Position numbers and translations under genes: made by a program. DNA of 64,000 nt from Begonia masoniana (taxonomy: Eukaryota; Streptophyta; Magnoliopsida; Cucurbitales; Begoniaceae). The notes beneath the pieces are model-generated. The model saw only the letters and a list, made by a program, of their open reading frames with translations, did not search any database and was not told the origin of the DNA. The stretch is taken from assembly GCA_022432975.1 (NCBI GenBank), contig CM039508.1:13282282-13346281 (forward strand), read 5' to 3'. Positions 1 through 64,000 of this stretch are shown piece after piece; position 1 is the stretch's first letter, and the number at the start of each line of letters is the position of its first letter.

Positions 1-1812
1 ACGTTTTAAAACTCAAAACGTAACCTATCCACTATACAGAACCAAACATCATAAAATGTCTCTAACCATACAATAATTCATAATAAGCCCAGTTCGTCCA
101 AAACCCCTCAAAATATCTAACCGTTATCCCAACGGGTCAACATACGTGACGACTGCTCATGCAACCCACCGCAATCGTTCATCTTCAACCATCCTGTACA
201 TCGGGCGGAGGAACATCGTCCTCACCTGCTTCGATATCACCTACACCATACAGACACACTATGAGTTAAAAGCTCAGTAAATTCTACGTAAATACAGATA
301 CGTGCAGTGCATATGAAGTTCAGAAATCATGCATAACGTACAGATCATGGCAGACAGAATATCACCGAGATCTCATCCCCCTAACCGGAGAGAGCACATC
401 CAGCGGTCGGACTACTCTTTCCATCTAGAGGAGGGGGATACACGCTTACAACATGTACAGCCGTGCCTGAGCCCCACGTCGCGTGACCAGATAACAGATT
501 ACGTATTTTATTACATTACATGAGATGTGGTATTGGTCAAACCCTTAAATCGGTCCACACAATAGATCAATAGCCCCCACTTTCTGGGCCACATCGGTTT
601 TCTGAAAACATCGTGCGGAAATTTATTTTCATGCTTAGTTGAAATACGTGATGCATGAACAGTTATATGCATAAAATAAACAACCAACAGGCATACCATC
701 AAGACGAATAAAAACATAATCTGATAAATGACTAACCCAAAGCAATTTAAAACAAACAATCCACTAAGATCCTCTACGCGACATCAAAGTACGGTGTAGG
801 CCAATCGGGCAGAGTAAGTCACGAGAACTTACCTCGTGCGCACTGAACCACGAGCTCCATCCACGAGCGTTGTTTGTCTGAGGCAAAACACAACAATCAC
901 ATTAACACGAGATTCAACCGATTAACGCCCAAATTCAACGAAGACCTAACTAAGGAAATTCCCTAAAATTCTAACTTAGTTCAACGAGGCATTTTTTTAT
1001 CCAACATTAACGCTCGATAACTCGAACTTACCATTAACGAGTTTTTCCCCCAAAACTCGAAAATTGTAAATTTTCTAACCTTCGTCTTAAATCGATTAAC
1101 TTTATCTAATAACGCTCAATACATTCAATATACTTATCAAAACAACAACCCTATCGATTTCTAACCCTAGATCGTGTTTTTAGCGGAAACCCTAAACGAA
1201 CCCTAACATTCTAACTCCGTGAAAACCAAAACTAACGTTCCAAAATCATAGATTCTTACTCAGGGTTGCGAAAGGAGAAGAAAATGTGAAGAATCGGAGG
1301 TCGTCGGAGGAAGAACGAGCGCCAGAGAGGAGTGATCGCCATTGATCGCCAAAGGGGAAAGGAGAATTCGCAGTAAGAGAAGAAATGGCGTGGAGAAGAA
1401 GAAAAACAATTGTTTTTAATTCAAATTTTGACTTTGCAAATTACCACTTTGCCCTTCCTTTGATTTTCTATTTGTTTCGTCCTTTATTTCGTTAATTAAT
1501 CAACGATTCGTTTTCTCCAAATTTCCTTACTTCACCCATAGCTCCAACTTATTACTAGGGTTCTTTTAAAACTGTCCGTTCGCAAAACGGACCTCATTTA
1601 CTATTTTTACCAAAGTATCCTTTATATTACGATAAACGTAATTTTCGTAAAATTAGCGTTAAACTCCTAAAATTCATGAAATTTCCTTAAAATCATTATT
1701 AATTATTAGGATCGTAATAACGCTTTCTTTTTACAGAACCTACTTGATTTGACATAATTACAAAAATGTCATTTACATTAAAATATTGGATTCCGTACAG
1801 CCGGATATTACA
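1..1812 (-). mobile_element. 3' LTR (partial) of a Tekay-like Ty3/gypsy chromovirus
   Basis: Read on the minus strand, a TG-start (TGTAATATCC) begins at 1812, just after a purine-rich stretch (GGTGGATAGAT), about 40 bp past the stop of the chromodomain pol fragment at 1853. That is where a 3' LTR should start. The rest of the segment is AT-rich, contains no convincing gene, and runs off the window edge, so the LTR end is not seen and the length is at least 1.8 kb. Long LTRs starting TGTAAYATCC are usual for plant Tekay/Del chromoviruses. Small open frames at 329-523 and 511-759 show no family resemblance and are not called. Confidence 0.65.
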
Positions 1813-1852
1813 ATCTATCCACCTTATTTAAAATTTTGTCCTCAAAATTTGC

Positions 1853-2780
1853 CTATACAAACAACTCGGGATACCTAGTCATCATATCTTGCTGTCGCTC
1901 CCAAGTTGCTTCTTCAACCTCGTGGTTCCGCCATAGGACTTTAACTAGCGGAATCTCTTTGTTGCGCAAAACTTTGATTGAAGACTCCAAAATACGTACA
2001 GGCTTCTCCACATACGTCAAGGTAGGCTGTACCACGATGTCTCTCGCCTCTACAACATGCGATGGATCGCGCAAACATTTCCGAAGTATCGATACGTGAA
2101 ACACATCGTGGATACCCTCCATAGAAGCCGGAAGCTCTAATCTGTACGCCATCTTCCCGATTCACTTCAGAATAGGAAAGGGCCCCACATATCGAGGGTT
2201 CCGCTTGCCCTTCCTTCCAAATCGCATCACACCTTTAAACAGAGAAACTTTCAAATAAACCTCATCACCTTCTTCAAATTCCAGTTCCCTCCGTCTCGTG
2301 TCAGAATAGCTCTTCTGTCGACTCTGAGCTATCTCAATGCGCTGTCTAATAACAGCAATCTTCTCTGCCGTTTGCTGTAGGATCTCGGGACCAACAACAC
2401 AGGCTTCGCCAACCTCGTCCCAATATAATGGAGACCTACACTTCCGACCATACAGCACCTCATACGGAGCCATGCCAATCGTAGCCTGGAAGCTGTTGTT
2501 ATACGAGAACTCAATCAGTGGCAAATACCTGCTCCATGATCCCTGAAATTCCAACACACACGCACGGAGCATATCCTACAGAATCTGATTCGTCCTCTCT
2601 GTCTGACCATCAGACTGAGGATGAAATGTCGTGCTGAAATTCAGTTGAGTCCCCATAGCTTTGTGCAGACTCTTCCAGAACTTAGAAGTGAACCTCGGAT
2701 CTCTGTCTGAGACAATCGAAACGGGCACACCGTGCAATTTAACCACCTCCTGCACATAAAGCTCGGCGAGCTTCAACCTT
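1853..2780 (-). pseudogene. chromovirus pol 3' fragment: integrase C-half plus chromodomain
   Basis: This is the last ~310 codons of a Ty3/gypsy polyprotein in one frame, interrupted by two stops (TAG at 2576-2578, TGA at 2162-2164). Visible from the N side: the integrase core with the second acidic position in VSDRDPRF and the catalytic glutamate in DGQTERTNQ; the NNSFQATIGMAPYEVLYGR block; the EGDEVYLKVS and GPFPILK blocks of the C-terminal domain; then a chromodomain (YVEKPVRIL, VKVLWRNH, EEATWE, YPELF). In the family the chromodomain steers integration to heterochromatin. The integrase zinc finger, the first catalytic Asp, RT, RNase H and gag are missing: the fragment stops abruptly at about 2780 where satellite begins. 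The TGA is consistent with a C-to-T change at an Arg codon and the TAG with GAG to TAG. It is dead. Clade assignment to Tekay is inferred from the chromodomain and LTR start. Confidence 0.85.
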
Positions 2781-4311
2781 ATTTCCTTGATACGTTCAAC
2801 TCTTTTGGAACAAATCGATTGAAGTGAAGTTTCTTATACTTCATCAAACGCATTACTAAGTCTTAATTACGCGTCCATGAAGGTTGTTGGGCCCTCAATA
2901 CACGTCGTTCTCATCACTTCAAGTTAAAACGTTGAATGTGAAATGGATAACTTAGGTTCTAACAATAACTCATGTAACACTCAATCTCATTTGCTTGATA
3001 CGTTCAGCTCTTTTGGAACAAATCGATCCAAGTGAAGTATCTTATACATCATCAAATGCATTACTAGGTCTTAATTACGCGTCCATGAAGGTGGTTGGGC
3101 CCTCAATACACGTCGTTCTAATCACTTCAAGCTAAAACCTTGAATGTGAAATGGATAACTTAGTTTCCAACAACAACTCATGTAACACTCAATCTCATTT
3201 GCTTGATACGTTCAGCTTCTTTGGATCAAATCGATCCAAGTGAAGTATCTTATACTTCATGAAATGCATTACTAAGTCTTATTTACGCGTCCATAAAGAT
3301 TGTTGTGGCCTCAATACACGACGTTCTCATCACTTCAAGTTAAAACCTAGAATGTGAAATGGATAACTTAGTGTCTAACCACAAGTCATGTAACACTCAA
3401 CCTCATTTGCTTGATACGTTCAGCTCTTTTGGAACAAATCGATCCAAGCGAAGTTTGTTATACTTCCTCAAACGCATTACTAAGTCTTAATTACGCGTCT
3501 GTGAAGGTTATTGGGTCCTCAATACACGTCGTTCTCATCACTTCAAGTTAAAACCTTGAATGTGAAATGGATAACTTAGGTTCCAACCACAAGTCATGTA
3601 ACCCTCAACCTTATTTGCTTGATACGTTCAACTCTTTTGAAACAAATCTATTGAAGTGTCTTTTACTTCATCAAACGCATTAATAAGTCTTAATTACGCG
3701 TCCATGAAGGTTGTTGGGCCCTCAATAAACGTCGTTCTCATCACTTCAAGTTAAAACGTTGAATGTAAAAGGGATAACTTAGGTTCTAACAACAACTCAT
3801 AGAACACTCAATCTCATTTGCTTGATACAATCAGCTCTTTTGGAACAAATCGATCCAAGTGAAGTATCTTATACTTCATCAAATGCTTTACTAAGTATTA
3901 ATTACGCGTCCATGAAGGTTGTTGGGCCCTCAATGCACGTCGTTCTCATCACTTCAAGTTAAAACGTTGAATGTGAAATGGATAACTTAGTTTCTAACCA
4001 TAAGTCATGTAACACTCAACCTTATTTGCTTGATACGTTCAGCTCTTTTGGAACAAATCGATCCAAGTGAAGTTTCTTATACCTCATCAAACGCATTACT
4101 AAGTCTTATTTACGCGTCCATGAAGGTTGTTGTGCCCTCAATACACGTCGTTCTCATCACTTCAAGTTAAAACGTTGAATGTGAAATGGATAACTTAGGT
4201 TCTAACAACAAATAATGTTACACTCAATCTCATTTGCTTGATACGTTCAGCTTTTTTGGAACAAATCGATCCAAGTGAAGTATCTTATACTTCATCAAAT
4301 GCATTACTAAG

Positions 4312-4442
4312 TCCTCATAGCTTTGTGCAGACTCTTCCAGAACTTAGAAGTGAACTTCGGATCTCTGTCTAAGACAATCGAAACGGGCACACTGTGCAAT
4401 CTAACCACCTCCTGCACATAAAACTAGGCGAGCTTCAACCTT
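4312..4442 (-). pseudogene. second copy of the integrase fragment, embedded in satellite
   Basis: About 130 bp nearly identical to 2650-2780 (same blocks from CATAGCTTTGTGCAGACTC to GGCGAGCTTCAACC), with several substitutions. It ends at the same integrase/satellite breakpoint as the first copy (GAGCTTCAACCTTATTTGCTT) but on the other side is fused within a monomer after GCATTACTAAGTC. So the original retrotransposon/satellite junction was copied into the array. It is non-functional. Confidence 0.85.
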
Positions 4443-5989
4443 ATTTGCTTGACGTTCAGCTCTTTTGGAACAAATCGATCCAAGTGAAGTTTCTTATACC
4501 TCATCAAACGCATTACTAAGTCTTAATTACGTGTCCATGAAGGTTGTTGGGCCCTAAACACACGACGTTCTAATCACTTCAAGCTAAAATCTTGAATGTG
4601 AAATGGATAACTTAGGTTCTAACAACAACGCATGTTACATTCAATCTCATTTGCTTGATACGTTCAGCTTTTTTGGAACAAATCGGTCAAAGTGAAGTAT
4701 CTTATACTTCATCAAATGCATTACTAAGTCTTAATTACGCATCCATCAAGGTTGTTGGGCCCTCAACACACGTCGTTCTCATCACTTCAAGTTCAAACGT
4801 TGAATGTGAAATGGATAACTTAGGTTCTAACAACAACTCATGTTACACTCAATCTCATTTGCTTGATACGTTCAACTTTTTTGGAACAAATCGATCCAAG
4901 TGAAGTATATTATACTTCAACAAATGCATTGCTAAGTCTTAATTAAGCGTCCATAAAGATTGTTGTGCCCTCAATACACGTCGTTCTCATCACTTCAAGT
5001 TAAAACCTTGAATGTGAAATGGATAACTTAGTTTCTAACCACAAGTCATGTAATACTCAACCTCCTTTGCCTGATACGTTCAGCTCTTTTGGAACAAATC
5101 GATCCAAGTGAAGTATCTTATATTTCATCAAACGCAATAATAAGTCTTAATTACGCGTCCATAAAGTTTGTTAGGCCCTCAATACACGTCGTTCAAATCA
5201 CTTCAAGCTAAAACCTTTAATGTAAAATGGATAACTTAGTTTCTAACAACAACTCATGTAACAACTCAATCTCATTTGCTTCATACGTTCAGCTTTTTTG
5301 GAACAAATAGATCCAAGTGAAGTTTCTTATACTTCATCAAACGCATTGCAAAGTCTTAATTACGCGTTCATAAAGATTTTGTGCCCTCAATACACGTCGT
5401 TCTCATCACTTCAAGTTAAAACCTTGAATGTGAAATGGATAACTTAGGTTCTAACAACAACTCATGTAACACTCAATCTCATTTGCTTGATACGTTCATC
5501 TCTTTTGGAACAAATCGATCCAAGTGAAATATCTTATACTTCATCAAATGCATTACTAAGTCTTAATTACGCGTCCATGAAGGTTGTTGGGCACTCAATA
5601 CACGTCGTTCTTATCACTTCAAGTTAAAAGGTTGAATGTGAAATGGATAACTTAGTTTCTAACCACAAGTAATGTAACACTCAACCTTATTTGCTTGATA
5701 CGTTCAGCTCTTTTGGAACAAATCGATCCAAGTGAAGTTTCTTATACTTCATCAAACGTATTACTAAGTCTTAATTACGCGTCCATGAAGGTTGTTGGGC
5801 CCTCAACACACGTTGTTCTAATCACTTCAAGCTTAAACCTTGAATGTGAAATGGATAACTTAGTTTCTAACAACAACTCATGTAACACTCAATTCATTTG
5901 CTTGACACGTTCAGCTTTTTTGAAACAAATCGATCCAGGTGAAGTATCTTATACTTCATCAAATGAATTACTAAGCCTTAATTAAGCGT

Positions 5990-7490
5990 CCATAAAGATT
6001 GTTGTGCCCTCAATACACGTTGTTATCATCACTTCAAGTTAAAACGTTGAATGTGAAATGGATAACTTAGGTTCTAACAACAACTCATGTAACACTCAAT
6101 CTCATTTGCTTGATACGTTCAGCTTTTTTGGAACAAATCGATCCAAGTGAAGTATCTTATACTTCATCAAATGCATTACTAAGTCTTAATTACGCATCCA
6201 TAAAGATTGTTGTTCCCTCAATACATATCGTTCTCATCACTTCAAGTTAAAACCTTGAATGTGAAATGGATAATTAGTTTCTAACCCCAAGTCATGTAAC
6301 ACTCAACCTCATTTGCTTGATACGTTCAGCTCTTTTGGAACAAATCGATCAAAGTGAAATATCTTATACTTCATCAAACGCATTACTAAGTCTTAATTAC
6401 GCGTCCATAAAGGTTGTTGGGTCCTCAATACACGTCGTTCTAATCAGTTCAAGCTAAAACCTTTAATGTGAAATGGATAACTTAGTTTCTAACAACAACT
6501 CATGTAACAACTCAATCTCATTTGCTTGATACGTTCAGCTTTTTTGAACAAATCGATCCAATGAAGTTTCTTACACTTCATCAAACGCATTAACTAGTCT
6601 TAATTACGCATCCAGAAAGATTGTTGTGCCTCAATACACGTTGTTCTCAGCACTTCAAGTTAAAACCTTGATGTGAATGGATAACTTAGGTTCTGACAAC
6701 AACTCATGTCCTCAATCTCCTTTGCTTGATACGTTCATCTCTTTTTGGAACAAATCAGTTCCAAGTGAAGTATCTTATACTTCATCAAACGCATTACTAA
6801 GTCTTAATTACGCGTCCATGAAAGGTGTTGGGGCCCTCAATGCACGTCGTTCTATCACTTCAAGTTAAAAGTTGAATGTGAATGGATAACTTAGTTTCTA
6901 ACCCCATCATGTAACACTCACCTATTTGCTTGATACGTTCAGCTCTTTTGGAACAAATCGATCCAAGTGAAGTTTCTTATACTCATCAACGCATTACTAA
7001 GTCTGAATTATGCGTCCATGAAGGTCGTTGGGCCCGTCAACAACAGGTCGTTCTAATCCTTCAAGCTAAAACCTTGAATGTGAAATGGATATCTTAGTTT
7101 CTAACACCAACGCATGTAACACTCAATATCATTTGCCTATACGTTCACTTTTTTGGAACAATCGATCCAAGTGAAGTCTCTTATACTCATCAAATGCATT
7201 ACTAAGTCTTAATTACGCATCCATAAAGATTGTTGTGCCCCTCAATACACGTCAATCTCATCACTTCAAGTTAAAAACCTGAATGTGAAATTGATAACTT
7301 AGGTTTTAAACAAAAACTCACGTACACTCAATCTCATTTGTTTGATACGTTCAACTTTTTTGGAACAAATCGATCCAAGTGACCTATCTCATACTTCATC
7401 AATGTATTACTAAGTCTTAATTACGCTTCCATAAGATTGTTGTGCCCTCTATACACGTCATTCTCATCACTTCAAGTTAAAAACCTTGAA
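5990..7490 (+). repeat. segmental duplicate within the satellite, copy 1 (indel-rich)
   Basis: About seven monomers that share private variants with 8885-10400: TTGTTGTTCCCTCAATACATATCG (6207 and 9101 regions), GATAATTAGTTTCTAACCCCAAG, GACCTATCTCATACTTC (7381 and 10290) and CCCTCTATACACGTCATTC. Offset is about 2.89-2.91 kb. From about 6540 onward this copy carries many single-base deletions and additions that the other copy lacks. Confidence 0.7.
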
Positions 7491-8884
7491 TGTGAAATGG
7501 ATAACTTAGGTTCTAACAACAAGCATGTTACACTTCAATCTCATTTGCTTGATACGTTCAGCTTTTTGGAACAAATCGGTCCAAGTGAAGTATCTTATAC
7601 TTCATCAAATGCATTACTAAGTCTTAATTACGCATCCATCAAGGTTGTTGGGCCCTCAACACACGTCGTTCTCATCACTTCAAGTTAAAACGTTGAATGT
7701 GAAATGGATAACTTAGGTTATAACAACAACTCATGTACACTCAATCTCATTTGCTTGATACGTTCAACTTTTTTGGAACAAATCGATCCAAGTGAAGTAT
7801 CTTATACTTCAATCAAATGCATGCTAAGTCTTAATTACGCGTCCATAAAGATTGTTGTGCCCTCAATACACGTAGTTCTCATCACTTCAAGTTAAAACCT
7901 TGAATGTGAAATGGATAACTTAGTTTCTAACCACAAGTCATGTAACTACTCAACCTCTTTGCTTGATACGTTCAGCTCTTTTGGAACAAATCGATCCAAG
8001 TGAAGTATCTTATACTTCATCAAACGCATTACTAAGTCTTAATTACGCGTCCATAAAGGTTGTTGGGCCCTCAATACACGTCGTTCTAATCACTTCAAGC
8101 TAAAACCTTGAATGTGAAATGGATAACTTAGTTTCTAACCACAAGTCATGTAACAACTCAATCTCATTTGCTTGATACGTTCAGCTTTTTTGGAACAAAT
8201 CGATCCAAGTGAAGTATCTTATACTTCATCAAATGCATTACTAAGTCTTGATTACGCGTCGATAAAGATTGTTGTGCCCTCAATACACGTCGTTCTCATC
8301 ACTTCAAGTTAAAACCTTGAATGTGAAATGGATAACTTAGTTTCTAACCACAAGTCATGTAACACTCAACCTCATTTGCTTGATACGTTCAGCTCTTTTG
8401 GAACAAATTGATCCAAGCGAAGTATCTTATACTTCATCAAACGCATTACTAAGTCTTAGTTACGCGTCCATAAAGGTTGTTGGGCCCTTAATACACGTCG
8501 TTCTAATCACTTCAAGTTAAAACCGTTGAATGTGAAATGGATAACTTAGTTTCTAACAACAACTCATGTAACAACTCAATCTCATTTGCTTCATACGTTT
8601 AGCTTTTTTGGAACAAATCGATCCAAGTGAAGTTTGTTATACATCATCAAACGCATTACTAAGTCTTAATTACGCGTCCATAAATATTTTGTGCCCTCAA
8701 TACACGTCATTCTCATCACTTCAAGTTAAAACCTTGAATGTGAAATGGATAACTTAGTTTCTAACAACAACTCATGTAACACTCAATCTCATTTGCTTGA
8801 TACGTTCAGCTCTTTTGAACAAATCGATCCAGGTGAAGTATCTTATACTTCATCAAATGAATTACTAAGCTTAGTTACAGCGTC

Positions 8885-10400
8885 CATAAAGATTGTTGTG
8901 CCCTCAATACACGTCGTTCTCATCACTTCAAGTTAAAACCTTGAATGTGAAATGGATAACTTAGGTTCTAACAACAACTCATGTAACACTCAATCTCATT
9001 TGCTTGATACGTTCAGCTTTTTTGGAACAAATCGATCCAAGTGAAGTATCTTATACTTCATCAAATGCATTACTAAGTCTTAATTACGCATCCATAAAGA
9101 TTGTTGTTCCCTCAATACATATCGTTCTCATCACTTCAAGTTAAAACCTTGAATGTGAAATGGATAATTAGTTTCTAACCCCAAGTCATGTAACACTCAA
9201 CCTCATTTGCTTGATACGTTCAGCTCTTTTGGAACAAATCGATCAAAGTGAAATATCTTATACTTCATCAAACGCATTACTAAGTCTTAATTACGCGTCC
9301 ATAAAGGTTGTTGGGTCCTCAATACACGTCGTTCTAATCAGTTCAAGCTAAAACCTTTAATGTGAAATGGATAACTTAGTTTCTAACAACAACTCATGTA
9401 ACAACTCAATCTCATTTGCTTGATACGTTCAGCTTTTTTTGAACAAATCGATCCAAGTGAAGTTTCTTACACTTCATCAAACGCATTACTAAGTCTTAAT
9501 TACGCGTCCATAAAGATTGTTGTGCCCTCAATACACGTTGTTCTCATCACTTCAAGTTAAAACCTTGAATGTGAAATGGATAACTTAGGTTCTGACAACA
9601 ACTCATGTAACACTCAATCTCATTTGCTTGATACGTTCAGCTCTTTTGGAACAAATCGATCCAAGTGAAGTATCTTATACTTCATCAAACGCATTACTAA
9701 GTCTTAATTACTTGTCCAAAAGATTGTTGTGCCCCCAATATACGTCTTTCTCATCACTTCAAGTTAAAAGGTTAAATGTGAAATGGATAACTTAGTTTCT
9801 TACCACAAGTCATGTAATACTCAACCTTATTTGCTTGATACGTTCAGCTCTTTTGGAACAAATCGATCCAAGTAAAGTTTCTTATACTTCATCAAACGCA
9901 TTACTAAGTCTTAATTATGCGTCCATGAAGGTCGTTGGGCCCTCAACACAGGTCGTTCTAATCACTTCAAGCTAAAACCTTGAATGTGAAATGGATATCT
10001 TAGTTTCTAACACCAACTCATGTAACACTCAATATCATTTGCCTGATACGTTCAGCTTTTTTGGAACAAATCGATCCAAGTGAAGTATCTTATACTCAAT
10101 CAAATGCATTACTAAGTCTTAATTACGCATCCATAAAGATTGTTGTGCCCTCAATACACGTCAATCTCATCACTTCAAGTTAAAACCTTGAATGTGAAAT
10201 TGATAACTTAGGTTTTAACAAAAACTCACGTAACACTCAATCTCATTTGTTTGATACGTTCAACTTTTTTGGAACAAATCGATCCAAGTGACCTATCTCA
10301 TACTTCATCAAATGTATTACTAAGTCTTAATTACGCTTCCATAAAGATTGTTGTGCCCTCTATACACGTCATTCTCATCACTTCAAGTTAAAACCTTGAA
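8885..10400 (+). repeat. segmental duplicate within the satellite, copy 2
   Basis: Partner of 5990-7490, with the same rare variants in the same order but full-length monomers and few indels. Outside these limits the two copies diverge, so a block of about 1.5 kb was duplicated inside the array. Confidence 0.7.
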
Positions 10401-13400
10401 TGTGAAATGGATAACTTAGTTTCTAACCACAAGTCATGTAACACTCAACCTAATTTGCTTGATACATTCAGCACTTTTGGAACATATCGATCCAAGTAAA
10501 GTATCTTATACTTCATCAAACGCATTACTAAGTCTTAATTACACATCCATAAAGATTGTTGTGCCCTCAATACACGTCGTTCTCATTATTTCAAATTAAA
10601 ACGTTGAATTTGAAATGGATAACTTAGGTTCTAACAACACATGTAACACTCAATCTCATTTGCTTGATACGTTCAGCTCTTTTGGAACAAATCGATCCAA
10701 GTGAAGTATCTTATACTTCATCAAATGCATTACTAAGTTTTAATTACGCGTCCATGAAGGTTGTTGGGCACTCAATACACGTCGTTCTCATCACTTCAAG
10801 TTAAAAGGTTGAATGTGAAATTGATAACTTAGTTTATAACCACAAGTCATGTAACACTCAACCTTATTTGCTTGATACGTTCAACTTTTTGGAACAAATC
10901 GATCCAAGTGAAGTTTCTTATACTTCATCAAACGCATTACTAAGTCTTAACTACGCGTCCATGAAGGTTGTTGGGCCCTCAACACACGTAGTTCTAATCA
11001 CTTCAAGCTAAAACCTTGAATGTGAAATGGATAACTTAGTTTCTAACCACAAGTCATGTAACACTCAACCTCATTTGCTTGATACGTTCAGCTCTTTTGG
11101 AACAAATCGATCCAAGTAAAGTATTTAATACTTCATCAAACGCATTACTAAGTCTTAATTACTCGTCAATAAAGGTTGTTGGGCCCTCAATACACGTCGT
11201 TCTAATCACTTCAAGCTAAAACCTTGAATGTGAAATGTATAACTTAGTTTCTAACAACAACTCATGTAACACTCAATCTCATTTGCTTGATACGTTCAGC
11301 TTTTTTGGAACAAATAGATCCAAGTGAAGTATCTTATACTTCATCAAATGCATTACTAAGTCTTAGTTACGCGTCCATAAAGGTTGTTGGGCCCTTAATA
11401 CACGTCGTTCTAATCACTTCAAGTTAAAACCTTTAATGTGAAATGGATAACTTAGTTTCTAACAATAACTCATGTAACAACTCAATCTCATTTGCTTGAT
11501 ACGTTCAGCTTTTTTTGAACAAATCGATCCAAGTGAAGTTTCTTATTCTTTATCAAACGCATTACTAAGTCTTAATTACGCGTCCATAAAGATTGTTATG
11601 CCCATAATACACGTCGTTCTAATCACTTCAAGTTAAAACCTTGAATGTGAAATGGATAACTTAGGTTCTAACAACAACTCATGTAACACTCAATCTCATT
11701 TTCTTGATACGTTCAGCTCTTTTGGAACAAATCGATCCATGTGAAGTATCTTATACTTCATCAAACGTATTACTAAGTCTTAATTACACGTCCATAACGA
11801 TTGTTGTTCCCTCAATACACGTCGTTCTCATCACTTCAAGTTAAAACCTTGAATGTGAATTAGATAACTTAGGTTCTAACAACAACACATGTAACACTCA
11901 ATCTCATTTGCTTGATTCGTTCAGCTCCTTTAGAATAAATCGATCCTAGTGAAGTATCTTATACTTCATCAAATGCATTACTAAGTCTTAATTACACGTC
12001 CATAAACATTGTTGTGCCCTCAATACACGTCGTTCTCATCACTTCAATTTAAAACCTTGAATGTGAAATGGATAACTTAGGTTCTAACAACAACTCAGTA
12101 ACATTCAACAACATTTGCTTGATACATTCAGCTCTTTTAGAACAAATCGATCCAAGTGAAGTATCTTATGCTTCATTAAATGCGTTACTAAGTTTTAATT
12201 ACGCGTCCATGAAGGTTGTTGGGCACTCAATACATGTCTTTCTCATCACTTCAAGTTAAAAGGTTGAATGTTAAATGGATAACATAGTTTCTAACCACAA
12301 GTCATGTAACACTCAACCTTATTTGCTTGATACGTTCACCTCTTTTGGAACAAATCGATCCAAGTGAAGTTTCTTATACTTCATCAAACGCATTATTAAG
12401 TCTTAATTACGTGTCCATGAAGGTTGTTGGGCCCTCAACACACGTCGTTCTAATCAATTCAAGCTAAAACCTTGAATGTGAAATGGATAACTTAGTTTCT
12501 AACAACAACTCATGTAACACTCAATATCATTTGCTTGATACGATCAGCTTTTTTAGAACAAATCGATCCAAGTGAAGTATCTTATACTTCATCAAATGCA
12601 TTACTAAGTCTTAATTACGAGTCCATAAAGATTGTAGTGCCCTCAATACACTTCGTTCTCATCACTTCAAGTTAAAACCTTGAATGTGAAATGGATAACT
12701 TAGGTTCTAACAACAACTCATTTAACACTCAATCTCATTTGCTTGATACGTTCAGCTTTTTTGGAACAAATCGATCCAAGTGAAGTATCTTATACTTGAT
12801 CAAATGCATTACTACGTCTTAATTACGCATCGATAAAGATTTTTGTGCCCTCAATACACGTCGTTCTCATCACTTCAAGTTAAAACCTTGAATGTGAAAT
12901 GGATAACTTAGTTTCTAACCACAAGTCATGTAACACTCAACCTCATTTGCTTAATACGTTCAGCTCTTTTGGAACAAATCGATCAAACTGAAGTATCTTA
13001 TACTTCATCAAACGCATTACTAAGTCTTAATTACGCGTCTATAAAGGTTGTCTGGCCCTTAATACACGTCGTTCTAATCACTTCAAGTTAAAACCTTGAA
13101 TGTGAAATGGATAACTTAGTTTCTAACAACAACTCATGTAACACTCAATATCATTTGTTTGATACGTTCAGCTTTTTTGGAACAAATCGATCCAAGTGAA
13201 GTATCTTATACTTCATCAAATGCATTACTAAGTCTTAATTACGCGTCCATAAAGATTGTTGTGCCCTCAATACACGTCGTTCTCATCACTTCAAGTTAAA
13301 ACCTTGAATGTGAAATGGATAACTTAGTTTCTAACCACAAGTCATGTAACACTCAACCTCATTTGCTTGATACGTTCAGCTCTTTTGGAACAAATCGATC

Positions 13401-16400
13401 AAAGAGAAGTTTCTTATACTTCATCAAACGAATTACTAAGTCTTAATTACGCGTCCATAAAGGTTTTGTGCCCTCAATACACGTCGTTCTCAGCACTTCA
13501 AGTTAAAACGTTGAATGTGAAATGAATATCTTAGGTTCTAACAACAACTCATGTAACACTCAATCTCATTTGCTTGATACGTTCAGCTTTTTTGGAACAA
13601 ATCGATCCAAGTAAATTATCTTATACTTCATCAAATGCATTACTAAGTCTTAATTACGCGTCCATAAAGATTGTTGTGCCCTCAATACACGTCGTTCTCA
13701 TCACTTCAAGCTAAAACCTTGAATGTGAAATGGATAACATTGGTTCTAACAACAACTCATGTAACACTCAATCTCATTTGCTTGATACGTTCAACTTTTT
13801 TGGAACAAATCGATCCAAGTGAAGTGTCTTATACTTCATCAAATGCATTACTAAGTCTTAATTACGCGTCCATCAAGGTTGTTGGGCTCTTAATACACGT
13901 CGTTCTCATCACTTCAAGTTAAAACGTTGAATGTGTAATGGATAACTTAGGTTCTAACAACAACTCATGTTACACTCAATCTCATTTGCTTCATACGTTA
14001 AACTTTTTTGGAACAAATCGATCCAAGTGAAGTATCTTATACTTCATCAAATGCATTGCTAAGTCTAAATTACGCGTCCACAAAGATTGTTTTGCCCTCA
14101 ATACACGTCGTTCTCATCACTTCAAGTTAAAACCTTGAATGTGAAATGGATAACTTAGTTTCTAACCACAAGTCATGTAACACTCAACCTCATTTGCCTG
14201 ATACGTTCCGCTCTTTTGGAACAAATCGATCCAAGTGAAGCATCTTATATTTCATCAAACGCATTAATAAATCTTAATTACGCGTCCATAAAGTTTGTTG
14301 GGCCCTCAATACACGTCGTTCAAATAACTTCAAGCTAAAACCTTTAATGTAAAATGGATAACTTAGTTTCTAACAACAACTCATGTAACACTCAATCTCA
14401 TTTGCTTGATACGTTCAGCTCTTTTTGAACAAATCGATCCAAGTGAAGTATCTCATGCTTCATTAAATGCATTACTAAGTCTTAATTACGCGTCCATGAA
14501 GTATTTTGTGCCCTCAATACACGTCATTCTCATCACTTCAAGTTAAAACCTTGAATGTGAAATGGATAACTTAGGTTCTAACAACAACTCATGCCACATT
14601 CAACCTCATTTACTTGATACGTTCAGCTCTTTTTGAACAAATCGATCCAAGTGAAGTATCTCATGCTTCATTAAATGCATTACTAAGTCTTAATTACGCG
14701 TCCATAAAGATTGTTGTGCCCTCAATACACATCGTTCTCATCACTTCAAGTTAAAACCTTGAATGTGAAATGGATAACTTAGGTTCTAACAACAACTCAT
14801 GTAACACTCAATCTCATTTGCTTGATACGTTCAACTTTTTTGGAACCAATCGATCCAAGTGAAGTATCTTATACTTCATCAAATGTATTACTAAGCCTTA
14901 ATTAGGCGTCCATAAAGATTGTTGTGCCCTCAATACACGTCGTTCTCATCACTTCAAGTTCAAACGTTGAATGTGAAATGGATAACTTAGGTTCTAACAA
15001 CAGCTCATGTAACACTCAATCTCATTTGCTTGATACGTTCAGCTTTTTTGGAACAAATCGATCCAAGTGAAGTATCTTATACTTCATCAAATGCATTACT
15101 AAGTCTTAATTACGCGTCCATAAAGATTGTTGTGCCCTCAATACACGTCGTTCTCATCACTTCAAGTTAAAAACTTGAATGTGAAATGGATAACTTAGTT
15201 TCTAACCACAAGTCATGTAACACTCAACCTCATTTGCTTGATACGTTCAGCTTTTTGGAACCAATCGATCCAATTGAAGTATCTTATACTTCATCAAATG
15301 CATTACTAAGTCTTAATTACGCGTCCATAAAGATTGTTGTGCCCTCAATACACATCGTTCTCATCACTTCAAGTTAAAACCTTGAATGTGAAATGGATAA
15401 CTTAGGTTCTAACAACAACTCATGTAACACTCAATCTCATATGTTTGATACGTTCAACTTTTTTGGAACCAATCGATCCAAGTGAAGTATCTTATACTTC
15501 ATCAAATCCATTACTAAGTCTTAATTACGCGTCCATCAAGGTTGTTGGGCCATCAATACACGTCGTTCTCATCACTTCAAGTTAAAAGGTTGAATGTAAA
15601 ATGGATAACATAGTTTCTAAGCACTAGTCATGTAACACTAAACCTTATTTGCTTGATACGTTCACCTCTTTTGGAACAAATCGAATGAAGTGAAGTTTCT
15701 TATACTTCATCAAGCATTACTAAGTCTTAACTACGCGTCTAGGAAGGTTATTGGGCCCTCAATACACGTCGTTCTCATTCATTTCAAGTTAAAACCTTTA
15801 ATGTGAAATGGATAACTTAGGTTCTAACCACAAGTCATGTAACAATCAACCTTATTTGCTTGATACGTTCAACTCTTTTGTAACAAATCGATCCAAGTGA
15901 AGTATCTTATACTTCGTCAAATTCATTATTAAGTCTTAATTACGCGTCCAGGAAGTTTGTTGGGCCCTCAATACACGTCGTTCTCATCAATTCAAGTTAA
16001 AACATTGAATGTGAAATGGATAACTTAGGTTCTAACAACAACTCATTTAACACTCAATTTCATTTGCTTGATACGTTCAGCTCTTTAGGAAAAAATTGAT
16101 CCAAGTGAAGTATCTTATACTTCATCAAATTCATTACTAAGTCTTAATTACTTGTCCATGAAGGTTGTTGGGCCCTCAATACACATCGTTCTCATCAATT
16201 CAAGTTAAAACGTTGAATGTGATATGGATAACTTAGTTTCTAACCACATGTCATGTAACACTCAACTTTATTTGCTTGATACATTCACCTCTTTTTGAAA
16301 AATCAATCCAAGTGAAGTTTCTCATACTCATCAAATGCATTACTAAGTTTCTATTTCGCGTCCATGAAGGTTGTTGGACCCTACATACACGTTGTTCTAT

Positions 16401-19400
16401 TCACTTCAAGCTAAAACCTTAAATGTGAAATGGATAACTTAGTTTCTAACAACAACTCATGTAACACTCAATATCATTTGCTTGATACGTTCAGCTTTTT
16501 TGTAACAAATCGATCCAAGTGAAATATCTTATACTTCATCAAATGCATTACTAAGTCTTAATTACGCGTCCATGAAGGTTGTTGGGCCCTCAATACACGT
16601 CGTTGTCATTACTTCAAGTTAAAACGTTGAATGTGAAATGGATATCTTAGGTTCTAACAACAACTCATGTAACACTCAATCTCATTTGCTTGATATGTTA
16701 AACTTTTTTGGAACCAATCGACTCAAGTGAAGTATCTTATACTTCATCAAATGCATTACTAAGTCTTAATTACACGTCCATAAAGATTGTTGTGCCCTCA
16801 AAACACGTCGTTCTCATCACTTCAAGTTAAAACCTTGAATGTGAAATGGATAACTTAGGTTCTAACAACAACACATGTAACGCTCAATCTCATATGTTTG
16901 ATACGTTCAACTTTTTTGGAACCAATCGATCCAAGTGAAGTATCTTATACTTCATCAAATGCATTACTAAGTCTTAATTACGCGTCCATGAAGGTTGTTG
17001 GGCCCTCAATACACGTCGTTCTCATCACTTCAAGTTAAAACGTTGAATGTGAAATGGATATCTTAGGTTCTAACAACAACTCATGTAACACTCAATCTCA
17101 TTTGCTTGATACGTTCAGCTTTTTTGGAACAAATCGATCCAAGTGAAGTATCTTATACTTCATCAAATGCATTACTAAGTCTTAATTACGCGTCCATAAA
17201 GATTATTGTGCCCTAAATACACGTCGTTCTCATCACTTCAAGCTAAAACCTTGAATGTGAAATGGATAACTTAGGTTCTAACAACAACTCATGTAACACT
17301 CAATCTCATTTGCTTGATACGTTCAACTTTTTTGGAACCAATCGATCCAAGTGAAGTATCTTATACTTCATCAAATGCATTACTAAGTCTTAATTACGCG
17401 TCCATAAAGATTGTTGTGCCCTCAATACACGTCGTTCTCATCACTTCATGCTAAAACCTTGAATGTGAAATGGATAACTTAGGTTCCAACAACAACTCAT
17501 GTAACACTCAATCTCATTTGCTTGATACGTTCAACCTTTTTGGAACCAATCGATCCAAGTGAAGTATCTTATACTTCATCAAATGCATTACTAAGTCTTA
17601 ATTACGCGTCCATAATGATTGTTGTGCCCTAAATACACGTCGTTCTCATCACTTCAAGCTAAAACCTTGAATGTGAAATGGATAACTTTGGTTCTAACAA
17701 CACTCTTGTAACACTCAATCTCATTTGCTTGATACGTTCAACTTTTTTGGAACCAATCGATCCAAGTGAAGTATCTTATACTTCATCAAATGCATTACTA
17801 AGTCTTAATTACGCGTCCATGAAGGTTGTTGGGCCCTCAATACACGTCGTTCTCATCACTTCAAGTTAAAACGTTGAATGTGAAATGAATATTTTAGGTT
17901 CTAACAACAACTCGTGTAACACTCAATCTTATTTGCTTGATACGTTCCTCTTTTTTGGAACAAATCGATCCAAGTGAAGTATCTTGTACTTTATCAAATG
18001 CATTACTAAGTCTTAATTACGCGTCTATAAAATTTGTTGTGTGCTCAATACACGTCGTTCTCATCACTTCAAGTTAAAACCTTGAATGTGAAATGGATAA
18101 CTTAGGTTCTAACAACAACTCATGTAACACTCAATCTCATATGCTTGATACGTTCAACTTTTTTGGAACCAATCGATCCAAGTGAAGTATCTTATACTTC
18201 ATCAAGTGCATTACTAAGTCTTAATTATACGTCCATAAAGATTGTTGTGCCCTCAATACACATCGTTCTCATCACTTCAAGTTAAAACCTTGAATGTGAA
18301 ATGGATAACTTAGGTTCTAGCAACAACTCATGTAACACTCAATCTCATTTGCTTGATACGTTCAACTTTTTTGGAACCAATCGATCCAAGTGAAGTATCT
18401 TATACTTCATCAAATGCATTACTAAGTCTTAATTACGCGTCCATAATGATTGTTGTGCCCTCAATACACGTCGTTCTCATCACTTCATGCTAAAACCTTG
18501 AATGTGAAATGGATAACTTTGGTTCTAACAACAACTCTTGTAACACTCAATCTCATTTGCTTGATACGTTCAACTTTTTTGGAACCAATCGATCCAAGTG
18601 AAGTATCTTATACTTCATCAAATGCATTACTAAGTCTTAATTACGCGTCCATGAAGGTTGTTGTGCCCTCAATACACGTCGTTCTCATCACTTCAAGTTA
18701 AAACGTTGAATGTGAAATGGATATCTTAGGTTCTAACAACAACTCATGTAACACTCAATCTCATTTGCTTGATACGTTCAGCTTTTTTGGAACAAATCGA
18801 TCCAAGTGAAGTATTTTATACTACATCAAATGCTTTAATAATTCTTATTTACGCGTCCATGAAGGTTGTTGGACCCTAAATACACCTCGTTCTATTCACT
18901 TCAAGCTAAAACCTTAAATGTGAAATGGATAACTTAGTTTCTAACAACAACTCATGTAACACTCAATATCATTTGCTTGATACGTTCAGCTTTTTTGTAA
19001 CAAATCGATCCAAGTGAAGTATCTTAAACTTCATCAAATGCATTACTAAGTCTTAATTACGCGTCCATGAAGGTTGTTGTGCCCGCAATACACATCGTTC
19101 TCATCACTTCAAGTTAAAACCTTGAATGTGAAATGGATAACTTAGGTTCTACCAACAACTCATGTAACACTCAATCTCTTTTGCTTGATACGTTCAGCTT
19201 TTTTGGAACAAATCGATCTAAGTGATGTATCTTATACTTCATCAAATGCATTACTAATTCTTAATTACGCGTCCATAAAGATTGTTGTGCCCTCAATACA
19301 CGTCGTTCTCATCACTTCAAGTTAAAACCTTGAATGTGAAATGGATAACTTAGGTTCTAACAACAACTCATGTAACACTCAATCTCATTTGCTTGATATG

Positions 19401-19847
19401 TTCAACTTTTTTGGAACCAATTGATCCAAGTGAAGTATCTTATACTTCATCAAATGCATTACTAAGTCTTAATTACGCGTCCATAAAGATTGTTGTGCCC
19501 TCAAAACACATCGTTCTCATCACTTCAAGTTAAAACCTTGAATGTGAAATGGATAACTTAGGTTCGAACAACAACTCATGTAACACTCAATCTCATTTGC
19601 TTGATAAGTTCAACTTTTTTGGAACCAATCGATCCAAGTGAAGTATCTTATACTTCATCAAATGCATTACTAAGTCTTAATTACGCGTCCATGAAGGTTG
19701 TTGGGCCCTCAATACATTTCGTTCTCATCGCTTCAAGTTAAAACGTTGAATGTGAAATGGATATCTTAGGTTCTAACAACAACTCATGTAACTCTCAATC
19801 TCATTTGCTTGATACGTTCAACTTTTTTGGAACCAATCGATCCAAGT

Positions 19848-19950
19848 AATCTTTATGGACGCGTAATTAAGACTTAGTAATGCATTTGATGAAGTATCTT
19901 ATACTTCATCAAATGCATTACTAAGTCTTAATTACGCGTCCATAAAGATT
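19848..19950. repeat. 103-bp perfect palindrome inside the satellite
   Basis: Arms 19848-19897 and 19901-19950 are exact reverse complements (50 bp each) with a 3-bp centre (CTT). The right arm is normal monomer sequence and the left arm is an inverted copy of it. The centre coincides with the dyad GAAGTATCTTATACTTC that every monomer of this variant already has. Confidence 0.95.
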
Positions 19951-22900
19951 GTTGTGCCCTCAATACACATCGTTCTCATCACTTCAAGTTAAAAACTTGA
20001 ATGTGAAATGGATAACTTATGGTCTAACAACAACTCATGTAACACTCAATCTCATTTGCTTGATACGTTCAACTTTTTTGGAACCAATCGATCCAAGTGA
20101 GGTATCATATACTTCATTAAATGCATTACTAAGTCTTAATTACGCGTCCAAGAAGGCTGTTGGGCCATCAATACACGTCGTTCTCATCACTTCAAGTTAA
20201 ACCCTTGAATGTGAAATGGATAACTTAGGTTCTAACAACAACTCATGTAACACTCAATCTCATTTGCTTGATACGTTCAACTTTTTTGGAACCAATCGAT
20301 CCAAGTGAAGTATCTTATACTTCATCAAATGCATTACTAAGTCTTAATTACGCGTCCATGAAGGTTGTTGGGCCCTCAATACACGTCGTTCTCATCGCTT
20401 CAATTTAAACCGTTGAATGTGAAATGGATATCTTAGGTTCTAACAACAACTCATGTAACACTCAATCTCATTTGCTTGATATGTTCAACTTTTTTGGAAC
20501 CAATCGATCCAAGTGAAGTATCTTATACTTCATTAAATGCATTACTAAGTCTTAATTACGCGTCCATGAAGGCTGTTGGGCTCTCAATACACGTCGTTCT
20601 TATCACTTCAGATTAAAACCTTGAATGTGAAATGGATAACTTAGGTTCTAACAACAACTCATGTAACACTCAATCTCATTTGCTTGATATGTTAAACTTT
20701 TTTGGAACCAATCGACTCAAGTGAAGTATCTTATACTTCATCAAATGCATTACTAAGTCTTAATTACGCGTCCATAAAGATTGTTGTGCCCTCAAAACAC
20801 ATCGTTCTCATCACTTCAAGTTAAAACCTTGAATGTGAAATGGATAACTTAGGTTCGAACAACAACTCATGTAACACTCAATCTCATTTGCTTGATAAGT
20901 TCAACTTTTTTGGAACCAATTGTTTCAAGTGAAGTATCTTATACATCATCAAATGCATTACTAAGTCTTAATTACGCGTCCATGAAGGTTGTTGGGCCCT
21001 CAATACACGTCGTTCTCATCGCTTCAAGTTAAAACGTTGAATGTGAAATGGATATCTTAGGTTCTTACAACAACTCATGTAACTCTCAATCTCATTTGCT
21101 TGATACGTTCAGCTTTTTTGGAACAAATCGATCCAAGTGAAGTATCTTATACTTCATTAAATGCATTACTAAGTCTTAATTACGCGTCCATAAAGACTGT
21201 TGTGCGCTAAATACACGTCAATCTCATCACTTCAAGTTAAAACCTTGAATGTGAAATGGATAACTTAGTTTCTAACCACAAGTCATGTAACACTCAACCT
21301 TATTTGCTTGATACGTTCAGCTCTTTTGGAACAAATCGATCCATGGGAAGTTACTTATACTTCATCAAACGCATTACTAAGTCTTAATTACGCATCCATG
21401 AAGGTTGTTTGGTTCTCAATACACGTCGTTCTCATCACTTCAAGTTAAAACCTTAAATGTGAAATGTATAACTTAGGTTCTAACCACAAGTCATGTAACA
21501 CTTAACCTCATTTGCTTGATACGTTCAGCTTTTTTGGAACAAATCGATCCAAGCGAAGTTTATTATACTTCATCAAACGCATTACTAAGTCTTAATTACG
21601 CGTCCATGAAGGTTGTTAGGTCCTCAATACACGTCGTTCTCATCACTTCAATTTAAAACCTTAAATGTGAAATGTATAACTTAGGTTCTAACCACAAGTC
21701 ATGTAACACTCAACCTTATTTGCTTGATACGTTCACCTCTTTTGGAACAAATCGATTGAAGTGAAGTTTCTTACACTTCATCAAACGCATTACAAAGTCT
21801 TAACTATGCGTCCACGAAGGTTATTGGGCCCTCAATACACGTCGTTCTCATCACTTCAAGTTAAAACCTTGAATGTGAAATGGATAACTTAGGTTCTAAC
21901 CACAAGTCATGTAACACTCAACCTTATTTGCTTGATACGTTCAGCTCTTTTGCAACAAATCGATTGAAGTGAAGTATCTTATACTTCATCAAATGCATTA
22001 CTAAGTCTTAATTATGCGTCCATGAAGGTTGTTGGGCCCTCAATACACGTCGTTGTCATCACTTTAAGTTAAAATGTTGAATGTGAAATGGATAACTCAG
22101 GTTCTAACAACAACTCATGTAACACTCATTCTCATTTGCTTGATACGTTGAACTTTTTTAGAACCAATCGATCCAAGTGAAGTATCTTATACTTCATCAA
22201 ATGCATTACTAAGTCTTAATTACGCGTCCATGAAGGTTGTTGGGCCCTTAATATACGTCATTCTCAACACTTCAAGCTAAAACCTTGAATGTGAAATGGA
22301 TAACTTAGTTTCTAACCACAACTCATGTAATACTCAATCTCATTTGCTTGATACGTTCAGCTTTTTTTGAACAAATCGATCTAAGTGAAGTATCTTATAC
22401 TTCATCAAATGCATTACTAAGTCTTCATTACGCGTCCATAAAGATTGTTGTGCCCTAAATACGAGTCATTCTCTTTACTTCAAGTTAAAAGGTTGAATGT
22501 GAAATGGATAACTTAGTTTCTAACCACAAGTCATGTAACACTCAACCTCATTTGCTTGATACGTTCAGCTCTTTTGGAACAAATCGATCCAAGTGAAGTT
22601 TCTTATATTTCAACAAACGCATTACTAAGTCTATAAATTACGCGTCCAAGAAGGTTGTTGTGAACTCAATACACGTCGTTCTCATCACTTCAAGTTAAAA
22701 CCTTAAATGTGTAATGTATACTTTAGGTTCTAACCACAAGTCATGTAACACTCAACCTTATTTGCTTGATACGTTCACCTCTTTTGGAACAAATCGATCC
22801 AAGCGAAGTTTATTATACTTCATCAAACGCATTACTAAGTCTTAATTACGCGTCAATAATAGTTGTTGGGTCCTCAATACACGTCGTTCTCATCACTTCA

Positions 22901-24342
22901 AGTTAAAATCTTAACTGTTAAATGGATAACATAGGTTCTAACCACAAGTCATGTAAGACTCAACCTTATTTGCTTGATACATTCAACTCTTTTGGAACAA
23001 ATCGATTGAAGTGAAGTATCTTATACTTCATCAAACGCATTACTAAGTCTTAATTACGCGTCCATGAAGGTTGTTGGGCCCTCAATAGACGTCATTCTTA
23101 ACACATCAAGTTAAAACGTTGAATGTGAAATGGATAACTTAGGTTCTAACAACAACTCATTTAACACTCAATCTCATTTGCTTGATACGTTCAGCTCTTT
23201 TGGAACAAATTGATCCAAGTGAAGTATCTTATACTTCATCAAATGAATTACGAAGTCTTAATTACGCGTCCATGAAGGTTTTTGGGCCCTCAATACACGT
23301 CGTTCTCATCACATCAAGTTAAAACGTTGAATGTGAAATGGATAACTTAGTTTCTAACCACAAGTCATGTAACACTCAACCTTATTTGCTTGATACGTTC
23401 AACTCTTTTGGAACAAATCGATCCAAGTGAAGTTTCTCATACCTCATCAAACGCATTACTAAGTCTTAATTACGCGTCCATGAAGGTTGATGGGCCCTCA
23501 ATACACGTCGTTCTAATCATTGCAATCTAAAACCTTGAATGTGAAATGGATAACTTAGTTTCTAACCACAACTCATGTAACACTCAACTTTATTTGCTTG
23601 ATACGTTCACCTCTTTTGGAACAAATCGATCCAAGCGAAGTTTATTATACTTCATCAAACGCAATACTAAGTCTTAATTACGCGTCCATCATGTCAAGTT
23701 AAAACCTTGAATGTGAAATGGATAACTTAGGTTCTAACAACAACTCATGTAACACTCAATCTCATTTGCTTGATACGTTCAGCTTTTTTGGAAAAAATAG
23801 ATCCAAGTGAAGTATCTTATACTTCATCAAATGCATTACTAAATCTTAATTTCGCGTCCGTAAAAATTGTTGTGCCCTCAATACACGTCGTTCTCATCAC
23901 TTCAAGTTAAAACGTTAAATGTGAAATGGATAACTTAGTTTCTAACCACAAGTCATGTAACACTCAATCTCATTTGCTTGATACGTTCAGCTCTTTTGGA
24001 ACAAATCGATCCAAGCGAAGTTTATTATACTTCATCAAACGCATTACTAAGTCTTAATTACGCCTCCATGAAGGTTGTTGGGTCCTCAATACACGTCGTT
24101 CTCATCACTTGAACTTAAAATCTTGAATGTGAATTGGATAACTTAGGTTCTAACCACAAGACATGTAACACTCAACTTTATTTGCTTGATACGTTCAACT
24201 CTTTTGGAACAAATCGATTGAAGTGAAGTTTCTTATACTTCATCAAACGCATTACTAAGTCTTAATTACGCGTCCAAGAAGGTTGTTGGGCCCTCAATAC
24301 ACGTCGTTCTCATCACTTCAAGTAAAAATGTTGAATGTGAAA

Positions 24343-25628
24343 TGAATAACTTAGGTTCTAACAACAACTCATGTAACACTCAATCTCTTTTGCTTGATAC
24401 GTTCAGCTCTTTTGGAACAAATCGATCCAAGTGAAGTATCTTATACTTCATCAAATGCATTAGTAAGTCTTAATTACGCATCCATGAAGGTTGTTGGGCG
24501 CTCAATACACGTCGTTCTCATCACTTCAAGTTTAAACATTGAATGTGAAATGGATAACTTAGTTTCTAACCACAAGTCATGTAACACTCAACCTTATTTG
24601 CTTGATTCGTTCAGCTCTTTTGGAACAAATCGATCCATGTGAAGTTTCTTATACCTCATCAAACGCATTACTAAGTCTTAATTGCGTGTCCATGAAGGTT
24701 GGTGGGCCCTCAATACACGTCATTCTAATCACTTCAAGCTAAAACCTTGAATATGAAATGGATAACTTAGTTTCTAACACCAACTCATGTAACACTCAAT
24801 CTCATTTGCTTGATACGTTCAGCTTTTTTGGAACAAGTCGATCCAAGTGAAGTATCTTATACTTCACCAAATGCATTACTAAGTATTAATTCTGCCTCCG
24901 TAAAGATTGTTGTGCCCTCAACACACATCGTTCTCATCACTTCAAGCTAAAACCTTGAACTTGAAATGGATAACTTAGTTTCTAATGAATAACTTAGGTT
25001 CTAACAACAACTCATGTAACACTCAATCTCTTTTGCTTGATACGTTCAGCTCTTTTGGAACAAATCGATCCAAGTGAAGTATCTTATACTTCATCAAATG
25101 CATTAGTAAGTCTTAATTACGCGTTCATGAAGGTTGTTGGGCGCTCAATACACGTCGTTCTCATCACTTCAAGTTTAAACATTGAATGTGAAATGGATAA
25201 CTTAGTTTCTAACCACAAGTCATGTAACACTCAACCTTATTTGCTTGATTCGTTCAGCTCTTTTGGAACAAATCGATCCATGTGAAGTTTCTTATACCTC
25301 ATCAAACGCATTACTAAGTCTTAATTGCGTGTCCATGAAGGTTGGTGGGCCCTCAATACACGTCATTCTAATCACTTCAAGCTAAAACCTTGAATATGAA
25401 ATGGATAACTTAGTTTCTAACACCAACTCATGTAACACTCAATCTCATTTGCTTGATACGTTCAGCTTTTTTGGAACAAGTCGATCCAAGTGAAGTATCT
25501 TATACTTCACCAAATGCATTACTAAGTATTAATTCTGCCTCCGTAAAGATTGTTGTGCCCTCAACACACATCGTTCTCATCACTTCAAGCTAAAACCTTG
25601 AACTTGAAATGGATAACTTAGTTTCTAA
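24343..25628 (+). repeat. 643-bp tandem duplication of three satellite monomers
   Basis: 24343-24985 and 24986-25628 are near-identical (offset 643 bp, that is 3 x 208 + 19). They share rare variants such as GCGCTCAATACACG, TTGCTTGATTCG, GGTTGGTGGGCCC and AATTCTGCCTCCGT. At least one difference is visible (ACGCATCCATG versus ACGCGTTCATG). The join at about 24984 (TTTCTAATGAATAACTTAGG) is out of register with the monomer, so this was an unequal event of non-integral length and looks recent. Confidence 0.85.
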
Positions 25629-26447
25629 CCACTAGTCATGTAACACTCAACATCAAGTGAAAAACATGAATGTGAATTAAATAACTTAGGTTCTAACCAC
25701 AAGTCATGTAACACTCAACCTCATTTGCTTGATACGTTTAGCTCTTTTAGAACAAATCGATCCAAGTGAAGTATCTATACTTCATCAAACGCATTACTAA
25801 GTCTTAATTACGCGTCCATAAAGACTATTGTGCGCTCAATACACGTCGTTCTCATGACTTCGAGTTAAAACCTTGAATGTGAAATGGATAACTTAGTTTC
25901 TAAACACAAGTCATGTAACACTCAACCTCATTTGCTTGATACGTTCAGCTCTTTTAGAACAAATCGATACAAGCAAAGTTTATTATACTTCATCAAACGC
26001 ATTACTAAGTCTTAATTACGCGTCCATGAAGGTTTTTAGGGTCCTCAATACACGTCGTTCTCATCACGTCAAGTTAAAACTTTGAATGTGAAATGGATAA
26101 CTTAGGTTCTAACCACAAGTCATGTAACACTCAACCTTTTTTGCTTGATACGTTCAACTCTTTTAGAACAAATCGATTGAAGTGAAGTTTCTTATACTTC
26201 ATCAAACGCATTATTAAGTCTTAATTACGCGTCCGTGAAGGTTGTTGGGCTCTCAATACACATCGTTCTCATCACTTCAAGTTAAAACGTTGAATGTGAA
26301 ATGGATAACTTAGGTTCTAACAACAACTCTTGTAAAACTCAATCTCATTTGCTTGATACGTTCAGCTTTTTTGGAACAAATCGATCCAAGTGAAGTATCT
26401 TATACTTCATCAAATGCATTACTAAGTCTTAATTACGCGTCCATGAA

Positions 26448-27182
26448 TGATGCAAACCTCAACAAACTTGTTGTGAGACCCAACGTCAATAGATGGAATC
26501 AACTTCAGGATCGCCCAATAGTAGTTTGAAAGTGTAGTGACTGATGACCCCGTGGTTATATGACAACCAGAAACCAATAGTATCAAGAAAGGAATATTGA
26601 CCCCGTTTCTATGGAAGAGCAAGAAACCAATATTATAAGAGTTGGAAATCAAGTGGTTGCCCTTGAAATTTCTGCAAGTTCTACAGAAGAACAGTTTGGA
26701 GGAAATTCTCACAAAATAATTTTCATTCTAGTCTGTCTTACAATGAAGAACTCCCAAGTATTTATAGGCTTACAAGAATAGTCTAGAATAGGCATTAAAT
26801 AGCCTTGAAAACATGAGAAAGAACTTTGCTGCTAATATGGTCTAGGTTCAGCCTTCTTGGAAACCATCAAAACACCTTTTGGCCTTCTCTATGCCAATAT
26901 TAAATGCCTAGTGGATGTCACTTCGAAATTCCACTTTCTAGAGCCTTCTTTGCTGAATTTGTGATCCTTTGGGCCTAATCAAACTCCATTTGTATTTGTA
27001 ACACATTAATAACTTTAAAGCTCATTTCTTCCAGTGGTCTAGGTTCTTGAAATAAGTTATTTTGGACTTCTTCTTGAAGTTTCTTGGCCCGATCTCTAGT
27101 GATAGGTCCATTTGGTATATTCAGTTCCATTAAGTATTCTTCTTGGCCCAATTCATATTCAATGCCATCCTTGCCCACATCA
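26448..27182 (-). mobile_element. 3' LTR of gypsy element A
   Basis: On the minus strand it starts TGATGTGGGC at 27182 directly after the purine run GAGCGGGAGAA, and ends GGTTTGCATCA at 26448. The termini form a TGATG/CATCA inverted repeat. Length is 735 bp. A TATA-like TATAAATA lies at 26759-26766 (minus strand), followed by a leader-like region. The end abuts forward satellite (GCGTCCATGAA). The pol frame of element A runs on into the first ~70 codons of this LTR before stopping at 26975. Boundaries are inferred from terminal motifs, since the partner 5' LTR is not present. Confidence 0.75.
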
Positions 27183-30100
27183 TTCTCCCGCTCATGAAAA
27201 GGATTCGTCCTCGAATCTGGACCTACATAGAAAGGAGAGAGGTCTGACACATTAAAAGTAGTGCTCACGTGACAATAGTCTGGTAGATCAATGATATATG
27301 CATTATCATTAATTTTTTTCAAAACTTGGAATGGTCCATCTCCCCGAGGATTTAGTTTACACTTTCTTTGTTGGGGAAAACGTTCTTTACGAAAATGAAC
27401 CCAAACCAAATCTTCTCGTTGAAAAGTGATGTGCTTTCTTCCTTTGTTTGCATGGGTAGCAGCTTGCGCATTCCGTTTGAGGATATGCTGACGTGCTTCT
27501 TCATGAAGTTTCTTTATCAATTCTGCCTTCTTCTTCCCATCTAGGCTAATGGTCTCATTAATAGGCAATGGAAGTAAATCCAATGGAGTTAACGGATTAA
27601 AACCATAAACAATTTCAAAAGGTGAATAAGAAGTAGAAGAATGCATTGTTCTATTGTAAGCAAACTCAATAAAAGGAATACAATCTTCCCATGATTTTAA
27701 ATGGTTCTTTATTACTGCTCGTAAAAGAGTTCCTAGGGTCCTGTTTACAACCTCGGTTTGTCCATCGATTTGTGGGTGAGAAGTAGTAGAAAATAGCAAA
27801 GTTGTCCCTAACTTACCCCACAAAACTCGCCAAAAATGGCTAAGAAACTTAACATCTCTATCACTAACTATTGTTTTTGGAACACCATGAAGACGAACTA
27901 CTTCCTTAAAGAATAACTGAGCTATATGAGTGGCATCATCTGTTTTATTACATGGGATAAAATGTGCCATCTTTGAAAATCTATCCACCACAACAAAAAT
28001 TGAATCTTTTCCATTTTTTGTTCTTGGTAACCCTAACACAAAATCCATAGAAACATCAGTCCAAGGATGACAAGGAACAGGTAAAGCCTGGTACAATCCA
28101 TGAGGTTTGACTCTAGATTTGGCTTTTCTACAAGTTATGCATCTATTACAAATTCTCTCTACATCCCTCTTCATATGTGGCCAAAAGAAATGTTCTTTCA
28201 AAATTTCTAAGGTCTTAAGAATCCCAAACTGTCCCATAAGACCCCCCCCCCCCCCCCCATGTGACTCTCGAACAAGCAATTCACGCAAAGAGCATTGTGG
28301 AATGCAAAGTCTATTTTCCCGAAACAAATATCCTTCTTGTTTATAAAATTTTTCAAAAGGTTTTGTTTCTGTGGATTCAAACCAAGTTGAAAAGTAAGGA
28401 TCCTTTGGGTATAATTCTTTGATGTGCTCAAAACCCAAAAATTTAGTGGAAAGGGTAGAAAGAAGAACATACCTTCGAGATAAAGCATCAGCTACAATAT
28501 TGTCTTTACCTTGTTTGTATTGGATGGTATATGGAAACATTTCAATAAATTCAATCCAGCGAGCATGTCTTCGATTCAACTTACCTTGACCCTTTAAGTG
28601 CTTCAATGATTCATGGTCGGTATGAATGACAAATTCCTTAGACCACAAGTAATGTTGCCAAGTTTCTAGAGCTCTCACCAATGCATAAAGTTCTTTGTCA
28701 TAGGTAGAGTAATTCAAAGCAGCTCCATTAAGTTTCTCACTGAAATAGGCAATGGGTCTCTTGTCTTGCATGAGTACGGCACCTATACCAATACCGGAAA
28801 CATCACATTCGATTTCAAAGGTTTTGGAAAAATCTGGTAAGAGAAGTAAAGGAGCAGTACTTAACTTTTCTTTTAAGGTGTTGAAAGCCTTTTCTTGTGA
28901 ATCACCCCATTTGAATCCAACACTTTTCTTGATAATTTCTGTCAATGGAGTAGCAATGGTGCTGAAGTTTGGAACAAACCTTCGATAGAATCCAGCCAAA
29001 CCATGGAAACTTCTAACTTCAGTGATGTTAGTGGGCGTGGGTCAATCTTTAATAGCCTTAACTTTCTCTTCATCTACTTCTACACCTTTGGAACTTACAA
29101 CAAAACCAAGAAACTCAACCTTGTCTTTGCAAAAGCTGCACTTTTTAGAGTTAGCAAACAACTTTTCATGTTTCAAAACATTAAGCACACATCTCAGGTG
29201 TTCAATATGTTCATTCAAGTGTTTGTTGTAAACTAGAATATCATCAAAATAAATAACAACAAATTTTCCAATGTAAGCACGCAAAACATGATTCATTAAA
29301 CGCATAAAAGTACTTGGTGCGTTAGTCAACCCGAAAGGCATTACTAGCCACTCATACAAGCCATGTTTTGTTTTGAAAGTAGTTTTCCATTCATCACCTT
29401 CTTGCATCCGAATTTGATGATAACCACTTTTTAAATCAATCTTTGAAAAGATAATGGAACCATTCAATTCATCTAACATGTCATCCAATCGAGGTATGGG
29501 ATGTCAATACTTTACCGTTATTTTATTGATTGCTCGGCAATCGACGCACATTCTCCAAGTTCCATCTTTCTTGGGGACCAACAAGACAGGAACCGCACAT
29601 GGACTCATGCTTTCTCGAATATGTCCTTTGGCTAGCAGCTCTTCAACTTGCCTTTGAAGTTCCTTTGTTTCTTCTGGATTACTTCGATAGGCGGGTCGAT
29701 TAGGAATGGTAGCTCCTGGAATGAAATCAATTCGATGCTCAATGCCTCTTATTGGTGGCAATCCTGGTGACATTTCCTCAAGAAAGACATCTTTAAATTC
29801 CTGCAAAAGAGCAACTGCTACAGTAGGCAAAGGATTATCAGGATTAGTTGTTAAGAAATAAGCCTCTTTGTACAAGATCAACATCATTGTTTTTTCTGAT
29901 TTGAAGGCACTCTTAATCTCTCTATCTTTTGCAAGGAAATTCACTGCCTTTTTTTCTTTTTCAAGTGGAACCTGACTCTTTTCCCTCTTCTTCTCACATT
30001 TTCTCTCTTCTCTCTCACTTTCTTTTGAACGCGCATGCTCACTCTCACATTGTTTTGTATTAGCTGTGACAGATGTTTTAATTTGGCATTGCTCTTCGAA

Positions 30101-31741
30101 AACTTGATGGGGTGGTAGCGGAGCTAGAGTAATACTTCGTCCATCCTTGGTAAAGCTGTACCGATTCTTGTATCCATCATGGGTGGTGCGTCTGTCAAAT
30201 TGCCATGGTCTTCCAAGCAATATATGACTTGCTTGCATAGGAACAACATCACAAAGAACTTCATCTGAATATTTGCCAATTGAAAATGAGACAAGAACTT
30301 GTTTTGTTACCTTCATTTCTCCACTTTCATTGAGCCATTGGAGACGATATGGTCGAGGGTGTTTTAGAGTCTTTAATCCAAGCTTGTCCACCATCATCTT
30401 ACTTGCAACATTCACACAACTTCCTCCATCATTGATTAAACCACAAACCTTTTCTTTAACATGGCAGCGCGTATAGAAAATGTTTTCACGTTGTTGACTG
30501 TCATCATCTTCTATAGTTTGAACATGGAGGGTTCGAAGAACTACTAAGGCTTGGCCAACAACTGCATGTTCGGTATCACTAGCTTTTTCAAGTGGTGGCA
30601 TAACTTCATTGTCACTTTCTTCTTCAGAAACAATATCCCCATTATTTAACAAAATCATAGTTCTTTTATTTTGGCATTGTGAAGAAATATGACCAATTCC
30701 ATGACATTTAAAACACTTTATATCTCGATTTCTCTGGGTTGGGGTATAACTTGTACCTTTTTCAACCTGCTTGGCCATCACTTTTTCATCTTTTGGCTTG
30801 AAAGTCGACTGCTCTTCTTGCCTTAGAGTAGAGTTCCATTTTGACTTCCCACTCAAAGAAGTAAAAGTTTCTTGCTTGGAGGTTGATCTTCCTCCTCTTT
30901 TGAGCTGCCTTTCAACCTTCATGGCCATGTGGACAACCTCTTCAAGTTCCACGTAGTGCTGTAATTCTACAATATTTGCAATTTTACGATTGAGACTACA
31001 AATGAACCGAGCCATGGTTGCTTCTCGATCTTCCTCAACATTGGCACGAATCATGGATATTTCCATCTCTTTATGGTACTCTTCAACAGATTTTGAACCA
31101 TGTTTAAGGCTTTGTAATTTTAAGTGTAAATCTCTATAATAATGTGAAGGAACAAACCTTTGTCTCATGACAGCTTTCATGTCTTCCCAATTGTCGATTG
31201 GAATTTCTCTATTTCTTCGTTTGGTTAGGAGCACTTGGTCCCACCAAGCAATTGCGTAATCAGTGAAAGAAACAGCTGCAAGTTTAACTTTTTTTTCCTC
31301 CGAATAGGTATGGCAATAAAAAACAAGTTCAACCTTTCGTTCCCATTCAATGTAAACGTCCGGGTCATTTTTACCTTGAAATGATGGGATAGAGAGTTTA
31401 ATCGCACCTGTGTTGTTGTTGGTAAAATTTCATTCTCGGTATTGACGTCTTTGTCTTGGCCTATGATCTCTTTCTCTTCTTATGGAGGCTACTTCGTCAA
31501 AATCTTCATACTCTTCAGCATAATCGCCCATGGGATTAACTGCAGTAAAGAATGGTCGTCTAGTTGGCTGTCTTTCTTGGGACATGGCACCGTGTTGAAT
31601 TTGATTAATGCATTCATCACTACGATCCAATCGATCACGAATCTCTTCAAATTGGACGTTCATCCTCTGGAATTGTTGCTGCATGGCTTGGATGACCAAA
31701 TTGTTATCCATTGGCGTTGCTTCACCTTCTCTTTCAGACAT
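26975..31741 (-). pseudogene. gag-pol polyprotein of Ty3/gypsy element A, three premature stops
   Basis: One continuous reading frame of about 1,588 codons with only three in-frame stops (TGA at 31430-31432, 29504-29506 and 29042-29044) and no frameshift. The start is the ATG at 31741 (MSEREGEATPMD). In order: a gag N-terminal coiled region (MQQQFQRMNVQFEEIRDRL); gag core (YAIAWWDQ, FVPSHYYRDL, VEEYHKEME); CCHC zinc knuckle (CFKCHGIGHISSQC); protease-like DGGSC; reverse transcriptase ([18 protein letters not shown], then YFDD at 29240-29251); RNase H (HTDHESL, ADALSRR); integrase zinc finger (CNRCITC), DDE core ([22 protein letters not shown]) and C-terminal block ([16 protein letters not shown]). 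There is no chromodomain; it ends with a [10 protein letters not shown] tail encoded inside the 3' LTR. The usual second zinc-finger histidine appears as Gln (MGQFG) beside a 17-C run. All stops are consistent with C-to-T/G-to-A changes. Formerly autonomous, now inactive. Confidence 0.92.
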
Positions 31742-31783
31742 GCTGTAGAATCAGTGTAAAAGTGTAAAGAAAAGGACCTCACC
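31742..31783 (-). other. remnant of element A leader
   Basis: These 42 bp separate the gag ATG of element A from a TRIM LTR end. No primer binding site follows that LTR on the minus strand here, so the LTR is not element A's own 5' LTR. The TRIM most likely sits in A's 5' leader, and the true 5' LTR is gone. Confidence 0.5.
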
Positions 31784-31896
31784 TGATAAGGCACAGAACC
31801 CTAACTCCATCCAAAAGCGCACTTAATGGGGGAGGTTTGACCCTGCCCTTATATCCTGTGCCAGGAGACACTCCATTTCCGATGTGGGACATATCA
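31784..31896 (-). mobile_element. TRIM LTR (3' copy of minus-strand TRIM)
   Basis: 113 bp, on the minus strand TGATATGTCCCAC...GTGCCTTATCA, with TGATA/TATCA inverted ends. It differs at about one position from the LTR at 32141-32253. It lies immediately after the polypurine tract AAGGGGGTGGGGA (minus strand, 31897-31909). Confidence 0.85.
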
Positions 31897-31988
31897 TCCC
31901 CACCCCCTTGAGACCCGACCGCCTCGGTCGGCAATCTGTCGAACCTCAAGCGACACCGGGGAACAGAGATGGTGGCTCTGATACCAAA
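31897..31988 (-). mobile_element. TRIM internal domain with PBS and PPT
   Basis: Only 92 bp. On the minus strand it opens TTTGGTATCAGAGCC (primer site for initiator Met-tRNA, 31975-31986) and closes with AAGGGGGTGGGGA (31897-31909). It has no coding capacity. LTR + PBS + 92 bp + PPT + LTR is the defining layout of a terminal-repeat retrotransposon in miniature, which depends on proteins from other elements. Confidence 0.85.
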
Positions 31989-32141
31989 TGATAAGGCACA
32001 GAACCCTAACTCCACCCAAAAGCGCACTTAATGGGGGAGGTTTGACCCTGCCCTTATATCCTGTGCACCCAAAAGCGCACTTAATGGGGGAGGTTTGACC
32101 CTGCCCTTATATCCTGTGCCAGGAGACACTCCATTTCCGAT
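31989..32141 (-). mobile_element. rearranged 5' LTR of minus-strand TRIM
   Basis: The same 113-bp LTR, but with a 53-bp internal tandem duplication (32014-32066 and 32067-32119, unit starting ACCCAAAAGCGC) and lacking its outermost ~13 bp. It then runs directly into an oppositely oriented LTR copy at 32141, giving a fold-back. Confidence 0.8.
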
Positions 32142-32229
32142 GATATGTCCCACATCGGAAATGGAGTGTCTCCTGGCACAGGATATAAGGGCAGGGTCAA
32201 ACCTCCCCCATTAAGTGCGCTTTTGGGTG
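32066..32229. repeat. 76-bp inverted repeat formed by head-to-head TRIM LTRs
   Basis: Arms 32066-32141 and 32154-32229 are reverse complements by eye, with a 12-nt loop (32142-32153). It is the pivot between the minus-strand element A/TRIM side and the plus-strand element B side. Confidence 0.85.
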
Positions 32230-32253
32230 GAGTTAGGGTTCTGTGCCTTATCA
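32141..32253 (+). mobile_element. 113-bp TRIM-type LTR serving as 5' LTR of element B
   Basis: TGATATG...CTTATCA. It is followed after 3 bp by a primer site and then by a gypsy-like leader rather than the TRIM internal domain. It matches the LTR at 37294-37406 except for one base (CCCCCATTAAG versus CCCCCCTTAAG). Confidence 0.85.
32147..32188 (+). promoter_or_regulatory. snRNA-type upstream sequence element plus TATA box in the TRIM LTR
   Basis: GTCCCACATCG at 32147-32157 matches the plant snRNA USE consensus RTCCCACATCG exactly. TATAA at 32184-32188 lies 26 bp downstream. From memory, plant Pol III snRNA genes place USE and TATA about 23-26 bp apart and Pol II snRNA genes about 10 bp further. 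The same pair occurs at 37300-37310 and 37337-37341. The LTR at 37499 has lost the last G of the element. Confidence 0.55.
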
Positions 32254-32256
32254 TTT

Positions 32257-32268
32257 TGGTATCAGAGC
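32257..32268 (+). other. primer binding site of element B
   Basis: TGGTATCAGAGC, complementary to the 3' end of plant initiator Met-tRNA, 3 bp after the 5' LTR. The sequence that follows (GTTGGTTCTAC) differs from the TRIM internal domain (CACCATCTCTG). Confidence 0.85.
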
Positions 32269-33846
32269 GTTGGTTCTACAAATTGGGTACTATCTATCTT
32301 TTTTTTTTTTGTTTCTTTGTAATCGTTGTTTGAATCTATCGCTCCTTTAAAAAAAAAAATTGTCAAATTCCTCTCCTCAATCTTCTTTTGGTGTTGGTGT
32401 CTTTTCATATTCTGTTTGTGTCTTTTCATATTCTGTTGGTGTCTTTTCATATTCTGTTTGTCTTTACACATTCCATTCTTAAATCTTCCTTGTAGTGGTG
32501 ACTTTTCATTTCTGTTTGTCTCTCTATGTTTGTAGGCCACAAAATTCATTTATTGTTGTTGGTTACTTCTTGATTAAGCTGCTACAAAACAAAAAGAACA
32601 AAAATAGAAAAAAAAAAGAAGAATTTTCGTGCAAAAAAAAAAAAAAAAAAAAAAATTTCGAACTTATATATTCGTGAAAAAAAAAAAAATTCTGAAATTA
32701 TATATTCGTGAAAAAAAAAAAAGAAAAAAAAAAGAAAAAAAAAAAAAAAATTCTGAAATTATATATTCGTGAAAAAAAAAAAAATTCTGAAATTATATAT
32801 TCGTGAAAAAAAAAAAAATTCTGAAATTATATATTCGTGAAAAAAAAAAAAATTCTGAAATTATATATTCGTGAAAAAAAAAAAAATTCTGAAATTATAT
32901 ATTCGTGAAAAAAAAAAAAGAAAAAAAAAAGAAAAAAAAAAGAAAAAAAAAAGAAAAAAAAAAGAAAAAAAAAAGAAAAAAAAAAGAAAAAAAAAAAAAA
33001 TTCTGAAATTATATATTCGTGAAAAAAAAAAAAATTCTGAAATTATATATTCGTGAAAAAAAAAAAAGAAAAAAAAAAGAAAAAAAAAAGAAAAAAAAAA
33101 GAAAAAAAAAAGAAAAAAAAAAGAAAAAAAAAAGAAAAAAAAAAGAAAAAAAAAAAAATTCTGAAATTATATATTCGTGAAAAAAAAAAAAATTCTGAAA
33201 TTATATATTCGTGAAAAAAAAAAAAATTCTGAAATTATATATTCGTGAAAAAAAAAAAAAATTCTGAAATTATATATTCGTGAAAAAAAAAAAAAAATTC
33301 TGAAATTATATATTCGTGAAAAAAAAAAAAATTCTGAAATTATATATTCGTGAAAAAAAAAAAAATTCTGAAATTATATATTCGTGAAAAAAAAAAAAAT
33401 TCTGAAATTATATATTCGTGAAAAAAAAAAAAAAAAAATTCTGAAATTATATATTCGTGAAAAAAAAAAAAAAATTCTGAAATTATATATTCGTGAAAAA
33501 AAAAAAAATTCTGAAATTATATATTCGTGAAAAAAAAAAAAATTCTGAAATTATATATTCGTGAAAAAAAAAAAAAAATTCTGAAATTATATATTCGTGA
33601 AAAAAAAAAAAATTCTGAAATTATATATTCGTGAAAAAAAAAAAAAATTCTGAAATTATATATTCGTGAAAAAAATACTAGGCAAGACTAGAGTTAAAGG
33701 CAAGAGAGAGAGATCATTAAAAAAAAGGCAAAAGTAGAGTGAAACACATTATTCTGAGTGTAAACACGTGAGGGAGTGTGTGAGACTTCATTGTTTTATA
33801 TTAAACGTAATTCTGACTTATTTTTTCAAGTGTTTTGTATTGCAAA
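32269..33846 (+). repeat. element B leader with three 21-bp repeats and a long A-rich minisatellite
   Basis: This is the non-coding 5' leader between the primer site and gag. 32398-32460 holds three copies of a 21-bp unit (TGTCTTTTCATATTCTGTTTG). From about 32633 to 33676 there are roughly 25 copies of TTCTGAAATTATATATTCGTG, each followed by 11-18 A residues, with two blocks of GAAAAAAAAAA runs (32890-33000, 33055-33157). A non-repetitive stretch leads to the gag ATG at 33847. Lysine-rich ORFs here are low-complexity artefacts. Confidence 0.85.
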
Positions 33847-36800
33847 ATGTCAGGAAATCAATCAGAAGCATATGGGGTAAATGGAGGAAGAGAAGAGAAT
33901 ATTAGTCAAGAAATCAGAGGCAGCATATCGATATACAAAAACTTTGAGAGCAACTGCAACAACAATTCGCAAGGATGATGGAAGAATGACAGGATGGAGA
34001 GAAACGATGGAAGAAGTTAGGAGAGAGAACGAATTGTTGGACCACGAAATGAACCTAGACGAGCAAGGGGAAATGGACATGAAAATGTGAGGGCGGCTGA
34101 TATGGATGAGTACATGGATGATGGAGATTATGTTGGATACAATGATGAACTTGACTATGAGCAAGGATACATTGAAAGGGATGTTGGTCAAAGAGGACGA
34201 CGCAGACATCATCGAGGAGGTCATGCTGTTCGAAATTGGGAAAGAGTTGATAGAAACTTGGGAAGTATTAAAATGAAGATTCCATCATTTCAAGGTAAAC
34301 CTGATCCAGAAGTTATTTAGAGTGGGAAAAGAAAATGGAGTTAGTTTTGATTGTCATCACTATTCTGAGGAGAAGAAGGTAAAGTTGGCAGTGACTGAAT
34401 TTTGTGACTATGCAATATCTTGGTGGGATCAATTGGTGTCATCTCGGAGGAGGAATGGGGAAAGACCTGTGGAGACTTGGAATGAGTTGAAAAGTCTGAT
34501 GAGAAAACGGTTTGTTCCTGATCATTATTATAGAGACCTACATCGCAAGTTGCATGGGCTGTTTCAAGGGTCTAGAACAGTCGAAGATTATCACAAAGAG
34601 ATGGAGACTATTATGACTAGATTAGATATTGAGGAAGACAGAGAGGTTACCATGGCACGATTTCTGAATGGATTACACAAGGATATAGCACACGTAGTGG
34701 AGTTGCATCATTTTGTGGAGTTGGAAGATTTAGTACACAAGGCTATCTTGGTAGAGCGACAACTCAAATTTAAAGGGGCAACAAAGAACATTGTGGGATC
34801 AAGTGCGAGGCCAAGTTGGAGTAGGGACTACAAAGGCGACAAACTCAACTCTAAACCTAATTCTGAGCAACCTAGGTTTAAAAAAGAAGTGCCTAAATCA
34901 GCACCTAAAGATGGGGGCCAATCTAGTAGAAGTCGGGATATTAAATGCTATAAGTGTTTGGGTTTAGGTCACATAGCCTCGGAATGTCCCAATAGGCGCG
35001 TAATGTTATTACAAGAAGATGGAGAGATAGCTAGTGAGAGTGAAGTGGAGACTATGACACCGGAATTAGAGGATGACAACAAAGATAATGAAGGGATAGA
35101 GTATGCTGTAGAAGGAGAAATTTTAGTAGTTCGTCGAGCTCTTGCTTCACAAGTCAATGGAGATGACAAAGAACAGCAAAGAGAGAATATTTTTCATACT
35201 CGATGTCACATGAATGGTAAGGTTTGCAGTTTGATAATTGATGGTGGAAGTTGTACTAATGTGGCCAGTACGATTTTAGTAGAGAAATTGAAGCTTCCAT
35301 TGATCAAGCACCCTAAACCATACAGATTGTAATGGTTAAGTGAATGTGGAGAAATGAAGGTTAATAAACAAGTGTTGATCTCCTTTTCCATTGGAAGGTA
35401 TCATGATGAGATTTTATGTGATGTAGTTCCAATGCAGGCTGGTCATATTCTTTTGGGAAGACCGTGGCAATACGATCGAAAGGTTAGCCACGATGGATTC
35501 AAGAATCGATATACTTTTGAAAAGGAAGGAAGAGTTATCACACTTGTTCCATTGTCACCCAGACAAGTTCTAGAAGATCAACTACGTCTTCAATGTGAGA
35601 GAGAAAAATGGAGTGGAAATAAGAGAGAAAATATGAGTGAAAATAAGAATGAAGAACAGAGAGAAAAAGTGAGAGAAAATCAGAATGGATTGAGAAATGA
35701 AAAGAAAAAGAGTGAGGAAGGGAGTAAGAACAAAAAAAATGTGATTCTATATTTGAAAGAGAGAGAAGTAAGAAAAGCATTATTGGCAAGGCATCATATC
35801 TTACTCTTAGTGCCTAAGGAGAATTATCTAACTTTTGATGTTTCTTGCTTGCCTAGTGTATTTGTTTCTTTGTTACAGGATTATGAAGATGTGTTTCCTG
35901 AAGATACGCCGGCTGGATTACCACCCGTAAGGGGTATCGAGCACCATATAGATTTTGTTCCAGGAGCTGTTATTCCTAATCGTCCAGCTTATCGAAGTAA
36001 TCCAGAGGAGACAAAAGAATTGCAGAGACAAGTGGAAGAGCTAATGACTAAAGGATTCGTACGAGAGAGTATGAGCCCATGTGCAGTACCAGTTCTTCTA
36101 GTTCCAAAAAAAGATGGGAGTTGGCGAATGTGTGTTGATTGCAGAGCTATAAACAACATCACGGTAAAGTATCGCTATCCCATACCTCGTTTAGATGACT
36201 TGTTAGATGAGTTGCATGATGCAAACATTTTTAGTAAAATCGATCTTAAAAGTGGATATCATCAAATTAGGATGAGAGAAGGAGATGAATGGAAAACAGC
36301 ATTTAAAACAAAGTTTGGCTTGTATGAATGGCTAGTTATGCCTTTTGGTTTAACAAATGCACCTAGCACTTTCATGCATTTAATGAATTATGTTTTAAGA
36401 GCATTCATTGGGAAGTTTGTTGTTGTGTATTTTGATGATATATTGATTTATAGTCGATCTGTTGATGAGCATGCTAAACATGTTAAATGTGTACTTGATG
36501 TTCTTAGAGAACAAAAATTGTATGCTAACCTTCAAAAGTGTGTGTTCTGTTTGGATAGTGTTGTTTTCCTTGGTTATGTGATTAGTGCTGATGGTATAAA
36601 GGTAGACAAGGAAAAGATTAAGGCAATCATGGATTGGCCAACACCTAAGTCAATCAAGGAGGTAAGAAGTTTTCATGGTTTGGCTTCATTTTATAGGCGT
36701 TTTGTTAAGAACTTCAGCACCATTGCTGCACCCCTCACTGAAGTTATTAAAAAGAATGTTGATTTTTATTGGGGAGAAGAACAAAGTAAGTCTTTTGAAT

Positions 36801-37245
36801 TAGTAAAAGAAAAATTGTGTACTGCACCAGTTCTAGCGTTGCCTAACTTTTCTGTTGCTTTTGAGCTTGAGTGTGATGCTTCAGGTGTTGGAATTGGAGC
36901 TGTATTAATACAAGAAAAGCGTCCTATAGCTTACTTTAGTGAGAAGTTAAGTGGAGCTGCATTGAATTATCCAACTTACGATAAGGAGTTATATGCATTG
37001 GTTCGATCTTTGGAAACATGGCAGCATTATTTATGGCCCAAGGAGTTCATTATCCACACTGATCATCAATCCTTGCGGCATTTGAAAAGTCAAAATAAGT
37101 TAAACAAAAGACATGCAAGGTGGATGCAGTTTATAGAGACGTTTCCATATGTAATAAAGTATAAACAAGGCAAGGAGAATGTTGTGGCAGATGCACTTTC
37201 TCGCAGGTACGCTCTATTGAATTCGTTGAGTGCTAAAATGATGAG
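33847..37245 (+). pseudogene. gag-protease-RT-RNase H of gypsy element B, integrase missing
   Basis: Gag starts at the ATG at 33847 (MSGNQSEAYG) and is broken by TGA at 33976-33978, TAG at 34018-34020, two apparent 1-nt T losses near 34313 and 34346, and TAA (Gln to stop) at 35330-35332. After that, pol is open. Visible: gag core (YAISWWDQ, FVPDHYYRDL, VEDYHKEME), CCHC knuckle (CYKCLGLGHIASEC), protease-like IIDGGSCTNVAS, a charged Lys/Glu linker at about 35580-35760, RT ([22 protein letters not shown] at 36428-36439), and RNase H ([32 protein letters not shown]). It is related to element A along its length but clearly diverged. Just after RNase H, at about 37245, where element A continues into integrase, the sequence switches to TRIM internal DNA, so zinc finger, DDE core and C-terminal domain are absent. 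The frame reads on through the TRIM to 37501 as meaningless sequence. It could not integrate by itself. Confidence 0.9.
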
Positions 37246-37293
37246 GTTCGACAGATTGCCGACCGAGGCGGTCGGGTCTCAAGGGGGTGGGGA
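37246..37293 (+). mobile_element. TRIM internal 3' part and polypurine tract fused to element B
   Basis: From about GAGGTTCGACAGATTG onward this is identical to the second half of the 92-bp TRIM internal domain, ending in the tract AAGGGGGTGGGGA at 37281-37293. The switch from pol is abrupt and has no LTR between. Confidence 0.85.
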
Positions 37294-37406
37294 TGATATG
37301 TCCCACATCGGAAATGGAGTGTCTCCTGGCACAGGATATAAGGGCAGGGTCAAACCTCCCCCCTTAAGTGCGCTTTTGGGTGGAGTTAGGGTTCTGTGCC
37401 TTATCA
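37294..37406 (+). mobile_element. 113-bp TRIM-type LTR serving as 3' LTR of element B
   Basis: TGATATG...CTTATCA, one mismatch to the LTR at 32141-32253. It also serves as 5' LTR of the TRIM unit that follows. Confidence 0.88.
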
Positions 37407-37498
37407 TTTGGTATCAGAGCCACCATCTCTGTTCCCCGGTGTCGCTTGAGGTTCGACAGATTGCCGACCGAGGCGGTCGGGTCTCAAGGGGGTGGGGA
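37407..37498 (+). mobile_element. TRIM internal domain (tandem TRIM unit)
   Basis: 92 bp with primer site at 37409-37420 and polypurine tract at the end (AAGGGGGTGGGGA, 37486-37498). Same sequence as the minus-strand copy at 31897-31988. It makes an LTR-internal-LTR-internal-LTR tandem with element B, as produced by recombination between LTRs. Confidence 0.88.
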
Positions 37499-37611
37499 TG
37501 ATATGTCCCACATCAGAAATGGAGTGTCTCCTGGCACAAGATATAAGGGCAAGGTCAAACCTCCCCCATTAAGTGCGCTTTTGGGTGGAGTTAGGGTTCT
37601 GTGCCTTATCA
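37499..37611 (+). mobile_element. outer 113-bp TRIM LTR
   Basis: It differs from the 32141 copy by three G-to-A changes (CATCAG, CAAGAT, GCAAGG), one of them in the USE-like motif. It is followed directly by reverse satellite (AAATGAGGTTGAG). No target-site duplicate is recognisable because the left partner end is rearranged. Confidence 0.88.
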
Positions 37612-40600
37612 AAATGAGGTTGAGTGTTACATGACTTGTGGTTAGAAACTAAGTTAACCATTTCACATTCAAGGTTTTAACTTTAAGTGATGAGAACGAC
37701 GTGTATTTAGGGCCCAACAACCTTATTGGACGCGTAATTAAGACAAAGTAATGCGTTTGATGAAGTATAAGAAACTTCACTTGGATCGATTTGTTCCAAA
37801 AGAGTTGAACGTATCAAGCAAATAAGGTTGAGTGTTACATGACTTGTGTTTAGAAACTAAGTTATCAATTTTGACATTCAAGGTTTTAACATGAAGTGAT
37901 GAGAACAACGAGTATTGAGGGCCCAGTAAGCTTCATGGACGCGTAATTAAGACTTAGTAATACATTTGATGACGTATAAGAAACATCACTTGGATCGATT
38001 TGTTCCAAAAGAGCTGAACGTATCAAGCAAATGGGGTTGAGTGTTACATGACTTGTGGTTAGAAACTAAGTTATCCATTTCACATTCAAGGTTTTAACTT
38101 GAAGTGATGAGAACTACGTGTATTGAGCGCCCAACACCCTTTATGGACGCGTAATTAAGAATTAGTAATGCATTTGATGAATTATAAGAAACTTCACTTG
38201 GATCGATTTGTTCCAAAAAAGCTGAACGTATCATGCAAATAAGGTTGAGTGTTACATGACTTGTGGTTAGAAACTAAGTTGTCCATTTCACATTCAACGT
38301 TTTAACTTGAAGTAATGAGAACGACATGTATTGAGGGCTCAACAACCTTCATGGACGCATAATTTAGACCTAGTAATGCATTTGATGAAGTATAAGATAC
38401 TTCACTTGGATCGATTTGTTCCAAAAGAGCTGAACGTATCAAGCAAATGAGATTGAGTGTTACATGAGTTGTTGTTAGAACCTAAGTTATCCATTTCACA
38501 TTCAAGGTTTTAACTTGAAGTTATGAGAACGACGTGTATTGATGGCCCAACAACCTTCACGGATGCGTAATTAAGACTTAGCAATGCGTTTGATGAAATA
38601 TAAGAAACTTCACTTCAATCGATTTGTTCCAAAAGAGTTGAACGTATCAAGCAAATAAGGTTGAGTGTTATATGACTTGTGGTTGGAACCTAAGTTAACC
38701 ATTTCACATTAATGGTTTAAACTTAAAGTGATGAGAACGATGTGTATTGAGGACCCTACAACCTTCATGGACGCGTAATTAAGACTTAGTAATGCGTTTG
38801 ATAAATTATAAGATACTTCACTTGGATCGTTTTGTTCCAAAAGAGCTGAACGTATCAAGCAAATGAGATTGAGTGTTACATGAGTCGTTGTTAGAACCTA
38901 AGTTATCCATTTCACATTCAAGGTTTTAACTTGAAGTGATGAGAACGACGTGTATTGAGGGCCCAACAACCTTCATGGACACGTAATTAAGACTTAGTAA
39001 TGCATTTGATGAAGTATAAGATACTTCACTTGGATCGATTTGTTCCAAAAGAGCTGAACGTATCAAACAAATGAGATTGAGTGTTACATGAGTTGTTGTT
39101 AATTTATCCATTTCACATTCAAGGTTTTAACTTGAAGTGATGAGAATTACGTGTATTGAGGACCCAACAACCTTCATGGACGCGTAATTAAGACTTAGTA
39201 ATGCGTTTAATGAACTATAATAAACTTCGCTTGGATCGATTTGTTCCAAAATAGCTGAACGTATCATGCAAATGAGGTTGAGTGTGACATGACTTCTGGT
39301 TAGAACCTAAGTTATCCATTTCACATTCAAGGTTTTAACTTGAAGTGATGAGAACGACGTGTACTAAGGACCAACAACTTTCATGGATGCGTAATTAAGA
39401 CTTAGTAATGCGTTTGTTGAAGTATTAGAAACTTCACTAGGATCGATTTGTTCCAAAAGAGCTGAACGTATCAAGCAAATGAGGTTGAGTGTTACTTGAC
39501 TTTTGGTTAGAACCTAAGTTATCCATTTCACATTCAAGGTTTTAACTTGAAGTTATGAGAACGACGTGTAATGATGGCCCAACAACCTTCACGGACGCGT
39601 AATTAAGACTTAGCAATGCGTTTGATGAAATATAAAAAACTTCACTTCAATCGATTTGTTCCGAAAGAGTTGAACGTATCAAGCAAATAAGGTTGAGTGT
39701 TATATGACTTGTGGTTGGAACCTAAGTTATCCATTTCACATTGGAGGTTTTAACTTGATGTGATGAGAACGATGTGTATTGAGGACCCTACAACCTTCAT
39801 GGACGCGTAATTGAGACCTAGTAAAACGTTTGATGAAGTATAAGATACTTCACTTGGATCGATTTGTTCCGAATGTGCTAAACGTATCAAGCAAATGGGG
39901 TTGAGTGTTACATGACTTGTGGATAGAAACTAAGTTATCCATTTCACATTCACGGTTTTAACTTGAAGTGATGAGAACGACATGTATTAAGGGCCCAACA
40001 ACCTTAATGGATGCGTAATTAAGACTTAGTAATGCGTTTGATGATGTATAAGAAACTTCACTTGAATCGATTTGTTCCAAAAGAGCCGAATGTGCCAAGC
40101 AAATGAGGTTGAGTATTACATGACTTGTGGTTAGAAACTAAGTTATCCATTTCACATTCAAGGTGTTAACCTGAAGTGATGAGAACGACGTATATTGAGG
40201 GCTCAACACCCTTTATGGACGCGTAATTAAGACTTTGTAATGCATTTGATGAAGTATAAGAAACTTCACTTTAATCGATTTGTTCCAAAAGAGTTGAACG
40301 TATCAAGCAAATAAGGTTGAATGTTACATGACTTGTAGTTGGAACCTAAGTTATCCATTTAACATTAAAGATTTTAACTTGAAGTGATAAGAACGACGTG
40401 TATTGAGGGCCCAACAACCTTTATGGACGCGTAATTAAGACTTAGTAATGCGTTTGATGAAGTATAAGAAACTTCACTTCCATCGATTTGTTCCAAAAGA
40501 GCTGAACGTATCAAGCAAATGAGGTTGAGTGTTACATGAGTTTCTGTTAGAACCTAAGTTATCCATTTCACATTCAATGTTTTAACTTGAAGTGATGAGA

Positions 40601-43600
40601 ACGATGTGTATTGAGGACCCAACAACCTTCATGGACGCGTAATTAAGACTTAGTAATGCGTTTGATGAAGTATAAAAAACTTCACTTGGATCGATTTGTT
40701 CTAAAAGAGATGAACGTATCAAGCAAATGAGGTTGAGTGTTACATGACTAGTGGTTAGAACCTAAGTTATTCAATTCATATTTAAGTTTTTAACTTGAAG
40801 TGATGAGAACGACGTGTATTGGGGGTCAAACAACCTTCATGGACGCATAATTAAGACTTAGTAATGCGTTTGATGAAGTATAAGAAACTTCACTTCGATC
40901 GATTGTTTCTAAAAGAGCTGAACGTATCAAGCAAATGAGGTTGAGTGTTACACGACTTGTGGTTAGAAACTAAGTTAACCATTTCACATTCAAGGTTTTA
41001 ACTTTAAGTGATGAGAACGACGTGTATTTAGGGCCCAACAACCTTATTGGACGCGTAATTAAGACAATGTAATGTGTTAGACGAAGTATAAGAAACTTCA
41101 CTTGTATCGATTTGTTCCAAAAGGGTTGAACGTATCAAGCAAAAAAGGTTGAGTGTTACATGACTTGTGTTTAGAAACTAAGTTATCAATTTTGACATTC
41201 AAGGTTTTAACATGAAGTGATGAGAACTACGAATATTGAGGGCCCAATAACCTTCATGGACACGTAATTAAGACTTAGTAATACATTTGATGACGTATAA
41301 GAAACTTCACTTGGATCGATTTGTTCCAAAAGAGCTGAACGTATCAAGCAAATGGGGTTGAGTGTTACATGACTTGTGATTAGAAACTAAGTACTCCATT
41401 TCACATTCAAGGTTTTAACTTGAAGTGATGAGAACTACTTGTATTGAGGGCCCAACACCCTTTATGGACGCGTAATTAAGACTTAGTAATGCATTTGATG
41501 AAGTATAAGAAACTTCACTTGGATCGATTTTTTCCAAAAGAGCCGAACGTATCAAGCAAATAAGGTTGAGTGTTACATGACTTGTGGTTAGAAACTAAGT
41601 TATTCATTTCACATTCAACGTTTTAACTTGAAGTGTTGAGAACGACGTGTATTGAGGGCTCAACAACCTTCATCGACGCGTAATTAAGACTTAGTAATAC
41701 ATTTGATGAAGTATAAGATACTTCACTTGGATCGATTTGTTACAAAAGAGCTGAACGTATTAAGCAAATGAGATTGAGTGTTACATGAGTTGTTGTTAGA
41801 ACCAAAGTTATCCATTTCACTTTCAAGGTTTTAACCTGAACTGATGAGAACGACGTGTATTGAGGGCCCAAAAACCTTCATGGACGCGAAATTAAGACTT
41901 AGTAATGCGTTTGATGAAGTATAAGAAACTTCACTTCAATCGATTTGTTCCAAAAGAGTTGAACGTATCAAGCAAATAAGGTTGAGTGTTACATGACTTG
42001 TGGTTGGAACCTAAGTTATCCATTTCACATTAAAGGTTTAAACTTAAAGTGAGGAGAACAATGTGTATTGAGGACCCTACAACCTTCATGGACGCGTAAT
42101 TATGACTTAGTAATGCTTTTGATAAATTATAAGATACTTCACTTGGATCGATTTGTTCTAAAAGAGCTGAACGTATCAAGCAAATGAGATTGAGTGTTAC
42201 ATGAGTCGTTTTTAGAACCTAAATTATCCATTTCACATTCAAGGTTTTAACTTGAAGTGATGAGAACGACGTGTATTGAGGGCCCAACAACCTTCATGGA
42301 CGCGTAATTAAGACTTACTAATGCGTTTGTTGAAGTATAAGAAACTTCACTTCAATCGATTTGTTCCAAAAGAGTTGAACGTATCAAGCAAATAAGGTTG
42401 AGTGTTACATGACTTGTGGTTAGAACCTAAGTTATCCATTTCACATTCAAGGTTTTAACTTGAGGTGATGAGAACGACGTGTATTGAGGACCCAACAACC
42501 TTCATGGACGCATAATTAATATTTAGTAATGCGTTTGATGAAGTATAATAAACTTCGCTTGGATGGATTTGTTCCAAAAGTGTTGAACATATAAAGCAAA
42601 TGAGGTTAAGTGTTACATGACTTGTAATTAGAAACTAAGTTATCCATTTCACATTCAAGGTTTTAACTTGAAGTGATGAGAACGACGAGTATTGAGGGCC
42701 CAATAACCTACATGGACGCGTAATTAAGACTTAGTAATGCATTTGATGACGTATAAGAAACTTCACTTCAATCGATCTGTTCTAAAAGAGGTGAACGTAT
42801 CAAGCAACTAAGGTTGAGTGTTACATGACTTGTGATTAGAACCTAAGTTATCCATTTCACATTCAAGGTTTTAACTTGAAGTGATGAGAACGACGTGTAT
42901 TCAGGACCCAACAACCTTCATGGACGCATAATTAAGATTTAGTAATGCGTTTGATGAAGTATAATAAACTTCTCTTGGATCGATTTGTTCCAAAAGTGTT
43001 GAACGTATAAAGCAAATGAGGTTAAGTGTTACATGACTTGTGTTAAGAAACTAAGTTATCCATTTCACATTCAAGGTTTTAACTTGAAGTGATGAGAACG
43101 ACGAGTATTGAGGGCCCAATAACCTTCATGGACGCGTAATTAAGACTTAGTAATGCATTTGATGACGTATAAGAAACTTCACTTCAATCGATCTATTCTA
43201 AAAGAGGTGAACGTATCAAGCAACTAAGGTTGAGTGTTACATGACTTGTGATTAGAACCTAAGTTATCCATTTCACATTCAAGGTTTTAACTTGAAGTGA
43301 TGAGAACGACGTGTATTGAGTACCCAATAACCTTCATGGACGCGTAATCAAGACTTAGTAATGTGTTTGATGAAGTATAATAAACTTCGCTTTGATCGAT
43401 TTGTTCCAAAAGAGCTGAACGTATCAAGCAAATGAGGTTGAGTGTTACATGACTTGTGTTTGGAAACTAAGTTATCCATTTCACATTCAAGGTTTTAACT
43501 TGAAGTGTTGACAATGACATGTATTGAGGGCCCAATAACCTTCATGGATGCGTAATTAAGACTTAGTAATGCGTTTGATGAAGTATAAGGAACTTCATTT

Positions 43601-46600
43601 GGATCGATTTTTTCCAAAAGAGCTGAACGTATCAAGCAAATGAGCTTGAGTGTTACATGACTTGTGGTCGGAAACTAAGTTATCCATTTCACATTCAATG
43701 TTTTAACTTGAAGTAAAAAGAACAACATGTATTGAGGGCCCAACAACCTTCAAGGATGCGTAATTAAGACATAGTAATGCGTTTGATGAAGTATAAGAAA
43801 CTTCACTTAAATCGATTTGTTATAAAAGTGCTGAACGTATCAAGCAAATGAGGTTGAGTGTTACATGACTTAAGGTTAGAACCTAAGTTATCCAATTCAT
43901 ATTCAAGTTTTTAACTTGATGTTTATTGTTACATGACTAGTGGTAAGAAACTAAGTTATCCATTTCACATTCAAGGTTTTAGCTTGAAGTGATGAGAACG
44001 ACGTATCAAGCAAATAAGGTTTAGTGTTACATGACTTGTGGTTAGAACCTAAGTTATCTATTTCACATTTAAGTTTTTAACTTGAAGTGAAGAAAACGAC
44101 GTGTATTGAGGACACAACAACCTTCATGGACACGTAATTAAGACTTAGTAATGCGTTTGATAAAGTATAAGAAACTTCACTTGAATCGGTTTGTTCCAAA
44201 AGTGCTGAACGTATCAACCAAATGAGGTTGAGTGTTACATGACTTGTGGTAAGAAACTAAATTATCCATTTCACATTCATGGTTTTAACTTGAACTGATG
44301 AGAACGACGTGTATTGAGGGCACAACAATCTTTATGGACGGGTAATTAAGACTTAGTAATGCATTTGATGAAGTATAAGATACTTCACTTTGATCGATTT
44401 GTTCCAAAAAAGCTGAACGTATCAAGCAATTGAGATTTAGTGTTACATGAGTTGTTGTTAGAACCTCAGTTATCCATTTCACATTCAACGTTTTAACTTG
44501 AAGTGATGAGAGTGACGTGTATTGAGGAACCAACAACCCTCATGGACACGTAATTAAGACTTAGAAATGCGTTTGATGAAGTATAATAAACTTCGCTTGG
44601 ATCGATTTGTTCCAAAAGAGCTGAACGTATCAAGCAAATGAGGTTGAGTGTTACAGGATTTGTGTTTAGAAATTAAGTTATCCATTTCACATTCAAGGTT
44701 TTAACTTGAAGTGATGAGAACGACGTGTATTGAGGGCCCAACAACCTTCAAGGACACGTAATTAAGACTTAGTAATGCGTTTGATGAAGTATAAGAAACT
44801 TCACTTGAATCGATTTGTTATGAAAGAGCTGAACGTATCAAGCAAATGAGGTTGAGTGTTACATGACTTAAGGTTAGAACCTAAGTTCTCCTATTCACAT
44901 TCAAGTTTTTAACTTGATGTTTATTGTTACATGACTAGTGGTAAGAAACTAAGTTATCCATTTCACATTCAAGGTTTTAGCTTGAAGTGATGAGAACGAC
45001 GTGTATTGACGACCCAAAAACCTTCATGGACGCGTAATTAAGACTTAGTAATGCATTTGATGAAGCATAAGAAACTTCACTTGGATCGATTTGTTCCAAA
45101 ATAGCTAAACCTATCAAGCAAATGAGTTTGAGTGTTACATGACTTGTGGTTAGAAACTAAGTTATCCATTTCACATTCAAGGTTTTAACTTGAAGTGATG
45201 AGAACGACGTGTATTGAGGGCACAAGAATCTTTATGGACGCGTAATTTAGACTTAGTAAGGCATTTGATGAAGTATAAGAAACTTCACTTGGATCGATTT
45301 GTTCCAAAAGAGCTGAACGTATTAAGCAAATGAGGTTGATTGTTACAAGACTTGTGGTTAGAACTTAAGTTATTTAATTCACATTCAAGTTTTTAACTTG
45401 AAGTGATGAAAACGATATGTATTGAGTGCCCAATAACCTTCATGGACGCGTAATTAAGACTTTGTAATGCGTTTGATGGAGTATAAGATACTTCATTTCA
45501 TTCGATTTGTTCCAAAAAAGTTGAACGTATCAAGCAAATAAGGTTGAGTGTTACATGACTTGTGGTTAGAACCTAAATTATCCATTTCACATTCAAGGTT
45601 TTAACTCAAAGTGATGAGAATGACGTGTATTGAGGACCCAACAACCTTCATGGACGCGTAATTAAGACTTACTAATGCGTTTGATGAAAAATATGAAACT
45701 TCACTTCAATCGATTCGTTATGAAAGAGTTGAACGTATCAAGCAAATAAGGTTGAGTGTTATATGACTTGTGGTTAGAAACTAAGTTATCCATTTCACAG
45801 TTCAATGTTTAACTTGAAGTGATGAGAACGACGTGTATTGAGGACCCAACAACCTTCATGGACGCGTAATTAAGACTTACTAATGCCGTTTGATGAAGTA
45901 TAAGAAACTTCCTTGGATCGATTTGTTCCAAAAGAGCTGAACGTATCAAGCAAATGAGGTTGAGTGTTACATGACTTGTGGTTAGAAACTAAGTTATCCA
46001 TTTCACATTCAGGTTTAACTTGAAGTGATGAGAACGACGTGTATTGAGGGCCCAACAACCTTCATGGACGCGTAAGTTAAGACTTAGTAATGCATTTGAT
46101 GAAGTATAAGAACTTCACTTGGATCGGTTTGTTCCAAAAGAGCTGAACGTATCAAGCAAATGAGGTTGAGTGTTACATGACTTGTGGTTAGAAACTAAGT
46201 TATCCATTTCACATTCAATGTTTTAACTTGAAGTGATGAGAACGACGTGTATTGAGGGCCCAACAACCTTATGGACGCGTAGTAGAGACTTAGTAATGCA
46301 GTTGATGAATGTATAGATACTTCACTTGGATCGATTTGTTCCAAAAGAGCTGAACGTATCAAGCAAATGAGGTTGAGTGTTACATACTTGTGGTTGAACA
46401 AAGTCATCCATTTCACATTCAAGGTTTAAGCTTGAGGTGAGAGACGACGTGTATTGAGTACCCAACAACCCTTCTTGGGACGCGTAAGTAGACTTAGTAA
46501 TGCGTTTGATGAAGTAGAAGAAACTTCACTTGGATCTATTTGTTCCAAAAGAGCTGAACGTATCAAGCAATGAGGTTGAGTGTTATAGGACGTGGGGTTA

Positions 46601-49600
46601 TAACTAAGTTATTCTATTCACATTCAATGTTTTAACTTGAAGTCATTAGAACGACTTGTAATTGAGGGCCCAACAACCTTTATGGACGCGTAATGTTGAG
46701 ACTTAGGTTAATGCATTTGATGAAGTATAAGAATACTCACTTGAATCGATTTGTTCCAAAAAAGCTGAACGTATCAAAGCAAATGAGGTTGAGTTTTGCA
46801 TGAGTTTTTGGTTAAAACCTAAGTTATCCATTCACAATTCAAAGGTTTAACTTAAAGAGATGAGAACGACTTGTATTGAGGACCCAACAACCTTCATGGA
46901 CGCATAATTAATATTTAGTAATGCGTTTGATGAAGTATAAGAAACTTCACTTGGATCGATTTGTTCCAAAAGTGTTGAACATATAAAGCAAATGAGGTTA
47001 AGTGTTACATGACTTGTAATTAGAAACTAAGTTATCCATTTCACATTCAAGGTTTTAACTTGAAGTGATGAGAACGACGTGTATTGAGGGCCCAATAACC
47101 TTCATGGACGCGTAATTAAGACTTAGTAATGCATTTGATGACGTATAAGAAACTTCACTTCAATCGATCTGTTCTAAAAGAGGTGAACGTATCAAGCAAC
47201 TAAGGTTGAGTGTTACATGACTTGTGATTAGAACCTAAGTTATCCATTTCACATTCAAGGTTTTAACTTGAAGTGATGAGAACGACGTGTATTGAGGACC
47301 CAACAACCTTCATGGACGCGTAATTAAGACTTAGTAATGCATTTGATGACGTATAAGAAACTTCACTTGGATCGATTTTTTCCAAAAGAGCTGAACGTAT
47401 CAAGCAAATGAGGTTAAGTGTTACATGACTTGTGATTAGAACCTAAGTTATCCATTTCACATTCAAGGTTTTAACTTGAAGTGATGAGAACGACGAGTAT
47501 TGAGGGCCCAATAACCTTCATGGACGCGTAATTAAGACTTAGTAATGCATTTGATGACGTATAAGAAACTTCACTTCAATCGATCTATTCTAAAAGAGGT
47601 GAACGTATCAAGCAACTAAGGTTGAGTGTTACATGACTTGTGATTAGAACCTAAGTTATCCATTTCACATTCAAGGTTTTAACTTGAAGTGATGAGAACG
47701 ACGTGTATTGAGGGCCCAATAACCTTCATGGACGCGTAATTAAGACTTAGTAATGCGTTTGATGAAGTATAATAAACTTCGCTTTGATCGATTTGTTCCA
47801 AAAGAGCTGAACGTATCAAGCAAATAAGGTTGAGTGTTACATGACTTGTGGTTAGAAACTAAGTTATCCATTTCACATTCAAGGTTTTAACTTGAAGTGT
47901 TGACAATGACATGTATTGAGGGCCCAATAACCTTCATGGACGCGTAATTAAGACTTAGTAATGCGTTTGATGAAGTATAATAAACTTCGCTTTGATCGAT
48001 TTGTTCCAAAAGAGCTGAACGTATCAAGCAAATGAGGTTGAGTGTTACATGACTTGTGGTCGGAAACTAAGTTATCCATTTCACATCAAGGTTTTAACTT
48101 GAAGTGATGAGAACGACGTGTATTGAGGGCCCAACAACCTTCATGGACGCGTAATTAAGACTTAGTAATGCGTTTGATGAAGTATAAGAAACTTCACTTA
48201 AATCGATTTGTTATAAAAGTGCTGAACGTATCAAGCAAATGAGGTTGAGTGTTACATGACTTGTGGTTAGAACCTAAGTTATCCATTTCACATTCAAGGT
48301 TTTAACTTGATGTTTATTGTTACATGACTTGTGGTTAGAAACTAAGTTATCCATTTCACATTCAAGGTTTTAGCTTGAAGTGATGAGAACGACGTATCAA
48401 GCAAATAAGGTTGAGTGTTACATGACTTGTGGTTAGAACCTAAGTTATCCATTCACATTCAAGGTTTTAACTTGAGTGATGAGAACGACGTGTATTGAGG
48501 ACCCAACAACCTTCATGGACGCGTAATTAAGACTTAGTAATGCGTTTGATGAAGTATAAGAAACTTCACTTGGATCGATTTGTTCCAAAAGAGCTGAACG
48601 TATCAAGCAAATGAGGTTGAGTGTTACATGACTTGTGGTTAGAAACTAAGTTATCCATTTCACATTCAAGGTTTTAACTTGAAGTGATGAGAACGACGTG
48701 TATTGAGGGCCCAACAACCTTCATGGACGCGTAATTAAGACTTAGTAATGCGTTTGATGAAGTATAAGATACTTCACTTGGATCGATTTGTTCCAAAAAA
48801 GCTGAACGTATCAAGCAAATGAGGTTGAGTGTTACATGACTTGTGGTTAGAACCTAAGTTATCCATTTCACATTCAAGGTTTTAACTTGAAGTGATGAGA
48901 ACGACGTGTATTGAGGACCCAACAACCTTCATGGACGCGTATTAAGACTTAGTAATGCGTTTGATGAAGTATAAGAAACTTCACTTGGATCGATTTTTTC
49001 CAAAAGAGCTGAACGTATCAAGCAAATGAGGTTGAGTGTTACATGACTTGTGGTTAGAAACTAAGTTATCCATTTCACATTCAAGTTTTTAACTTGAAGT
49101 GATGAGAACGACGTGTATTGAGGACCCAACAACCTTCATGGACGCGTAATTAAGACTTAGTAATGCGTTTGATGAAGTATAAGAAACTTCACTTGGATCG
49201 ATTTGTTCCAAAAGAGCTGAACGTATCAAGCAAATGAGGTTGAGTGTTACATGACTTGTGGTCGGAAACTAAGTTATCCATTTCACATTCAAGGTTTTAA
49301 CTTGAAGTGATGAGAACGACGTGTATTGAGGGCCCAACAACCTTCATGGACGCGTAATTAAGACTTAGTAATGCGTTTGATGAAGTATAAGAAACTTCAC
49401 TTGGATCGATTTGTTCCAAAAAAGCTGAACGTATCAAGCAAATGAGGTTGAGTGTTACATGACTTAAGGTTAGAACCTAAGTTATCCATTCACATTCAAG
49501 TTTTTAACTTGATGTTTATTGTTACATGACTAGTGGTAAGAAACTAAGTTATCCATTTCACATTCAAGGTTTTAGCTTGAAGTGATGAGAACGACGTGTA

Positions 49601-52600
49601 TTGAGGACCCAACAACCTTCATGGACGCGTAATTAAGACTTAGTAATGCATTTGATGAAGTATAAGAAACTTCACTTGGATCGATTTGTTCCAAAAAAGC
49701 TGAACGTATCAAGCAAATGAGGTTGAGTGTTACATGACTTGTGGTTAGAAACTAAGTTATCCATTCACATTCAAGGTTTTAACTTGAAGTGATGAGAACG
49801 ACGTGTATTGAGGGCCCAACAACCTTCATGGACGCGTAATTAAGACTTAGTAATGCATTTGATGAAGTATAAGAAACTTCACTTGGATCGATTTGTTCCA
49901 AAAGAGCTGAACGTATCAAGCAAATGAGGTTGAGTGTTACATGACTTGTGGTTAGAAACTAAGTTATCCATTTCACATTCAGGTTTTAACTTGAAGTGAT
50001 GAGAACGACGTGTATTGAGGGCCCAACAACCTTCATGGACGCGTAATTAAGACTTAGTAATGCATTTGATGAAGTATAAGAAACTTCACTTGGATCGATT
50101 TTTTCCAAAAGAGCTGAACGTATCAAGCAAATGAGGTTGAGTGTTACATGACTTGTGGTTAGAACCTAAGTTATCCATTTCACATTCAAGTTTTTAACTT
50201 GAAGTGATGAGAACGACGTGTATTGAGGACCCAACAACCTTCATGGACGCGTAATTAAGACTTAGTAATGCGTTTGATGAAGTATAAGAAACTTCACTTG
50301 GATCGATTTGTTCCAAAAAAGCTGAACGTATCAACCAAATGAGGTTGAGTGTTACATGACTTGTGGTAGAACTAAGTTATCCATTCACATTCAAGGTTTT
50401 AACTTGAAGTGATGAGAACGACGTGTATTGAGGGCCCAACAACCTTCATGGACGCGTAATTAAGACTTAGTAATGCATTTGATGAAGTATAAGAAACTTC
50501 ACTTGATCGATTTGTTCCAAAAGAGCTGAACGTATCAAGCAAATGAGGTTGAGTGTTACATGACTTGTGGTTAGAAACTAAGTTATCCATTTCACATTCA
50601 AGTTTTTAACTTGAAGTGATGAGAACGACGTGTATTGAGGGCCCAACAACCTTCATGGACGCGTAATTAAGACTTAGTAATGCGTTTGATGAAGTATAAG
50701 ATACTTCACTTGGATCGATTTGTTCCAAAAGAGCTGAACGTATCAAGCAAATAAGGTTGAGTGTTACATGACTTGTGGTTAGAACCTAAGTTATCCATTC
50801 ACATTCAAGGTTTTAACTTGAAGTGATGAGAACGACGTGTATTGAGGACCCAACAACCTTCATGGACGCGTAATTAAGACTTAGTAATGCGTTTGATGAA
50901 GTATAAGAAACTTCACTTGGATCGATTTGTTCCAAAAGAGCTGAACGTATCAAGCAAATAAGGTTGAGTGTTATATGACTTGTGGTTAGAAACTAAGTTA
51001 TCCATTCACATTCAAGGTTTTAACTTGAAGTGATGAGAACGACGTGTATTGAGGACCCAACAACCTTCATGGACGCGTAATTAAGACTTAGTAATGCGTT
51101 TGATGAAGTATAAGAAACTTCACTTGGATCGATTTGTTCCAAAAGAGCTGAACGTATCAAGCAAATGAGGTTGAGTGTTACATGACTTGTGGTTAGAAAC
51201 TAAGTTATCCATTTCACATCAAGGTTTTAACTTGAAGTGATGAGAACGACGTGTATTGAGGGCCCAACAACCTTCATGGACGCGTAATTAAGACTTAGTA
51301 ATGCGTTTGATGAAGTATAAGAAACTTCACTTGGATCGATTTGTTCCAAAAGAGCTGAACGTATCAAGCAAGTGAGGTTGAGTGTTACATGACTTGTGGT
51401 TAGAAACTAAGTTATCCATTTCACATTCAATGTTTTAACTTGAAGTGATGAGAACGACGTGTATTGAGGACCCAACAACCTTCATGGACGCGTAATTAAG
51501 ACTTAGTAATGCATTTGATGAAGTATAAGAAACTTCACTTGGATCGATTTGTTCCAAAAAAGCTGAACGTATCAAGCAAGTGAGGTTGAGTGTTACATGA
51601 CTTGTGGTTAGAAACTAAGTTATCCATTTCACATTCAAGGTTTCAGCTTGAAGTGATGAGAACGACGTGTATTGAGGACCCAACAACCTTCATGGACGCG
51701 TAATTAAGACTTAGTAATGCGTTTGATGAAGTATAAGAAACTTCACTTGGATCGATTTGTTCCAAAAAAGCTGAACGTATCAAGCAAATGAGGTTGAGTG
51801 TTATATGACTTGTGGTTAGAAACTAAGTTATCCATTTCACATTCAAGTTTTAACTTGAAGTGATGAGAACGACGTGTATTGAGGGCCCAACAACCTTCAT
51901 GGACGCGTAATTAAGACTTAGTAATGCATTTGATGAAGTATAAGAAACTTCACTTGGATCGATTTGTTCCAAAAAAGCTGAACGTATCAAGCAAATGAGG
52001 TTGAGTGTTACATGACTTGTGGTTAGAACCTAAGTTATCCATTTCACATTCAAGGTTTTAACTTGAAGTGATGAGAACGACGTGTATTGAGGGCCCAACA
52101 ACCTTCATGGACGCGTAATTAAGACTTAGTAATGCGTTTGAAAAACTATAAAAAACTTAACTTGGATCGATTTGTTCTAAAACTGCTGAACGTATCAAGC
52201 AAATGAGGTTGAGTGTTACATGACTTGTGATTAGAAACTAAGTTATCCATTCACATTCAAGGTTTTAACTTGAAGTGATGAGAACGACGTGTATTGAGGG
52301 CCCAACAACCTTCATGGACGCGTAATTAAGACTTAGTAATGCGTTTGATGAAGTATAAGAAACTTCACTTGGATCGATTTGTTCCAAAAGAGTTGAACGT
52401 ATCAAGCAAGTGAGGTTGAGTGTTACATGACTTGTGGTTAGAAACTAAGTTATCCATTTCACATTCAAGGTTTTAACTTGAAGTGATGAGAACGACGTGT
52501 ATTGAGGACCCAACAACCTTCATGGACGCGTAATTAAGACTTAGTAATGCATTTGATGAAGTATAAGATACTTCACTTGGATCGATTTGTTCCAAAAGAG

Positions 52601-53244
52601 TTGAACGTATCAAGCAAATGAGGTTGAGTGTTACATGACTTGTGGTTAGAAACTAAGTTATCCATTTCACATTGAAGGTTTTAACTTGAAGTGATGAGAA
52701 CGACGTGTATTGAGGACCCAACAACCTTCATGGACGCGTAATTAAGACTTAGTAATGCGTTTGATGAAGTATAAGATACTTCACTTGGATCGATTTGTTC
52801 CAAAAGAGTTGAACGTATCAAGCAAATGAGGTTGAGTGTTACATGACTTGTGATTAGAAACTAAGTTATCCATTTCACATTCAATGTTTTAACTTGAAGT
52901 GATGAGAACGACGTGTATTGAGGACCCAACAACCTTCATGGACGCGTAATTAAGACTTAGTAATGCGTTTGATGAAGTATAAGATACTTCACTTGGATCG
53001 ATTTGTTCCAAAAAAGCTGAACGTATCAAGCAAATAAGGTTGAGTGTTACATGACTTGTGGTTAGAAACTAAGTTATCCATTTCACATTCAAGGTTTTAA
53101 CTTGAAGTGATGAGAACGACGTGTATTGAGGGCCCAACAACCTTCATGGACGCGTAATTAAGACTTAGTAATGCGTTTGATGAAGTATAAGAAACTTCAC
53201 TTGGATCGATTTGTTCCAAAAGAGCTGAACGTATCAAGCAAGTG
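37612..53244 (-). repeat. 208-bp satellite array, reverse orientation (right block)
   Basis: The same monomer as 2781-26447 but inverted, about 75 copies. From 37.6 to about 45.8 kb the monomers are variable. 45.88-46.9 kb is rich in one-base indels. From about 46.9 kb to the end monomers become very uniform. Shared truncation junctions (TTAACTTGATGTTTATTGTT near 43.9, 44.9, 48.3 and 49.5 kb; GAGAACGACGTATCAAGC near 43.99 and 48.39 kb) mark segmental copies with an offset of about 4.39 kb. It contains no gene. Confidence 0.97.
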
Positions 53245-53760
53245 TGTAACGACCCGGGGAGGATCGCCACGAAATTCTTGACTTTACTTAAAACTTTAAT
53301 TCATAATTGGACTCTCTTCTCTTTTTTTTTTTTTTGTGTATCTAGCAGACTTAAAGACTTCGACTTATCTGATGGAGAATTAATCCTTTGTACCTGACTT
53401 CTTAAAGATATTACTTACTTAATCACTCACAGACACGAGCGACCATACACGATCATCGGTTCTAAGACATAGTTGGGCGGAGATGAATTGCCCTCAAGTC
53501 GCTCGACTTCATTGATCTCGGATTGCATGGGTTTACATGCATTAGAGCTCGCACCATCCGATTTGTATCGTGCACTGCACACAACTCTCTCACCGACGCC
53601 CGGCAGAAAACATCTACCGATACGGGCTCCTCGCGTGATCACTTAAACATCATCCGGTAGTGGACATCTACCGATAGACATGTGAAATTCACGTGTTCGT
53701 CTAAGACATCTTCCGATAGCTAACAAGCTTTACATCATCCGATGGCTTATTACACTACAT
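53245..53760 (+). mobile_element. LTR-like start of an unassigned element, leading into the 60-bp array
   Basis: Satellite stops at CAAGCAAGTG and TGTAACGACCCGGGG begins, a start typical of plant gypsy LTRs. The segment contains a poly-T run near 53318 and, from 53600 on, irregular copies of an ACATC(T/A)NCCGATAG core at about 53610, 53653, 53667, 53706 and 53732. These look like ancestral versions of the regular 60-bp repeat that follows. No coding region is supported. Confidence 0.45.
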
Positions 53761-56700
53761 CTGCCGATCGCTAGACGACAAAATAACACTTTCATCATCC
53801 GATGGCTTATTACACTACATCTGCCGATCGCTAGACGACAAAATAACACTTTCATCATCCGATGGCTTATTACACTACATCTGCCGATCGCTAGACGACA
53901 AAATAACACTTTCATCATCCGATGGCTTATTACACTACATCTGCCGATCGCTAGACGACAAAATAACACTTTCATCATCCGATGGCTTATTACACTACAT
54001 CTGCCGATCGCTAGACGACAAAATAACACTTTCATCATCCGATGGCTTATTACACTACATCTGCCGATCGCTAGACGACAAAATAACACTTTCATCATCC
54101 GATGGCTTATTACACTACATCTGCCGATCGCTAGACGACAAAATAACACTTTCATCATCCGATGGCTTATTACACTACATCTGCCGATCACTAGACGACA
54201 AAATAACACTCTCATCATCCGATGGCTTATTACACTACATCTGCCGATCACTAGACGACAAAATAACACTTTCATCATCCGATGGCTTATTACACTACAT
54301 CTGCCGATCGCTAGACGACAAAATAACACTTTCATCATCCGATGGCTTATTACACTACATCTGCCGATCGCTAGACGACAAAATAACACTTTCATCATCC
54401 GATGGCTTATTACACTACATCTGCCGATCACTAGACGACAAAATAACACTTTCATCATCCGATGGCTTATTACACTACATCTGCCGATCACTAGACGACA
54501 AAATAACACTCTCATCATCCGATGGCTTATTACACTACATCTGCCGATCACTAGACGACAAAATAACACTTTCATCATCCGATGGCTTATTACACTACAT
54601 CTGCCGATCACTAGACGACAAAATAACACTTTCATCATCCGATGGCTTATTACACTACATCTGCCGATCGCTAGACGACAAAATAACACTTTCATCATCC
54701 GATGGCTTATTACACTACATCTGCCGATCGCTAGACGACAAAATAACACTCTCATCATCCGATGGCTTATTACACTACATCTGCCGATCGCTAGACGACA
54801 AAATAACACTCTCATCATCCGATGGCTTATTACACTACATCTGCCGATCACTAGACGACAAAATAACACTTTCATCATCCGATGGCTTATTACACTACAT
54901 CTGCCGATCACTAGACGACAAAATAACACTTTCATCATCCGATGGCTTATTACACTACATCTGCCGATCGCTAGACGACAAAATAACACTCTCATCATCC
55001 GATGGCTTATTACACTACATCTGCCGATCACTAGACGACAAAATAACACTCTCATCATCCGATGGCTTATTACACTACATCTGCCGATCACTAGACGACA
55101 AAATAACACTCTCATCATCCGATGGCTTATTACACTACATCTGCCGATCGCTAGACGACAAAATAACACTCTCATCATCCGATGGCTTATTACACTACAT
55201 CTGCCGATCACTAGACGACAAAATAACACTTTCATCATCCGATGGCTTATTACACTACATCTGCCGATCACTAGACGACAAAATAACACTTTCATCATCC
55301 GATGGCTTATTACACTACATCTGCCGATCGCTAGACGACAAAATAACACTCTCATCATCCGATGGCTTATTACACTACATCTGCCGATCGCTAGACGACA
55401 AAATAACACTCTCATCATCCGATGGCTTATTACACTACATCTGCCGATCGCTAGACGACAAAATAACACTTTCATCATCCGATGGCTTATTACACTACAT
55501 CTGCCGATCGCTAGACGACAAAATAACACTTTCATCATCCGATGGCTTATTACACTACATCTGCCGATCGCTAGACGACAAAATAACACTTTCATCATCC
55601 GATGGCTTATTACACTACATCTGCCGATCACTAGACGACAAAATAACACTCTCATCATCCGATGGCTTATTACACTACATCTGCCGATCGCTAGACGACA
55701 AAATAACACTTTCATCATCCGATGGCTTATTACACTACATCTGCCGATCGCTAGACGACAAAATAACACTTTCATCATCCGATGGCTTATTACACTACAT
55801 CTGCCGATCGCTAGACGACAAAATAACACTCTCATCATCCGATGGCTTATTACACTACATCTGCCGATCGCTAGACGACAAAATAACACTTTCATCATCC
55901 GATGGCTTATTACACTACATCTGCCGATCGCTAGACGACAAAATAACACTCTCATCATCCGATGGCTTATTACACTACATCTGCCGATCGCTAGACGACA
56001 AAATAACACTTTCATCATCCGATGGCTTATTACACTACATCTGCCGATCGCTAGACGACAAAATAACACTTTCATCATCCGATGGCTTATTACACTACAT
56101 CTGCCGATCGCTAGACGACAAAATAACACTCTCATCATCCGATGGCTTATTACACTACATCTGCCGATCGCTAGACGACAAAATAACACTTTCATCATCC
56201 GATGGCTTATTACACTACATCTGCCGATCGCTAGACGACAAAATAACACTTTCATCATCCGATGGCTTATTACACTACATCTGCCGATCGCTAGACGACA
56301 AAATAACACTTTCATCATCCGATGGCTTATTACACTACATCTGCCGATCGCTAGACGACAAAATAACACTTTCATCATCCGATGGCTTATTACACTACAT
56401 CTGCCGATCGCTAGACGACAAAATAACACTTTCATCATCCGATGGCTTATTACACTACATCTGCCGATCGCTAGACGACAAAATAACACTTTCATCATCC
56501 GATGGCTTATTACACTACATCTGCCGATCGCTAGACGACAAAATAACACTTTCATCATCCGATGGCTTATTACACTACATCTGCCGATCGCTAGACGACA
56601 AAATAACACTCTCATCATCCGATGGCTTATTACACTACATCTGCCGATCGCTAGACGACAAAATAACACTTTCATCATCCGATGGCTTATTACACTACAT

Positions 56701-57375
56701 CTGCCGATCGCTAGACGACAAAATAACACTTTCATCATCCGATGGCTTATTACACTACATCTGCCGATCGCTAGACGACAAAATAACACTTTCATCATCC
56801 GATGGCTTATTACACTACATCTGCCGATCGCTAGACGACAAAATAACACTTTCATCATCCGATGGCTTATTACACTACATCTGCCGATCGCTAGACGACA
56901 AAATAACACTCTCATCATCCGATGGCTTATTACACTACATCTGCCGATCGCTAGACGACAAAATAACACTCTCATCATCCGATGGCTTATTACACTACAT
57001 CTGCCGATCGCTAGACGACAAAATAACACTTTCATCATCCGATGGCTTATTACACTACATCTGCCGATCGCTAGACGACAAAATAACACTTTCATCATCC
57101 GATGGCTTATTACACTACATCTGCCGATCGCTAGACGACAAAATAACACTCTCATCATCCGATGGCTTATTACACTACATCTGCCGATCGCTAGACGACA
57201 AAATAACACTTTCATCATCCGATGGCTTATTACACTACATCTGCCGATCGCTAGACGACAAAATAACACTTTCATCATCCGATGGCTTATTACACTACAT
57301 CTGCCGATCGCTAGACGACAAAATAACACTTTCATCATCCGATGGCTTATTACACTACATCTGCCGATCACTAGA
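53761..57375 (+). repeat. 60-bp minisatellite, 60 copies without a length change
   Basis: Unit CATCTGCCGATCGCTAGACG + ACAAAATAACACTTTCATCA + TCCGATGGCTTATTACACTA. Sixty full copies run from 53761 to 57360 plus a partial copy, with no indel. Variation is almost confined to two transition sites: CGATCG/CGATCA and ACTTTC/ACTCTC. Each unit holds two related half-motifs (CATCTGCCGAT and CATCATCCGAT). Because 60 is divisible by 3, the minus strand is open for 1,228 codons; this frame has no start context or family resemblance and both variable sites are non-synonymous, so I do not call a gene. Confidence 0.97.
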
Positions 57376-57460
57376 TGAGATGATTTTGCTTTTATATAAA
57401 GATGTTTATTTATCATCTAACGACTTACCAAGTTTCTTCCAAGTGTTGTTTGTTTTCTTT
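57361..57460 (+). promoter_or_regulatory. TATA-containing segment after the 60-bp array
   Basis: The last partial repeat decays into GATGAGATGATTTTGC, then TATATAAAG at about 57393-57401, then a T-rich leader. If 53245 is an LTR start, the 60-bp array would be in U3 directly upstream of this TATA box. This is position-based inference. Confidence 0.4.
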
Positions 57461-57834
57461 TGCAGAAAAATAAATATGAAATTCCCGAGAAGTTTCGAAG
57501 AGAAATTTCTCCTTTGAGAGAGATTGAGAAGCATAAAAATCTCGTACCGAGTACGTTAGTTCAAAGTCGACCGGAAACATCAAATAAGTTTGAGTGGTTG
57601 GTAAGACCATATGATTTTTATATTGAACCTATTATATGTATAAGAATGATAGTTAATATGCAAAATTATTTTATTGAAAAATTTGTTATTGATTACTTTG
57701 CACACAACTTAGTTTCTGACAAAATTGTAGATACATATTTTACGAGTTTCAAATCTGAGTTTAGCGTTTTAAGGGATTTTATTTCTATTCGATATTATTT
57801 ACTGTTTGATATTATTGATGATTTTAATCTATGA
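57461..57834 (+). pseudogene. decayed reverse transcriptase fragment of gypsy element C
   Basis: A 124-codon open stretch whose middle aligns with the RT palm of elements A and B: FEWLVRPY corresponds to YEWLVMPFG, then EKFVIDYFAHNLVSDK corresponds to [16 protein letters not shown], then a VLRDF block. The catalytic YFDD has become YFAH, so both catalytic aspartates are lost. The first ~40 codons are not recognisable. RNase H and the integrase core are missing downstream: the next recognisable piece is the integrase C-terminal region. Relationship is judged by order and spacing of conserved positions rather than by high identity. Confidence 0.6.
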
Positions 57835-58302
57835 AGTCCGTTAAATTTATTAACTCCGTTTACTAATAAGTTTGTTCTTGTGCATGAAAGTAAAAAAGAT
57901 GAATTTGCTAAGAAATTTCATTCAATGGTAAGACTTATTTTTAAACCCGGAGATTTGGTTTGGCTACGTCTACAAAAAGAAAGATTTTTGAACGAACAGA
58001 ACAACAAACTACAACCTCGAGGAGATAGACATTTTCAAGTCCTAGAGTGTATCAACGATATCGATTACAAGATCGACCTACCGAGTGAATACGGTAATGT
58101 AAGCACATATTTTAATTTTACTAACTTATTTTTATATGATGCAGGAGATTCGAGGATGAATCTTTTCGAAGGGGGAGGGAATGATGTGAACCGAGGAGCG
58201 ATAAATCTCATTTTCAAGGACCATGATCTATTAGAAGATAAAGGAGGTCTAACGAACAAAGCTTCACATGGTTTAGTCTTGGAAGCCCGAAGAAAAGAGT
58301 AA
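57835..58302 (+). pseudogene. integrase C-terminal fragment of gypsy element C
   Basis: The open frame from 57880 (with recognisable sequence slightly upstream) contains GDLVWLRLQKERF, LQPRGDRHFQVL, INDIDYKIDLP, VSTYFNFTNLF and GDSRMNLFEGGGNDV, matching in order the C-terminal part of element A's integrase ([43 protein letters not shown]). No zinc finger or DDE core is present. The frame overlaps the polypurine tract and the first ~40 codons of the 3' LTR. It is inactive, since it is fused to an RT scrap by an internal deletion. Confidence 0.8.
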
Positions 58303-59332
58303 TCACAACAAAAGCACAAGACTATAAAAATAAAGAGTTTTGTAGCATGAAAGTGGGCCCCACGAACTTGGCAAAAGAAGACCCATAAGACACGGAGTTG
58401 GGCCCCACAAATACTAATGGATTGGAGAGAGAAGGGTAAAGATTCACGGAAATTACAAAGAGATAAAGATTCACGTGGGTTGGAAAGAGATAAAGCTCCA
58501 CATGACTTGGTTTATGATGTGATCTAAATTGAGACCAGTTCAAAGCCCAAGAACAAGGATCCAATTGAAGATACAGGCAGCCCAATGACAAGAGCAAGAA
58601 GTCCAAGATTATTGTAAGATCTTTTGAAGAAAGGGAGGTGCGACGCACATGCACATGTAAGAATTAAAAACACATGTGTCATGCACATGCACATGTAGGA
58701 ATTAAACAGGACATGCGCCAAGCACATGCATATACGAGGAATTAAAAAGTCACATGCAAAGTACATGCAAATCATACAAATCTCGTAGGAAAAGATCTTA
58801 TCCAACAGAATCTACTCAAATCAATTCAAATCATATTCAAACGTAGTTTAAACGTGAGATGATATCTGGTCATGCCAAGGATCATTATCTCATGATTTTA
58901 TTAGTTATTTTATTTTTATTTTCGTTTTTTTAAATTATTTATTTTAATTTTAATGTGTAGCCTATTTAATGGCTAACTATTTGATTTAATAGAAGAACAA
59001 GTTTGAATAAAAAATTGAGTTTTTTAGAGAAGATTTCTCTTTGGTTCTTTGCGAGAACCACGATCTTCTTCAAGTCACACTTGAAGAATCTCGCTTGATA
59101 GCTTTGGTTCTTAACAACGAGTTTGGTTTGGGTCAAGCTCCTGTTTTGATAGCTTTGGTTCAGCCAACAGGTGTGGCTCGGGTCAAACTCCTGTTTTGAT
59201 AACTAAGGTTCCATCGAATTCTTTGATTGAGGTCTTAGTTCCTTACTTTGTTCTTGAATCGAAAAGGCATTCCTTTGAATTATTCCGCGTTGTTGTCGAG
59301 TCCCGGGTCCTTTCGATCCGAGGTTGGCATCA
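58182..59332 (+). mobile_element. 3' LTR of gypsy element C
   Basis: It starts TGATGTGAACC right after the purine tract GAAGGGGGAGGGAA and ends GGTTGGCATCA; the TGATG/CATCA ends match element A's LTR style. Length is 1,151 bp. Within it: three imperfect repeats around GCACATGCACATGTAGGAAT (58640-58760), a TATA-like CCTATTTAATGG near 58969, and two or three tandem copies of a ~55-bp unit with TTGATAGCTTTGGTTC (59094-59210). The final ~270 bp is homologous to the end of the solo LTR at 61103-61875. Reverse satellite follows at once. Confidence 0.75.
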
Positions 59333-61102
59333 GTTTTTACTTGAAGTGATGAGAACGACGTGTATTAAGGACCCAATAACCTTCATGGACGAGTAATTCA
59401 GACTTAGTAATGCGTTTGATAAAGTATAACAAACTTTACTTCAATCGATTTGTTCAAAAAGAGCTGAACGTATCAAGTAAATGAGGTTGAGAGTTACATG
59501 ACTTGTGGTTAGAACCTAAGTTATCCATTTCACATTCAAGGTTTTTACTTGAAGTGATGAAAACGACGTGTATTGAGGACCCAATAACCTTCATGGATGA
59601 GTAATTCAGACTTAGTAATGTGATTGATGAAGTATAAGAAACTTTACTTCAATCGATTTGATCCAAAAGAGCTGAACTTATCAAGCAAATGACGTTGAGA
59701 GTTACATGACTTGTGGTTAGAACCTAAGTTATCCATTTCACATTCAAGGTTTTTACTTGAATTGATGAGAACAACGTGTATTGAGGACCCAATAACCTTT
59801 ATGGACGAGTAATTAAGACTTAGTAATGCGTTTGATGAAGTATAAGAAACTTTACTTCAATCGATTTGTTCCAAAAGAGCTGAACGTATCAAGCAAATGA
59901 GGTTGAAAGTTACATGACTTGTGGTTAGAACCTAACCTTAATGGACGCGTAATTGAGACCTAGTAATGCATTTGATGAAGTATAAGAAACTTCACTTGGA
60001 TCGATTTTTTCAAAAAGAACTGAACGTATCAAGCAAATGAGGTTGAGTGTTACATGACTTGTGGTTAGAACCTAAGTTATCCATTTCACATTCAAGGATT
60101 TAACTTGAAGTAATGAGAACAATGTGTATTGAGGACCCAACAACGTTCATGGTAGCGTAATTAAGACTTATTATAGCGTTTGATGAAGTATAAGAAACTT
60201 CAATTCAATCGATTTATTCCAAAAGAACTAAACGTATCAAGCAAATGAGGTTGAGTGTTACATGACTTGTGGTTAGAACCTATGTTATCCATTTAACATT
60301 TAAGGTTTTAACTTGAAGTTATGAGAACGACGTGTATTGAGGACCCAACAACCTTCATGGACGCGTAATTTAGACTTAGTAATGCGTTTGATGAAGTATA
60401 AGAAACTTCAATTCAATCGATTTATTCCAAAAGAACTAAACGTATCAAGCAAATGAGGTTGAGTGTTACATGACTTGTGGTTAGAATCTAAGTTATCCTA
60501 ATCACATTCAAGGTTTTTACATGAAGTGATGAGAACGACGTGTATTGAGGACCTAACAACGTTCATGGACGGGTAATTAAGATTTATTAATGCCTTCGAT
60601 GAAGTGTAAGAAACTTCAATTCAATCGATTTATTCCAAAAGAACTAAACGTATCAAGCAAATGAGGTTTAGTGTTACATGACTTGTGGTTAGAACCTATG
60701 TTATCCATTTCACATTCTAGATTTTAACTTGAAGTGATAAGAACGACGTGTATTGAGGACCCAACAACCTTCATGGACGCGTAATTAAGACTTAGTAATG
60801 CGTTTGATGAAGTATAAGAAACTTCAATTCAATTGATTTATTCCAAAAGAATTAAACGTATCAAGCAAATGAGGTTGAGTGTTACATGACTTGTGGTTAG
60901 AATCTAAGTTATCCTAATCACATTCAAGGTTTTTACTTGAAGTGATGAGAACGACGTGTATTGAGGACCAAACAACGTTCATGGACGGGTAATAAAGACT
61001 TATTAATGCCTTCGATGAAGTATAAGAAATTTCAACTCAATCGATTTTTTCCAAAAGAACTAAACGTATCAAGCAAATGAGGTTGAGTGTTACATGACTT
61101 TT
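59333..61102 (-). repeat. 208-bp satellite, reverse orientation
   Basis: About 8.5 monomers, more diverged from the main blocks (ATTCAATCGATTTATTCC, GAACTAAACG, GACGAGTAATTCAGAC). One internal deletion joins GAACCTA to ACCTTAATGG at about 59936. It contains no gene. Confidence 0.95.
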
Positions 61103-61875
61103 TGATGAGAACCACGGGTATATGAAACCCGAGACCCTTCAACAACGCGGAATAGAAACTCAGGAACGCCTTTGAAATAAAGTATAAGGAACTTGAACCC
61201 AATCGAACCTTGCCGACGGAACCAAAGTAATCAAACAAGGAGCTTGAACCGTAACCAAACTTGTGGTTAAAACCAAAGCTATCAAGTTGATCTTTCAAGT
61301 TTTTGACTTGAAGAAGATCTAGTTCTTCACAAAGAACAAAAGAGAAAATTCTCACAAACAGTAACTCAAAATCATGTATATTGTTTTTTTTAATAATGTT
61401 GAAGCGCCTATGCCTTTAAATAGGCTACAAAATATCCTAAAAATAATTAGGACCAATATTACTAAAACGATAATTAGGAAACTTTCTAAAACAATACTTA
61501 GAAAACTTTCTAAATCTATGATTAGGAAAGCTTTCTAAAACTATAATTTAAGAACTTTCTAAACTATAATTAAGAAACTTTCTAAAATTACGCGATCCAG
61601 CCCACTATAGAAACCTTTGAGAAGTAGTCCATTATCTTTGAACATGTGCTTGATCCTCCATTTATGCCTCACCTTAAAAAATGTCATAATGTAAGGGATG
61701 CTGAATTGAAGATGTGATCTCCGTAAAACATGTTTCTAAATGAAGAACTACAATATTTTGACTTTGATTTTGTCTTTGGGCTTGAGCTTGGTTGCACCTT
61801 GATTCACATTAGGGCCTCCTTATTAGATGGATTATGGTCCTTGACATTGGCTTGGACATATCTTGGTACGTATCA
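61103..61875 (-). mobile_element. solo LTR, relative of elements A and C, inserted in satellite
   Basis: On the plus strand it begins TGATGAGAACC and ends GGTACGTATCA (minus-strand LTR TGATACG...CTCATCA), 773 bp, with TGAT/ATCA inverted ends. Flanks are CTTTT (61098-61102) and TTTTT (61876-61880) within a satellite motif that elsewhere reads GACTTTTGGTTAG, consistent with a 5-bp target duplication with one later change. It contains a TATTTAAA box (minus, about 61414-61422) and imperfect copies of AAACTTTCTAAAACTATAAT (61450-61590). There is no internal domain. Its terminal 210 bp (61104-61313) aligns over full length with the 208-bp satellite monomer. Confidence 0.8.
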
Positions 61876-62640
61876 TTTTTGGTTAGAACCTATGTTATCC
61901 ATTCACATTCAAGGTTTTAACTTGAAGTGATGAGAACGACTGTATTGAGGAGCCAAAAACCTTCATGGACGCGTAATTAAGGACTTAGTAATGCATTTGA
62001 TGAAGTATTAGAAACTTCAATTCAATTGATTTATTCCAAAATAACTGAACGTATCAAGCAAATGAGGTTGAGTGTTACATGACTTGTGGTTTAAAACCTA
62101 AGTTATCCTAATCACATTCAAGGTTTTTACTTGAAGTGATGAGAACGACGTGTATTGAGGACCCAACAACCTTCATGGACGCGTAATTAAGACTTAGTAA
62201 TGCGTTTGATGAAGTATAAGAAACTTCAATTCAATCGATTTATTCCAAAAGAACTAAACGTATCAAGCAAATGAGGTTGAGTGTTACATGACTTGTGGTT
62301 AGAACCTATGTTATCCATTTCACATTCAAGGTTTTAACTTGAAGTGATGAGAACGACGTGTATTGAGGACCCAACAACCTTCATGGACGCGTAATTAAGA
62401 CTTAGTAATGCGTTTGATGAAGTATAAGAAACTTCAATTCAATTGATTTATTCCAAAAGAACTAAACGTATCAAGCAAATGAGGTTGAGTGTTACATGAC
62501 TTGTGGTTAGAACCTATGTTATCCATTTCACATTCAAGGTTTTAACTTGAAGTGATGAGAACGACGTGTATTGAGGACCCAACAACCTTCATGGACGCGT
62601 AATTAAGACTTAGTAATGCGTTTGATGAAGTATAAGAAAC
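61876..62640 (-). repeat. 208-bp satellite, reverse orientation
   Basis: About 3.7 monomers of the same subtype as 59333-61102, resuming at GGTTAGAACC after the solo LTR and ending at GAAGTATAAGAAACTT, where LTR-derived repeats begin. Confidence 0.95.
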
Positions 62641-62815
62641 TTTCTAAAACTATAATTAAGAAACTTTCTAAAACTATAATTAAGAAACTTTCTAAAACTA
62701 TAATTAAGAAACTTTCTAAAACTATAATTAAGAAACTTTCTAAAATTACGCGATCCAGCCCACTATAGAAACCTTGAGAATATCCCATTATCTTTGAACA
62801 TGTGCTTGATCGTTC
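62641..62815. mobile_element. LTR fragment at satellite orientation switch
   Basis: About 4.5 copies of a 24-bp unit (AAACTTTCTAAAACTATAAT + TAAG), then TTACGCGATCCAGCCCACTA and a further ~60 bp. It is colinear with about 61530-61655 of the solo LTR, with small deletions. Reverse satellite lies before and forward satellite after. Both joins fall on shared words: TAAGAAACTT on the left, TGCTTGAT on the right. Confidence 0.8.
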
Positions 62816-64000
62816 AGCTCTTTTGGAACAATCGATTGAAGTAAGTTTCTTATACTTCATCAAACGCATTACTAAGTCTTAATTACTCGTCCATGAAGGT
62901 TATTGGGTCCTCAATACACGTCGTTCTCATCACTTCAAGTAAAAACCTTGAATGTGAAATGGATAACTTAGGTTCTAACCACAAGTCATGTACACTCAAC
63001 CTCATTGCTTGATACGTTCAGCTCTTTTGGAACAAATCGATTGAAGTAAGTTTCTTATACTTCATCAAACGCATTACTAAGTCTGAATTACTCGCCCATG
63101 AAGGTTATTGGGTACTCAATACACGTCGTTCTCATCACTTCAAGTAAAAACCTTTAATGTGAAATGGATAACTTAGGTTCTAACCACAAGTATGTACACT
63201 CAACCTCATTTGCTTGATACGTTCAGCTCTTTTGGAACAAATCGATTGAAGTAAAGTTTCTTATACTTCGTCAAACGAATTACTAAGTCTGAATTACTCG
63301 TCCATGAAGGTTATTAGGTCCTCAATAAACGTCGTTCTCATCACTTCAAGTAAAAACCTTGAATGTGAAATGGATAACTTAGGTGTTCTAACCACAAGTC
63401 ATGTACACTCAACCTCATTTGCTTGATACGTTCAGCTCTTTTGGAACAAATCGATTGAAGTAAAGTTTCTTATACTTCGTCAAACGAATTACAAAGTCTG
63501 TATTACTCGTCCATGAAGGTTCTTGGGTCCTCAATACACGTCTTTCTCATGACTTCAAGTTAAAACCTTAAATGTGAAATGGATAACTTAGGTTCTAACG
63601 ACAAGTCATGTACACTCAACCTCATTTGCTTGATACGTTAAGCTCTTTTGAAACAAATCGATTAAGTAAAGTTCTTATACTTCATTAGAACGCATTACTA
63701 AGCCTGAATTACTCGTCCATGAAGGTTATTGGGAACTCAATACACGTCGTTCTCATCACTTCAAGTAAAAACCTTGAATGTGAAATGGATAACTTAAGTT
63801 CTAACCACAAGTCATGTAACACTCAACCTTATTTGCTTGATGCGTTCAGCTCTTTTGGAACAAATCGATTGAAGTAAAGTTTCTTATACTTCACCAAACG
63901 CATTACTAAGTCTTAATTACTCGCCCATGAAGGTTATTGGGTCCTCAATACACGTCGTTCTCGTCACTTTAAGTTAAAACCTTGAATGTGAAATGGATAA
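62816..64000 (+). repeat. 208-bp satellite, forward orientation, to window end
   Basis: About 5.7 monomers of the GATTGAAGTAAAGTTTC / TTACTCG(T/C)CCATGAAGG subtype, which is the reverse complement of the subtype at 59333-60000. It continues beyond the window. Confidence 0.95.

Follow-up and report, generated by a model that had tools for sequence, protein, structure and literature searches.

Probable descent of a 208-bp satellite of Begonia masoniana from the U5 end of a Ty3/gypsy LTR

The sequence from which a satellite arose is often past recognition. Segments of LTRs are named as one satellite source in a 2025 review (PMC12628747, in excerpt), and in maize the tandem repeats CRM1TR and CRM4TR were made from LTR-region sequence of centromeric retrotransposons of the Ty3/gypsy type (PMC3648361, in excerpt). 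The sobo satellite of wild potato is similar to the LTRs of a gypsy element (cited through the same excerpt), and the Ogre-derived satellites of Lathyrus sativus, also seeded by LTR retrotransposons, form long arrays in primary constrictions (PMC7004042, in excerpt). The 208-bp satellite of Begonia masoniana described here is like CRM1TR and CRM4TR in that its apparently LTR-derived arrays hold other inserted retrotransposons. However, as far as these excerpts describe them, CRM1TR and CRM4TR monomers consist of LTR plus UTR, whereas the 208-bp monomer corresponds to U5 alone and ends where the LTR ends; CRM1TR occupies two neighbouring loci on one chromosome, whereas the satellite here is found on at least 12 contigs. 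Beside these maize repeats, the LTR family that we call S is about 28-31% diverged from the monomer consensus. The sobo monomer is a 4.7-kb composite, against 208 bp here, and the Lathyrus seeds, in the same excerpted accounts, were short tandem repeats that pre-existed in the Ogre 3' UTR, against a single-copy U5 end here. LTR-derived satellites are already known; what is new here is a U5-only monomer bounded by the LTR terminus. In the literature searched, which left most subscription papers outside it, we found no earlier report of the 208-bp satellite.

The window analysed is a stretch of 64,000 nucleotides on contig CM039508.1 (C7:13282282-13346281), and genome searches covered the 795-Mb assembly. 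Head-to-tail arrays of uniform 208-bp period occupy 43 kb of the window, as the initial annotation had estimated: block coordinates give 43,044 bp and blastn coverage gives 43,057 bp. They run in both orientations and are broken up by gypsy elements. The arrays, and the solo LTR that drew attention to their origin, are as follows:

2773..26447, minus strand: 208-bp satellite array L
37612..53241, plus strand: 208-bp satellite array M
59333..61102, plus strand: satellite array N1
61876..62642, plus strand: satellite array N2
62799..64000, minus strand: satellite array N3, running on past the window end
61103..61875, minus strand: solo LTR of gypsy family S, 773 bp, TGATACGTACC...GGTTCTCATCA, with TG...CA ends, sitting within a monomer
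61103..61313, minus strand: U5 end (terminal 211 bp) of the solo LTR, end-to-end homologue of one satellite monomer

The 208-bp satellite very probably goes back to the terminal 211 bp of U5 in a Ty3/gypsy LTR of the S lineage. The terminal 210 bp or so of the solo LTR had been aligned by eye with one monomer, end to end, at 65-70% identity, and global alignment of the 211-bp tail bears this out, giving 148/213 identities (69.5%) with the monomer consensus; the tail meant is the same, although it runs from 61103 to 61313 and not from 61104. With the monomer at 62137-62344, which blastn of the LTR against the window matched at E 4e-21, the tail shares 153/213 identities. The consensus was built from an automatic list of 187 monomers, one row of which was the LTR tail itself; of the 186 left after its removal, the 182 of 203-212 bp were used for trees and for comparison with S tails. 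Local scores between solo LTR and monomer were 93-95 (93 for the whole LTR), against a mean of 20.1 and maxima of 29 (matching orientation) and 33 (opposite orientation) in 300 dinucleotide shuffles of the whole LTR, and the score of the tail alone was reached by 0/300 shuffles. The remaining 562 bp of the LTR were at chance against the monomer (122/300 and 265/300 shuffles under two scorings). A loose scoring (5/-4/-10/-2) was set aside, its alignments being over-long.

The monomer boundary CTCATCA/CTTCAAG had also been said to coincide with the LTR terminus CTCATCA. The likeness does stop there and spans one period (211 versus 208 bp), but the coincidence is partly definitional, the phase of the monomers having been set from the LTR-monomer alignment. 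The monomer keeps 10 of the 11 bases of the S terminus. A TGATGNNAACC-like motif, matching at 8 or more of 9 positions, is weak evidence by itself, because 57/1000 shuffled monomers contain one somewhere. The identity of about 70% between solo LTR and monomer marks an old common ancestor.

The solo LTR of the window entered the array later and is not the ancestor of the satellite. It is flanked by CTTTT and TTTTT, a 5-bp target duplication with one mismatch, and its insertion site reads ACATGACTTGTGG elsewhere; the exact empty-site word is absent from every monomer of the window, which makes the duplication imperfect evidence. The LTR was inserted out of phase with the LTR-monomer match, and recombination at this locus therefore does not explain the match.

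A homologous U5 end is found in three LTR families besides S:

58182..59332, plus strand: 3' LTR of gypsy family A, TGATGTGAACC...GGTTGGCATCA, its R-U5 homologous to S
59095-59201: 50-bp duplication in the family A LTR, 2.1 copies
26448..27182, minus strand: 3' LTR of gypsy family B, TGATGTGG...GGTTTGCATCA, a distant homologue of the S tail
162.1 and 175.6 kb of the joined coordinate: family C LTR pair, in the 200 kb downstream of the window

Over R-U5, the family A LTR can be aligned with the solo LTR from one end to the other (298/470 columns), confirming the shared terminal region that the initial annotation had described; the tandem duplication noted within it is present, but its unit is not the reported length of about 55 bp. 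Mean tail identities are 0.707 for S-A, 0.702 for S-C and 0.507 for B-S, and with the satellite 0.646 for S, 0.578 for C, 0.515 for A and 0.421 for B. When the last 11 bp were left off the tails, 0/1000 shuffles reached the scores of S-A, S-B and A-satellite and 15/1000 that of B-satellite (both scorings). Under strict scoring the A LTR was near chance against the monomer (z 1.5; 7/300 shuffles for the A tail), and the B tail was not above chance (217/300).

Family S is dispersed over many contigs, with at least 40 near-full-length matches at 95-100% (40 scored of 2,522 candidates), and family A likewise (40 scored of 2,525). One S element, L009, has paired LTRs, a PPT GAAGGGAAAGGGAA, a PBS-like TTTGGTATCAGAGC and a 5-bp TSD GAAAG/GAAAG; another, L012, has paired LTRs and a PBS and lacks a TSD. 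At L041 and L042, S LTRs are followed by satellite-like DNA. A letter pattern combining an LTR boundary with satellite-like sequence had 31 forward and 41 reverse matches in the genome and 0 in the control; seven of these 72, examined in full, were six S-type LTRs and one satellite, and the other 65 were judged from 27 letters only. LTR ends closer to the monomer than the window copy do exist, as had been envisaged: of 15 S tails, which include two copies of the window's own insertion, the closest has 155/214 identities (72.4%) with the consensus, compared with 148/213 for the window copy, and is 73.8% identical to its nearest monomer. A parent near-identical to the monomer was not among these 15 tails, 72.4% to the consensus being the maximum. 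The members of LTR pairs differ at 3/822 and 3/798 positions in two S loci and at 5/1143 in one A element, or about 0.004, against a K2P distance of 0.30-0.36 from tail to monomer; the satellite is therefore much older than such S and A copies.

As regards mechanism, the match has its outer edge at the LTR terminus and its inner edge at CTT/CTTCAAG in U5. We propose that the terminus CTCATCA was joined to the internal U5 site CTTCAAG, which would have given a head-to-tail unit, and that long arrays on many chromosomes grew from this unit as it was amplified and homogenised; S, A, B and C elements would afterwards have come into the arrays, the window's solo LTR being one case. We infer that the founding junction arose by illegitimate recombination or through a small circle, with unequal exchange or rolling-circle amplification to follow. 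In S, A and C, RNA folding predicts a hairpin whose 5' arm contains the inner edge, with equally good folds in 4/200 (S), 6/200 (A) and 2/200 (C) shuffles; the monomer junction is also predicted to fold (2/200 shuffles as well). In a more specific and rather doubtful version, the founding unit would have been a small circle of retrotransposon cDNA, about 210 bp long, in which an integrase-processed U5 end was joined at the hairpin-arm site and which was rolled out into a pericentromeric or centromeric satellite now receiving insertions from its recently active parent clade. Its U5 end would be the exact CA terminus, without the two bases that precede the primer site. This version fits because the junction lies at the exact LTR terminus and hairpins are predicted at the inner boundary in S, A and C, but ordinary illegitimate recombination suits the same facts too.

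The direction from LTR to satellite can be strongly inferred. The opposite course, in which an ancestral LTR took up one monomer at its 3' end and then spread it, has precedent in the few reported cases of satellite uptake by transposable elements (PMC3648361, in excerpt), and unrooted distances by themselves are compatible with it; even so, we regard it as improbable. The tail is common to four LTR families, although only distantly in B, and the likeness between LTRs extends upstream of the boundary: over the 120 bp upstream of the inner edge, the LTR-LTR scores were reached by 0 (S-A), 6 (S-C) and 4 (A-C) of 1000 mononucleotide shuffles, whereas the same 120 bp had no likeness to the preceding monomer (942, 843 and 504 of 1000 shuffles for S, A and C). 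A match of one period is automatic if the unit derived from the LTR; it is a coincidence if an LTR captured array DNA, all the more as the captured period would have had to end at a working LTR terminus. Furthermore, S elements stand at loci without recognisable satellite: at seven distinct S places (L003, L004, L005, L006, L009, which holds L007 and L008, L011 and L012) there was no monomer match of 75% or more, weaker matches being filtered out. An LTR origin is thus much the likelier direction, because the single-period match ends at the LTR terminus, the LTR likeness continues past the inner boundary and S is dispersed.

Trees built from the tails and monomers are supportive of an LTR origin, not decisive, and their root is fragile, as it hangs on one distant outgroup, B. 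The largest tree comprised 9 S, 7 A, 2 C and 1 B tails with 26 monomers. With B as outgroup, it makes the satellite sister to S, the family of the solo LTR (92/94), so that the monomers join LTR ends and do not group with a non-LTR source; together with a tail score far above the shuffles, this supports the original suggestion that the satellite is amplified LTR U5. In the same tree, sat+A (AU 0.019) and S+C (0.034) were rejected, and sat+C (0.178) and S+A (0.093) stand unrejected. Without B, the split is sat+S versus A+C (95/99), and none of sat+A (0.069), sat+C (0.219), S+A (0.18) and S+C (0.144) was rejected. Two smaller trees leave the root unsettled, which is to that extent compatible with the reverse direction. 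When each LTR family was represented by a single tail, the best tree puts the satellite with B (94/86), sat+S not being favoured (AU 0.201; sat+A 0.275); with more S and A tails, S+A is weakly favoured (71/46), and neither sat+S (0.474) nor sat+A (0.447) is rejected. When these two trees are rooted on the LTRs, the sampled L, M and N3 monomers and two of the six from N1 form a derived group (100/98 and 97/92), and the remaining N1 and N2 monomers lie nearer the LTRs. Four of the six sampled N1 monomers are thus among those placed closest to the LTRs in the satellite tree, the other two joining N3. The N2 monomer at 62137-62344 is the nearest of the 182 monomers for 15/15 S-family tails.

Local gene conversion between the solo LTR and its adjoining monomers might have made the resemblance. 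The most LTR-like full-length monomers do adjoin the solo LTR (71.8%), and an S-family LTR fragment is spliced into the array at 62633-62811. However, S tails of other contigs match equally well, averaging 66-69% over 182 monomers with a best of 73.8%, and full-length matches in arrays L and M, kilobases off, reach 67.8-70.4% among the matches listed; we therefore give local conversion very little credence. Both sequences are A+T-rich, but chance or composition-driven similarity is the least credible account of all, the score being reached by 0/300 and 0/1000 dinucleotide shuffles.

A genome search with monomer 62137-62344 placed the satellite on at least 12 contigs (C1, 2, 3, 4, 5, 7, 8, 10, 11, 12, 13 and 15), with at least 147 matches from 40 scored of 3,326 candidates. 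Beyond the window it covers 130.7 of 200 kb, a stretch that includes 5,000 N. The matches cluster, for example at C7 13.3-14.1 Mb and C5 19.3-20.3 Mb, with outliers at C5 0.8 and 33.1 Mb and C7 0.5 Mb, and these clusters suggest a pericentromeric or centromeric place. Copies within 1 Mb of satellite numbered 9/31 for S and 6/33 for A, values reached by 2 and 46 of 5000 rough simulations, which count LTR pairs twice and assume 50 Mb for some contigs (C1 is 84.9 Mb). This clustering test used 49 of the 147 satellite match rows and the 40 full rows each for S (of 2,522 candidates) and A (of 2,525), and drops 9 S and 7 A copies on contigs without a listed satellite row or in C7 13.2-13.6 Mb. An exact 23-mer of the satellite had 0 matches in viral contigs.

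In plants, the CRM clade of chromoviruses has TGATG and T/CATCA LTR ends and a tRNA-Met primer site, and in CRM group A the coding region extends into the 3' LTR (PMC3059260, in excerpt). Both CRM-like termini are present in the window's A and B LTRs, whereas S reads TGATA...CATCA and C ends in TATCA. A similar coding run-in is seen in B, whose pol reading frame extends 208 bp into the 3' LTR, and in A, where a frame with an integrase-type SH3 domain extends 121 bp (both stop-to-stop). After an LTR end in S, A and C stands TGGTATCAGAGC or TGGTATCAAAGC, which we take to be the tRNA-Met primer site. A Pfam chromodomain was not matched at E 0.001 in four proteins. Judged on these motifs and frames, the elements appear to have CRM-clade hallmarks in part, which are clearest in A and B.

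One genome here contains both a likely source clade and its satellite product: the monomer is one definable LTR block with the LTR terminus as its boundary, and the source clade includes young copies. With the LTR ends as outgroup, the satellite's own tree can be rooted, and models of satellite birth can be tested at one precise junction. Should CENH3 be located on the arrays, this would be a further case in which a retrotransposon end has renewed a centromeric repeat, as has been proposed for maize (PMC3648361, in excerpt).

Several further observations concern the elements and arrays themselves. At L012:3925-5451 two S LTRs face each other head to head; a few primer-site bases come after the first, and then the inverted second copy. 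The 5-bp target duplication CTTTC/GAAAG is shared by two elements of different families, L009 and that in the joined region 242749-247997, and that of the window's solo LTR reads CTTTT; a target preference is possible. The S-family fragment at 62633-62811, about 180 bp without LTR ends, matches 61475-61655 at 90.7% and lies where the array flips orientation; both joins fall, by eye, at short shared words (TAAGAAACTT, TGCTTGAT), as in template-switch repair. Part of array M (48392-53241) has a 415-bp dimeric period at 96-97%, versus 85% for the 208-bp period across the whole array. A 60-bp tandem repeat of about 61 copies at 98% occupies 53728-57375, near sequence of the TGTAACGACCC type, which begins at the edge of the satellite at about 53245. 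Short LTR-like repeats of about 115 bp, TGATATGTCCC...CTTATCA, lie at 31784-32268 and 37242-37611; the primer-site-like TTTGGTATCAGAGC separates the copies, which recalls a miniature, TRIM-like element, and by eye the same sequence follows the 5' LTR of L009. Finally, about 210 kb away, L010 (C7:13551000-13559500) is an inverted duplicate of the window end (family A LTR 99.5%, solo LTR 98.5%), and its monomers at 305-2618 are full of small indels, which looks like unpolished assembly.
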